Below, one piece after another: positions 1-64,000 of a stretch of 64,000 bases of DNA (position 1 is the first letter of the stretch; each line of letters opens with the position of its first letter). The position numbers and the translations under genes were made by a program. The DNA is from Cyrtodaria siliqua (Eukaryota; Mollusca; Bivalvia; Adapedonta; Hiatellidae): the NCBI GenBank assembly GCA_037043455.1, contig JAWPHD010001222.1, forward strand, positions 124,001 to 188,000, given 5' to 3'. Under the pieces are notes generated by a model. It saw nothing but the letters and a program-made list of their open reading frames with translations. It made no database searches and was not told the origin of the DNA.

Positions 1-21
1 GAGAGAGAGAGAGAGAGAGAG
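1..21. repeat. (GA)n microsatellite at the window edge
   Basis: Pure GA dinucleotide run cut by the start of the window. Confidence 0.9.
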
Positions 22-828
22 TAAATAAACAAATGATAGGGAAAAGGCGATTATAGTATTATCGACTTTGATTACCTTTTTTAAGAACAAACTTGACCGA
101 CATAATGCCAAGTGTACCATGTTTGACATTTGAGAAATAGAGTAAAAGGTTGATTATTAACGAATACGTTCAATATTAGGATAGCTGTAATATACTTATT
201 TCTGTATATAAGATATTCTGAAATAACACTAATAATAATAAAGTTCAAATTACTAATGTTTCTGTTGTTTTTGCACATACCAAAGGATAGTCTTTAAAGT
301 TCTCCGGCCATGTTTTGTTTCATAAACATGTTAATGTTTATTTAAATCGGAATCAATACACAACAATAGATATTTACAATTCACACATTGCAATATCTGT
401 GAAAAGCGATAAATTAATAAAAAAACAAATTGATGAGGTAGAAAACTTTAAACAGGTAAAGTAATCCATAGGTAAACGTATTTATCTACTATCTGGCATT
501 TCTCCGTGCAGTCATGCAGTGGTAAAAGTAGTATCTACGTCATGCAAAAATACTTATTTTTATATACAACTTAGTAGCAGTTTTAAATACATGTTTCCGG
601 GACTATCAAGAAATGATCATATATTGTTCAAGAGTTAAATTTGTTAATTGATAATATTACAAAAAGGTCGGCCATTCTTCTTTAAATTAAAAATAATTTG
701 AAACCCTTTGCTTTGCAGAATATTTTCGAATTGTGACCAATATATCTGACATAAATTCCTTATACATTGTACATCGAAATGGTACTAAATTCTTCCCATT
801 TTCTTTGTGTTTATTTAAAAAAAATAAA
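22..828. other. AT-rich non-coding DNA
   Basis: No reading frame with recognisable protein similarity, no splice-bounded exon and no clear repeat seen. Confidence 0.6.
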
Positions 829-937
829 ATATTATTTATTATTATTATCATTATTATTATTATTATTATTATTACTACTACAACTATTATTATTTTTATT
901 TATTAAAATTATTATTACTACTATTTTTTTTACTTTT

Positions 938-976
<39 letters not shown>

Positions 977-979
977 TTT

Positions 980-1015
<36 letters not shown>

Positions 1016-1040
1016 TATTTTTATTTTTGTTGTTTTTATA

Positions 1041-1071
<31 letters not shown>
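829..1071. repeat. (TTA)n/(CTA)n compound microsatellite
   Basis: Interrupted runs of TTA followed by a pure CTA run at the right end. The apparent poly-Leu/poly-Tyr reading frames here are artefacts of the trinucleotide repeat. Confidence 0.9.
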
Positions 1072-1876
1072 GTTTGTGAAGTCATATGCCTTTATTCCTT
1101 ATTAACATTGCCATTCATGTTTGCCGTTTTGCATGTTTTGGGGTTTACTGTGTTCTGTGAAAGGCTACATTTTCTGTTCGACTTTTATATTTATTTTTAC
1201 CAATCAACATTAATATCGAAAACAGAAGGAAAATAGGATGTGTTGTGTTTTGCTGAGTATATATTAATCCACTAACCTAATTACCTTTAAGAACTTTATT
1301 TATTAAAGGCTGAAGTATGTTGTCCATGTTGTTTATTGATTTCTGTCTAATGTCTTTTAATGTTTTATTATTTAAAATTCTCGTTATCAAACTAGATTTT
1401 AAACAATTGCGATAAAAAGCTGTATTAATAATTTGTAGCCCTCCTTCCCATAATCATGTATATTTTTTCTTTTCTTTTTTCGTCTCTTGTTTTTCATCCC
1501 AAATGTTACTGAAGGTATCTTAAGTTGTTGCTTTTTTTGGTTTTACTCAAGAGCTGACAGCGGATATATGAGTTTATGTAGAGGCTACTTTTTATGAACA
1601 TCATTTTTTCCTAATAGTAGTTATATATTTGCCAACTATTAGGACAAGTATTAAGATATTTCATTTTGGGGTCTAGGTTATATTGACGTATATTTCCATT
1701 TTTTATTTGTAAAAAATATCTACATTAGCTGCTTTATCTGATGTCCATATGAACGTTTTACTCTTGCAAATTATGATATTAATATTAACTGACGACACGG
1801 CATGGCACGTAAAACTGTTGACATCTTTGTATTAAGTTTTAAATCTGAAATACACCGAACATCCTTATGAGATTAA
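1072..1876. other. AT-rich non-coding DNA
   Basis: Nothing recognisable on either strand. Confidence 0.5.
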
Positions 1877-2275
1877 TTATATTTTCAAAAGATCCACGTG
1901 ACCATCTACGCTTAGATAAGAGGCGTCATCAGCAAACGTTGCTTCTACTTCTTTTTCAATAACAACTTCATCTTGCGCGACTGCAATAGACAATATTTCC
2001 ATAGCTATGATAAATAAAGTTGGAGATAATGAGCATCTGTGTCTTACGCCCTGTTGTACCGTAAGTGCCTCAGACATATGGTTATTATTTGTATTACAAC
2101 TTTGTATATTATCATATAATAACCGTATCCAACCTACTGGAGATTCTACGAAATTAAACAACTCTATGCAATTACAAATACACTCATTATTTAGGTTATC
2201 GAATTATTTAACAAAGTCAGCAAACAAATAATTATCTTTTAAAAACTCAAGTGAATCAAAAAACGTCTAACATTT
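1877..2275 (-). pseudogene. LINE reverse transcriptase fragment (L1-like)
   Basis: Minus-strand remnant of a non-LTR retrotransposon reverse transcriptase. Visible in order are a 'DFVK-FD' block (motif A, interrupted by a stop near 2210), a 'WIRLLY' helix, a degenerate 'QQGVRHRCSLSPTLFI' block (the family's GVRQGCPLSP turn, altered) and 'FADDASYL' (catalytic FADD, residues 76-79 of the frame starting at 2161). Only the finger/palm core is left; no endonuclease and no C-terminal domain are present. The block order and spacing resemble L1/Tx-type elements, but assignment to a clade is inference. Dead copy. Confidence 0.8.
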
Positions 2276-2765
2276 ATAATAGACGGAATAAAATTTTCAA
2301 TACGATTTCCTATTGACTTTGTTGCAGTTTTATAACCGATATTTAATTTGCAATTGACTTTCATTCACAAACATGCTTCTTTCTTCGTTACGTGTTTCTA
2401 CACTTGCACTTGGAAAACATATTTTGCATAGATTCTACAGATTCATTTCTTTTATATAACGTTTCGTTAAAATTATAGTCATTTTTTCTGGTAAAACTCT
2501 CCCTATAATCTGTTACGGCTATGATATTTTTAATTTAGTCTTGTAAATGTTTTCTTTTCCGCATTTCCTTTTTCCTAAATTTGAGAATTATTTATTCTTT
2601 TGTTCTGTCACTGATGTATTGTGCCTTAGATCTTAAACTAATTTCATTGTCTTAAACATATTTATTTTACATCGATTGCGAAACAAGTTCTTGCAACTTA
2701 GATTAATCACTCTCGATAATTAATGTTTATCGGTCGGCGTGGGGTTAGTCTGTCGGTCTTATTTT
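2276..2765. other. AT-rich non-coding DNA
   Basis: Probably eroded flank of the RT fragment; nothing else identified. Confidence 0.4.
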
Positions 2766-2868
2766 GTTTGCTTGCTTGCTTACTTGCTTACTTACTGCTT
2801 GCCTGCTTTCGTACTTAATTATTGCTTGCTTGCGTACTTATTTATTTATTTACTTATTTATTTATTAT
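2766..2868. repeat. Degenerate tetranucleotide repeat (GCTT/ACTT/ATTT)
   Basis: Successive blocks of TGCT, TACT and TATT tetranucleotides, an evolved microsatellite. Confidence 0.8.
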
Positions 2869-3021
2869 TCGTTTAAATATTCTATTAATTAGTATTTATA
2901 TCATGTATATCGCTAGCTAACTTTTTTCTAATATATCTAATATATTTGATAGTTTCATTCTGACCGTCCTTTTTATTTTGTTTTCGATAACGTATTTGGG
3001 TTGTAATCTACGGTGTCCGGT

Positions 3022-3282
3022 TGGGGCCAGATACAATATCGCATTGTCGTGGGCGACAATGTGACGCCCGACAACGCGACATCGCGATACGACAGTGCGA
3101 CATTGCGATACGACAACTCGACATTGCGATACGACATCGCGACAATTATGTCGTGATGTCGTCTCGCAATGTCGCGATGTCGTTTCGCGATGTCGCATTG
3201 TCGGGCGTCGCATTGTCGCGCACGACAACGCGACATTATGTCGTATTGTCGTAATGTTGCCCACGACAACGCGACATGGGGG
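3022..3282. repeat. CGACA/TGTCG palindromic minisatellite, left block
   Basis: Dozens of near-copies of GCGACAT/ATGTCGC on both orientations, so the block can fold on itself around about 3150. Long reading frames on both strands are by-products of the skewed repeat. Confidence 0.85.
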
Positions 3283-3910
3283 CAATCCACAGCTTTGTGT
3301 ACATTTCTCAATCATCAAACCCATGACAAGCCCTTAGCCTGAATCCTTGAGCAAAAATGAATCACATCATCATTATGTCATATATTTCTTGGAAGACAAT
3401 AAAATTACCCATGTTTCCATACCAAATAAAAGTATCAAAAAGCATTTTCTTTACAACTTTAATCCCATTTCTTTAAGATTACCCCCACCCCCGAAAACAT
3501 GCTAAAAAAAGCAATTTTAGCAATATTTCAAATGTCAATAAATAAAAAAATCCTACGCATATCAGGGTCATGTCTGCACTCATAATGCTCTTGCATATCA
3601 GGAAATGCTAAATTGTACATACCTACTCCGGCGTTTTAAAAAGTGATTCCAAGCTGATCAATCCGTGAGTCAAAATCAGCCATTTTACCTTCTTTTTGGA
3701 AGTTTTTGATAGGTCCACATTTTTCTATTTATAGCCTCAAAAAAAAAAGAGTGCATATTCCAATACACCAAAATGAACTTAGAAGTACTCAAAACTGAAA
3801 AAAAAAATCAAACATGTGCTTCATAATTATTATAAATACCATCCATGGACCTAAAAGGTGCTTAGTTGATTTCTTTCTGATTTACACCATAGACATTCAT
3901 GCGAAACTGA
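3283..3910. repeat. 620-bp direct repeat, copy 1
   Basis: From 'ggcaatccacag' to 'cgaaactgaggagtg' it matches the copy at 5013-5623 in the same orientation with small indels. The two copies flank the central insert. Confidence 0.85.
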
Positions 3911-5026
3911 GGAGTGCTCCCTTAAGGGAAAGTTGTCCGTTAAAAAAAATTGAAACGCCCCTTTTTCCATTTCGCGAATTTATTCCGGACGTCTTGACAT
4001 ACAAATTATTGCGATTTTCCAAAAATTGGCCTAACAGCCTCTTTTTAAGATAATACCGAAATAGCCTGTTTAACAGCTTTTTTGCAAACTTTTTTCTTTC
4101 TGTCTGTTTTTTTTCCATAGCTTGAAAAAGGTCTGAAATGTGCAATCAGAAGTCATTTCCACTCTAAAAAGTTACCTCCTATAACCCGATTTATATCAAG
4201 TCGCTATATTATGCGATTTTTTTTAATTTTAACGCGAAACGAAATAATGACGTCATGTGACATGACGTCACGCCACAAGCTATTCTATGTTTAACGTCAT
4301 CTTACTATGAAATCAAAATACCATAGCAACCAGTATTTAAATGGGACATTACCATTAGCAAACTGTCAATATAATGAAACAGTGTTAGGGCAAACCCAAG
4401 AATTACACCAATGGTTAGTTTTTAAATGGCAAAAAGCCCACCTCAAACTTAGAAAATCCCACTAAAATTGCATCTACCAACCGCAAAACACATGGGATCT
4501 TGAGATATCGCAAGTTAGATATCTCACGATAAGTTGCGATACATCTTGAGAAATTGTAAGATATATCTCCATTTATTTTGAGATATGAAGGACTCAAGAC
4601 ACATTGAGAAATCTCAAGATAATTATCTCAAAACAACTTCAGAATATCTCAAGACAGTTATCTCAAAATAAATTGAGATATACATTGAGATATCTTGAGA
4701 TAAATTGAGATATCTCAATATCTCAATATAAATTGAGATATCTCAACATGAAATATCTCAAGATAAATTAGACATATATTGAGATATCTCAAGATACGGT
4801 GCATCGCGGAGTATTACAATATACATATTTTACTGAGTTGTTCATAATCTGGGTTTTGTAGCAATGCGGCTTTGCCTTTATCGACAAATTCCATTCTAAC
4901 CGAAGTAATTATCTTCGCAAACAGGCCGAATGGTAACAAACTTTGAAAATATGTTGAAATACAGACAAAAAATCCTTCATTTGACTGTTTTAGTAAAAAA
5001 AGTTGGACCCTTAAGGGGGCACTCCA
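3911..5026. mobile_element. Central inverted-repeat insert (1.1 kb)
   Basis: Ends are short inverted repeats, 'GGAGTGCTCCCTTAAGGG' on the left and the complement of 'GGAGTGCCCCCTTAAGGG' on the right. It contains the GAGATATC minisatellite and otherwise unrecognised AT-rich DNA. It may be the original element whose flanks were later duplicated. Confidence 0.55.
4497..4800. repeat. GAGATATC self-complementary minisatellite
   Basis: Repeated 'ttgagatatctcaa' units of irregular spacing. Each unit is itself palindromic. Confidence 0.85.
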
Positions 5027-5623
5027 CAGTTTAATGTACATTTCTCAATCATCAAACCCATGCCAAGCCCTTAGCCTGAATCCTTGAGCAAAAATAAATC
5101 ACATCATCATTGTGTCATACATTTCTTAGAAGACAATAAAATTACCCATGTTTCTATACCAAATAAAAGTATCAAAAAGCATTTTCTGTACAACTTTAGT
5201 CCCATTTCTTTAAGATTACCCCCACCCCTCAAAACATGCTAAAAAAGCAATTTTAGCAATATTTCAAATGTCAATAAATAATAAAAAATAAAACTTCCTA
5301 CGCATATCAATGTCATGTCTGCACTCATAATGCTCTTGCATATCAGGAAATGCTAAATTTTACATACCTACTTCGGCGTTTTAAAAAGTTATTCCAAGCT
5401 GATCAATCCGTGAGTCAAACATTTTTCTATTTATAGCCTCCAAAAAACCCAAAGAGTGCATATTCCAATACACCAAAATGAACTTAGAAGTACTCAAAAC
5501 TGAAAAAAACATCAAACATGTGCTTCATTATTATTATAAATACCATCCATGGACATAAAAGATGCTTAGTTGATTTCTTTCTGATTTACAGAACATGGAC
5601 ATTCATGCGAAACTGAGGAGTGT
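5013..5623. repeat. 620-bp direct repeat, copy 2
   Basis: Second copy of the 3283-3910 sequence. It lacks a short block near 5418 that copy 1 has. Confidence 0.85.
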
Positions 5624-5875
5624 CCAACATTCTTTCAATTGTCGTAATGTCGCCAACGACATCGCGACATTACGACAATTGAACGAATGTCGCGTTGTCA
5701 TTGGCGACATTACGACAATTGAAAGAATGTCTCGTTGTCGTGGGCGACATTACGACAATGCGTCATAATGTCGCACTGTCGTGCGCAACAATGCGACGCC
5801 CGACAACACGACATCGCGACATGTTGTCGGGCCTCGCATTGTCGCCCACGACACTGCGACATTGTATCTGGCCCC
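5624..5875. repeat. CGACA/TGTCG palindromic minisatellite, right block
   Basis: Same family as the left block in inverse arrangement. It starts with three units around 'cgacattacgacaattgaa' and ends with the inverted 'GGGGCCAGATACA' terminus. Confidence 0.85.
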
Positions 5876-5886
5876 GTCTGGACACC

Positions 5887-6299
5887 CGTTATTTCGTTCA
5901 AGCCTTTCTGTATAGTTTTCTTGTCGATAGTCTTTATTGACAAGATCGCTATTACTAAGTTTAGAATATTCAGATCCCCTTGGTTGTTTTGACAAATATA
6001 AAAAAGAAGTGATCTAAACGTAATTATCCGGAGATCTAGGCGGAGGGTATACGCAGCGTGTATTTTTTAAACATTTTTCTTACATAATATCAAGTTGTTT
6101 GAAAGATATCAGACAAGATCAAGCATCTCAGTGTACACTGCATGGTGTATACACTTATTATGTCACCGTTTTATCAATGTTGTACTTTTATTTAATTAAT
6201 TCTATCAACTGTATCTGAGGCGTAACAAAACAAGACAATCGGCAGAACCAATGGATGCTACCCGAAATGACAACTATCCACAACTTATCATATAATCAT
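5887..6299. other. Non-coding, nothing recognised
   Basis: No repeat or coding signal identified. Confidence 0.4.
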
Positions 6300-6912
6300 A
6301 TGTCACCAAGCAGTTTTCAATTTCCAGTTCCATCATTAGTTTTTGACTTACGCTTCGGACAAGAATTACAAGTATAAAATAATAAAGGGCAATAACTCTC
6401 TTTTGAAAGAAGATTGGTTGTAGATCTCTGCACTTCCTCTCATTGCCCTCTGTCATTGTGTGAAGTTTCATTGCAGTCCCATCAGTAGTTTTGAAGTTAT
6501 GCTCCGGACAAAAATTCTAAGTATAAAATTACAAAGGGCAATAACTCTAAGTTGAATGATGGCAGAGTAACGATGCATACACATCTGCATTTCCTCTCAT
6601 TGCCTTCTATCATTGAATGAAGTTTCATTGCAGTACTATAAGAAGTTTTGAAGTTATGATCCGGACAAAAATTCTAAGTATAAAATTACAAAGGGCAATA
6701 ACTCTGATTTGAATTAGACAGAGTTATGGTTCTTGCATTCTGCACTTCTTCTCATTGCCCTCTATCGTTGTGAGAAGTTTCTTTGCAGTTCCATCAGTAG
6801 TTTTGAAGTTATGCTCCGGACAAAAATGGGACGGACGGAAGGACGGAAGGACGTAAGAACGGAAAGACAAAGCGGCGACTATATGTTCCCCTGAACATTT
6901 CGGGGAGCATAA
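6300..6912. repeat. Bivalve-type tandem repeat with hairpin end
   Basis: Three units of about 150 bp anchored by 'aaagggcaataactct' (6384, 6533, 6690), each carrying 'agttttgaagttatg' and 'ccggacaaaaat'. It ends in GGAC-rich DNA and a hairpin around 'cccctgaacatttcggggag'. The structure resembles repeats common in bivalve genomes (from general knowledge, not a search). Confidence 0.7.
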
Positions 6913-7041
6913 AAAACAGGCTTTCCCCATACACAGTTGCAAGTTAGTATTCAGTTATTTTCTATGTTTTAGTTAATTCAGCCTGCTGAAACAGTATTTA
7001 CATATGAACTACTAAACACATATTCCTCATTCTTATTATAG

Positions 7042-7211
7042 ATAATGAAGATGGAGAGCTGAAAAAAAACATTATAAAATTGCGGAATGAGAACGAAGTT
7101 GCTGATAAAAAACTTGACAAAGCTAAATCAGTACTTGGAATGGTCGAAGCTGGGCAGCGAATACGAGCAGTAAGAAACAAAGATAATGACCAAGGACGTC
7201 CTGCTAAATAA
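7042..7211 (+). CDS. Candidate terminal coding exon, charged helical C-terminus
   Basis: A pyrimidine-rich tract ending in 'ttcttattatag' forms a plausible 3' splice site at 7040-7041. Reading in phase 1 gives an open frame of about 55 codons to a TAA at 7209. The encoded tail is rich in Lys, Glu, Asp and Asn ('KLRNENEVADKKLDKAKS') and looks alpha-helical or coiled-coil, ending 'DNDQGRPAK'. A variant polyadenylation signal ATTAAA lies about 70 bp downstream. I do not recognise the protein. Upstream exons are not evident in the repeat-rich DNA to the left, so this could be a chance frame. Confidence 0.35.
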
Positions 7212-7277
7212 GATACATAGAGGAACATACATACATGAGTAAAACAAATCAGCATAACGCTTAAACTGAGCTCACAT

Positions 7278-7283
7278 ATTAAA
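7278..7283 (+). promoter_or_regulatory. Possible variant poly(A) signal ATTAAA
   Basis: Suitable distance downstream of the stop codon of the candidate exon. Common by chance in AT-rich DNA. Confidence 0.25.
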
Positions 7284-7502
7284 TAGCTATCATAAAAGCT
7301 CTGTGAACTTTAATTTGCGAGAATCATTCCGATCAAACACTTTTCAATTAAAGTAAATACATACGTCTGATCATAATTCCTAAGTACCCACCTAAGAATA
7401 TGCCAAACAAATATTTATATTTTTTATTTCTTGCAAAACTGTTGTATTTCTGGAGAATGAAGACTGATACGAGCTCATGAATATGAAAAAGTAACGTGTG
7501 AA

Positions 7503-7871
7503 GTGTAATGTTCATATAGAAAACTAATTTTCCACTTGAAAAATCACGAAAAGGTGGGGTCACAAGACATGTAAGAAAGTTCTTGTTTGTTTACTAAACA
7601 GGTCAAGGGTACAGCTGTTTTCACTGATTGACTGTTTTCATTGCTCATAAAGTGTAAGCATAGAGTCGAAATTTCGAAAATATTCATCAGTGATCCAGTA
7701 AAACTTATTAATACGCTTCTTATACATACAACCACAAAATCGAATAGGAATGGGCAGTTTTCCCCTGTTTATAATGCCCGTTTTCATCAAAAAAGGAGGG
7801 ATTACTTTTTATTATAAGAACTACATTCGACTACACATCGGAGGCTTACATGTAATTAGTGGTGGTAAACC
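7503..7871 (-). mobile_element. TTAA-type repeat (family GGTTTACC), truncated copy
   Basis: Same sequence as 10612-11069, same orientation, missing the left end. The right terminus 'ggtggtaaacc' is followed by TTAA. Confidence 0.75.
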
Positions 7872-8090
7872 TTAATTCGAACTCAAAAGTTTCTTCCTGT
7901 CCCTTGTTCATTTTTGCATGTCATGTGTGTGTGAATAATTATTGAGTACATTTAAAAGATGCACTTAAGCTTTTAATTCATTTAAGTTTATTTATGCATA
8001 TTAAAAAGCTTTATTTAGCAGTGAATTCTGCTTAAAATTACTATTATGCTTATGAAGATATTAGTCATTTTACGACACCCGCCACTGCAT
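7872..8090. repeat. Flank duplicated with 11070-11570
   Basis: 'Gttcatttttgcatgtcatg' through 'cacccgccactg' matches the DNA after the second repeat copy. The TTAA repeat and its flank were therefore duplicated together. This copy lacks a ~150-bp stretch and the SINE-like insert found in the other. Confidence 0.75.
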
Positions 8091-8277
8091 AAAAACACTC
8101 GGGATCTCACTAACTGGGAAGGCGAAGCCTTTGAGGTCAATTGGTCCTCTGCTGTGGCCAGACGCTTGCAAACCACATCAACAGTAACTATATAACAGAT
8201 GTAAACGGTAATCAGAATCTACTGTGTATTTCAGGGTGCCTAGATGTCGAATATGACTCGAGATGTGTTATTACTTT

Positions 8278-8835
8278 CTATATGTTTTCATACCTCATAT
8301 GATTGGATAGAATGAAAGCACAGGCTCCTGGATCTGTTTGCAATGTTGCCGTAGCTATCCGCTTCGCAAAGCCAAAAATGCATTTTGACTCCCCGTGTTT
8401 ACATGTAATTGTATTGACAGCCGAAAACCAAAATGGCGACGGCGGAACATTACATTTTTCTAGGGTAGAGTGACTTAAAAATCAGTTGACAAATAGTGGT
8501 GTAAATAACACAGTATAAACGCAGTATCTTTTATTTGCTAGATATAATGGTTTTCATTCAAAAATTAAAGTATCAACGATTGCTGGAGGTGCTGAACATT
8601 GAACAACAACACCACCCTGCATAGCCTACGTTTTACTTGGTACATTCGATTTCTAGAAACAGACATGCGCAGACAACAATTCATAAAAATAAATGTTGTT
8701 TTATTTTTACAATGTAACCAAAGGGGTCAAAATGAGTTTTAGGCTAAGCGTAACGAATGGCTTTGGCAAGATTGTGAACAGATCCAGGATCGTCTATTTT
8801 TAATTATTAACGATATCAGGTATGAAAACATATAG
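8278..8835. mobile_element. Foldback element with ~145-bp inverted arms
   Basis: Left arm (8278-8420, 'ctatatgttttcatacct', 'cctggatctgtt', 'cattttgac') is the inverted, diverged copy of the right arm (8693-8835). The internal DNA has no recognisable gene. Target duplication not resolved. Confidence 0.65.
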
Positions 8836-9238
8836 CAAGTTTGTTTTTTTAAAGAACGATGTACAGTCTACTCTCAGTAACTCAAACTCGCTTACTTCGA
8901 ATTTCCGCTTATGTCGAATTTTTGTCACGGTCCCAATTTTATTCCTTCTTGTTTTTATGCAGTTTGACTTCTTTTAAGTCAAAGTTTGACTAGTCAAATT
9001 ATTCACTAATTCTAACTACATTTCTGGTCCCAAACACAAATCTATACAGTAATTTACACTCGCTAGTTCGAAGTTCAATTGAAGCGCCGAATGCAAGTTT
9101 GATCAACCACAAGCCGGCGTCCAAGTCGATTGTGAAGCAAACAAAAGGTGATAATTGCTGAGATGATTTGACCTGTGATACAAATAAAAAATGGTGATAT
9201 GTTAATTTATTTTCTTGTCTCCCATTGTTCATGGTATA
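8836..9238. other. Non-coding, nothing recognised
   Basis: No coding or repeat structure seen. Confidence 0.4.
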
Positions 9239-9242
9239 TTAA

Positions 9243-10089
9243 AGGGAATGTAGCGACACAGCCAAACAAGCTCTTTCACGTTGAGTTCTGAAAAGCTTGC
9301 GAAAAGGTGAACGAATTATCAAAATCGTATGAAAAACAAAAAAGATATCACCATTTGAAGGTTGTTCTAAAATGGATATGGGAGCCGCCATTTTGAAAAC
9401 TATGATGTCATAGTTCCGTATTCATAACTTTTACATGACATCATCAAAATAAATTGACCAATCAGTGATCAATAAAATAAAACACCTCCACATTCTGGTA
9501 GGGGGTAAACTCGGTGTTTATCGTTGGTGCTCAACTGACTTTAGTCCTTTATAAAACTAGTTTATAGTGATAATTATATTAAAAGCTTTATTTTTTTGTG
9601 TACATCTATGTATCTTCTTTTGGTGTTGTCTGATTTTAAAACACCAATATGGATACATTTAATTTAAATCGTGGTCTAATGTTTTCATTTTTCATATAGA
9701 GTTTGAGGATAAAGTCCGAGTAAACCCCTTTATTTTCACCTACTGAATATCTCAACCTACCGGAAGTTGACCAGATGTGAAAGTTATGAATGATTAACTG
9801 GTCATATAAAGCATTATTGCCATTAGTTATACATATTATTCATACAGTTACTTTGTTTTTTCCCCCTATAAATGAGTAAATATTCATATTTATCAATATT
9901 CCATATATGGTCATTTAGAACTGTGATGTCATAGCCCTAAAATGGCAGCTTCCATATCCGTTTCAACAGAACCTTAAAACGATCATATCTTCCTTGTTTA
10001 TCATTCGATTTTGATAATTCTTTCACCCTTTTCCAAGTTTTTCAGAAACCTCAATAATAAAGTTATTTAGCTGTGTTGCTATTTTCCCT
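9243..10089. mobile_element. TTAA-flanked long-TIR MITE (family 1)
   Basis: Both sides carry TTAA (9239-9242 and 10090-10093). Termini are 'AGGGAATGTAGCGACACAGC' and its diverged complement, and inverted similarity continues for about 180 bp inward. No transposase, so non-autonomous. TTAA target choice is typical of piggyBac-class transposition. A second MITE (9421-9790) is nested inside. A partial relative lies at 48005-48380. Confidence 0.8.
9421..9790. mobile_element. 370-bp MITE (family TTCATAA) nested in family 1
   Basis: Terminal inverted repeat TTCATAACTTT...GTTATGAA. Homologous along its length to the MITE at 44271-44638, including 'gaccaatcagtgatca', 'acattctggtagg' and 'tcacctactga'. 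It interrupts the family-1 element. Confidence 0.8.
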
Positions 10090-10093
10090 TTAA

Positions 10094-10607
10094 GGCTTGT
10101 GAACGAGGAAGTTTGTTTACGCTAATTGAATACAATGGCCATCGCGTGGGTTAAAACAATTATAAGAATTGTACTAATTTGACATGTACGAAATGCATTT
10201 GTGAAAATATTGAAAAATTGTGTCATAATGTATACATGGCTTTCTATGTTTTTAATAAAATATGAAATCATATAAATATTTGCTAATTTATTTCATTACC
10301 AAAACGTTTTCTTATGATGCTTTAACATGAAATGCCCAAATATACAAACTGACAAAACGAAAGTAGCTTGCTGCAATATAGGTCATACAGTGAGTGTGTC
10401 TCAAATTAACAGTGGCGCCATAACAGTCAGTATTTTTTCTGTTCGATCTGAATGAAATTATAACAGTAAAGAAACATATTCATAAACATAAATGAAGGAA
10501 GAAAACATGTATTTCATTAAAAATCGGCTAATATCGGCAATATATACACTATATGTATAGTGTAAAACTGGTGGGTGGGGTAAACAAGACAAGTCTGCCA
10601 AAATAGT
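10094..10607. other. Non-coding, nothing recognised
   Basis: AT-rich DNA without structure I can name. Confidence 0.4.
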
Positions 10608-10611
10608 TTAA

Positions 10612-11069
10612 GGTATTATACCACTAATTATTTTCCCCATAGACACCAATGTTAAAGTGTCACATATTAATGATTTGCTGCAAATGGATAATGCAGCAGT
10701 GTAATGTTCACATAGAAAACTAATTTTCCACTTGAAAAATCACCAGAAAAGGTGGGGTCACAAGACATGTAAGAAAGTTCTTGTTTGTTTATTAAACAGG
10801 CCAAGGGTACAGCTGTTTTCATTGATTGACTGTTTTCACTGCTCACAAAGTGTAAGCATAGAGTCGAAATTTCGAAAATATTCATCATTGATCCAGTAAA
10901 ACTTATTAATACGCTTCTTATACATACAACCACAAAATCGAATAGGAATGGACAGTTTTCCCCTACTTATAATGCCCATTTTCATCAAGAAAGGAGGGAT
11001 TATTTTTTATTATAGGAACTACATTCGACTACACTTCGGAGGCTTACATGTAATTAGTGGTGGTAAACC
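10612..11069 (-). mobile_element. TTAA-type repeat (family GGTTTACC), complete copy
   Basis: Flanked by TTAA on both sides (10608-10611 and 11070-11073). Termini are imperfect inverted repeats: 'GGTTTACCACCACCAATTA' read from the right and 'GGTATTATACCACTAATTA' from the left. Non-coding 458-bp unit. Other copies are at 7503, 48386 and 49732. Confidence 0.8.
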
Positions 11070-11570
11070 TTAATTCGAACTTCGGATAACTCAAAATGTT
11101 CTTCCTGTCCATTGAAATTCGAGATACTGAGTGTGGACTGTATGTAGATGATAGCGATCTGGAATAGCTAGCTTTTGTTTTCGAACATTATTAATAGGTT
11201 ATGAATGTAACACTTTCATGAAATTTGTGGATGTTCATTTTTGCATGTCATGTGTGTGTGAATAATTATTTCGTACATTTAAAAGATGCACTTAAGCTTT
11301 TAATTCATTTTTTAATACATATTAAAAGCTTTATTTAGCACTGAATTCTGCTTAAATGATCTATGATTAATTAAGGAGTATTGAAAATTGAACTATAAGT
11401 GAGTGTGTAGAAGTATGTGTAACCTGTCATGTGATTATAATTATGTATTACAAATTATGTATGTAATGATGAGAAACTGTAAAAGTTTAAGTCAATAAAG
11501 TATCTATCTATCTATCTATCTTAAAAATACTATTATAATATTAGTCATTTTACCACACCCGCCACTGACA
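11070..11570. repeat. Flank duplicated with 7872-8090
   Basis: Second copy of the duplicated flank, enlarged by an internal stretch and by the SINE-like insert. Confidence 0.75.
11357..11519 (+). mobile_element. SINE/LINE-tail insertion with (TATC)n 3' end
   Basis: A 163-bp insert ending in 'gtcaataaagtatctatctatc'. It is flanked by CTTAAA on both sides and absent from the paralogous flank near 8035, which is an empty-site comparison inside this window. The tetranucleotide tail suggests retroposition by a LINE. Confidence 0.7.
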
Positions 11571-12690
11571 CATTTGTTACGCTTTTAGTTTAGTCAATAT
11601 ATAGTTTACAAATGATATTATAATATGAACTAGGGATTGCTATGACAGATCAATGAAACTAGAACTATCAATGCAGGTGATGAATACACACGCTTTGACA
11701 ACTTTTGAAGTGAAAGCCAAATGATGTTCATTATATACTGAATGGAAAATAAACATTGCCTATACTACATTATTATATACACCTAATTCAACGTAATATT
11801 CCAGATATCTCTCAACGTGTTTTGTACACAAAGGGGCTACAACTCAATACAAAAAGGACAAATCTGTCATGTAGTAGACCTTTTAATCAAAGTATAATTT
11901 GTTACACGAAATTCATAAATGTTGAAGTTTCGCTTGAAAAAGCCAAGCCATTTCAGTAGTGTGGATTGCAACGTTTAAAACCTACATTTACTCACCTGTT
12001 TGAGCTAAATGCGCATTTTGTCGATAATGAAACTTTAAAGTGGTAACCATTGGTGTGTTCGGTGCTGTTTAAACCTTCTGTCCGAAAGGACCGGCCTAGT
12101 GTCGCCCTGTACCATTCGATTAGCAGTAGCATATTAAACATACAATATATAGGGGAAATACCCATTATGCGTTTCTTTTTTCCTTTCAGTATACAATATT
12201 ATAGTGGAAAATTCTAGGTCAAACAAAGTGCCATATTTCTGTAATAAATCAATAATGTGTGATGTTGAGGGACATAATGGTATTAGTTGTTATGTGTATA
12301 TAAAATGTGTGAACAATCCATTCAAAACTGTTTGGTAATAAGTAATAACAACAGGCCTGTATCAAGAGGGCCTGTATCGCTCTACTGGCTGCATGTAGTC
12401 TGGTTGGTGGGGTGGGGCGAGGGTTAGAAAAAACAGTTGTTTTAGCACGTATGACAACATATCTAGCCATGCATTAAGCAAAATGGCAGCACGTGACAAG
12501 ATGGCGGATAGGTCATAATTTGTATCCGGAGTGATTTACAATTTGTAAAAACATGCCTTAATTTCTCATCCAAGAAGGTTATGTTTGCAAGTAAGTGACA
12601 CAGGGATTACACGGATTTGAAGGATTTGACGGTAAAAGTTACGCTCAATTTGAACAGGGAATGAACATTGGCCAAACTTTTCTTTGAACA
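11571..12690. other. Non-coding, nothing recognised
   Basis: Short open frames only, none with protein-like composition. Confidence 0.4.
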
Positions 12691-12699
12691 TTATAATGA

Positions 12700-12745
12700 G
12701 CTCAGCTCGCGTCGCGAAGCGACGCGCGCGCAAGCGAGCTCTACG
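12700..12745. repeat. GC-rich hairpin
   Basis: 'GCGTCGC' GAA 'GCGACGC' stem-loop inside a larger near-palindrome bounded by AGCT sequences. The only strongly CpG-rich spot in this AT-rich neighbourhood. Confidence 0.6.
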
Positions 12746-13820
12746 GTAACGCGAGTTGCAAATACTATAGTAGTCTCTATCATCCAGACACACTCAAGCT
12801 GACTGCGAGCGCTAGCGAGCGTCTGGACTCACTGTTCTTTAAAATATTTGACCGATAGACGGCGCCAACAGTCAAACTGACTGCGACGTGACGTCATTTT
12901 GATTGCAACATCAAAGTGCACGTTGAATTACGCGCAACATTAGTTCCGATGGGATGTGTGTCGTCCTTATTAAATATACAATAAACTCCGTTTTATTGTA
13001 GTTTCTCTAAAAACATAATATAATCTTACAAAATGATGTTTACAATTTAATTTTTAGCGTTAATCGTGATCCGCTGACTATGTTTGGAGTAATTTTATTG
13101 CACAACATTGCGCGTAACGTCACGTATTTTTTGACGCCGTCGTGACGCAGGGGGTGATTCCCATGGATTTCCATAACAAACTGAAGTTGACCAATCAAAG
13201 GCCGGTGATTTTTTTTTGTCCACACCTCGTTTTGATGTCAAATTTTTTAAAGAAGCTTTACTCCAGACCATCGTTTGGACTTCTTTGAGAGAAGTCTCGC
13301 GAGAGGTCTGGATGATCGAGACTAATACTATAGGGAAAAAAAACGTGGTAAAAAAGTCCCTTGTTAAGGGGAGGTCATGGGTATATTCGTTCCAAACGCA
13401 GTTAACTCCCATCTTGTTTGGTATCCTGCCCAACTCTATTCGCGTTGGATCTAGTTCATCCAGTTGGCCGGTTACCAGACTTCAATTGTAAACATGACGT
13501 CATTAGGAAAACAGGAAAAACAGCCGTCTGAAAAATTATAAAATGATGGTGATTATTACCAGAGAGGGCACTGCCGATATTCAATACCTGAGAACTTGTC
13601 ACTCTCAGGTTTGAATTGAATATCGGTTGACTGAATGTGAAGATGTCTCCTGCGTCCCATCACAGCACACATCATCTGATGTCTCCAGATCCCTGAAGTC
13701 GGAACCGGTACGCGGGCTGAAGCTGCAACGGACCTATACTCAACCACAAACTTCGGTCATCACGTTGCAGCGAAGCCCACATTCTACCGTGGTTTTATAC
13801 ACGCCACAGAAGACTTCAGG
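12746..13820. other. Non-coding with weak open frames
   Basis: Two short plus-strand frames (13216-13491 and 13627-13824) have no recognisable domain. A hairpin forms between 'ccagaccatc' and 'gaggtctgg' near 13260-13310. Possibly remnant of a repeat. Confidence 0.35.
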
Positions 13821-13859
13821 GTGACACAGACATCGGGCGGTGTGTGCGGCGCAGGGGTC

Positions 13860-13985
13860 ATACTTAGCCTAATAAATTGGCTCCTATGCAGTTTTTTTTT
13901 ATTATTCTGACGTTCTATGTATGTTGATGCTCGCCAATACGAAAAATTTCAAAAGAGCATTAAACGTGTATTTTAACACACTAGG
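13860..13985. repeat. Dispersed repeat, fragments inverted elsewhere
   Basis: 'gatgctcgccaatacgaaaa' through 'gtgtattttaacacacta' recurs inverted at 19603-19664. 'cctaataaattggctcctat' recurs inverted at 23026-23055. One repeat family split over three places. Confidence 0.75.
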
Positions 13986-14630
13986 GTCATACTGTGATGG
14001 ATGTGGCCCTAAGCAAGACCGTCACCAACCCGTAGAGGATGTAGGACTCCGTAGCGGATGTAGACCACCACGCCAGCAGCAGACCACCACGCCAGACCAC
14101 TCCAGACCACTTCACCGCCACAGCGAGAACTACACAGAGCGAAAGCGACAACCATCTACATACACACAACAGAATCGACAACACAGCAGCACCAGATCAA
14201 CCAACACACTCATCTAGAGAAGTCCAGACTCTATTGTGCCCATAGCGACCAGGGTTCTCCAGGCGTTTTAGTTGGCGGAGGGACTTTAAACCTTAGAAGT
14301 ACACACACACACGATTATTACCAGCTGAGAGTCAAGGTAACGGTATTTCTACCCATTTTTAAAAGCTACTGCAGTATCGATAATCTAAAATACAATGGTT
14401 AAATGAAAACGCATCGCACTTCGAGTGATATTATAGATGTTACAGCAAAGTCGGTGGGTGGGGAAATTTTAACCACTGGCACTGCAGTGCAGTCTGCTGT
14501 TGTCAAGTTTCCAAGTAATGTGCGCGTTTTTATTTAGAACTCAGATGTTGAACGGTGCTTAAAGATTCAATTATTTTTATCAAGTTCTGAAAATATGTTT
14601 GGCGTGGGAACAGGGGTGGGGTGGGGGCCA
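13986..14630. other. Non-coding, composition shift
   Basis: GC-richer stretch with 'accaccacgccag' repeated at 14069-14100, then unremarkable DNA. May continue the dispersed repeat on its left. Confidence 0.35.
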
Positions 14631-14790
14631 AATATTTCTGAGTGGGGTGTGTGGATGGCGGGTGGGGGGGGGGGGATACGGAGTGATCAGAGTATGTTAA
14701 AAGGGGTCTGGGCAGCAGAGTATGTTTTGGCTCCCACTCCACCCCCTGCCTCTCCCCGCCCCTAAACCCCCCCCCCCCCCCAAAAAAAAA
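14631..14790. repeat. G-rich/C-rich low-complexity tract
   Basis: Runs of G (14661-14675) and of C then A (14768-14790). Base counts in such runs are likely unreliable. Confidence 0.8.
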
Positions 14791-16426
14791 ACTGTCCTGA
14801 AATTTTACAGTCTGGCGGCAAAAAAATGCATTTTAATTAAGAAATAATCTGATCTGTATCTGATGAATACGTATCGTATTTCTATCTGTTTTTGACCACC
14901 ATGTGATTTCGACCGACGGCGGAAATTACGTCTGCGCACGTTTATTATGCAAATCTCGTCATTTTTTTTTTATGATCGTCTGGTAAATGAATAGTTTACA
15001 ACAGAAAACACGTTCAATGCTACGGATAATTTTCCTATGGATAGTTGATCTCTTTACCAGTGTTTTCGTATTTTAAATGCATCCCATTATAAAACAAACT
15101 TACCCCAAAAAAAATTGTTTACGATGCATTGATGATTTAATCCTTCGCCTTTCATTAGAATTTAGATATCAACAAGTTTTAGTTACGCGTAAAATGAGAA
15201 GAAGTAAATAGGTAATATCAAGGGCTGGGTACCTGAGTAAAACATGCAGCAATATCGGTGTTAGTTTTAAAAACATCTGGTAATTGTTATGTTAGTACAT
15301 TTCCTACATGATATGTGACCTAATTCCTGACAAGCAGACCGACATGTTTTGAAAACAGCAAAAGACAATAATTGTAATGCTCCACAGTACTGAAAAAAGA
15401 TTTTAGGGTGATGAGGATAGACATTTACTCATGTTATTTCATAGAAAATAAGTACGGCTTTGTTTCTTCTTGTTAAATTAAAAAATGGTTGATATTTTTG
15501 CATTTTTTTCTACACTGTCAGCTAGTGTGAGTTTAGGTCTACACATTTGCATAAATTGCCCATATGAAAATACTGCATCTCGGGATAAAAGCTATAGTAA
15601 ATAAGGTGACCGGAAACACATGCTGTTCACTGGAAACAAACAAGTTGAGATCATCCATTTTCAAATGTTATCGGATGGAAAATAAACAAAATTTAATCAA
15701 AGCCGCGATAGTTTTTGTTGCAGTTTGAATAGTTTAGATTAGCTAACGTCATATTATGTCAAATATGTAATCTATTACTGATATATGTAGCCAATTGTCG
15801 TTAAGTGGTCATAAACTAACAGGTCGAGGATAGTAGATCCCAATACTGGTATTTCACTACGGGGATATAAAATATAATAAATACGTACCTGTGTTTTATC
15901 GGTGAATAAAATACGGTTAGGAGTTTGGATGGTTGTGTAGAAATTAATTATTTACATCGGACGATTCTATTCGATTTTAACACACCTATAACTCCATTGT
16001 TTATACTATTGTGGGGGCACTATATATTATCTCGGAAGTCAAGGTAATCAGACTGCTATGTTTACAGGCTTTTCCATTGGGTGCCCCCATATGCAAAGTT
16101 CTGCGCGGTTCAGTATGCTGAATTATATAATTTGGATCTTGATACCTCGTTTTTGCAGCTTATTAGTACAATATTGAAAAAATTATATACGCGTCTAATT
16201 TCAAATACTTTTCAGTTTATGGGGCTAATTGCTCAATCTGGTGTGCCTGAATAGAAAATGGCTATTCTGTGGTCAAAACTAAATACACTGATGATATTGT
16301 ATCTTTCTTGCACTATTTATGATTTTATCATTACCAACGGCAACCTCCCAAGGCACACTATTAATGATACTGTAACAACAAGTAAATGATGTGTATTTAA
16401 GTATTGATTCACTAATTTTCGGTATT
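14791..16426. other. Non-coding, mostly unstructured
   Basis: No gene seen. One short inverted pair 'TGGGGGCA'/'TGCCCCCA' at 16011-16090. Confidence 0.4.
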
Positions 16427-16550
16427 CCTGGGGTTTAACGACGGTGAGTGGTTGGCAAATTTACCATAAACTCAAAGTGAATGGAAAATTTACCATGAAG
16501 CCATTTATGGTAAAGTTGCCATTCACTACCACCGTTCAAACCCCAATATT
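16427..16550. repeat. Hairpin-type MITE remnant
   Basis: Inverted arms of about 45 bp ('ggggtttaacg', 'tttaccataaa') separated by about 30 bp. Non-coding foldback unit. Confidence 0.6.
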
Positions 16551-16861
16551 TACATAAATTTCTAATGCATTGACCTTAAATGAAACACGTTTATTTGCTG
16601 CATTTAAATTCCTAGTGAAATAACACTTTTACGTTTTGGGCACAGCTAAAACAAACAATGTATAGTTTATTCATTTCATTAACTTGAAAACTGTTGTAAG
16701 TTGCTATAAAAAAGCGTGCAATGTTGGCAAAGTCACTGTTACCAAGAACATAAAATGATTAAATTCAATATTTCTATATTTTTACGGGTTATGAAAAACA
16801 TAAGCTAGTTTAAATTTAGCAAGAGGTGTCTAGGACTTCACACACTTTAAAGTAACCTAAT

Positions 16862-17488
16862 GTTTTGCATAGCCTGTCGAAAGATCTAAATAATAGTAAA
16901 TATTGAATTCAATCCTTAAAAAATCAATTCTTCTGAAGAATTGATTTTTTAAGGATTTAATTCAATATTTACTTCAATAGATTAATCTAGTTTTTCATAT
17001 GCTTGACTCCAGTACATGCTTGTTAATTAACATCCCTCTGCCAGGAAATATTGTCCTTTTCGCAGTGTTAAACAGTAGCTTCTTGAACATATATTTTTTA
17101 AAGGTGTATCAACACATTATCTAAGGTTATTTAGAGCCGCCCGAGACATATGAGAAGGATATATATATAACCTTGTTTTGCATAGCCTGTCGAAAGATCT
17201 AAATAATAGTAAATATTGAATTAAATCCTTAAAAAATCAATTCTTCTGAAGAATTAATTTTTTTAAGGATTTAATTCAATATTTACTTCAATAGATTAAT
17301 CTAGTTTTTCATATGCTTGACTCCAGTACATGCTTGTTAATTAACATCCCTCTGCCAGGAAATATTGTCCTTTTGGCAGTGTTAAACAGTAGCTTCTTGA
17401 ACATATATTTTTTAATGGTGTATCAACACATTATCTGAGGTTATTTAGAGCCGCCCGAGACATATGAGAAGGATATATGTATAACCTT
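16862..17488. repeat. 313-bp tandem duplication, each copy with a 77-bp palindrome
   Basis: Two head-to-tail units begin at 16862 and 17175. In the first, 16896-16972 forms two 38-bp arms around a single central base with one mismatch. In the second the matching palindrome differs at other positions. Both end in 'gttatttagagccgcccgag', also seen in the insert at 33060. Confidence 0.85.
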
Positions 17489-17670
17489 CAATACACGGGA
17501 CTGCCCACTTTATGTCCGGCGCATCCTTGGCCGGGATAGTAAAGAGGCTGTGTCTAAAACTTTCTCGTCTCTCACAGCTACAAGTTTGTGTCCCACTGTA
17601 AGCTTGACTTGTCAAGTGAGAAAGTATCAATTATCATGGACGGCTGGAGATATGGCCTAAAAAAAAAATT

Positions 17671-17995
17671 GTGTGGTTCGGGTCACCCGACCCTACCTAC
17701 GAATACCCTGACGTTTTTTTGGTCCATTTCGAAAAAAAAAAAAATCAAAAAAAAAATAAAATAATAATAATTCAGTGCATCTTCTTTGCGTTCATAAAAA
17801 AAGAAGAAAAAAAAATCCGACCTACCCTACCTACCAATTTTGAACATTTTACCAGAACCACACTATTTTTTTTTTCGGCCTATTCAGTACTGGTTATACC
17901 CCACCAAAAAAATGGATCTGCTGCTACCACAAAAAAAAATAGACCGTCATATATAGCCTTACATGTGCTAAATATAACACAACATTCAAACAGTT
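17671..17995 (+). mobile_element. SINE-like element with A-rich interior
   Basis: Starts 'gtgtggttcgggtcacccga', followed by A-rich DNA. The tail 'gaccgtcatatatagcc' matches the tail of the tRNA-headed SINE at 18781. The 143-residue frame across it is Lys/Asn/Ile-rich and repeat-derived. Confidence 0.45.
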
Positions 17996-17999
17996 TATG

Positions 18000-18659
18000 T
18001 CCACATCAAAAAGACAAAGCTAAGAAATTAAACATATTCCCATGGGCACATTGTAGTCTACCATGGTGTGTCACAACCGTTTCAGAAATTAAGACGTTTT
18101 AGACAAATGCTATCAATAGCATTTGCTGAATCGGTTATAAAACTGTGTTTTGAAAATATGTGGGTTTTTTATTGTTGTTTTTAATATCTTTTTAATTTTC
18201 AGTGCCATTTCTGCCTTAATTAAGCTTCACCCTTAGATGTTCAAGAATGTCCAAGAAAAGAATATACTATGCGTCAGTCTTCCATTGTTTTTGGTTATTT
18301 AGGACTGCGTCTGCTTAATAGTAGAACTCAGCATTAATAACCTGCAACGGATGGCTTGAACTTTCAACCGCACTAAAAAGGACTGGATGTACATGTACCA
18401 TTAATGAGGCGCAGTTATCTGTGGTTGATGGATACAAAAGTGGGAGTAAGTGATGTACCAAACAATCAATTGTGGCCAATGATCAGTTATATAGTAATTG
18501 ATATTAAGTTATGACATTCCACGAAAGATCATTGCAAAAAATAGAATTCTATTATCGCTGAAAACAAAAACAAAACATACAATCTACTTAGTCAAGAATC
18601 AGTTGGATTACCACCATCTCAAAATAGTACAAAATAAACTCCTTTTTTATATATAAGGA
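18000..18659. other. Non-coding, nothing recognised
   Basis: No coding or repeat structure seen. Confidence 0.4.
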
Positions 18660-18725
18660 AAGTTAAAAAATTTCGCGTACAATGCAGAGACGGGGAAGCG
18701 AACCCGAGCTGCATTCGTCTAGTGA
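18660..18725 (-). mobile_element. Degenerate tRNA-like fragment
   Basis: On the minus strand 'GGTTCGCTTCC' matches a pol III box B with one change. The upstream half is too degraded to assign. Confidence 0.35.
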
Positions 18726-18780
18726 CATTGGTGAGAAGTGAGTTCAAGTATGTTACCCAGACATGATTTGATATTTTGTA

Positions 18781-19015
18781 GCGCATCTGTGGTTGAGAGG
18801 GTAAAGACGCTGCATTGGAACCATCTCAACGCTGCGGGTTTGAATCCCACTGGGAGCTCGACTTGTAAGTGTCGATTCTTTTGGACGACAGGAAGTATAC
18901 AGTATGTGTCTTACATCTTCTAACCAGGAATAAGTGAGTGGTCTGCTTCCACCACTAAAAAATGTTGACCGTCATACATAGCCTAAAATGTGCTGGAAAA
19001 TGACGTTACACGCCA
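18781..19015 (+). mobile_element. tRNA-derived SINE
   Basis: The head contains a box A (TGGTTGAGAGG, fits TRGYNNARNNG) and a box B (GGTTTGAATCC, one change from GGTTCGANTCC) about 40 bp apart. It continues into a non-tRNA body and a tail shared with the element at 17671. Internal pol III promoter, retroposed by a partner LINE. No tRNA fold good enough for a functional tRNA gene. Confidence 0.7.
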
Positions 19016-20239
19016 AACAAACAAAAACGATATACGTTTTATTTCAATTGCCCTTAAGAAAAATGTTCTTGTCCGGTCCATGTGGTAAGTAGCATACACA
19101 TCTATGGGTCCTTTATTCAAGGTCATGCAGTTTTCATGTCCAGTCATACTCCTAAACCCATTCTTCTTCTTTCGAGTAAAGACCTAGGAACTTCATAGAT
19201 CATATTTAGCTCTTAAAATAATGAGACCTAATATGCCTATGTGTTTTCAAAAGACCGTGTGTTGCACATTAAAGTAATGTCAGTGTGAATATTGATGTAC
19301 TTTTGGTGTTCATTCCAATAAGCTGTCCAACAATTTCAGATAATGAGATGAAACTGTTACGTATCATTAATATATTGGGTGTGAACATCACTTAAGTTCA
19401 AGGTCAAGGATCTTGCGCAAGACATTTTCCCTTGGCTTTGTCTATCTGATGGGGATGGTAAATAAAAGGTCCAAACTACCAAAGGCTATCCTGTCTGCAT
19501 GTTAAATAATTATTACAATCTTTCTGAGAGTAAGAGTAGTAAGAGTAGGGCAGAGTTTCATGATTAATTTTTATACTTCGCCTCTCACTGAGGTGGCTCT
19601 AATAGTGTGTTAAAATACACGTTTAATGCTCTTTTGAAATTTTTCGTATTGGCGAGCATCAACGTGTATTGATCATTGCACATTTTACGACTGGTCTTTC
19701 CCAACGGAATCTGTTGGGAAGGTTTCACGCTTTTAAACAGCATTGTTTGTATATTATATAAGCACAGGTTGAAAGAAGATTATTTTTTTTGAGTCGATTG
19801 GTGTTTCAAAATTTACCTGCCACGATGAAATATCTCAGATTATCCAAATTTATCACGAATATATCGACACATTTCCGAATTATCCAAAGTTACCGCCATC
19901 TTGTTTGAAATTCTTACCCAGAGCTCAATGCGCATATTAGTTCACCATACGCAACCCACCATGCACCGTCGATAGAATAGAATAGAACCGTTTATTGCTA
20001 CACTCGTAAAACACTGTGTACATAGTGTGTTTAAACTACACATATTTCATGCCGATTTAAATTTTTAATTATATTTATAGTATTGTTAACATTACTTGTT
20101 TTATTCGTTTATTATTCTACAGTAATAAAGAGTATATAAAATATATGAAAATTAGCAGTTTGGTAAAGATAATAATAATGAAATTGCAAGAGTGTTCACA
20201 AGGACGACGACGGGCGACGGACAACTGAGAACGGACAAC
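19016..20239. other. Non-coding, dispersed repeat fragments
   Basis: Contains the inverted partner of the 13921 repeat at 19603-19664. Otherwise nothing recognised. Confidence 0.4.
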
Positions 20240-20310
20240 TTGTCATCCCATAAACCCTGGGGGTGGGGGTTGGGGGTGGGGGTTGGGGGTGAGGGGGGGG
20301 GGTGGATGGG
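20240..20310. repeat. GGGGGT tandem tract
   Basis: Repeated 'gggggtggggg' blocks, able to form G-quadruplexes on the plus strand. Confidence 0.75.
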
Positions 20311-20629
20311 GGATTTGAAAACAAAATCACCATGTTCAGCTCTACCAAACACACAACTATTTCTTTTTATAAATCACAACGTCCCATCCTAGCTCAGCTA
20401 AATTTGGGACTTGGTTTCCTTATAGTATGTTATAAAGGGTTGCTTAAGTAATGTTGCCTTCCGCAAATTCAGGGCTCCCATGGAACCCAAATTGTGAAGG
20501 CCCATAAAATGTGCAATAAAGGCAGATCTAGGTTTGCATTTAAGCTGGTGTATATATAGTTATAATTTTGGTTTGTGATCTTATATCATTATGCATCTTA
20601 TTTGAACTTCACCCATATTTGGGCATGGG

Positions 20630-21950
20630 CTCCCTCCTCCCCCCTCCATTTTTTTTTTTATTTTTTTACATATTTCTGTTGTTTTGGTCAATTCTTACAC
20701 ATATAGCTATGTTGCCCCTCCCCCCACCTCTCCAACCACCCCCCACCCCCACCCCCCACTCGACACTCATTTAATTATTTGTTTACATATTTTTGTGTTG
20801 TTTTGGTAAATTCTTACAAATGTAGCTATGTTGCCCCCACCCCCACGCCCGCCTTCCAACACCCTAAGGCCTCCCCCCACCACCCACACTCGAAACTCAA
20901 TTTTTTTTTTTTTTTTTTTAACATATTTCTGTCTTGTTTTGGTCAATTCTTACACATATATCTATGTTACCCCGCCCCTACTCCGCCCCCCGCACAACCT
21001 CCCCGGCACCCCGGCACCCCGCCTCCCCCCGACTCTCAACTATTTTTTCTTCTTCATATTTCTGTAATGTTTTGGTCAATTTTTACACATATACCTATGT
21101 TGCCCCGCCCCCACCATCCTCCTCCCCCACCCCCACCGACTCGAATCTCTATTTTTTCTTCATATTTCTTTGTTGTTTTGGTCAATTCTTACACATATTG
21201 CTATCCCCCGCCCCGCATCCCCTACCCGCCCCACCCCGACACTAAACTCCCCCCCCCCCCCTTCCCACTCCAGACTAAACTATATATGTTTTTATATTTC
21301 TGTATTGTTTTGGTAAATTTTATTATCTCTACTGGCCAAGTTCGAAAACCAACCAGATCGGACCAGTAACGGCGGAGTTACGGCTCTTATATTTCCACTC
21401 GAAACTCGATATATATAAAAAAAAATACATATTTCTGTCTCGTTTTGGTCAATTCTTATGTGGCCCTGCCACCACCCTCCCCCACTCCCCGCCTGCCCCA
21501 CTCGAAACTCGATTTTTATATATTATTTACATATTTTTGTGTTGTTTTGGTCAATTCTTACACATAAAGCTATGTTGCACACCCCCACCCATTACGCCCC
21601 TCCCCCACCTCCACCTCCACTGGAAACTTTTTTTTTTTTACATATTTCTGTGTTGTTTTGGTCAATTTGTGTTACCCCCACACCCACACCCCAAACCATC
21701 CCAACAGACCATCATCACTACCACCCGAATGTTGTTGTCTTTTGTTTGTTTTTGCATATATCTGTGTTGTTTTGTTTTATCAGTTTATCAATATGTTTCG
21801 CCCCACAACCATCCCACCACCACCACCCGAATGTTTTTTTTTTTTTTTTTTTACATATGTCTGTGTTGTTTTGTTTTATCAAATATACAACTATATCAAT
21901 TCTGCGCCCCCGTCCTTTGCCCCCCCCCCCTTCCCCCCCCCCCTCATTGG
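20630..21950. repeat. C-rich minisatellite array, about 11 units of 100-150 bp
   Basis: Each unit joins a T-run, a conserved core 'catatttctgtgttgttttg' plus 'gtcaattcttacacata', and a variable CCCCCACCC block ending in 'cactcgaaactc'. The conserved cores make overlapping proline-rich frames up to 196 codons that are not real genes. The C blocks give G-runs on the minus strand. Confidence 0.85.
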
Positions 21951-23265
21951 TTTATGGGCTCCCCTCACATGGAGGACAGGGGGAGGAAAATTGTTTTCAT
22001 TTTATCTTCCATTATTGGATATTAAAATTTTAATTTGAACGCAATCATTTACATATAAAGCAATTTAGATAAAATTCAGATACACAGATGAAATATCAAT
22101 AAAAAAAAACCTGAAATGAGGCCACAATAAAACATCGCCAGGTATCCCCTCCCTCCTCGAGTTGCCTTTCGACCACAATTTTTTTTTAAATGACAGCAAC
22201 TTTGGATTAAAACTGATAAAAATAAATGAAATGTCACCCTGCCCCAAATTTTACTATAATTTGTATGAGATTCTAACAATAATTTTTATATCGGCCCGAG
22301 TTTCTATACCCACCCCCACCCCCACCCCACCCTCACATTGTTTAAGCCTTGTTTTCTGATGGTATATACTGGCTATACCATTTATTATTCACTGAATAGT
22401 CGAGCTGCGCTGTTCTCCTACAGCTCTTGTTTAATATAAATTTCCATATTTTACAGATTGTTTAGTGGGTCGCCCCCTGAATCCACCCGTAAACTCACCC
22501 CACCCCCTACACACTAAATGAAATGAACATAACAAAACAAAATAAACAAGCTTAAGTTAGGTCATGGACATACAGTAGGTCTATGGTTAGGTGCTTTTCC
22601 CCCCAGATCAGGCTATAAAACAAGCGAGATTTTTTAATTTTTCTTTTAAGAGAATGTCTGAAGGGGTAATATATAATAAATATCCCGGCACCCTTCGCCC
22701 ATTACCTTTTGTTAACCTTATACTTGAAAACGTTATACTAGATACATTATACACAACGCAGTTTCGTGACACGTTGTCCACAGTCGAAAATGTGTACTTG
22801 TGCGCATGCGCATGCAACGTTGGGAGAAACGCGCACTTGTCAATATATTGTCAATACACATGTATAGCGATCTACGAAAAACTATTAAAAACGATATATT
22901 ATGTAAAATATGCTTCGGAAAAAAATAAAACCGAAAGTAAATGGTAAATAACTTATTATTTTGTTAGATTATCGTCATGGTTTACGCACATAAGTCTGAT
23001 AAGCTGCTCAATTTCGTTCGAAAAAAACTGCATAGGAGCCAATTTATTAGGCTAGTGGCTCTAATAACCATAATGTGCTGATGATTGTTTTCATTTGCAT
23101 TCCAGTTCTTTTTTTTTAATGAGTTGAGCTCGCTATGAGGCAGTGCCTTATTCATATTATGGTATATTGCCATTGTTTACACTGAGATAGTACATTAGAC
23201 AGCCATAGGCGACTTACGCTAAAATATTTTAAAAGTATAGTGCTCAAAAAAGATAAGCGTATATT
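21951..23265. other. Non-coding with C-rich patches
   Basis: A CCCACCC patch near 22305 and an inverted dispersed repeat at 23026. The 118-codon frame at 22591 has no recognisable domain and probably arose by chance. Confidence 0.4.
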
Positions 23266-24069
23266 ATGAACGCTACAACACACACGTCGACGCCACTTAA
23301 AACCAATACAAAGAAAAGAGAGCTATCCTCGCCTCTAGACATCTCTGAGCTTAAGAAAAACAAGTGTGATTCGTTGTCTGATATCTCTAATCTTTCCGAC
23401 ATGGATGCTGACACAGTTTCCTCCAAGGCTGCTGGCTCAATTGTGTTGAGTCAAGCTGACGTCGACCAAATAGGAAATGTCCTTAAAGGAACTTTCGAAT
23501 CTATACTAGCGGGTCTGGTTAAAGACATAGTTAGTGGTGTCCTTCAAGGGTTTAGAGACGAAATTAAGTCCCTTAGGACTGAAAACACAAATCTCAAAGC
23601 TAGAGTAGCGGATCTTGAGACAGCAGCCGACGCCAGCGAGCAGTATAGTCGTAGGAACTGCTTGAGGATTTCTGGTATTACCGAAAATCCAGGTAAGAGT
23701 ACCGACGAAATCGTTTTGGAGATGGCCAAAGTCCTTGATGCCAATATACATCTTGAAGATATTGACAGAAGCCACAGAGTTGGTAAATCGTCAAGCAAAC
23801 CTCGGGCTATCATAGTCAAATTCGTTGCATATAGATCCCGTCAGAAGTTGTATCAATCGCGTACGCAAGCTAAGAATCGCGGATATTCGGGTGTCTTTGT
23901 GAACGAAGATCTTACGAGATACCGTAACACCTTGCTGTTCAAAGCGCGCAATCTCGTCAAAGCTAACCGTCTTTTGGGGGCCTGGTTTTCGGATAGCACT
24001 GTGCTATTTAAAGACAAAAACAATAAGATCCACAGAGTTACCAACGAAGCAGTACTGATGCCCTACTAA
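23266..24069 (+). CDS. Non-LTR retrotransposon ORF1 protein (coiled coil + RRM-like)
   Basis: Uninterrupted 267-codon frame. Residues 1-60 are low-complexity Ser/Thr/Lys. About 95-120 form a leucine/charged coiled coil ('LRTENTNLKARVADLETAA') that would trimerise the protein. About 125-200 resemble the L1-type RNA-binding domain ('RRNCLRISGI', 'IDRSHRVGK'), followed by a basic C-terminal domain ending in 'VTNEAVLMPY'. Such proteins coat retrotransposon RNA as a nucleic-acid chaperone. It lies upstream of the endonuclease-bearing ORF2 on the same strand, as expected for a bicistronic LINE. Intact, unlike ORF2. Confidence 0.8.
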   Translation: MNATTHTSTPLKTNTKKRELSSPLDISELKKNKCDSLSDISNLSDMDADTVSSKAAGSIVLSQADVDQIGNVLKGTFESILAGLVKDIVSGVLQGFRDEIKSLRTENTNLKARVADLETAADASEQYSRRNCLRISGITENPGKSTDEIVLEMAKVLDANIHLEDIDRSHRVGKSSSKPRAIIVKFVAYRSRQKLYQSRTQAKNRGYSGVFVNEDLTRYRNTLLFKARNLVKANRLLGAWFSDSTVLFKDKNNKIHRVTNEAVLMPY

Positions 24070-24928
24070 CTATCGTTTAACTTAGTAAATCACTGAACAC
24101 AACGGATACTACCGCATAAACATTTTTCAGCATTATAGTTATTATTTTATTTAATAACGGTGAATTGCCTCGCGGAACCTGTTATGGTGAGACCGCACGG
24201 GGTGATGGACGTGCAAAGTTGGGATATCGATATATGTTAATACACAATACAACACTACTGTTTATATAAATCACAATGGTCGGCGTGAGTCACTTAGTTT
24301 GAACTCATGTGTCCTACATTTGCAGTGAATTCTTACTTCTATAGCTTAACTCCCTTTGTAAATGAACGTATTCATATACTCAGTAGAGTCCATGTTTAGT
24401 TAATAACAGATCAAATGCCAATGTGAAATGTTTCTAAAATGGATGGTGATCCGTCAGTGAGATCAAATATACCGCTGTAATACTATTTTATGCATATGCT
24501 TTATATAAGTTTACCAAGAGTTGTTGGTACAATTTATAGTGATTTCACAGTGACATTGTGAATATTGCGTCGCTTCATTGTTTTCCTTGCAAATTTAGTG
24601 TATTTTAGTATCTAAACTTCAAAAAGAGAGGTTATAATGTATGGTGTTCGAACGGACATAATATTCAAAATAGTGTGTAATTTTTATACTTATATTTTAT
24701 TTTCATATTATATTTCAAAAGAAACTATGCTGCTAGCGCATTATGGCAATTCACAGTGACAACTATAGTTTTGCTTTCATATTAGTTCATATATAATTTG
24801 TTATTTCCCAAAAAATTATCTCTCTCATTTTAGCTGATTTAAGAGTTCAATGTATATCGACGGTATTATACTAGTTTCATGCAAAATTAAATGTGTAAAA
24901 AAAACATTTAGGGTGATTTCATTTGACA
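24070..24928 (+). other. LINE inter-ORF region
   Basis: No coding signal. Unusually long spacer for a bicistronic LINE, so later insertions are likely. Confidence 0.4.
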
Positions 24929-25125
24929 TATATGTATATATAGTAACAACTCAACTGCATATATGTATATATAGTAACAACTCAACTACATAAATGTATA
25001 TATAGTAACTGCATATATGTATATATAGTAACAACTCAACTGCATATATGTATATATAGTAACAACTCAACTGCATATATGTATATATAGTAACAACTCA
25101 ACTGCATATATGTAATTTTACTTTT
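24929..25125. repeat. 31-bp minisatellite
   Basis: About six copies of a unit joining 'gcatatatgtatatatag' to 'taacaactcaact', one copy shortened. Lies between the two LINE frames. Confidence 0.9.
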
Positions 25126-25682
25126 GTTTGTTGGTGTGCTGCTTACCTTAAACATAATCCTTGTACATGTGTGTATATGCATATACTTAATAACCTACTT
25201 TCTTCTCACATATCCTTATCATGTTATTTAGTCTTTCTTTTTTTTCACTGTTTTTTGTTTCCTTTCGTTAGGGATGACACATGGGGATCGGGTACAGTAT
25301 CCGCGATATGCGCATGGAAACAACACATTTTGCTATACCGGAAACAAAAATGCGTTCGTGTTGTTTACTCTGCTATTTCTGTTATTACTATTAAGGATAT
25401 CATGAAGACAATTAGCAATGGCATAGTGGCCAACATGAAATCGTTTCATATTCCAATACTGCTTACAACATTGGTCCTGATATCGATCTACAAAGAAGAC
25501 ATCAGTCCCTTTGCCGTACTGTACCGTATCAAACAACAAAACGAGATATCACACGAATTCAAAACTATCAGTTTATGATAAGACGATATTAAGTGGACAA
25601 TATAAAATGTTCAATTCGCTTAGTTATCAATTTATATTGTACAGTCACTGCAACATGGTTTACGATACTACTGATACTTGCG

Positions 25683-25709
25683 GGAGACGTACAACCAAAC
25701 CCTGGTCCA
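25683..25709 (+). other. 2A-like peptide motif GDVQPNPGP
   Basis: Matches the NPGP core of 2A ribosome-skip sequences but has Gln where the canonical motif usually has Glu. The preceding residues are hydrophobic, so the leader could also act as a signal sequence. The translational break would fall between Gly and the last Pro. Confidence 0.75.
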
Positions 25710-25857
25710 TCTACCCTATCAAACTCCAGTTTGACGTCACAATCTTCCTTCTCAATCGATTCACTAAGCCTTACAAGACTTTAGTCTTTTGTCCACTATA
25801 ATGTTCAGAGCATTTTTCATAAACTCGATATTTTACGGACAGAGCTAAGTGTGGTTT

Positions 25858-25907
25858 ACTGTCCTCCTTGAATGCTACTTTCCCTGTCCGATCTTTTTAT
25901 ATTTCTT
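25858..25907 (+). mobile_element. 50-bp retroelement 3'-end micro-insertion
   Basis: Identical over 50 bp to 38686-38735, the 3' end of the RT element inside the Polinton. It splits the endonuclease reading frame between 'ILRTELS' and 'ILAF', and shows what an extremely 5'-truncated copy looks like. Confidence 0.8.
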
Positions 25908-27267
25908 GACATACTAGCCTTTTCTGAAATTGGCTAAACCAAACTACACTTGATAATGACCTTACGTGTGATGCCTACTCAGCTCCTGAGAGAAAAGATC
26001 GCCCTGTAGATAGTCATGGTGGCGTTATGCTCTATATAAAAAATTCTATACATTACAAACGTAGGCATGATCTTGAACCGATGGGAATTGAATGTATATG
26101 GGTTGAAATCTTCATGAAACAGAAACGCATTCTCTTCGGGTTGTTTTACAGACCACCAAATGCAGACAGCATCCATAATTCCACTATTGAAAATTCAATA
26201 CACCTTGCAGTCGATACGAACATTAACGACATAATTATTACCGGTGATTTTAATTTTAATCTTAACAATGCTAATTCCTGTCGGCAAATAACGTCAATGT
26301 GTGAACAGTTCTCATTACACCAATGCATAAATGAACCAACTAACTTCACAGAAAATTAATCTTCAACAATCGACATTATTTTGGTTAATAATAAAGACAA
26401 TGTATTGCTAAGCGGTGTTGGGGACCCCTTTTTACAACAAGATGTTCGTTATCACTGTCCAATATTTGGTATTCTTAACTTTAAAAAGAACCATTATGAA
26501 ATCGTTTACACGGCATATCTGGTATTACGATAAAGGGGATTATGATACGTTAAGGCAGATGGCCCTAAATACCGACTATGCATTACGACAATGATATTCT
26601 ATGCATTACGACAATGATATTAATGTCCACACAAACAATATAACGGAACATATAATACACATATCAAAACAATGTATTCCAAATAAATTAGTTCGAATCA
26701 AGCCAAACGATCTTCCATGGATCACTAACCCTAGTAAATGCTTGATTAGAAAACGCACGCGAGCCTATCGAAAAGCTGAACGAATCAATACACCGGCGCA
26801 GTGGGCGAAATTTCGAAAACTTAGAAACGAAGCAATTGACTTTATTCGGAAAAACAAAGTTGTCCATCTTCAACAATTGTCTGAAAAACTTAAAACTGAA
26901 AATCGATCTTCTAAAAACTGGTGGTCAACGTTGAAATATTTTATGTTTTCAAATCGCAAGGAATCTGTTCCCCAGTTACACTCAAACGATTCTATTTTTA
27001 CCAATGACTTTGACAAAGCAAACTTATTGAATGATTTTTTAGAGATCAAACTCTTATGAATGACGATAATGCTCAAATTCCCGTCTTACCTACTGTAAAC
27101 GACTCGAACCTAAGTTCCATTACACTATGTCCTCTTGAAGTAAAACAAATTTTAGAAACCCTAGCCTTAGGAAAAGCTGTAGGTCTGAAAACACTTCTAT
27201 TTGGAGATCAAACTGTATCGTACGATACAAACATTCTTATATTCGGTGCGGTACACAATTATATTAA

Positions 27268-27736
27268 AGGGACACTGTCCGTAAGCAAGCAGATATTGAG
27301 CATAACAAAATAACTGGCTGACTTTTATTCAGTGAAATGTATACATGAAAACATGAGGATTAAAAAAGTTTTAATTATTATATGTAAATAAAGTGGGACC
27401 CACAATATTTACCTTTTCTGCGATCACGTGACTTCCATTAGCGCATTAGGTTTTGACCACAGTATGTATTGCGGAATATGTATAGCCCGCTTAGCTCAGT
27501 CAGGAGCTTTGTCGACCACTTTACGCTCACGCACACTATTATTACGGCGAGTGTAATTTTAGTTTGGGCTGCGAGTTCAAACGCACGTAGCGGATTTACT
27601 TTTTTTTGTACCGCGATTGAATTCCGTTAAACAATCTTGCTTTTAATTAGTAAATATTCAATAATGTTTATTGTGTAATGTTTGCGAACATAATTATTGT
27701 GTGTTTTATAAGCTAAAAGTTACGGACAGTGTCCCT
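27268..27736. mobile_element. TTAA-flanked MITE with tRNA-like core
   Basis: TTAA on both sides (27264-27267, 27737-27740). Termini are perfect inverted repeats AGGGACACTGTCCGTAA. The middle contains 'GCCCGCTTAGCTCAGTCAGG', a tRNA D-arm/box A look-alike, and a weaker T-arm-like 'GAGTTCAAACGC' about 85 bp further. piggyBac-type target choice. Lies just downstream of the LINE ORF2 break. Confidence 0.85.
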
Positions 27737-27740
27737 TTAA

Positions 27741-28019
27741 AAACTCAAAACGTTTTAACTAGTAGATCGATTTCTTTCTTTTGTTGAATTCCCAAATCAA
27801 CTACACCCCCATTCCCTGTGTCGCCCCAAACTCCCTTTTTTTATTTATTTTTTTATTTACAATGGAGATTTATAAATAAATATTAATAACAATTAAATGT
27901 ATTTGCAGAATCTATTCATTTAATTTTTAGTCTGTTTGAATTTCGTATTTTTCAAGTTACTTTCTATTTTTCCGTTTTGTTACTTTTTATTATTTCAATT
28001 ATATCTAGGCATTATTCTA

Positions 28020-28020
<1 letters not shown>
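27741..28020. other. Non-coding AT-rich DNA
   Basis: Nothing recognised; LINE sequence does not obviously resume after the MITE. Confidence 0.4.

Positions 28021-28052
<32 letters not shown>
28021..28052. repeat. (TA)n microsatellite
   Basis: Pure TA dinucleotide run. Confidence 0.9.
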
Positions 28053-28054
<2 letters not shown>

Positions 28055-28289
28055 AAGAACTTACAAACATTTTTTTTTTACACTAAGTAATTTAAGTTCT
28101 CATACTTCAAGAATGTATATTGTGAAAATATCTAATTATTGCTGTTTACTATGCCATCAATTGTGTACTATTAATATCATACCTAGGAGAAGAACATCAT
28201 AAGTATCTTGCTTTCGTTCTAATCCTTTTTCTTCTACTGTGTACACATATCAGTTGTAAAAAGCTTGTGAAATAAAATACGTTTAAACC

Positions 28290-28985
28290 AAACAAAATGG
28301 CAGTCGAACATATAAATTACTGCAAGTTCCCCAAGTTGTACCCATGTACAGGGGCTCGTTTACGCAGGAGGACAAAACCCGTTTGATATATGTTGTGCCT
28401 TGAGTCCCTAAATGACCATACCAAATCATTTAAGATTATTCAGAATAATTGTCATTTCAAACATCGGCGTGCCGCAGCCGGGAATTGAACCTCGGACCTC
28501 TTGCTTACCGGGCAAGTATGCTCCCCATTACACCACCACACCATCCGATATTTGAACGGCAATTATGATTTTGATGTAGTATTTTAAACTTACAGAGCTC
28601 CAATATGTTTTTATTTCACACAAGTACTCTGTTGCGTCTAAATTGCATACCAAATTAGAATAAAATGCATTCACATTTGGACGACATATGCAATCGTGTG
28701 TGTGTGTTTTACACGATTACCCCCTATGGGTCCCCAAAATACGAAAATGTATTGTGCATCTCCACATCCTTAACTAAGAAATACACCACACACGAACTTG
28801 AAATATCAAAGGGTATAGAGGGATTTAGCGTCACAAGGCGGAAATTCCGTAATAGTAAATTACTGCAAGCTTCACAAGTTGTACCCCTGTAGAGGGACCC
28901 TTTATGCAGATGGTCAAAACTCGTTTAATATATATATTGTGCATCGAGTCCATAAATAACCATACCGAAATTGAATCATAACCAT
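28290..28985. repeat. Imperfect tandem duplication (~560-bp spacing)
   Basis: 'ttactgcaag...ttgtaccc...' and 'attcacatttggac...gattacc' blocks at 28316 and 28666 recur at 28858 and 28983. A SINE sits between the first pair. Confidence 0.65.
28465..28556 (-). mobile_element. tRNA-like SINE head (Thr/Gly-like arm pattern)
   Basis: On the minus strand 'GGTGTAATGGGGAGCA' (box A-like), an anticodon-like stem CTTGC/GCAAG, and box B 'GGTTCAATTCC' with one change. The fold is tRNA-like, but the loop lacks U33 and the repeat context argues for a SINE rather than a working tRNA gene. Confidence 0.55.
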
Positions 28986-29095
28986 TCGCATTTGGACAAG
29001 ATATGCATTGTTTGTTTTTGACCGATTACCACCTATGGGGACCCAGTGGGCGAAGCCAAAATCCGAGATATTATTGCGCATCTAAGAAAAACGAC

Positions 29096-29775
29096 ATAAC
29101 ATGATTTGACACTTTATCCCAACTAGATTCAAATCCAGCCGATCTCCAAGGAAGCACAAGGACGCCTCCAGCCAAATGGCCAACTTATTTTCAAATTTAG
29201 CAGGTCTCTAGGTAAAGGTCCGTGGGTGCTTACAGCCAGATGTTAAACTAGATTTCAAAATAAGTTGCTATTAGGGCAGGATCGCTTTATCACAATAAAC
29301 AAATCAAGCCTGGGTGAAATTAAACTGGCTAAATGCTGTCAATACGTGAAAACAAGCCGGCAGTCAATAATGATAAACCAGGGCTCTGCTTATCCCAATA
29401 AGTAACATTTTAATATAGCCCCACGGGATAAAGTTAGCATTCTTGCAACGCCTCATGATCTATCAGCCCGAACTGATGCGATTAAACAAAGTCAGAGGGA
29501 ATTGAGCCTTATTTTCTTGCAAGCATATATTTCACATTTCAAATCGAGAAGTTATTCCCTGTTTTCATCAAGATTTTTAAGATAATAATCCATTTCCGAT
29601 TGTAATCGTTTTCGTTTATTAATTTGAATTTTTTTACTATCTAGAAAATCAGCACGAATCACATCATATTCTACTTGACCTAGCTTACCTAATAGCAATA
29701 GTTTTCGATATTTATTTTTTAACTCTTCAAGTTTTTCGCATGCCTTTTCTACACATTTGTGTTCCATGTATAATA
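29096..29775. repeat. Polinton left terminal inverted repeat
   Basis: Begins ATAACATGATTTGACAC and continues as the inverted copy of 44099-45234. It includes the small TIR gene. Compared with the right copy it lacks about 95 bp near 29520 and the MITE. Confidence 0.9.
29552..29767 (-). CDS. Small charged coiled-coil protein in the TIR
   Basis: Intact 71-codon frame with Met at 29767. Very rich in Lys, Glu and Leu ('KLEELKNKYRKLLLLGKLGQ', 'MDYYLKNLDENRE') and predicted helical. It lies in the terminal repeat, so a second copy exists at 44101, broken by a MITE. Together with its position just downstream of PolB, this suggests a small conserved element protein of unknown role. It is the only uninterrupted frame of the element. 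I do not recognise a family. Confidence 0.6.
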   Translation of the reverse strand: MEHKCVEKACEKLEELKNKYRKLLLLGKLGQVEYDVIRADFLDSKKIQINKRKRLQSEMDYYLKNLDENRE

Positions 29776-32624
29776 AGTAAAATATTATATTTGATTTTAA
29801 TTATTATTTATATGCTAGTTTATCTTGGCTATTGTCTAATATGTACCTTTTGTCATCATATGCGTGACAAGCTTTTTTCATTAATTTCATAGCTGCTCAG
29901 CTGTTTGTTAGATCTTATGGTGAGCTTCTGTTGCTGTGAATAAAATATTTTTGTAGTTATCATGCGTTATCTGTTTTTTGACAACACATTTTTTGATACC
30001 TTTGCATTTCTTTATCTCAGTATTATCAGTCAAAATGTAGGAGCTTGACTTACTCCTCAATCCAACAAACTCTACGATCACCGCACCACAGGCTTCGTCT
30101 TTCATTTTGCCAATAACTTTTTTGTTATTGTTAAAGTGATACTCACTTTTTGGATTATAATCACTGTTATCAAAAAGTTCTTTGTCTTTGTAAAGATCAG
30201 CATACACATATTTGTTCTAATTTCATAATACAGAGAATCAGTGTCAGTAAACAACAACTTAACATTTTCATTGTATTTGTTTTAGCATAATTGTAGTGGA
30301 AATCATACATCAAGTATTTTGTTAAGTCTAGAATACACATACCAACATAACAAGGGCGATTTAAGACAAGTCTTTCTTTCACCCTATTGATTGCAAACAA
30401 GTTTTCACTAAACATCTTAAAAGAAATAAACGACGGTTTTGCCGCATATTTCAAAAGGACTTCCTCGTCATGCGTCAGCTTAACATTAACTCTCTTTCTC
30501 AAGTTTTCCACTGTTTTAGCAAAACCGAATTATTCAAAAGCTTGAAGAAATCTTTTTCGAAAGCGTTTTTTCCTGCTGTCCTTTTTGTAGTATTAAAGTC
30601 GATATACACTTTCAACCATTGAGACTCAACAAACTGGAGTATCCTGTGTATCTTTTTTACTTTCAATCCCAAACTCTCATACAACTTTAAATTTCTATAA
30701 TGTGTAACATATCTTCCCTTATCCTTCAATGTAGTAACAAGTTTCCTTATTTTACTTGTGCCCAAATCAAACTTATTCTTCAAGTTCTTGCAGTAGTCAT
30801 CTTTTGTATTTAAACTTTCCGGAGCAAGAGGATAATCATTATGCGAGTCATGCAACTCTTCGGGATATTCAAGGTCACACTCAACAATATATTTTCAAAT
30901 TTATCGACCCATTTAAAATTACCAGTTGGTAGCGGTTGGCACATGGCCCACCCGTACAAGTTGTTAGCATCAAGACACATTATATACTTACTCTGTTTAC
31001 TACTATCATAGTTTTTCATATACTTATTATTAGCTTTTGAATATCTAGTCGAAATATAACTCACGCCGCCTCTCATCCTTTTCTCTACAAACAGATATTG
31101 ATCAATATCTGTAATCAAGTCAAGTTTAATCCTAGTCATTTTCAAACAGGCATCCCAAGCTAAACCGAGACTATTGAAGTAATGACAATAGGCTGTGAGC
31201 TAGTAGGAGAAACCCTCCCCCCTCCACCCCACAGGAGAAATTTTGTAGGCTACGATTTTCTGAAAGAACACACAGTAAGTTTCAAAATGAGATATGTGTG
31301 CCATCTGAGCGTTAGGACTTTAGTGAGTTTTGGGGGAAAACATTGCGTTTTTAGACGAAAATCGCCGAAATCTGGAATTGTTTCTTAGAAAAAGAATGGA
31401 ATATATTAGAACCAATTTGAATTGATGGAATCTTTCTCGGAACGCATCTCTACGTGTCCCACCATATAATGTATGGATTCGATACTTAAATATTGAGATT
31501 TGAGTATTTTTTTTAAAGAATTCAATAAAATCTCTGATTTCTGTAATACATTGGGGATATTTAACTAAAAATTAGAAAAATATCTAATACAATAGAAAAA
31601 ATAAGTATTGTAACCTTTTCATGCAGGGTAAGGTCCAGTGATTAAGTAGAAAAAATTCCAAACCTCATGATGTTTGGAAATGCCTTAATTTTGGGGCGAA
31701 AAATGTGTATTTTTGTCAAAAATCGCCGGAATCTGGAATTATTTTTTGAAATTAGTTTTGAACATAAACTTATCAAACTGAAGCAATAGAATGTTGCACA
31801 GCATACATATTCAAGTTTTTCCTGACACAATATATAACATGTGCTCAAATATTGGCATTTTAGGGCAAATTGGCATTTTAGGTCAAAATGTTGGATAAAA
31901 TGACAAAAATCACTGATTTCTGTAATCCACTGGGGGTATTGGGATAAATATAGAAACAAATTTAATATAACGAATAACGACACATTGTAATAATTTTGGA
32001 TAGAAAAAGGTCCAATAATTAAGTAGAAAAAAATCCCGAACGGTATGATGCTTGAAAATGCCTTAATTTTTAGGCGAAAAATGTGTATTTTTTGTCAAAA
32101 ATAGACGGAATCTGGAATTATTTTTGAAATAGTTTTAACATAAACTGATCAAATTGTAGTAATACAATGTTGCACAGCATACATATTCAAGTGTTTCCTT
32201 GCATCATATATAACATATCTGCTGAAATATGTTGGAAAAAAGGACTAAAATCACTTATTTATGCTATCCATTTGGGGTATTGGGTTAAAATCTAGAAAAA
32301 TGTATAATACCGGTACAATAGAAAAATAGACTGTAAGCTAGTAGGAGTAACCCTCACCTCAGGAGGAATTTTGTACACCCTACTTTTCTGAAAGCTTATT
32401 ATGTATAGAGCATTTTGGAATATGTACGTGTACCAACTGGCGACTTGGACTTACCATGTTACTGATGAATCATGAATTTATGAAGTAGTAATTAAAAATA
32501 ATGTAAACGTATACAGATAAAACTACCTACAAATAAGGGATCATATGGTAGCAATATGAACTATGTATATATGTAAATCAATAAATACACGCCAATGGGC
32601 TTGTAAAAAAGTTAATATATATAG

Positions 32625-34025
32625 GAAAATATTACCGGCATTGCGAACATGGTACATAGAGCTATATACAGTATACGTTATAAATAGAGAAATAGCGTTG
32701 AGCGACCCTCTGCGTATGGCCACTGGGCCGACCCATATATTTTGCGACACAACGGGACCGGTGGCCAGTCGATGGCAAAGGTCCCCAGTACATGTGGCAC
32801 TCGGTCGCAAGTCCATATTAGGGGAAGGCTACCCGAGTTCGAGTCTCGAACATGGCACAAGAGCTATATACAGTTATATAAAAGGATATATCGTTGAAAG
32901 AACTTCGGCCGACGGCCGCTGGGCCGACTTACAGATTGGGTGACACAACAGGATTGGTGGAAAGTTGTCGGCAAAGGTCCCGGCAACGCGTGGAATTCAA
33001 TCGCTAGGCTGTATCAGTGGGGAGGCTACCCGAGTTCGGGTCTCGAATCTCCTAACTCACTTAGAATTGAATTGAATTGAATGTTGTTTAACGGCTCATC
33101 AACACAGTATAGGTTATTTAGAGCCGCCCCAGAGAGAGGGGAAGGATACATAGGAATCCGGGAACCTGCCCTACTCTTATTATCGAATAGATTCCTATGG
33201 TTCTTTAACGTGCTCGGAGGATAGACCGACACACGGGACCGCCCGGTTTACGTCCCCATCCGTCGGACGGGGCTAAGGGAAAGTGTCTTGCCCAAGAACA
33301 CACCGACGGAACTCAGTGAGCTTTATACAGTATAGTTATATATGCATAGAAGAAATAGCGTTAAGCGACCCTCGGCCGATGCACCTATCCACATATTTTG
33401 TGACACAACGGGACCGGAGACCGGAGACCATGGGTCCCCGCAATGCGTGGTACTCGTTCCCTAGGCCAGAGTGAGGGCTACCCGAGTTCGAGTCTCGAAC
33501 ATGGCACATAGAGCTATATACAGTTATATAGAGGGAAATAGCGATGAACGACCTTCGGCCAATAGCCGATACGCCGACCCACATATTTTGTGACACAACG
33601 GGACCGGTGGTCAGCCGTCTGCAATGGTCCTCGCTACGCTTGGCACTCGGTCCCTAGGTGGTATCAGGGGAAGGCTACCTCAGTTCAGGTCTCGAACATG
33701 CCACCTAGAGCTATATAGTAAATAGAATTGAGCGAACCTCAGCCGACGGCCGCTGGGCCAACCCACAGGTGTTGTGACACAACGGTAACGGTGGTCAGCC
33801 GTCGGCAACGGTCCTCACTACGCGTGTCACTCAGTCCGTAGGTCGTATCAGGGGGAAGGCTTTCCGAGTTCGGGTCTCGAACATGGCACCTAAAGCTATA
33901 TACAGTATAGTTATATAGAGAGATATAGCCTTGAGCGACCCACAGCCGACGGCCGCTGGGCCGACACGCAGGTTTTGTGACTCAACGGGAACGGTGTCCA
34001 GCCTCGGCAAAGGTCTCGGAGTGGT
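32625..34025 (+). repeat. Satellite-like array, about six units of ~190-200 bp
   Basis: Each unit contains 'gagctatatacagt', 'gagcgaccctcggccgac', 'ttttgtgacacaacgggacc', 'ggcactcggtccctaggt' and 'ggctacccgagttcgagtct'. The last block holds the palindrome GTTCGAGTCTCGAAC, whose left half fits a pol III box B. One unit is interrupted at 33047-33320. Confidence 0.85.
33047..33320. mobile_element. Insertion in the satellite array
   Basis: Starts with (GAATT)n, then 'ggttatttagagccgcc', 'ttctttaacgtgctcggagg' and 'aagtgtcttgcccaagaaca'. The 'gttatttagagccgccc' piece also ends both tandem units at 16862-17488, so this is a dispersed repeat, possibly SINE-like. Confidence 0.6.
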
Positions 34026-35263
34026 ATATTATTGCACATTGGACTGCAGAAATGTTATGATATTTTTTTTCGTTCTTTCTATGCACTTTCAATTTTTCCC
34101 CAATACCTCAATGCATTACAGAAATCAGCGATTTTAGTCATTTTTTCAACATATAAATACTTGAGCATATATGTTATATCTGATACAATAAATGATATGG
34201 AAGTGTATAGTGTGCAACATGTTATTGCTTCAATTTGATAAGTTCATGTTCAAACTATTTTCAGTTCTAATATATTCCATTCTTTTTTTAAAAAATATTT
34301 CCAGATTTCGGCGATTTTCGTCTAAAAACGCAACGTTTCCCCCCAAAACTCACTAAAGCCCATGCAACGCTCAGATGGCACACATGTCTCATTTTGAAGC
34401 TTAATGTATGAAAATCATACCCTACAAAATACCCCCTGGGAGTGCGGGTGGGGTCTACAGCCAGCTAAAGAACTACAAGGATCTAATTTGTAATACACCC
34501 CACTTTTTTCGTATCCAATATTAAAACATATATTATTTTGTTTTTTTCTATTTTTGGGATTTGTTTTAATGTAAAGGAAATGTAATTCCACTGTAATCAA
34601 GATCAACAATGTGCTTTTTATACTTTGTTATTTTTTGGGGCTCTCTTGCAGCAGGAAATTTATATGCTATATGGCACCACCTGAAGCATTCATTGTCTTC
34701 TTCATTTTTTATATTTATTGAACCTTTTCTAGGATGTGAAAATTCTTCTGGTAACTTTAAATAAGAGCTGCCTCTCAAAGGCTTATACTTCACCCTGTTT
34801 ACATAATGCATATCTACTGATTCATTTACCCAGCCACTTCCCCATGAAAGCCAGCTCCCAATTCTGTCCATAATTGCATTAGTTGCAGTATCCAAAGCAT
34901 TTTTAATCTCGTTTTCGCCTAAGATTATTGTTGCCAAGGATGTAAAGTATGCTGTTTTGTATGTAGTTGCGAAAGTATCATCTTTGTTTCCAACCAATTT
35001 AGCGAAAGTCATTTTCAAAGTAACACTCAATTTAAAACCGCCCGTCCTTTTTAATTCCATCTTGAGGAATTCTGTCACTGTTTCTCGCGTCAGACGAAGC
35101 TGAGAGAGCGGATCTAATCTATCTACAATACCCACAAAGAAAACCTTACTATATTGCTTCGGGGATTTTTCAATTTCTTTCACACTCATTATATACTATT
35201 ATATAGATAAATAATATTTCTTTAAACCCTTATTAATTCATTAATTAATTTAACCCGAATTAA

Positions 35264-35264
35264 A

Positions 35265-35306
<42 letters not shown>
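35264..35306. repeat. Poly-C run, >40 bp
   Basis: Homopolymer inside a small minus-strand gene of the element. The length is probably unreliable. Confidence 0.85.
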
Positions 35307-35319
35307 ACCTTCAATAACT

Positions 35320-35599
35320 CAGCATAGTAGTAATTAAAGAAACTAATATCTGCCGGGCCTTTAGTTGCTAGCGATCGAGATCTTTTTGTCGCACAATTTG
35401 TTTGCCCTTCTGATATCATGTTTTCTTATTTTCCATGGCAGTTTCATCTTTTGAGCTTTGGTTATAATCTTTTCAGTCAAATCCTTGAAGTTTATAAAAA
35501 TTAATAGGTCCCTGTCCATTTTTTGCATACCTTCAAAATCAACAAGGCTTGTTTTGCATATTCCTTTCTGAGACTTTCTATGTCATCTGTGTATACCAT
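35320..35599 (-). pseudogene. Small Polinton gene upstream of PolB, frameshifted
   Basis: Minus-strand frame beginning MVYTDDIESLRKEYAKQA at 35599. It continues in a second frame with 'DRDLLIFINF' and a basic tail before running into the poly-C tract. About 80 residues recognisable, charged and helical. Same direction as PolB, from which it is separated by about 150 bp. Function not known to me. Confidence 0.45.
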
Positions 35600-35811
35600 A
35601 TAATATTATGCTATTCTTAATCTTTTAAGTATTAATTAATTAAATCAATAATAATAATAGTATATTATATGGCAAACTGCATATATTATAAGAGAGTATT
35701 AGGTGTTTTTGCTTCTTTCGAGTTTTCCATGGATTGTTTTTTATTTTATATAGTCGACAAAAAGACACATTGTAAAGATTGTGTTGGGTATAGACTTTGT
35801 TACAACTGCAC

Positions 35812-36129
35812 CTATGCATGCGTAAATTGTAATAGTACTTGCAGGGTTTTTGATGGGGGAACGTATTTGGGACTTACAATGGATATGATCTTGTTGCAGA
35901 TTATCGAGGAGTTCGCAAGATCAAATTGGATTGTCGATTCCTGTTTTGCTTCCCGGCTTTTTTGTTCTAGACGAAAAACGTTTTGGTGCCTGACTTTTGG
36001 TGTTTGTACATCCTTGGCTACTTTAACCAAACCATAATATCTGACTTGATTAGCTTTAAAACATTCTGCTTCTGTTCCGATTTTTTTCCCAGATGGGATT
36101 GTTTTTATTCCGCAATAAACTTTAGACAT
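35812..36129 (-). CDS. Small conserved Polinton-type protein (VYCGIKTIPSGKK)
   Basis: Uninterrupted 105-codon frame starting MSKVYCG. The N-terminus has the block 'VYCGIKTIPSGKKIGTEAEC' plus 'NQVRYYG', a pattern I associate with a small protein near the centre of some Polinton-like elements. The C-terminal half is less conserved and may run beyond the original end. It starts the leftward gene group, opposite the ATPase, so the roughly 90-bp gap to 36222 probably held divergent promoters. Molecular role unknown. Confidence 0.5.
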   Translation of the reverse strand: MSKVYCGIKTIPSGKKIGTEAECFKANQVRYYGLVKVAKDVQTPKVRHQNVFRLEQKSREAKQESTIQFDLANSSIICNKIISIVSPKYVPPSKTLQVLLQFTHA

Positions 36130-36230
36130 TATACTAGTAGGTTAGATAATATTAATATTATCCAAGTATATTATTATAATGGAAAGATATGAAGACAGAC
36201 AACGGTAATTTCAAATAGATATGGAACCTC

Positions 36231-36830
36231 ATGCCAGACTGTTGTTTGAGGATGCTTATTTGCGGTAATTCAGGATCTGGTAAGACAAACACATTAGTAC
36301 ACATGTTTAAACCTTTAGATTACTATGACAATATGTATTTGTTTGCTAAAAACTTGGAGCAGTCAAAGTACAAGGTCTTATCACAAAATCTTGAAAAGAT
36401 AGCAAAAAAGAATAAAATACCAGTCGAAGACATACTAGAATGCTCAAATGATCAAGTTATCCCTGTGAATGATTTAGACTCTGATGATTATGTTTGTGAT
36501 CACAACCAAAACGACAATATTAATTATTTCATCCAGGGAAAACACACACATTGTTGCATGATTTACTTGTCACAATCCTACTACAAAACTCCCAAAGACA
36601 TTCGTTTGAACTGTTCTCATTATATTTTCTTTGCAACTCCAGTTAATCATGAGCTGGGTATGCTTTCCAACGAACAAGGTGTCAGCAAAGAGCAGTACAA
36701 AAAAGCAACTGACAAACAGTATGATTTTCTGTATCTTGATCGTCCTAGAAAGTTGGTAAAAAAACAACTTCACTGGCGAGTTATAGCAACGCTATTACAA
36801 AGCCCAGGCAAAGCCTCAGGTGAAATTTAA
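36231..36830 (+). CDS. DNA-packaging ATPase (A32/FtsK-HerA type)
   Basis: Motor that would pump the element's DNA into a capsid. The frame has Walker A 'GNSGSGKT' at 36264-36287. The Walker B position is degraded ('DLDSDDYVCD' in place of a hydrophobic strand before the acidic pair). Then come the conserved 'CCMIYLSQSYYKTPKDIRLN' block with sensor Asn and the C-terminal 'YDFLYLDRPRK'. About 200 residues, a little short for the family. An earlier ATG at 36222 is out of frame with the domain, suggesting a 5' indel. First gene of the rightward group. Open throughout but probably not functional. Confidence 0.85.
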   Translation: MPDCCLRMLICGNSGSGKTNTLVHMFKPLDYYDNMYLFAKNLEQSKYKVLSQNLEKIAKKNKIPVEDILECSNDQVIPVNDLDSDDYVCDHNQNDNINYFIQGKHTHCCMIYLSQSYYKTPKDIRLNCSHYIFFATPVNHELGMLSNEQGVSKEQYKKATDKQYDFLYLDRPRKLVKKQLHWRVIATLLQSPGKASGEI

Positions 36831-36843
36831 TCTAATCATATTA

Positions 36844-37415
36844 ATGGGACTTTTTAATGATCTTAGAAGCGAGGAAACTAGTTCAGGCGGTGTTAATATT
36901 ACAAATTTTGGTATTGTGCTGTCTGAGTATGTAAAACAGAAACATCTGGTTAATTATCTTCAGAAGGGTAAAAACCAGGGAAATATTCTGAGAAGTGATC
37001 TTAACATGGATAAAATAGAATTATCAATGTTGGCAATCCAGAAAAAGTAGATGACGCAGCAACAAAGCATTTACTGTAAGAAGAGTAGCAAAGAGCATAC
37101 GTGATTATAGTATTGATAAAATTCCAGACATGATGAAAAAATTGACAACAGGGGTTGGTGACAAAATAAGTCTGATACACAAGTAATTACAAACACAAAC
37201 CGCGAGAAAATGATTGAAACTCAAAACGGTTTAAAAGACGAAATACAACTTCTGGGTAATGCTTTAAAAGAGTTAGAAAAGAAAGAAGATGGATTGGAAG
37301 ATGATAGCAAGCTCTATAAAAAGTTAGGCGAAAAAATACAAGTTCGTATTGAAGGTATTAATGAGCGAATTAAAGAAATCAATAAACAAATGGTTGATAA
37401 CAATGAACGAGTACG
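36844..37415 (+). pseudogene. Coiled-coil protein of the Polinton, frameshifted
   Basis: Three partial frames: 'MGLFNDLRSEETSSGG' to 37050, a middle stretch ('DYSIDKIPDMM') and 'ALKELEKKEDGLEDD' with 'ERIKEINKQMVDNNERV' to about 37415. The C-terminal half is a strong Leu/Glu/Lys heptad region. It overlaps nothing and follows the ATPase within 15 bp. Cut at its 3' end by the RT retroelement. Probably a structural or scaffold protein by position; family not recognised. Confidence 0.55.
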
Positions 37416-37424
37416 AACTGTGCT

Positions 37425-38735
37425 CCACGTGTCGCAGATTTGTTCTTATTTTGCTATGAAAGGGATTTCATGTTGAGTCTTTCACCAGATACCCAGGCAG
37501 ATGTTATTGAAGCCTTTAATGATACCTCTCGGTATCTGGATGACATATTGAACATTGACAACCCTTTGTTTCCAACTATGGTTAATTATATTTATCCTAA
37601 AGAACTTCAGCTTAACAAAGCTAATATATCTGATAATAACGCTTCTTTTCTTGATTTAGATCTCTCGATTGAAGATGGTAAAATAATTAGCAAAATCTAT
37701 GACAAGAGAGATGATTTTAATTTTGACATTGTTAATTATCCCCACTTGGATGGGGATGTTCCCCGAGCAACTTCTTATGGGGTATATGTGTCTCAACTTA
37801 TTCGTTTTTCTAGAGCTTGTACTCGAGATGAGGACTTTAATATTCGTAATCTTTGTATAACTAAAAAGTTACTCAATCAGGGTTACCGTTACCATAAACT
37901 TCGTAAAACCTTTGCAAAATTGTATTATCGTAACCCTGATCTTCTTTCCAAATATAAAAGTAATTTAAGGACTCTTCTGCGACAAGGACTATCACAACCT
38001 GACTTCTATGGTGATGTGATTTATAAACTTCGTAAGATTAAGGTCATGATCACTTTCATACTATCTTTGTTAAACTTGTTAAAAAGTTTATCAAAAGAGG
38101 TTATGACCCTATCATTTTGCAACGTACTGCATGCTTGGTGGTGGACCCTTTTACAGTTCGCCACTATGCTTTCCTTTTTAATTGTATGATGACCAGACAG
38201 GCTGTGGACCCTATGATGACGCCTACCTAAAGCCCATTGGGACGGTGGCGTTTGATGTTTGTCCATGATCTTTCTTGTCGTGCCCTTAATGGTTTATTCT
38301 CTTACTGCTCTGGCTTCTGCAAATTCATTGAGTACCTTCATTGTGGCTTTCTAGGCTATTGTTTTTTTTGTATTATATTTACACGAGCATATTTGTGTTT
38401 TACTTATATTGCCTATTGATGCTGCCTTGTTGGTTAGAGATAAGATCTTGGCGGAGATTTCTTTATTTACACTGTCCTGTTTTAATGGGATGACAGTAGG
38501 GTAAGTGTGAGGTTTGGTGCACCCTAGAACCGGTTTAAACCCCCAGTGGCCTACTTTGCCACTGACCGTTCCAAGGCGGTAGCCCTATTGTCAACCCTTT
38601 TGTGTTTGTGATGTCGTTTGCATTTATTATTGCTTCTGCCTTCTTGTTCGTCTGTTTGCGTGTTTGTTTCTATGTTTTGTGATTGACTGTCCTCCTTGAA
38701 TGCTACTTTCCCTGTCCGATCTTTTTATATTTCTT
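37425..38735 (+). mobile_element. 5'-truncated retroelement with RT C-terminus (Penelope-like?)
   Basis: The frame at 37440-38060 starts inside an RT palm: 'LFLFCYERDFM', catalytic 'SRYLDDIL' (YxDD), then 'NNASFLDLDLSIEDGKIISK' and 'YGVYVSQLIRFSR' thumb-like blocks. It then decays by frameshift (38060-38420). The 3' untranslated part ends at 38735, defined by identity to the 50-bp copy at 25858-25907. Class is uncertain: YLDD and the thumb sequence suggest a Penelope-like or related RT. Inserted between the coiled-coil and minor capsid genes. Confidence 0.7.
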
Positions 38736-39078
38736 TGCTGCAAATTCTATCGTAGAAACTCCTTTTACGCTGGAGCCACGTTACTGTTTTTCTGCCACTT
38801 GATGCGAGCGAGATAGCACCTGAAACAATGCAGGGATCATGATGAAGACCTTTCATGAACATGAACAAAAAATGATAAAATGAACATGAATTTGGGGGGA
38901 TTCTACCCCTCTGCCTACCCCTCCAAAGGGATCTGCAGTGGCCCTATTATTTTCCCCGTGACCAAACGGGGACCCCCGAGAACCACACAGGGCTCGCACT
39001 AATCAAGTTTTCAATTTTGAAAAATCTAGTTTTAAACTGTATTACAAAGGCGATTAATATTATCTACTAATATATATA
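38736..39078 (+). other. Unassigned DNA between retroelement and capsid gene
   Basis: C-rich patch near 38900 and 'ggggacccccgagaacc'. Could be further inserted DNA or Polinton spacer. The last about 80 bp look like element spacer in base composition. Confidence 0.35.
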
Positions 39079-39838
39079 ATGGAACAAAACATTGTACTAT
39101 CATCAGAAAAAGCTTCAATAATTAATAGCTCAAATACACCGAGTAATTTTACAACCGTATTTGACAGACCATTAATATTGGACAAGAACAAACAGTATGG
39201 CATTGGAATTGACAAGATTAATTCTATGACTTACTCATGATATAATATTAGTGAGGATTTTAATAACAAAGTGATAAGGTATCACAATGGAACAGATTGG
39301 AAAAGTATTATTATTACAAATGGAAATTACAGCTATGCCGATATTGACAATTATATAAAAGAAACATTGACTGTAAATGATGATTTAACTGATGACTCAC
39401 CTGTTCCAATAAGAATTGAATTTGATTTATCGTTTCAAATGTTTAGTGACCATTCATAATAATTTCAGGCTTGATTTAAGAGAATCAAACTTTCACACCT
39501 TAATTGGGGTTGACAAAGATGCAGTTATTAGAGAAACTAAATTTGGGACAGAAGTAACAAACATAACAAATTATATTATTACTTTATATATTCATTGTGA
39601 TTTGATAAGTAATTATATTGTTGATGGATCATATGGGGATGTTATTTATGAAATAAGTACAGCTGACCTTACGAGGTCATATCCTTTTAAGGATGAACCG
39701 ATAAGAGTCGGGTTCTGTGAAGTAAACAAAACGATCATTAACAGTATTAATATTTACATAACTGATTCCTCCGGTAAAATTATTAATCTTAATGGTGTCC
39801 ACACATCATTTCGATTTGTTTTAAAAGATTTAATGTAA
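39079..39838 (+). pseudogene. Minor capsid (penton-type) protein candidate, one stop and one frameshift
   Basis: Starts MEQNIVLSSEKAS at 39079, with a TGA at 39238 and a frame change near 39445, ending at 39838. Blocks seen: 'TTVFDRPLILDKNKQYGIGI', 'NFHTLIGVDKDAVI' and a C-terminal 'TRSYPFKDEPIRV...' region followed by 'INSINIYITDSSGKIINLNG'. The beta-rich, about 250-residue layout and its place before the small virion proteins and the major capsid gene match the penton-like single-jelly-roll protein of Polintons. Assignment rests mainly on position and composition. Confidence 0.6.
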
Positions 39839-39848
39839 TATAACTTAT

Positions 39849-40301
39849 ATATGGCAAGATTAAAAAAGTTTATGACACTAGCACGGGAACATATACTCAA
39901 GTTGATCGATTAACTGGGGTTGTTATATATGGCAAGATTAAAAAAGTTTATGACACTAGCACGGGAACATATACTCAAGTTGATCGATTAACTGGGGCTG
40001 GCATATTTGATATTTTTTCAAAGGTTGGATCAAAAATATTTTGCGAGTCTGTAAAAACAGCAGGCAAGAAAGCATTAGAAACTGCTGGTAAACAAAATCT
40101 AAGAAAGTGGTTCTAAAAACTTGGGGATGAAGTAGGAAAAATGGCTGCTGAAAATAAGTTTCGGTTATTAAACCTAAAGGTGAGATAATTTTAAAAGAAC
40201 TTACAAAGGCAGATAACAAAAAAGAAGTTGTAGCTGAAGAAGATGTAAATGCAAATAATAACAGATTACTATCCGGAAGAGGAACAAAAATATTCATGTA
40301 A
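39849..40301 (+). pseudogene. Small glycine-turn virion-type protein with 78-bp in-frame duplication
   Basis: Reading 'YGKIKKVYDTSTGTYTQVD' then 'GAGIFDIFSKVGSKI' and a Lys/Ala-rich helix ('KKALETAGKQ') to an end near 'LLSGRGTKIFM'. The first 26 codons are exactly tandemly duplicated (39847-39924 and 39925-40002, period 78, in frame). One stop near 40116 and a frameshift near 40160. The basic, Ala-rich composition and position just before the capsid gene suggest a minor virion component. No firm family. Confidence 0.5.
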
Positions 40302-40334
40302 GATTTAAACGATTAATTTAATCTAATTACTAGT

Positions 40335-41588
40335 ATACATTTCAAAGTGATAAATATAATATTAGATATGAACATGTACCTATTCAGTTAGATACTCCTA
40401 TAACACAACCAGGAAATGCTACCAAGCAAATAAAAAGTGGCTATAAATTTACGTTAAATGATAGAAGTTCCTACTTTGGTATAATGCATATTTTGAAATC
40501 AGTTTTCAAGTAAACAAACTTGCTGATGGAGCCGCTTTCGCAAACTCTGACAGAAATGCTTTAATTAACGATGCAGCTTCGCCGATTGATCAAATGCAAG
40601 TAAAGCAAAATGGAAAAATAGTTTACGATGGAAATAATCTTCACAGATTTGTTAATGTCAAAAGCTTGCTTGAAATTTCTGACGATTATGCGAAGACAAC
40701 CGGAACATACGAATACTTTTATTTAGATAATACAACTGCTGCAGAATCTCGAGATGATCAAGCTGGTTATAACCTAGGATTTACTGCTCGTCATGCTTTA
40801 ATCATAACTAATCAAAAAGTTGATTCTATAATTCCATTAAACAAATATTCATTTTTCGAAGGTTTAGAAACAAACATGCTTCCCCATAGTCAGATTCAAC
40901 AAGATTTAGCTTGCAACTGACAGATGATAATGTGCTAATTTTCAAATCAAGCGGTGACGATGGTCGAGTAGTTATTAATAAATTAGTTTTGTGGATACCT
41001 AGAATGATATTTAACTTAGATGGTTTAAGTTACCTAATGACAAATCAAATGACAACAACTAGATGGACTTACCTTCGTGAAATGATACAAGAAAGCGGAA
41101 GTACTCAACTAACAGAATCTGTATTTAGAATAACGGCTGGAGTCAAAAGTCCAAACCATGTTTTTGTTTATCTGCAAAGGTCAGACAAGAGTTATTCTCA
41201 AACACAAAATCCTCATCTTTTGGATACATTTAAGCTCAATGCTGCTGATGCCCATTGCTATTTACAATCTAGATTGGAAGTTGGAAATGGAGTTTATTAT
41301 CCAGAAACCGAATATAGTTATGCTAATATAATAAGAATATTCAGAGATGTTATTAATTATTCTTACGAACAAAATGTTAAAAACAATGTAATTTTAAAAA
41401 TCTCTTCGGAATGATATATTTCGATTTAAGTTACACAGGTAATGAAGTCAGTGTTGACCCAAAACAACCAAGTTTGAAATATAAACTAAGCAACGTTCCT
41501 ACCACCATATATAAAGTTTTATGCTTTGGTCTTATACAAGGAAAATGTTGTTATTGATGCTGTTACAAATGAATTGGTGGTAGTCTAA
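40335..41588 (+). pseudogene. Major capsid protein (double jelly roll), three breaks
   Basis: Main shell protein of the virion. Blocks in order: 'YEHVPIQLDTPIT' near the start, 'GYKFTLNDRSS', a break at about 40480, 'IVYDGNNLHRFVNVKSLLEI', 'IIPLNKYSFFEGLE', a frame change at about 40915, 'VVINKLVLWIPRM', 'TTTRWTYLREMI', then after another change at about 41412 the C-terminal 'YFDLSYTGNEV' and 'VVIDAVTNELVVV'. About 410 residues in total. No start Met is preserved. Capsid signature blocks and order match Polinton/adintovirus major capsid proteins. Confidence 0.85.
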
Positions 41589-41643
41589 GCTAAAGCGTAT
41601 CCTCCAGCCTAACGGCTGTAGTTTAATCTAACTTATAATATAT

Positions 41644-41990
41644 ATGACTTACGTAAAGTATTCGATAGATTTGACAGAGGGGCAAAAAATAAAGTTTAGC
41701 AAAAGCATAAGAAAACAAAAGTGAATTAACGCTCAGGCTAAAGAATAATTAACTGGGGATTTTCCATTGTTGTTGACAGCTACTCAGATTAACAATATTT
41801 ACAAAGCTAAATCCAACGGACATGGCTTAGACATAAATATATCAAAATCGCAATGAAATCTCAGTCTAAAAATGGAGGCTTTTTGGGAGAATTAGCCGGT
41901 TTGTTTTTGACTAAAACAATATTAACAACAGTTGCCAGACCAATCAGTAAACTATTCGGAAATGGAAAGTTAACTATACCTAGTGATAAA
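41644..41990 (+). pseudogene. Small Polinton protein with GGFLG turn, copy 1
   Basis: MTYVKYSIDLTEGQKIKFSK, two stops, 'LTATQINNIYKAKSNGHGL', then 'NGGFLGELAGLFLTKTILTT'. A helical 'QIN..KAK' segment followed by a Gly-rich hydrophobic segment that could insert in a membrane. The following frame repeats this layout, suggesting two related modules or one gene split. Located between capsid and protease. Confidence 0.5.
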
Positions 41991-42252
41991 AAAACAAGCA
42001 CTACTTGAATCAATTGTGCTAACACCGTCACAAAGAAAAAAGATAATAAAGTCAAAAGGTTGCTGCCCTATTAAGGTGACAAGGAATCAACAGCAAGACG
42101 GGGGATTTCTTGGACTACTTGCGTCGTTAGGAGTTCCTTTAATTGGATATCTTATTAGTGGTTTGACGGAAAAAGGTTTACAAGTAGGTAGAAAGGGAAA
42201 AGGTTTACAAGTAGACTCACAAATAATTAGACCATATAGAAGTATCCCATTC
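41983..42252 (+). CDS. Small Polinton protein with GGFLG turn, copy 2
   Basis: Frame 'LLESIVLTPSQRKKIIKSKG', 'DGGFLGLLASLGVPLIGYLI', then 'GLTEKGLQV', with a 21-bp direct repeat giving two 'KGLQV' blocks. Same plan as the preceding protein. The hydrophobic Gly-rich segment resembles membrane-active virion peptides by composition only. It reads without a stop into the protease region, so its original end is uncertain. Confidence 0.45.
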
Positions 42253-42258
42253 GTAAAA

Positions 42259-42692
42259 ATGTTAATTTTCAAAAACGAGCCTACTTTAGACATAATAAAT
42301 TGGGTTAAGCAGTTAGGTATACAGAAATTCAGGGGGTGTTTAGCAAGAACAAACTACCGACAAAACAAAATAAACAAGAATGCGGTATTATTAATCTTGA
42401 TGATTATACTGGACCTGGTACACACTGGACTTGCTACTGTAATAAGTATTATTTTGATCCGTTTGGTCTAAGTCCACCAAAAGAAGTTTTAACGTACATA
42501 CCCAACACAAAATACAACACAATTCAGTACCAAGATAAAACAAGTGTCTTATACAGATATTTACGTTTATTCTGCATTAACAAGTTGCAAGAAGGAAACA
42601 GCGTGTACGATATTCTTTATAAAATATTAAAACCTTACAAACCTATGGAAAATGAAAACATTATAAAATCATATTTTGTAAACAAAGTTTAG
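42259..42692 (+). pseudogene. Adenain-like cysteine protease, catalytic Cys lost
   Basis: Maturation protease of the capsid. Starts MLIFKNEPTLD at 42259, frame change near 42335. Visible: 'QECGIINLDD', catalytic His in 'GTHWTCY' (42423-42425), the acidic residue in 'YYFDPFG' (42456-42458) and the segment 'TSVLYRYLRLFC'. In this family the last segment carries the nucleophilic Cys; here the position is Tyr (42552-42554) and neighbouring small/Cys positions are Arg. With the frameshift, the enzyme could not work. About 145 residues. Confidence 0.85.
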
Positions 42693-42745
42693 CCTAATCA
42701 TATTATATACGAGATACTGTGTAAAAAAAAAGATGATGACTGAAA

Positions 42746-43167
42746 ATGTCAATCCTCAGTATATTCTAGCAAAAAAATGGTAGAAGAAAGTTAAAAGCAA
42801 CTTGCGCATCTTGTGGTAGTACTAAAACACAATTTGTTGGAAGTACACAAAGTGGAAGTATTGATATTCATAAAGCTTTACTCCCTTTGTTGCCTAAAAA
42901 GGGGCTAACAATTCATGGTTATAAATATTGCGGTCATGTGGAGAACCATCAAATGAATTAGATGCTATTTGAAAAAAGCATGATTATTGTTATGACGAAA
43001 ATCCTAGTAATAAATCAATGTGCGATAAAAACATGCTGGCCGGTTTAAAAACGAGCAAATCCAAATCATTTGGAGAAAAACTCGCCAAGAATGTGATAGT
43101 CAAGCCCGTAATTAGTGCAAAATATAAACTAGGACTTGGAGCATCAAAAACCCAGAAAAGGCGTTGA
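42746..43167 (+). pseudogene. Phospholipase A2-like virion protein, two breaks
   Basis: A short 5' part, a stop at about 42767, then a zinc-knuckle-like 'KATCASCGSTKTQFVG', 'GSIDIHKALLPLLP', 'HGYKYCG' (Ca-loop side, frameshift about 42937), 'SNELDAI', a stop where the active-site helix starts, and 'KKHDYCYDENP' plus 'SMCDKNML'. The HDYCY and CDKNML blocks are the catalytic helix pair of secreted/viral phospholipase A2. In parvoviruses such a domain breaches endosomal membranes; here it probably served entry. The His of the HD pair is present. Basic C-terminus. Confidence 0.8.
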
Positions 43168-44071
43168 GAGATGGACTGATAAGCTAGCCGATGAACTTCA
43201 TAAACCTATACGCAAAAAAGTTCACTCAACGCAGTGTGATTGTTAATGAAATTGATAAAATATGGTCGGCTGATTTGGTTGATACGCAATCCTTTTCAAA
43301 ATATAAAAGGTGTAAAATACTTGCTAACTGTTATTGATGTATTTAGTAAATTTGCCTGTTCCGAATAAAACTGGTATAGAAATTACTAAAGCTTTCCAAA
43401 AGATTATAAGTACAGGGAGACAATGTAAACTGCTCTGGGTTGACCACGGTGTGGAGTTTTATAACAAGACATTAAAGCAATTTCTTGCTGATAATAATAT
43501 CGAAATGTATCACACGTTTAATTTCGGGAAAGCTGTAGTAATTGAATGATTTAATAGAACATTGAAAGAGAGGATGTGGAAATAGTTTACAGCAAACAAT
43601 ACAAATACATATTTAGACGTGCTACAGGCGAAGGTTGATAAGTGCAATAATACAGAACATCGGAGTATTAAAATGACACCGACTGAAGCAAGTGATGAGG
43701 AGAATAGAGGATTAGTGTATTTCAACTTGTTTAGAAAGATGAAAATTAATAAAGCTTTGCCAAAGTTCAAAATAGGAGACAAGGTTAGAATTTACAAACA
43801 TAAAAGAACGTTTGACAAAGGTTATACTCCAAATTGTACCGAAGAAATATTTGTTATTGATAAAATTCAATATACATATCCTGTGGCGTACAAAATAAAA
43901 GATTTGAACAACCAAAACATTGACGGGAGCTTCTATGAATTGGAGATCAAGAAATATTCAGAATTGAAAAAGTAATACTATGTGATAATAAAAAGAAACA
44001 AGCATTAGTTAAATAGAAAGGTTACAATGAGAATTTCAATAGTTGGGTACCGTTTAAGGATATTCAAGACA
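43161..44071 (+). pseudogene. Retroviral-type integrase with C-terminal chromodomain, several breaks
   Basis: Inserts the element DNA. N-terminal 'VERWTDKLADELHKPIRKK', frameshift at about 43215, then the rve catalytic core: first Asp in 'WSADLVDT' (43272-43274), 'LTVIDVFSKF', second Asp in 'LLWVDHGVEFYN' (43442-43444) and Glu in 'KAVVIE' (43544-43546), immediately followed by a stop. The second spacing (33 residues) fits Polinton integrases. After 43975 the other frame shows a chromodomain-like 'FRIEKVILCDNKKKQALVK', a stop, and 'GYNENFNSWVPFKDI'. All three acidic residues are preserved, but stops make it dead. Confidence 0.9.
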
Positions 44072-44100
44072 TAAAAGTTCGTTATATTACTTATTATATA

Positions 44101-44710
44101 TGGGAACAAAAATGTGTAGAAAAGGTATGCAAACTACTTGAGGAGTTAAAAGACAAATATAGGAAAGCATTGCTATTAGGTAAGCTAGGTCAAGTAGTAT
44201 ATGATGTGATTCGTGCTGATTTTCTAGATAGTAAACAAAAAGTCAAATTAATAAACGAAAACAATTACTATTCATAATTTTGATAGAGCATCATCAAAAA
44301 AACTGACCAATCAGTGATCAGAAAAAAGACATAACCAATACATTCTGGTAGGTGATAAACTCGGTCTTTATCCTTGATGTTCAACCAAGTTTACTGTTAA
44401 AATTAGAGTATCTATAGTGTGATTCTTTTAAAACCCTGCCTATTTCATGCACATTCATGCAAATTGATTCAATATATGTATCTTTTAAAAGCAAAATCTT
44501 GAAAATTATCATCTTTTTACTCTGCCAAAGATTTTTATTTTACTATAGATCCTAAGGATAAAAACTGAGAAACACAAATTTTATCACCTACTGAAAATAA
44601 AATAAAATCTCAACATCTCTGCAATGCAAAATTATGAATCGGAAATGGATTATTATCTTAAAAAACATGATGAAAACAGGGAAAAACTTCTCGATTTGAA
44701 TTGTGAAATA
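44101..44710 (+). pseudogene. Second copy of the TIR gene, broken by a MITE
   Basis: Counterpart of the 71-codon gene at 29552. Start ATG present but frameshifted at once, several stops, and the reading frame is split by the 368-bp MITE. Ends with 'gaaaacagggaaaaacttc'. Confidence 0.75.
44271..44638. mobile_element. 368-bp MITE (family TTCATAA) in the right TIR
   Basis: Perfect 12-bp inverted termini TTCATAATTTTG...CAAAATTATGAA. Same family as 9421-9790. The left TIR (about 29595) preserves the empty site, proving insertion after the Polinton was in place. Target duplication not clear. Confidence 0.85.
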
Positions 44711-45253
44711 TATATTGCAGGAAAATAAAGTATTCTATGATGTCTGTGATATGTATAGTGATGACGAGGATGATTGTCCTGTTCCTTCCGACTTTGTTTG
44801 ATCGCATTAAAAAACGATTTCAGAATCGATTCCCTCTGACTTTGTTTAATCACATCAGTTCGGGCTGATAGATCATGAGGCGTTGCAAGAATGCTAACTT
44901 TATCCCGTGGGCCATATTAAAATGTTACTTATTGGGATAAGCAGAGCCCTGGTTTATCGATATTGACTGCCGGCTTGTTTTCACGTATTGACAGCATTTG
45001 GCCAGTTTAATTTCACCCAGGCTTGATTTGTTTATTGTGATAAAGCGATCCTGTTCCAATAGTAACTTATTTTGAAATCTAGTTGAACATCTGGCTATAA
45101 GTACCCACGGAACTTTGCCTAGAGACCTGCTAGATTTGAAAATAAGTAAGCCATTTGGCAGGAGGCGTCCTTGTGCTTCCTTGGAGATCGGCTGGATTTG
45201 AATCTAGTTGGGATAAAGTGTCAAATCATGTTATCAATTATCCTATGATAAGT

Positions 45254-46087
45254 CAGGGAGTACGTTATAGGGAGGAGAAACGGGCTCGTTTTGCCGATTT
45301 ATGTTGTCGCGCATGTGTTTCACTACTCCGTGAAAATGACTACTTCCGGTTGTTTCGCGAGTGTGTGAAAAATAGCAAATTCTTATAAATTATTACACTT
45401 ACAAACTCAATAAAGGAGCTAAATGTAAACATAAGTATTATTTATTCACATTGTGTCCTCTGATACAGAGCGTGTATTTGTTTGCATGTTTAAAAGCACA
45501 TTTTACCAGACGGTTCCGTGTAACAAAGATGGCGCCACTCGGCGCCAAGTAAAAAATGGTGACAGTGTATAGCTATTGTAAACGAGATACGAGACTACGG
45601 GTTATTTAGGCATTAATAATAACAAAAAGTGAATAGTAAACATATTTATCTTTGTCAAGAAGGTAATTTCATGGTGGTGATTATAAGACAAAGCCTAAAA
45701 AGAGGTGATGAAAATGTGACTTTTGAGATATCAGCTAAATTTTTAATTTTATAGAATTAAAAATGGTGTGGAGCTATTGCAAACGAGATACGAAGTATGG
45801 GTTATATTAGGCATTAATAATAACAAAAAGTGAATAGTAGACATATTTATCTTTGTCAAGAATGTTATTTCGTGATGTTGATTATAACAGAAAGCCGTAA
45901 AAAGGGGCTGTAAAAACTGCCTAATTTGAGATGTTGGCTGAAATTTTAACTTTTCAAATGTAACGCGCTTACGATCGATTTACCTGTATCGATAAAATAG
46001 TAAATGGCGGCGTTCTAGCGCGACAACATAAATCGATAAACTAGAGCGTTTATGAACCCGTTTCTCCTCCCTATAACGTACTCCCTG
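45254..46087. mobile_element. 834-bp inverted-repeat element, 7-bp TSD
   Basis: Termini CAGGGAGTACGTTATAGGGA are perfect inverted repeats for over 30 bp, flanked by GATAAGT on both sides (45247-45253, 46088-46094). The interior holds two tandem units of about 200 bp (45569 and 45771: 'aaacgagatacga', 'ggcattaataataacaaaaa'). No transposase. The element begins 20 bp outside the Polinton end. Confidence 0.88.
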
Positions 46088-46381
46088 GATAAGTATAGAA
46101 ACTAGGGGTATCAGTCAAGTTTTTTCCGAAGGGGTTTGCAAAACGACTTTTAAATTTGTTGGTGGGGCTTGACAGCACAATGTTACCCCGTCTTGGAACT
46201 TATTGTTGTTTCGATCAGTTTTTCCTGGTGTTTTTAGTTTGTTTTTCGTGCCGTGACATGCAAATTTGCCAACTTGTCATGTAGGGGACCCCGAGGGGAA
46301 AACTGTGCTGATACCCCTAGGTTCATGTACATTTCCTGTTCATGATTTATGGAGCGGACCTTAATATACGTATATAAGAAG

Positions 46382-47280
46382 TATACAAGCAAGGTTTTAC
46401 GCAAGCGTAAAATAGCTGCCGGGAGACAAGAAGTTAACATAATAATATATCAAGTCAAGGGTGTTAAAACAATATTGAAAAAAAAAAAATGTTGTCACGG
46501 AGCCATAAACACGCCACGACCGTTTTTTCTTACATTCTTCCCGATTTTTACCATCAGTTCTTTCTACCAAGCATTTTAAATCAATGTGGGCGACCTCGCT
46601 TCTTTCTGTTCAAAAATCTTGACATGCCTTACATATTGATTACAATTACTTTGTAATACGACGTGCTAGAAGTACACATCACCACAAAGATACAATTGTT
46701 CACGTGTGCGTTAGAGTGTACATTACATATAAACTGTTCACTGTTACGATGTGTAATTATTAAGATTGCGTTATCAAAGTGAAAAATTTAAAGGGAATAA
46801 TATAAACCAATGAAAATTAAAAAAAGAAAAGGGAAATCAGCAGGCTTGAACCCTACCTTCATGGGCACTAACACAGCGCCTCAACCAACTGCACTATTGA
46901 GGCTTCTGAATGTTTTGTTGCTAATATACATATAATAGTAACAAGCAAAGTTTTACGCAAGCGTAAAATAGCTGCCGAGAGGAAATAGCATATATCTGGG
47001 TAGGGACTGGAAACAAAGTTTAACATAATAACATATCAAGTCACGGGTGTTAAAACAATATAGAAAGAAAAAAATGTTGACGTAAACACGCCACAACCGT
47101 TTTTTTTCCTTACCAGACACATTCTTCCGGAGTTTTACCATCAGTTGTTCCTACCAAACATTTTGAATTCAGGTGGGCGACCTCGCTTCTCTCTGTTCAA
47201 ATACCTTGATTTGCCTTACATACTGATTACAATTCAACTTCGGAGCACGACGTGCTAGAAGTACACATTAGCGCAGAAAT
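46382..47280. repeat. Tandem duplication of about 570 bp
   Basis: 'ttttacgcaagcgtaaaata' through 'acgacgtgctagaagtacac' occurs at 46395-46675 and again at 46953-47263 with about 10-15% divergence and indels. Confidence 0.75.
46845..46915 (-). mobile_element. Degenerate tRNA-like SINE head
   Basis: Minus strand 'CAGTTGGTTGAGGCG' and 'GGGTTCAAGCC' look like tRNA box A and B, between the two duplicated units. Confidence 0.4.
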
Positions 47281-47439
47281 ACAGGTGTTCACGAGAATAC
47301 CGCATTATAAATAGGTATTATTACATAAAAAGGTATTATTCCATTAAAAATACAGATTTGGACTTATTCCATTCCAATACTTGCGTTTCATTCAGTTTCA
47401 TTATGCTCCGTAAAAAAATCCGGACGTGAAGATCCCGGA

Positions 47440-47885
47440 AATATTGCTGCATTCTACACTTTAGTAGACTGCTCTACGAAAACATCATTTGAGGCAATAA
47501 AACGGCAAGCTTTGAACATTGAAAAATATGTGTTTATACCATTCAAGTTTTTTAGACGGGTTCCCTAGGAATTGAAGTTGTAATGCATGCTTATTGTCGG
47601 CTACGTGATTCACAGTCTGTTAACCATAGCCATATTCTAAAGCCATATAAGAGTCATATAATGATTACATGCTACATTTCAGTAGACTGGTTTACGAAAA
47701 CGTCATTTCAGCCAAGTGAAATGGTAACCTTTCAACATTACAAAATATGTGTTTATACCATTCAACTTTTTCAGACGAGTTCTCTAGGAATTCAAGTTGT
47801 AAAGCATGTGTATTGCCACTTACATGAGTCACAGTTTGTTAACCATAGACAAATATAAAAGTCATATAAGAGTCAGCTGCCTTTG
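47440..47885. repeat. Two ~215-bp tandem units
   Basis: 'gtagactg', 'aaatatgtgtttataccatt' and 'cacagt.tgttaaccata' recur at the same spacing in 47455-47665 and 47668-47880. Confidence 0.75.
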
Positions 47886-48004
47886 GCACTTTTGGCAGCT
47901 AAATAATATTTATCACCTTGACCTTAACGAATAAACGGTTCTGCACGTCGTCTTGATAAGGTGAGTATTTGTGGCAATTTTTTTTAAATTCTGTTCATAT
48001 AGGC

Positions 48005-48380
48005 GATAAATGTCATAGTTCCAAATTACCATAAATGGAATTATTGATAAATATCATTTAAAGCAAAATAAATCACTGCAATTGAATGCAAAATCCTTTA
48101 CTGGTCAAATTAAGCATTATTGCCATTAAGTATAAATATTTTTCATACAGTTGCTGTAATTTTTTCTCTGTAAATCAGTAATTTTTCATTTTTATAAATA
48201 TGTTCCATATATGGTCATTAGAACTGTGATGTCATGGCTCTCAAAATGGCGGCTTCAATATCTGTTTCAACAGAATCTTCAAATGATTATGTCTTCTTGT
48301 TGATAATTCTTTCACCTTTATTCAGCTTTTTCAGAACTCTCAATAATAAAGATGGTTTAATGGCTGTGTAGCTAACCTCC
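48005..48380. mobile_element. Partial family-1 TTAA MITE
   Basis: 'catatatggtcat', 'gaactgtgatgtcat' and 'aaaatggcggctt' match the right half of 9243-10089, ending 'cctcccTTTA' against the next repeat. The left inverted arm is missing. Confidence 0.7.
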
Positions 48381-48385
48381 CTTTA

Positions 48386-48855
48386 GGTTTACCACCACCA
48401 ATTACATGTAAACCTCCGAGGTGTAGTCGAATGTAGTTCCTATAATAAAAAGTAATCCCTCCTTTTTCGATGGAAACGGGCATTATAAGTAGGGGAAAAC
48501 TGCCCATTTCTATTCGATTTTGTGGTTATATGTATAAGAAGCGTATTAATAGGTTTTACTGGATCACTGATGAACATTTTCGAAATTTCGACTCTATGCT
48601 TACACTTTGTGAGCAATGAAAACAGTCGATCAATAAAACAGCTGTACCCTTGACCTGTTTAGTAAACAAACAAGAACTTTCTTACATGTCTTGTGACCCC
48701 ACGTTTTCTGATGATTTTTCAAGTGGAAAAATAGTTTTCTATATGAACATTACACTGCTGCATTATCCATACTTGAGTTGAATTTGCAGCAAATCATTAA
48801 TATGTGACACTTTAACATTGGTGTCTATGGGGAAAATAATTGGTGCTTTCATACC
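48386..48855 (+). mobile_element. TTAA-type repeat (family GGTTTACC), copy 3
   Basis: Complete unit, near-identical to copy 4 (only a few differences, e.g. length of an A run and one C/T). Joined directly to the family-1 fragment on its left. Confidence 0.8.
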
Positions 48856-49731
48856 TATAAGAGATGCGTGCAGTAATTAGGACTCGCTCAGATTCGTACC
48901 TAGGGACACTTTTCCGATAACAATTGGTAAAATAAGCTCAGAAATAAGTTTTCCATAGTTTATTACATAGGTTTTGAGCGTTTTTAGTCCAATTTTGCAT
49001 ATAAAAGCCGTAATTTTGAGTTTCATTTTATTTTCTTGTTTAAAATGACGTATTGGTGAAGTGTTTGCAGTTGAACTATGTCTTTTTGGTATCAACATGT
49101 AGGGTAGCATGTTTGCAACATGTTTTCATGAATTAAATTTGCATGACAACAGGTTTGGTAGGCATGAAACCACTAAATCTTTCCCCTACCCCCCTAAAAT
49201 AGGATACTGTGAAAAATGAAGATTTGTGTAAAAGGTAAAATATTATTCCTTATCATTCAAACTCGACTTGGTAGCGTTCAGCTAGTATCAATTCTGATTT
49301 TAGCAGTATTTTTGGCATTATTAAGCTCGTATTCGCTACTATAATCAGGTATGATACCACCAATTTTGAAGAATTTGACTGAAAAATCAAATTTGGCATG
49401 AAAATCGACATAAATTGGCATATTCATCGTCCTAATTGTACCTAAAATGCATATTTTATTTATGTCCATTGAATGTTCTAAACATTTGATCTATTTAATA
49501 TGTTGTATTGACAAGAAGTGCCGTTTGGTATGACAATTCAGACAGTGTAAAATTAAAAAAAAAATCTCTGATTTTTGTCAATTTCAGACTATTGTCCTTG
49601 GTATTCACAAGACCATATCTCGGCAAATAATCATTCGATTTGCATGAAGTAGGTGTTTTTAAGCTTGTTATGAAAATGACAACACAACATTCTCATTTAA
49701 GAAACATCTGAACATGTTTTCTCCTCTTATA
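48856..49731. other. Non-coding spacer between two repeat copies
   Basis: Nothing recognised. Confidence 0.4.
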
Positions 49732-50202
49732 GGTTTACCACCACCAATTACATGTAAACCTCCGAGGTGTAGTCGAATGTAGTTCCTATAATAAAAAGTA
49801 ATCCCTCCTTTTTCGATGGAAACGGGCATTATAAGTAGGGGAAAACTGCCCATTTCTATTCGATTTTGTGGTTATATGTATAAGAAGCGTATTAATAGGT
49901 TTTACTGGATCACTGATGAACATTTTCGAAATTTCGACTCTATGCTTACACTTTGTGAGCAATGAAAACAGTCGATCAATAAAAACAGCTGTACCCTTGA
50001 CCTGTTTAGTAAACAAACAAGAACTTTCTTACATGTCTTGTGACCCCACGTTTTCTGATGATTTTTCAAGTGGAAAAATAGTTTTCTATATGAACATTAC
50101 ACTGCTGTATTATCCATACTTGAGTTGAATTTGCAGCAAATCATTAATATGTGACACTTTAACATTGGTGTCTATGGGGAAAATAATTGGTGCTTTCATA
50201 CC
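49732..50202 (+). mobile_element. TTAA-type repeat (family GGTTTACC), copy 4
   Basis: Same orientation as copy 3, about 1.35 kb apart. The right end abuts the TTAA of the following element. Confidence 0.8.
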
Positions 50203-50207
50203 TTTAA

Positions 50208-50305
50208 CCCTTATGCCGGCCGGATCCGGCCTATACTGACTCGCCCTTATCCCGGCCGAATCCGGCCTCTACGCGCTCGCCCTTATGCCGGCCGTAACCG
50301 GCCTT
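50208..50305. repeat. 36-bp GGCCGGATCCGGCC tandem repeat
   Basis: Three units of 'cttatgccggccg' + 'atccggcct' + 'ctcgcc'; period 36, the third incomplete. Each unit has a GGCCG-CGGCC palindrome and stands out as GC-rich. Confidence 0.85.
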
Positions 50306-51303
50306 GCATTAGACCATCCCAAACAAGCACCTGTTTTGCACATAGAACGGTGACGTAGTACGGTAAATTACCTCGTTTTGAACGCGGAAATAAATTTCAC
50401 ACAAATTGACGATCAAATCTTGGAAAAAGTCTAATTTTTGATGATTTAACGGCGAAATGAAGTTGGGAAGAAATATTTGAACAGAAAACTTTCAGAACTT
50501 GGTGATTGAAGTTATTCGACGATCGAAATAATGGGATTCTCGGCAAATAAAGTGCAGGAAATGTTGATTGAAGTGACGATATTTTCCAATAGTAACTTTG
50601 TTCGGAAGAAAAGTCGCCAACTACGACAAAAGAAAGAAAATAAATCGGCTTGAAAATACCTATTTGAGTGTTATAAAAAGACTCATGACATTCAAGTTTG
50701 AAAACTATAGACACTCAAGTAAAAACCTTATGGGAAGAGACGTTCCTATGCTACTTTTGTTTTGAACTTTGTCTGCTAAGTTATGTTACCATATCTGTAG
50801 TAAAATGGATATGCAGATATACAAATATGAAGTCCAGAAAAATGAAACTCCCCAAGATTCATAATGAGCTTACTACAAAGACGGTCGGAAGAGAAGGACA
50901 TATCTGAATAGTTTCCTCATTTGTCACTTGGCATTATAACTTGGCATATATGTTCCAGCCCATGAATGGTTCTGAAGAGAGGACAATTTGGCCTTACTTG
51001 GTATGAAAATAATGTTTTGATATTTACAACATATTTTAAAAAAGAATAACATTTTAAAACATAATATATCTTCGAAAAATGTCGACCAATTGCCACGATT
51101 GCCCGACAACTTTTTTTTTTTTAAACTACATAAAATTTGATTTATAAAAGACTGTAAACATGGTAAATATAAATAATCTTGTTGTTATATATATGGAATA
51201 TTTAAATATTTATAGCACTAAAATAAAATGGTAAAGAATGGCACAATGATTACGGGATACTTTATTATAAGCCAACACTCAACACATATAAGAAAATTTT
51301 ATT

Positions 51304-51615
51304 TTGTTTATTTTCAACTGTTGGTATTTTTCCCCCAGAAACTCCTTCTTTGACAAGCTGGTACAAGAAGTCGCAGCAGTTGTGTTCACTTGGATACCAA
51401 TGACGATGTGTGATGCCTCCATGAACCGTCTTCAAACTGTGTCAACTTTTGGAGACTGTGTGACAGACCGGTTTGGTGACAGTCACTTCTTACCTGGCGT
51501 TGACGTTTCCTGTTCATTGGTGTATTTAAAAAGTGTTTTTACTAAACAAAGTGACACAGAATGTCTAACAAAAATTAATTCAATACAAAATTCAAATGGA
51601 ATAAGAAAAGTATGA
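51304..51615 (+). CDS. Unrecognised 103-codon frame
   Basis: Preceded by a good acceptor-like tract ('tttttcccccag' at 51329-51340). Encodes 'FDKLVQEVAAVVFTWIPMTM' and a Cys-containing tail. No domain recognised; may be an exon, a captured fragment or chance. Confidence 0.2.
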   Translation: MFIFNCWYFSPRNSFFDKLVQEVAAVVFTWIPMTMCDASMNRLQTVSTFGDCVTDRFGDSHFLPGVDVSCSLVYLKSVFTKQSDTECLTKINSIQNSNGIRKV

Positions 51616-52133
51616 CCTGAAGTTGGAAAGCTCTTGTCATTTTCTTGGATTGAAGGTGTTTGTCAGGTGGGTGTCTTATTGCCCATGTGTATTGAATAAT
51701 AATGGGGAAAAGCATATGTAAATGTACATCAGTGTTAGGGTTAGTATTATACATATGAATTTAAATGGAATTATGAGTGAATCTGTATATAACAGACAAA
51801 CAATAAAAAAAACATTTATAAATTTAGTGGAAATATTATACTATTTTACTAAAATTAGTGATAAAAACTGGATTTTTGTTGGACTTAATTGGAATAAACG
51901 AACAATACAACACCTGTATGTAGGTTTTTTATTTACCCACATTTCACAATTTGTTTTATTAAAATATTCCTATTTTTGCATGAGTTATGGCATGTTTACT
52001 AACATCACCTTGTTGCATTATCTGTAATTTTGCCTCAGCAGCAGATTAATGTAAGGAAATGGACACAGTGTGATCACTGATAAGATAAGGAGATTGATCT
52101 TCTGTAAGCACTGGTTATCTAAGGGGTAAAGGG

Positions 52134-53436
52134 TTAAATTAACCCCGGTGCATGACCTGGTATAGCACATGTTACTTGCTTACAATTTCTTGTAAATAAA
52201 GATTCATTTGTTTGGTGCAAATTCATTACGTTTTGGCTCTTAAGAACAGAAAATATCATTATCTGACAATTTTAAGTTGGACCCCTACTGCCACGAAAAG
52301 CTTGATGTGCACTAGCGGGCTCAAGATACAACTATAAGCAAAGTTTGGAAGGTCTAGTGCATACAGTTTGTGAAAAAGTGACCTAAACGCAAAAGTTGAA
52401 CCTAAAAATTATTACTGGAGGGTGAAGGTCACTTCCACATTTGCTTTGTCACGTTGCGATGTACCACCCAAGATACAACTAAAAGCAAAGTTTGTAAGGT
52501 CTAGTGCATACAGTTTGTGAGAAATGACCTAAACCAAGGATTTATCCATAGATAAATCCTTGCCTAAACACAAAACTGGACCGTTGACGCCATCGCCTTA
52601 GCCGCCGCCGCCGGAAAAGCAACACATGTCTCCTTATATTTCGAAAAGGCGAGACAAAAACTAGTTGCTGCAGTAATAAAGCCCAAACTATAAATCCTTT
52701 CAACAGAAAACTTTACTCATCTGATTGAATAATGACGGCACCATTAGGTATGATTGCCCTAGAGCCAATTAATTACCAATTTTGTATTGTAAATTTTACC
52801 GTCTTTAACAGCTTACGTAAAGGATTTCTAAACATTAATTCAAAAGAATTAATGACAAATTAATTTATAACAACAAAGATAAGAGAACCAGGGAAAATAT
52901 CATAATTATGTTCCAAGAGAATTCTGATTTTGATAGAAAATACTAGTCACCTAATCAAGTTTTTTCAAAAATAACTGAAACAAGTTACACCCCTGACTGT
53001 TTATCCATCACTTACTTCCTTAGAGCTGGGGACATTTGAAACCTTGGTAGGTTTTGGAAGTGGATCAATGAGTAACATTGAAATTATTAAAGCAAGAGCT
53101 TTAACGTTCGCAGGGTATGGGGACATTTTAGAAGCCTGTCCAGAAGGGTAATTTCCCAACAAGGGGCCTGGCCCCATATTTTTTCTGCTCAAATGATAGC
53201 AAGGAGCCAGAAGATCATAATCCAAACATTTTTGACCCCCACCATAGGCTGTCCAAGTCCATTTTCCTTTATATATGGCCCTTTATTTTTAAAGCTTGGC
53301 CCTTTATTTATATGGCCCCTTTGTTAATGGCCATACATGGCCCTTTGCAAGGTGGCACCTTGCTCTATTCCATTTGACCGTCCGGCTTTACATTCCCTCC
53401 CAAAGATGCAATGCTTTCTCATTTTCGCTTATTATG
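52134..53436. other. Non-coding with bivalve-type repeat pieces
   Basis: 'gatacaacta.aagcaaagttt' units repeat at 52326 and 52471. A hairpin AAGGATTTATC/GATAAATCCTT lies at 52537-52562. Nothing coding recognised. Confidence 0.5.
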
Positions 53437-53512
53437 TGACCCCACCGGGAATCAAACCCAGTACTTCATTATAGAGAGGAAAGTATGCTAGCCACTCGGC
53501 CACAGCAGATCC
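53437..53512 (-). mobile_element. tRNA-derived SINE head (Ser/Leu-like)
   Basis: Minus strand box A TGGCCGAGTGG (fits TRGYNNARNNG exactly) and box B GGTTTGATTCC (one change). Spacing suits a class II tRNA with a variable arm. No clean acceptor stem, so repeat rather than gene. Confidence 0.55.
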
Positions 53513-54179
53513 ATTTTATTTCAAAGTAGGATGGCCATAGGTGGAGGACAGTATGTATACATATTAAAATTATAAAGTTTAAAGCCTGTTGGGCAACTAG
53601 CACCTTATAAACTGAGGTAGTCCAAACTTTCATGTTTTCTGAAACACATTACTGCGACTCCTTCCTGTCCTTAGTCAAGTTTATTTGTGGATCAACAATC
53701 GATCACCTGAGGATCTTTGAAATGATGAAAAAATTGTCCTTTCGCAAATGCTGATTGAAGATGTTTTTAAGCCTTTCTTTATGTAAGTCTTTGTAAAAAC
53801 ATGCAAACTCTCTACATACAAAACTTTGGACCCAGCAGTTGCAGCCATCTTTGACCCCAGGGACTTCAAATGAGCAAACTTGGGTTAGCGATCATTAATA
53901 ATAATAAAGAACAAGAGGGCCTGTGGATGCTCTACAAGCTAAAAAAGGGGTTTCATCTTTAAATTCCTTCCAATACCCTACAAGTGCAAAACACAACAAC
54001 ACCCTCAACCGAAATTTAAACCCACAACTCCATACTAACAATTTAAAAAGAAGATTGTTTAAGTTTTCTCTGTATGTATATAAGTCTATATATATAAGTC
54101 TATATATAAAACATGCAAAATCGGTATATACAAACTTTAGAAAAATTAACAAAAGAAAACAAGAAATATCACTGTAAGT
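53513..54179. other. Non-coding, nothing recognised
   Basis: AT-rich with a short TA-like run near 54085. Confidence 0.4.
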
Positions 54180-54605
54180 GATAAATGCCCCTGAAGTGTC
54201 CTTTGACCTCTATGTATGACCTTGGAGCCATGGACCTGGATTTTGTGCACGACAGGTCGTTTGGTTGTGGTGAGCACTTGTGCCAAGTTATTTGAAAATC
54301 CGTCCAGGCATGCAAAAGTTATTGACCGGACACAATTTGACCTTTGACCTCTAAGTGTGACCTTGACCTTGGGGCCACAGACATGGATTTTGTGCGCGAC
54401 ACATCGTCTTGTTGTGGTGAGCACTTGTGCCAAGTTATTTGAAAATCCGTCCACGAATGCCAGAGTTATTGACCGGACACAATTTGACTTTTGACCTCCA
54501 AGTGTGACCTTGACCTTGATGACCTGGGTTTTGCGTGCGACACATCGTCTTGTTATGGTGATCACTATATGCCCCCGAGATTTTCGAAATGAAATACGCA
54601 ACTAG
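54180..54605. repeat. Tandem repeat, ~160-bp units ('gaccttgacctt')
   Basis: About 2.5 units with 'tgtgccaagttatttgaaaa', 'gttattgaccggacacaatt' and 'gtgaccttgacctt'. Reading frames across it are repeat artefacts. Confidence 0.85.
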
Positions 54606-55090
54606 GCTTGGTACTGATCATCCCTGCCAAGATTCATTGAAATCCAGCAAGGAGTTCAGAAGAGACTAATCTGGACAAAGTTTGTGTATTAAAACCTTTA
54701 AAGGGCCATAACTCTGCCAAAATAAATTCAACTGAAATATGGCAAAGACATGCATAACAAGGCTTGATACTGATCATCCTTGTCAAGTTTCGTTGAAATC
54801 CGGCCAGGGGTTCAGGAGACTGGCCCGGAAAAAGTTTGCGTATTAAAACTTTAAAGGGCCATAACTCGGATGAACAAAACGATGATATGCACAACTAGAC
54901 ATGGAAATGATCATCCCTAAAAAGTTTTGTTTAAATCCGGCCATGGGTTCAAGAGAACTAGTCCAGACAAAGTTTGTGTATTAAAACCTTTAAAGGGCCA
55001 TAACTCCGCCAAAATCATTCAACCGGAACACGGTGACAATATGTACAACTAGGCTAAGTACTGATCATCCCTGCAATCCGGTCCGGCTGC
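54606..55090. repeat. Tandem repeat, ~150-bp units ('aaagggccataactc')
   Basis: About three units containing 'aaagggccataactc', 'tactgatcatcc' and 'gaaatccggcca'. Confidence 0.85.
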
Positions 55091-55435
55091 TTTCTGAACT
55101 TGTCCGACCTTTCATTGATATTACAATCTGATAAAGTTTGGTAAAGATCGGATGAAAAATGAAGGCGCTATCATCTTAACGAGGCAAAAATATAGCATTT
55201 TTCAATAATTAAAGGGCACATAACTCTGGTGTTCCTGGTCCGATATAGCTGATTTTCAAAATAGTCCGACCTTTCATTGATATTAACAATCTGTTAAAGT
55301 TTGGTAACGATAGGATGAAAAATGAAGGCCCTTGTAGTTTCAAAGAAGATTTTTGAACTTCTTTCCTATAACTCTATGTGAAACTGATCCAACAAGGGCC
55401 TCTAAGCTCCCAATTAAAGAAAAACAAAACAAGGT
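55091..55435. repeat. Tandem units of the 'tttggtaaagatcgga' family
   Basis: Two units of 'tttcattgatatta', 'gtttggtaaagatcggatga'. Same family as the large intronic array at 59340-63560. Confidence 0.8.
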
Positions 55436-55499
55436 TTATTACGAGAAAAAATAATATTTAAAAAATATATATTTTTAAAAAAATAATAATATTAAAACA

Positions 55500-56600
55500 A
55501 GACTTGGCCCTCACTCAATCATCTGAATACTGGCACATTTTCAAACTTTTTCGAAATCTTATGGTCATATACAAACTGTTCAAGTTTGGTTAAGATCGTT
55601 CAAGAAATGTTGCCTCTGTTGTGTTAACAACATTGATATAAAAGACACCGACACATTTTGGTAAAGATCAAATTTAAAATGAAGGTGCTAGAGTGTAACA
55701 CCTGGGGCAGGGCTACATGTAATATATGAGAGCTGTGTGCCTTGTGGTTTCAGCGAAGATTTTTCAAGTTTTTCCGAATACAAGTCTATGTAAAACATGT
55801 CACCCCTGGTGCAGGCCAAATGTCACCATTTGAACAAACTTGGTAAAGGATCATAAGAGTATAGTAAATGCAAAATATTAAACCTCTGGCTCTTGTAGTT
55901 CCAGAGAAGAAGACTTTAATGTTTTTTCTATAAATTATAAGTCTATGTACTGTGACCCCGGGGCGGGGCCAAATTTGACCCAAGGGTCACCATTTGAACA
56001 AACTTGGTAATGGACCATAATCTTATAGTAAATGCAAAATATTGAACATCTGACTCTTGCAATTTCAGAGAAGAAGATTTATTTATGTTTTTCCAAATAC
56101 AAGTCTATGTAAAACTGTGACCCCTGGGGCAGGGTCAATTGTGAACCCAGGGTCACCATTTTAACAAACTTGGTAAATGACCATTATCTTATAGTAAATG
56201 CAAAATATTAAACCTCTGACTCTTGTAGTTTCAGAGAATAATTGTTTAAGTCTATGTAAAACTGTGACCCCTGGGGCGGGGTTAAATATGACCTGGGTTC
56301 ACCATTTGAACAAACTTGGTAAAGGACCATAATCTTACAGTAATTGCAAAATATTAAACCTCTGGCTCTTGTAGTTTCAGAGAAGATTTTTTAATTTTAT
56401 TTATTATAAGTCTATGTAAAACTGTGACCACCAGGGCAGGGCCAAATTAGACTCCAAGGTCACCATTTGAACAAACTTAGTAGAGGACAATGAGCTGATG
56501 CTACAAGCTCTGTGCCTTGTGGTTTCAGAGAAGAAGATTTTTTAAAGTTTTTTCCTTTGTAAGTCTATGAAAAAACATGCAAAATCTCAATATACAAATT
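55500..56600. repeat. Tandem repeat, ~170-180-bp units ('gtcaccatttgaacaaactt')
   Basis: About six units with 'tctatgtaaaactgtgaccc', 'accatttgaacaaacttggt' and 'gcaaaatattaaacctctg'. Confidence 0.85.
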
Positions 56601-58245
56601 TTGGATCCCCAGGGCACGGTCATTTTTGACCCCAGGGACTTCATTTGAATAAACTTGATAGTCTAGGCATTGGCGATCATTTTAAAAGAAAAACTGTCGA
56701 AATCTTTCCAGCAGTTCTTGAGAAGAAGATTTTTAAGGTTTCGACCATATATGGTAATGGCAGCCATCTTGGATGTCGCGTTGACCCCATTTTAACAAAT
56801 CTAAAAAGCATTCATCTAAGGATTATACATGTGAAGTTTGGTCAAAATTGGCAGAGCAGTTTCTAAGGAGAAGTTGTTTGAAGCAAAAGTTAACGACGAC
56901 GGACGAAGAATGATCCCAAATAGAATGGAACCCATGGTTTTCAAGTTCGTCCGAGCTTTCAATGATATCAACAAACCGACCAAGTTTGGGAAAGATCTAA
57001 TACAAAATGAAGGCGCTAGAGAGTTCACAAGGCTGAAAATGGCATTTTTCAATAATTCAAGGGCAAATAACTCTGGTGTTCCTGGTCCGATATAGCCAGT
57101 TCTCGAACTTCTCCGAGCTTTCATTGATATTAACAATCTGTTAAAGTTTGGTAAAGATCGGATGAAAAATGAAGGCCCTCTCGTCTTAACGAGGCAAAAT
57201 ATAGCATTTTACTAAATCAAGGGCCATAACTCCGGTGTTACTCGTCCGATCTGGCTGGTCTTCAAACTTGTCCGAGCTTTCATTGATAATAACAACCTGG
57301 TAAAGTTTGGTAAAGATCGGATGAAAAATGAAGGCCCTATCGTCTTAACGAGACAAAAGTTAACAATTAACGAGACAAAAGTTAACAATGGACGGACATC
57401 GGACAACTCGGCATCCCATAAGATTTGTCCATGATGGCCATCTTGTATGTCATGTTTAACTTATTTTAACAAACTTATTTAAACAAATTTGAAAAACATT
57501 TATCTAAGGATCATCCATGTGAAGTTTGGTCAAAATTGACCAAGCTGTTTCTGAGAAGACGATCTTTTTAAGATTATCCCTACATAAATCTATGTAACAC
57601 ATGTGATCCCAGGGGAGGGCCCACACCAAATGGTGACCCCAATGTGAACAAACTTGGTAAAGGACCATAAGCTTATAGTAAACGCAAAATATTAAACCTC
57701 TGGCTCTTGTAGTTTCAGAGAACATGGAGAAGATTTTTTAATTGTTTTCCTATATAAGTCTATGTAAAACTGTGACCACCGGGGCAGGGCGTAGTTTGAC
57801 CCCAGGGTCACCATTTGAACAAACTTAGTAAGAGGACCATAATGTAATACATAAGAGCTCTGTGCCTTGTGGTTTTAGAGAAGAAGATTTTTTACAGTTT
57901 TTTCCTATATAAGTTTATGAAAAACATGCAAAATCTCAATATACAAACTTTTGGCGATCATTTTAAAAGAAAAACTGTCAAAATCTGTCCAGCAGTTCTT
58001 GAGAAGAAGATTTTTTACGGTTTCGACCATATATGGTAATGGTGGCCAACTTGGATGTCGCGCTGACCTAATTTTAACAAATCTAAAAAAGCATTCATCT
58101 AAGGATCATCCCTGTGAAGTTTGGTCAAAATGGCGCCAAGCAATTTCTTCTGAGAAGTCGTTTGAAGCAAAAGTTAACGATAACGGACGGAAAACGGACG
58201 AAGAGTGATCCCAATAGATCCTTGAGCCTTAGGCTCAGGCGATCT
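56601..58245. repeat. Mixed tandem units of the same families
   Basis: Interleaved blocks of the two preceding families. Near-duplicate stretches at 56680-56900 and 57955-58180 ('accatatatggtaatgg'). Ends in a hairpin TTGAGCCTTAGGCTCAGG. Confidence 0.8.
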
Positions 58246-58280
58246 AAAATATGAGACGCTTAACAATAATTTTCCTGGCC

Positions 58281-58948
58281 TTACTGAAAATATGTATGGT
58301 ACAGGAATCGTTTATCAACAAAAGTTCTCTGGCAGGCATGTACTGGCTTTGGACATGCATTGCCTTTCATTTGTAACACCTCTGCTTTCGAGGTGCTCAT
58401 ATTCACTTTATATATATTGCCCAAATGTCCAGCGGTATTGTCTCTCTCCGTCAGAAAAATAAACTGTCCGTTATGATGTGTCGTCCCTAGCAGATTTCCG
58501 TCTGTCGGAACTTTAAATCTGACGTCGGTAAAACCAAAATCATCAGCAACTTTCACTATTCCGTTACCATCCTCGCCAATATATGTGATAAATATTCTCT
58601 CTCCAATGGTCGTGGTTATGAGACGTGTACAGGTGAACGGCAGATTTGAGACCACCGATGTCTCCTTGAGACGCGAATGAAAACACTGAACATAACTCAA
58701 GCGTTCCCCGCCCTTCCCGACCCCTCCGAACACAAGTATCTGTTCTCCGCTGACGGCAGCAGCTGTTGAGTGAACCGGGTGAGTAAGCTCACCCACTGTC
58801 CGCCAGCGTTGACCCGGAATGTAATATTCTTCAATCGAGCCCATCACCTGATTGGCTTTGGGCATTTTGAAGTTATTGCCACCAATACAATACAGTGAGT
58901 TTCCCACGGATACCATACAATGCTGACAACGACCTTTCTTCAGCTGAC
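58281..58948 (-). CDS. Kelch-repeat protein, terminal coding exon
   Basis: C-terminal exon of a Kelch-like protein on the minus strand, about 222 codons, stop at 58281. A clean acceptor 'tcttccacag' precedes position 58948. It opens with 'QLKKGRCQHCMVSVGNSLYC' and shows Kelch blades with the paired-Gly and Tyr/Trp pattern: 'YCIGGNN', 'EEYYIPGQRWRTVGEL', 'AAAVSGEQILVFGGVGKGGE' and weaker later blades. Phase 1: the split Gly codon joins the exon at 63656. Kelch propellers usually bind substrates for Cullin-3 ligases when preceded by BTB/BACK domains, which lie outside the window. No AATAAA was seen close downstream. Confidence 0.85.
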
Positions 58949-59339
58949 CTGTGGAAGACAAACTAGTTCTATAGCATTAAGCTTCACAAACTATTTTTAT
59001 CATTTATCAAAACTTTTAAATTTAATTTTTCATCAATTTTTATTTTTTATTTATTTAGTTTGTTTTGTCCATTCAACACTGATAAGAAAAAACAAGAGGC
59101 CCAAGAGAGCCTGTGGACGATCTACTGGCTAATATGGCTCTTATAACATCAATGAAGCGAGTAGCTATCAACTTAAAGAGGCAAAATATAGAATTTTTAA
59201 CTAAATCAAGAGCCATAACTCGTCTGGCTGGTTTTCGAACATGTCCAGTAGAGATAATAAAAAAAAAAAAAAAAAAAAAAAAAAATTAAAAATTAAAAAA
59301 AGAAAAAAAAGAAAAAGAAATACAAAAATAACAAAAGAA

Positions 59340-62300
59340 AAAAGGAAAAAAATCTGGTAAAGTTCGGTAAAAATCAGATGAAAAATGAAGGCCCTATCGC
59401 CTTAACAAGTCAAAATATAGCATATTTAACGAAATTAAGGGCCATAACTCCGCTGTTACTGGTCCGATTTGGCTGGTTTTCGTACCTGTCCCGAGCTTTC
59501 ATTGATATAAACAATCTGATAAAGTTTGGTAAAGATCGGATAAACAAGATGCCTGGATGCTCTACTGGCTAAAAATCTGGTAACGTCTGCTAAGATCGCA
59601 TGAAAATTGAAGGCCCTATCGTCTTAACGAGACAAAATATAGCATTTTTAACTAAATCAAGGGCCATAACTCTGCTGTTACTGGTCCGATCTGGCTGGTT
59701 TTCGAACTTGTCCGAGCTTTCATTGACATTAACAATCTGTTTAAATTTGGTAAAGATCAGATGAAAAATGAAGGCCCTATCGAATTAACGAGGCAAAATA
59801 TAGCATTTTTAACTAAATCAAGGGTCATAACTCCGCTGTTACTGGTCCGATCTGGTTGGTTTTCGAACTTGTCCGAGCTTTTATTGACACTAACAATCTG
59901 GTAAAGTTTGGTAAAGATCGGATGGAAAATGGAGGCCCTATCGTCTTAACGAGGCAAATATAGCATTTTCAACTAACTCAAGGGCCATAACTCCGCTGTA
60001 ACTGGCCCGATCTGGCTGGTTTTCAAACGTTTCAGACCTTTTATTGATATAACAATCTTTTAAAGTTTGGTAAAGATCGGATGAAAAATGAAGGCCTATT
60101 GTCTTAACGAGGCAAAATATACATTTTCAACTAAATCAAGGGCCATAACTCTGCTGTTACTGGTCTGATCTTGCTGGTTTCCGAACTTGTCCGAGCTTTC
60201 ATTGATATTAACAAACTGTTAAAATTTGGTAAAGATCAGATAAAAAATGAAGGCCTTATTGTCTTAACGAGGTAAAAGTTAACAGACAGAAGACGGACGG
60301 ACGGACACCCTTGGCCAGTAGAGCTAAAAATAAAAGAACATGGATATTCAAATAAACAAATGTGCTTTTTGAAAGAACGCTTTGGGATAACCATCGAAAC
60401 AAAGTGAGCTTTTATTGATATTAACAATCAGGTAAAGTTTAGTAAAGATCTGATAAACAAGAGGTCAATGACCTTGAAGCTCTACTGATTGATTTTGATT
60501 TCAGGAAGTAGTCGCTACAGACTTGTTTTTTGAAAAATTATTTTAGCCGTGGCGGCCATCTTGAATTTCCGGCCGACCTGAAATTTTGCTAGGATCAATT
60601 AGACATCAAGAGCAACATTCCTGTGAAGTTTCATGAAAATCCGTCAAGTAGTTTCACAGGAATAGTCGCTACAAGTTTTCATTATATAACTCTATGTAAA
60701 CAAAGATGGCCGCTGACAGCCATGTTTAACGTTGAATCAAAACAAATTTTGACAAGAACCAACATCATGTCATGCTGATCATTTTACAAAAAGTCCAATA
60801 TCAATATCACTTATAGTTTTCAAGTAGTAGTCGCTACAAACTTGTATTTTGAAAATCTATTTTTAGCCATGGCAGCCATCTTGAATTTCCGGGCGACCTG
60901 AAATTTTGCTAGGATCAATTAGACATCAAGAGCAACATTCCTGTGAAGTTTCATGAACATCCGTCAAGTAGTTTCAGAGGAGTAGTCGCTACAAGTTTTC
61001 ATCATATAACTCTATGTAAACAAAGATGGCCACTGGCAGCCATGTTTAACGTCGAATCAAAATAATGTTTGACTCTTATAACCATCATGTCATGCTGATC
61101 ATTTTACAAAAAGTCCCATATCAATATCACTTATAGTTTTCAAGTAGTAGTCGCTACAAACTTGTATTTTGAAAATCTATTTTTAGTGTGGCGGCCATCT
61201 TGAATTTCTGGCCGATCTGAAATTTTGCTAGGATCAATTAGACATTAAGAGCAATATTCCTGTAAAGTTTCATGAAAATCTGTCACGTAGTTTCAAAGGA
61301 GTAGTCGCTACAAGTTTTCATTATATAACTCTATGTAAACAAAGATGGCCGCTGGCAGCCATGTTTAACATCGAATCAAAACGATTTTCGACAAGGACCA
61401 ACATCATGTCATGCTGATCATTTTAGAAAAAGTCCCATATCAATATCACTTATAGTTTTCATGAAGAAGTCGCTACAAACTTGTTTTTTAAAAACCTATT
61501 TTTAGATCTGGCGGCCATCTTGGATTTCACATCAACATCAGTAGAGCTAAAAATGAAGCCCTGTTGCCTTAACAAGGCAAAATAAATCCTTTTTAACTAA
61601 ATCAAGGTCCATAACTCCGGAGTTACTGGTCCTATCTGGTTTTCAAACTTGTCCGAGCTTTCATTGATATTAACAATCTGGTAAAGTTTGGTAAAGATCG
61701 GATAAACAAGAGGCCCAAGAGGGCCTGTGGATGCTCTACTGGCTAACATGGCTCTAAGCGAGTGACTGCCATTTACTTTTTTTTGGAAGTTTTGGGCAAA
61801 ATACAGCTTTTTAACTAAATCAAGGGCCATAACTGAAGAATCTGGTAATGTTTGGTAAAGTTCAGATGATAAATGAAGGCCCTACCATATTAACTAGACA
61901 AAATATAGCATTTTTAACTAATGCAAGAGCCATAACTCCTCTGTTACTGGTCCGACTGGTCCAACATAGAGCTAAAAAAAAGTTCAAAAAAAATGAATAT
62001 AAAATAAAAAAAATAATTCAAAAAGAAAAAGTTCAATAAAAAAAAATAATAATAATTTAAAAGAAAAAAATGAAAAGTCATAAAATCTGGTTAAGTTTGG
62101 CAAAGATCAGATGCAAAATGAAGGCCCTATCATATGAGGAGGCAATTATAGCATTTTTAACAAAATCAAGGGCCATAACTCCGCTGTTACTGGTCCGATA
62201 TGAATGGTTTTCGAACTCGTCTGAGCTTTCATTGATATTAACAATCTGATAAAGTTTGGTAAAGATCGGATGAACAATGAAGCCCCTATCGTCTTAACAA

Positions 62301-63560
62301 GACAAATATAGCATTTTTAACTAAATCAATTGCCATAACTCCGCTGTTACTAGTCCGATATGGCTGGTTTTCAAACTTTTCCAAGTTTTCATTGATATTA
62401 ACAATCTGGTAAAGATTAGTAAAGATAAGATGAAAAATGAAGGCCCTATCGTCTTAACGAGGCAAAATATAGCAATATAGCATTTTTAACTAATTCAAGG
62501 ACCACAACTCCACTGTTACTGGTTCGATCTGGCTGGTTTTTGAACTTGTCCGAGCTTTCACTGATATTGACAATGTGGTAAAGTCTGGTAAAGATAGTGT
62601 GAAAAAAGAAGGCCCTATCGTCTTAACGAGGCAAAAAATAGCAATATGGCATTTTTAAGTTAACGATGGACGGACGACAGACGGACGACGGACAACTCGG
62701 CATCCCATAAGCTCTGCTACTAATGAAGGCCCTATCGTCTTAACTAGGCAAAATATAGCATTTTTAACTAATGAAGGGCAATAACTCCGCTGTTACTAGT
62801 CCGAACTGGCTGGTTTTCGAAACTGTTCGAGCTTTCATTGTTATTAACAATCTTGTAAAGTTTGGTAAAGATCAGATGAAAAATGAAAGCCCTATCATAT
62901 TGAGGCAAAATATAGCATTTTTAACAAAATCAAAGGCCATAACTCCACTGCTACTGGTCCAATCTGGCTGGTCTTCGTACTTGTCTGAGCTTTCATTGAT
63001 ATTAACAATCTGGTAAGGTTTGGTAAAGATCTGATGAGAAATGAAAGCTCTATCGTATTAACGAGGCAAAATATAGCATTTTTAACAAAATCGAAGGCCA
63101 TAACTCCACTGTTACTGGTCCGATCTGGCTGGTTTTCGAACTTGTCCGAGATTTTATTGACATTAACAATCCGGTAAAGTCTGGTAAAGATCAGATGAAA
63201 AATGAAGGCCCTATCGTCTTAACGAGACAAAATATAGCATTTTTAACTAAATAAAGGGCCATAACTCCACTGTTACTGGACTGATCTGGCTGGTTTTCAA
63301 ACCTGTCCGAGCTATCATTGACATTAACAATCTGGTAAAGTTTGGTAAAGATCGGATAAAAAATGAATGCCCTATCATCTTGAGGCAAAATATAGCATTT
63401 TTAACTAATCAAGGGCCATAACTCTGCGGTTACTGATCTGATTTGGCTGGTTTTCGAGCTTTCATTGACATTAATAATCTGGTAAAGTTTGGTAAAGATC
63501 AGATGAAAAATGAAGGCCCTATCGTCTTAACGAGACAAAAGTTAACGACGGACAACTCAG
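59340..63560. repeat. Large ~155-160-bp tandem array ('agggccataactccgctgtt')
   Basis: More than 20 units with 'aggccctatcgtcttaacga', 'caaaatatagcatttttaac', 'gggccataactccgctgtt', 'ggtccgatctggctggtttt' and 'gtttggtaaagatcgg'. Broken by the ~315-bp subarray and A-rich tracts. The short frames throughout are unit artefacts. Confidence 0.9.
60500..61540. repeat. ~315-bp tandem subarray ('gtagtcgctacaaacttgt')
   Basis: Three and a half units starting near 60507, 60827, 61145 and 61467, each with 'gcggccatcttgaatttcc', 'attttgctaggatcaattag' and 'catgtcatgctgatcatttt'. High similarity suggests recent expansion. Confidence 0.9.
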
Positions 63561-63655
63561 CATCCCATAATAAAAATAGCATACAAATGCTGAAAATGGA
63601 TGGTTATCACCGTTATATACCCAAGTTAAATATTACTGAACCTGAGTATACGAAC

Positions 63656-63896
63656 CTGAGCTAGGGACCCACTCATTACGTTCACTCTCAAACTTGAGAA
63701 GAGTCTTCGGATTATTTGTACCGCCGGTTAGGTATACATCGTAACTATGTGCACAGATGGCAAAGTGGATCCCAGGGGAATCTGTCAGTGGGATGGGCGC
63801 CAAAGTGAACCATCGTCTCTGGTGGAAACTGAAGGCCCACAGACACCAGCTGCCCTCGTAGAATGAACCTCGCTCATCATCATTCTCCGTTACTAC
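63656..63896 (-). CDS. Kelch-repeat protein, internal exon
   Basis: 241-bp exon between acceptor 'catttacag' and donor 'CTCAG|GTTCGT'. Starts in phase 0 and ends with one base that completes a Gly codon with the exon at 58948. Encodes 'GSFYEGSWCLWAFSFHQRRW', 'FTLAPIPLTD', 'AHSYDVYLTGGTNNP' and 'LLKFESERNEWVPSS', one and a half Kelch blades. Upstream exons lie beyond the right edge. Joining the two exons keeps the blade register, which supports the gene model. Confidence 0.85.
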
Positions 63897-64000
63897 CTGT
63901 AAATGGTCAACACAACACTTACCATAGTCGGATTTATATTTTTATTGCTTACAAAGAAGATCTTGCCATTTTCAAGATATAATTAACAAATATTACCTCA

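What the first reader, a model, noticed from the sequence alone, without database searches (positions are those of the whole stretch)
29096..45234. Complete but decayed Polinton/adintovirus-like element with PLA2 protein and chromodomain integrase
Seen: long inverted termini and a full set of genes (PolB, ATPase, two jelly-roll-type capsid candidates, protease, PLA2-like, integrase) in two outward-facing groups. Known: this gene combination defines Polintons/adintoviruses. Inferred: an ancient integration of about 11 kb, now dead. The small size and the PLA2 entry-type domain make it a useful fossil of a lineage with probable virion-forming ability.
Basis: partly seen in the sequence, partly recalled or inferred. 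Interest (0 to 1): 0.85.

Follow-up and report, generated by a model that had tools for sequence, protein, structure and literature searches.

The report
Decayed Polinton provirus with nested transposons
This is a broken copy of a well-known kind of virus-like transposon (a Polinton) in a large, probably animal, genome that holds many relatives of it; it is ordinary of its kind, and its chief curiosity is that an abundant, apparently selenocysteine-type retrotransposon has landed inside it.

Summary
A terminal inverted repeat (TIR) pair frames divergent Polinton-type genes: PolB and two small genes on one strand; ATPase, coiled-coil genes, penton, major capsid (MCP), protease, PLA2 and chromodomain integrase on the other. 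Window frames alone match Pfam weakly; copies in the same genome support the labels (PLA2 2.8e-15, rve 1.2e-12, Chromo 1.2e-7). PolB matched no family model and the capsid fold was not confirmed.

Corrections. "Complete" is wrong: about 434 residues of PolB are missing, the left TIR lacks its outermost ~285 nt, and the right end lies near 46334. Taking off four inserts leaves about 11 kb.

The copy belongs to a multicopy family with (AGT)2 ends and 6-bp target duplications. A sister subfamily has copies with long open frames. PLA2 and chromodomain integrase in Polintons are published (PMC4642659, PMC5803895), as is Maverick abundance in a clam (PMC8905726). New member of a known kind.

The parts
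29096..29767 (.). left terminal inverted repeat, outermost ~285 nt missing
29507..29779 (-). small coiled-coil-like gene inside the left TIR
   Evidence: 54% aa identity to a 114-aa open frame in L067
29908..31190 (-). PolB, C-terminal part, several frame breaks; visible DANNLY, NNS and DTDS
   Evidence: 56-84% aa identity to L061 residues 670-1064
31190..34470 (.). nested repeat block with imperfect inverted ends and inner ~190-nt repeats; the PolB middle is lost here
34480..35195 (-). PolB, N-terminal part
   Evidence: 62-70% aa identity to L061 residues 2-235
35361..35582 (-). conserved small gene (here called x355)
   Evidence: found beside PolB in siblings
35812..36141 (-). conserved small gene (here called x358) at the divergent centre
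36219..36830 (+). A32-like packaging ATPase
   Evidence: Pox_A32 1.5e-5, above cut-off; 1,719 homologues of 1,768 candidates, best 82%
36787..37405 (+). coiled-coil genes (cc1, cc2), cut by the insertion that follows
37409..38996 (+). nested 5'-truncated Penelope-like retroelement and what follows it; its exact 3' end was not mapped (match to four other copies followed to ~38414, where those loci end)
37413..38230 (+). C-terminal part of its reverse transcriptase, with RYLDD
38205..38265 (+). SECIS_1 element at the end of the reverse-transcriptase frame
   Evidence: 39.4 bits, cut-off 35; fold z -2.3
39067..39838 (+). penton (minor capsid) gene, broken
   Evidence: 85-89% aa identity to a 223-aa open frame in L064 over 39067-39589; label from gene order
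39844..40116 (+). small gene between penton and MCP (called pVI in the scripts, a label only)
   Evidence: conserved in relatives
40334..41414 (+). major capsid protein gene in three frames
   Evidence: 78-91% aa identity to L048 open frame; label from gene order
41632..42260 (+). conserved gene(s) of unknown role
42271..42692 (+). adenovirus-type cysteine protease
   Evidence: 80% aa identity to L067 frame, which scores Peptidase_C5 8e-4, just below cut-off
42682..43167 (+). PLA2-type protein with N-terminal zinc-ribbon-like part, split by a frame break
   Evidence: relative L067 PF08398 2.8e-15, DUF5679 8.1e-12
43128..44076 (+). integrase with C-terminal chromodomain, broken
   Evidence: relative L067 rve 1.2e-12, Chromo 1.2e-7
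44092..44238 (+). second copy of the small TIR gene, right arm
44095..46334 (.). right terminal inverted repeat with a ~390-nt insert (~44246-44636) and a ~840-nt insert (45250-46090)

Best explanation
A dead copy of a Polinton (Maverick; adintovirus-like) provirus. Inferred life cycle from the family: the chromodomain integrase inserts the linear element with a 6-bp target duplication; a protein-primed PolB copies it from its inverted ends; capsid, penton, protease and ATPase build a particle; the PLA2 protein helps entry. This copy belongs to an older subfamily (A). After insertion it lost its left end and the middle of PolB and took up several other transposons, among them an apparently selenocysteine-type Penelope-like element between the ATPase group and the capsid group. 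Shown here: gene content and order, TIRs, termini and target duplications of siblings, nested insertions. Inferred: integration, replication and virion steps.
For: TIRs. Siblings with the same TIR and (AGT)2 ends: of five distinct sites with both ends in view, three have perfect 6-bp duplications (C2278, C7051, and C16700, which is the same site as C2060), one matches 5 of 6 (C231), one does not match (C1580). ATPase through MCP in the same order in 16 of 20 MCP-bearing loci, the other four being cut or unrecognised upstream. Pfam on relatives' unaltered frames. Identity to subfamily A copies 79-97% by gene, lowest in C231; to subfamily B 70-93%.
Against: No Pfam PolB match, even for the 1080-aa relative; PolB rests on motifs (recalled), gene position, length and a weak endonuclease VII-like stretch (phrog_423, 1.5e-3) of the kind that PMC5803895 also lists, weakly (E 0.02 and 0.32), for the Spodoptera Maverick PolB. 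No solved-structure match for PolB or MCP. Structure predictions failed. The window copy itself shows no target duplication.
Confidence: 0.95

Rival explanations
1. The reverse transcriptase at 37409-38230 is a genuine gene of this Polinton lineage, making it a DNA virus with its own RT.
For: It lies on the same strand as, and between, two Polinton genes; two of the six TIR-sharing copies whose inside was read, C231 and C444, also contain it.
Against: Not found in 20 of 20 MCP-bearing loci; the interval between cc2 and penton is in view in 17 of those 20 and also in C2278, C231 and (L064) C364, each without RT. In C231 and C444 it lies elsewhere in the element. It is 5'-truncated. The same RT family has 127,974 first-look candidates in this genome (95 scored); the piece is 95.5-96.1% identical to four copies fetched from elsewhere.
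Confidence: 0.02
2. The inverted arms are a chance pairing of separate repeats, and the genes belong to more than one element.
For: The termini do not match a target duplication in the window; several foreign inserts are present.
Against: Sibling C2278 has the same arms, the PolB-to-integrase order (without MCP) and a perfect 6-bp duplication.
Confidence: 0.01
3. The element is a Polinton-like transposon with no virion stage at all.
For: No particle was sought or seen; three of three other gene-bearing subfamily A copies lack recognisable MCP; 12 of 20 fetched MCP loci do not keep a 345-aa uninterrupted frame over the last 1,060 nt.
Against: MCP frames of 420-427 aa without stops in 48 of 150 listed places, as expected if capsid function was kept in subfamily B.
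Confidence: 0.2

Closest known systems
Spodoptera frugiperda Mavericks 1 and 2 (PMC5803895, passages read)
   Same: ATPase, chromodomain integrase, PLA2-domain protein, protease, PolB with a weak endonuclease VII-like part
   Different: There the PLA2 domain is the N-terminal part of a capsid-like protein (CAP); here it stands in a 162-aa frame with a zinc-ribbon-like start (L067).
Vertebrate Mavericks (PMC8097293, passages read)
   Same: (AGT)2 end motif, 6-bp target duplications, TIRs, PolB/ATPase/protease/capsids/integrase
   Different: Here a small gene lies inside both TIRs; the window copy is truncated and decayed.
Adintoviruses (PMC11071296, section 16 and passages read; Starrett 2021 not held)
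   Same: PolB plus hexon-type capsid candidate plus rve integrase with C-terminal chromodomain
   Different: OTU domain and BLAST-recognisable hexon were not tested here, so alpha/beta placement is open.
Naiad Penelope-like elements (Craig and Arkhipova 2021, recalled; not held)
   Same: RT of Penelope type (type by recollection of its motifs); 3' SECIS; in-frame TGA at the same place in two of two copies that keep that region
   Different: The N-terminal GIY-YIG domain was not sought; the clade name is by recollection.

Membership tests
Polinton/Maverick | terminal inverted repeats | tested here: met
Polinton/Maverick | (AG)3 or (AGT)2 end motif | tested here: met
   met in siblings, AGTAGTATAGAAAC; the window's own right end has decayed and its left end is missing
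Polinton/Maverick | 6-bp target-site duplication | tested here: met
   three perfect of five distinct sibling sites, one 5/6, one none; not met in the window copy
Polinton/Maverick | protein-primed PolB | tested here: inconclusive
   motifs and position fit; no Pfam, NCBIfam or PDB match
Polinton/Maverick | retrovirus-type integrase | tested here: met
   rve 1.2e-12 in relative; window 65% identical
Polinton/Maverick | packaging ATPase | tested here: met
   Pox_A32 above cut-off
Polinton/Maverick | adenovirus-type cysteine protease | tested here: inconclusive
   Peptidase_C5 8e-4, 19.6 bits against cut-off 21.3
Polinton/Maverick | double jelly-roll MCP and single jelly-roll penton | tested here: inconclusive
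   conserved genes in the expected order; folds failed; no PDB match for MCP
Adintovirus | integrase with C-terminal chromodomain | tested here: met
   Chromo 1.2e-7 in relative; window 79% over that part
Adintovirus | PolB with N-terminal OTU-like domain | not tested
Adintovirus | hexon recognisable by BLASTP to reference adintoviruses | not tested
   reference sequences were not at hand; only the ATPase and the RT were sought in viral contigs, without a relative found; MCP was not
Naiad-type Penelope-like element (nested) | Penelope-type RT with SECIS and in-frame TGA | tested here: met
   SECIS reaches its cut-off in four of seven sequences scanned (window, L058, L075, L076; not L055, L073, L074); the TGA is in two of two copies that keep the region; the window copy is truncated before that place
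Naiad-type Penelope-like element (nested) | N-terminal GIY-YIG endonuclease | not tested
   window copy is 5'-truncated; not sought in other copies

The most novel reading that the evidence does not exclude
The host genome carries a lineage of Polintons (sister subfamily B) that is still moving and perhaps still forming PLA2-armed particles, while subfamily A, of which this is the most complete of the four gene-bearing copies read, is its extinct relative; and a selenocysteine-type Penelope-like element repeatedly uses Polintons as landing ground.
Probability: 0.3. Interest if true: 0.55.

Novelty: new member of a known kind. Interest (0 to 1): 0.3.

Why it matters
It adds a well-bounded Polinton family, with termini, target duplications, two subfamilies and PLA2 plus chromodomain integrase, to a 2.88-Gb, probably animal, genome, and it shows how such a copy decays by loss and nested insertion. 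It also warns that a reverse transcriptase found inside a Polinton can be a passenger. Nothing in it overturns current views.

Tried and rejected
RT as a Polinton gene: rejected (not found in 20 of 20 MCP-bearing loci, 17 with the interval in view). Viral-contig scans with the RT and ATPase pieces and with their alignments: no relatives. Genome-contig scan with the ATPase alignment: none. Structure predictions of the MCP alignment and penton piece failed (pLDDT 33 and 31), so no fold search was run. PDB search of the RT piece gave only rotavirus VP4 matches at E 0.12 or worse, taken as chance. Pfam, NCBIfam and PHROGs gave no polymerase match for PolB; the genome search with PF03175 did not complete. 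Mosaic origin (capsid from subfamily B, rest from A): not supported, since A copies are mostly as near as or nearer than B at genes both keep (exceptions: pVI, and C231 at the ATPase and pen3), but MCP could not be compared because the three gene-bearing A siblings lack it.

The 150 places (window included) and the 95 are the scored rows only, of 3,914 and 127,974 first-look candidates, so genome-wide counts are lower bounds. Open-frame counts (48 of 150 between 420 and 427 aa without stop; 66 of 95 exactly 496 aa) were made from columns I retyped from those outputs. The 20 loci were taken from near the top of the list, so they lean to near relatives of the window's MCP. In four of the 20 the run from ATPase to MCP is not seen whole (L031, L032, L034, L044); in L032, L034 and L044 the cc2-penton interval is not in view (for L032 it is in L064).
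Full report
What is there. Aligned, the arms give 630 matches and 45 mismatches. Between them lie two divergent gene groups. Window frames alone gave little: of the pieces scanned only the ATPase passed a Pfam cut-off; rve, C5 protease and PLA2G12 sat at E 0.03-0.04.

Siblings support the gene labels. The genome holding the window (2.88 Gb, 26,948 contigs, unnamed) gave 43 matches to the TIR, many in pairs, and 150 listed places, the window's own included, at 85% or more to an MCP piece (150 scored of 3,914 candidates). Window pieces were compared by tblastn with 20 MCP-bearing loci: 16 of 20 show ATPase, two coiled-coil genes, penton, a small gene and MCP in one order. Six of these copies were read further: the upstream stretch shows PolB pieces in five and ATPase to penton in the sixth (L064); the downstream stretch shows further genes, protease, PLA2 and integrase in five and none in the sixth (L069, C9933). 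Of the six TIR-sharing copies read inside, three carry most genes (C2278, C231, C444) and three are short with few genes (C1580, and C16700 and C2060, which are one site). Unaltered frames of relatives score PLA2 (PF08398) 2.8e-15, DUF5679 8.1e-12, rve 1.2e-12, Chromo 1.2e-7 and Peptidase_C5 8e-4, the last just below its cut-off. The window's integrase, PLA2, protease, MCP, penton and PolB are homologous to these, in several frames.

Against: the 1080-aa relative of PolB has no Pfam, NCBIfam or PDB match. It does show DANNLY, NNS and DTDS in order (motif meaning recalled) and a weak endonuclease VII-like stretch, which PMC5803895 also lists, weakly, for a Maverick PolB. The jelly-roll folds of MCP and penton remain unshown, because both structure predictions failed.

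True ends. Of five distinct sites with both ends in view, three have perfect 6-bp duplications (GACATT, CACATC, ATGGTG), one matches 5 of 6, one does not match; for four further copies only one end was in view. PMC8097293 (passages read) gives (AGT)2 and 6-bp duplications for Mavericks. In the window the left arm is cut at 29096. The right arm continues to about 46334, its outermost part at 73-75% identity, interrupted by a ~840-nt insert with inverted ends and a short flanking duplication.

Decay. PolB residues ~236-669 of the relative have no counterpart in the window; a block of 31190-34470 with imperfect inverted ends and inner repeats sits there. Window 37409-38996 stands where eight relatives compared have ~390-1030 nt of other sequence. 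A further ~390-nt insert lies in the right arm.

The passenger. A SECIS_1 element (39.4 bits, cut-off 35) overlaps its end. Relatives abound: 95 scored of 127,974 candidates, 66 of 95 with a 496-aa open frame. Of four copies fetched, two keep the region upstream, and in both the frame is bounded there by an in-frame TGA at the same place; SECIS reaches the cut-off in two of the four, in the C444 copy but not in C231. This fits the selenocysteine-bearing Naiad elements reported from clams and spiders (recalled; the paper is not held). It is a passenger: not found in 20 of 20 MCP-bearing loci, 17 with the interval in view, and at other places in C231 and C444.

Subfamilies. By nucleotide identity the window goes with C2278, C231 and C444 (A: 79-97% by gene, lowest in C231) and is further from six B copies (70-93%; PolB 72-83%), the gap being largest in PolB and the TIR gene and small in ATPase, penton and the first part of integrase. 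The three A siblings lack MCP; the window keeps it, broken. B includes MCP frames of 420-427 aa without stops in 48 of 150 listed places, though only 8 of the 20 fetched loci keep 345 aa uninterrupted over the last 1,060 nt. Nearest pairs among the 20 reach 99.4-99.9% over MCP; some may be the two alleles of one insertion. For one such pair, C3702 and C16398, the match (95.4% over 3.4 kb beyond MCP) stops 66 nt before the end of the C16398 copy and what follows differs, so they look like separate insertions, but the end of C3702 was not found. This speaks for, without proving, more recent movement of B than of A.

What is known. PLA2 in Polintons: PMC4642659 and PMC5803895 (passages read). Chromodomain integrase: PMC5803895 (passages) and PMC11071296 (section 16 read). 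Capsid genes: PMC4028283 (passages read). Maverick abundance in a clam, 7,091 copies and 1.69% of one Mercenaria assembly: PMC8905726 (passages read). So the element is a new member of a known kind. 

Noticed in passing
window 38205-38265; L058 4518-4578; L075 3039-3099; L076 3052-3112: SECIS_1 at the end of the Penelope-like reverse-transcriptase frame; the SECIS overlaps the stop codon of the frame.
   Followed up: partly
L074 and L076, in-frame TGA 47 codons before the RT match: A TGA at the same place in both copies that keep the region, and 66 of 95 genome hits with the same 496-aa open frame, as expected for a selenocysteine codon.
   Followed up: partly
29507-29779 and 44092-44238: The same small coiled-coil-like gene lies inside both TIRs, pointing outward; it is also found at both ends of sibling C2278 and, at 46-55% aa identity, at the integrase-side end of three subfamily B copies (L067, L068, L071). 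Role unknown.
   Followed up: partly
31190-34470: Nested block with imperfect inverted ends and up to six inner copies of a ~190-nt repeat; not identified.
   Followed up: no
45250-46090: Insert with CAGGGAGTACG inverted ends and an ACTTATC duplication, hAT-like by look only.
   Followed up: no
G000 C1580, C16700, C2060: Short copies (6-7.6 kb) keeping TIRs but few genes, as expected of non-autonomous derivatives.
   Followed up: partly
28470-28542: tRNA-like match (RF00005, 41.3 bits) just outside the element; ARAGORN found none.
   Followed up: no
25928-27059: Remains of what looks like a non-LTR retrotransposon: an endonuclease piece matches Exo_endo_phos_2 (9.5e-5, below cut-off).
   Followed up: no
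58281-58976: Kelch-repeat frame, probably a host gene exon (Kelch_1 2.5e-13).
   Followed up: no
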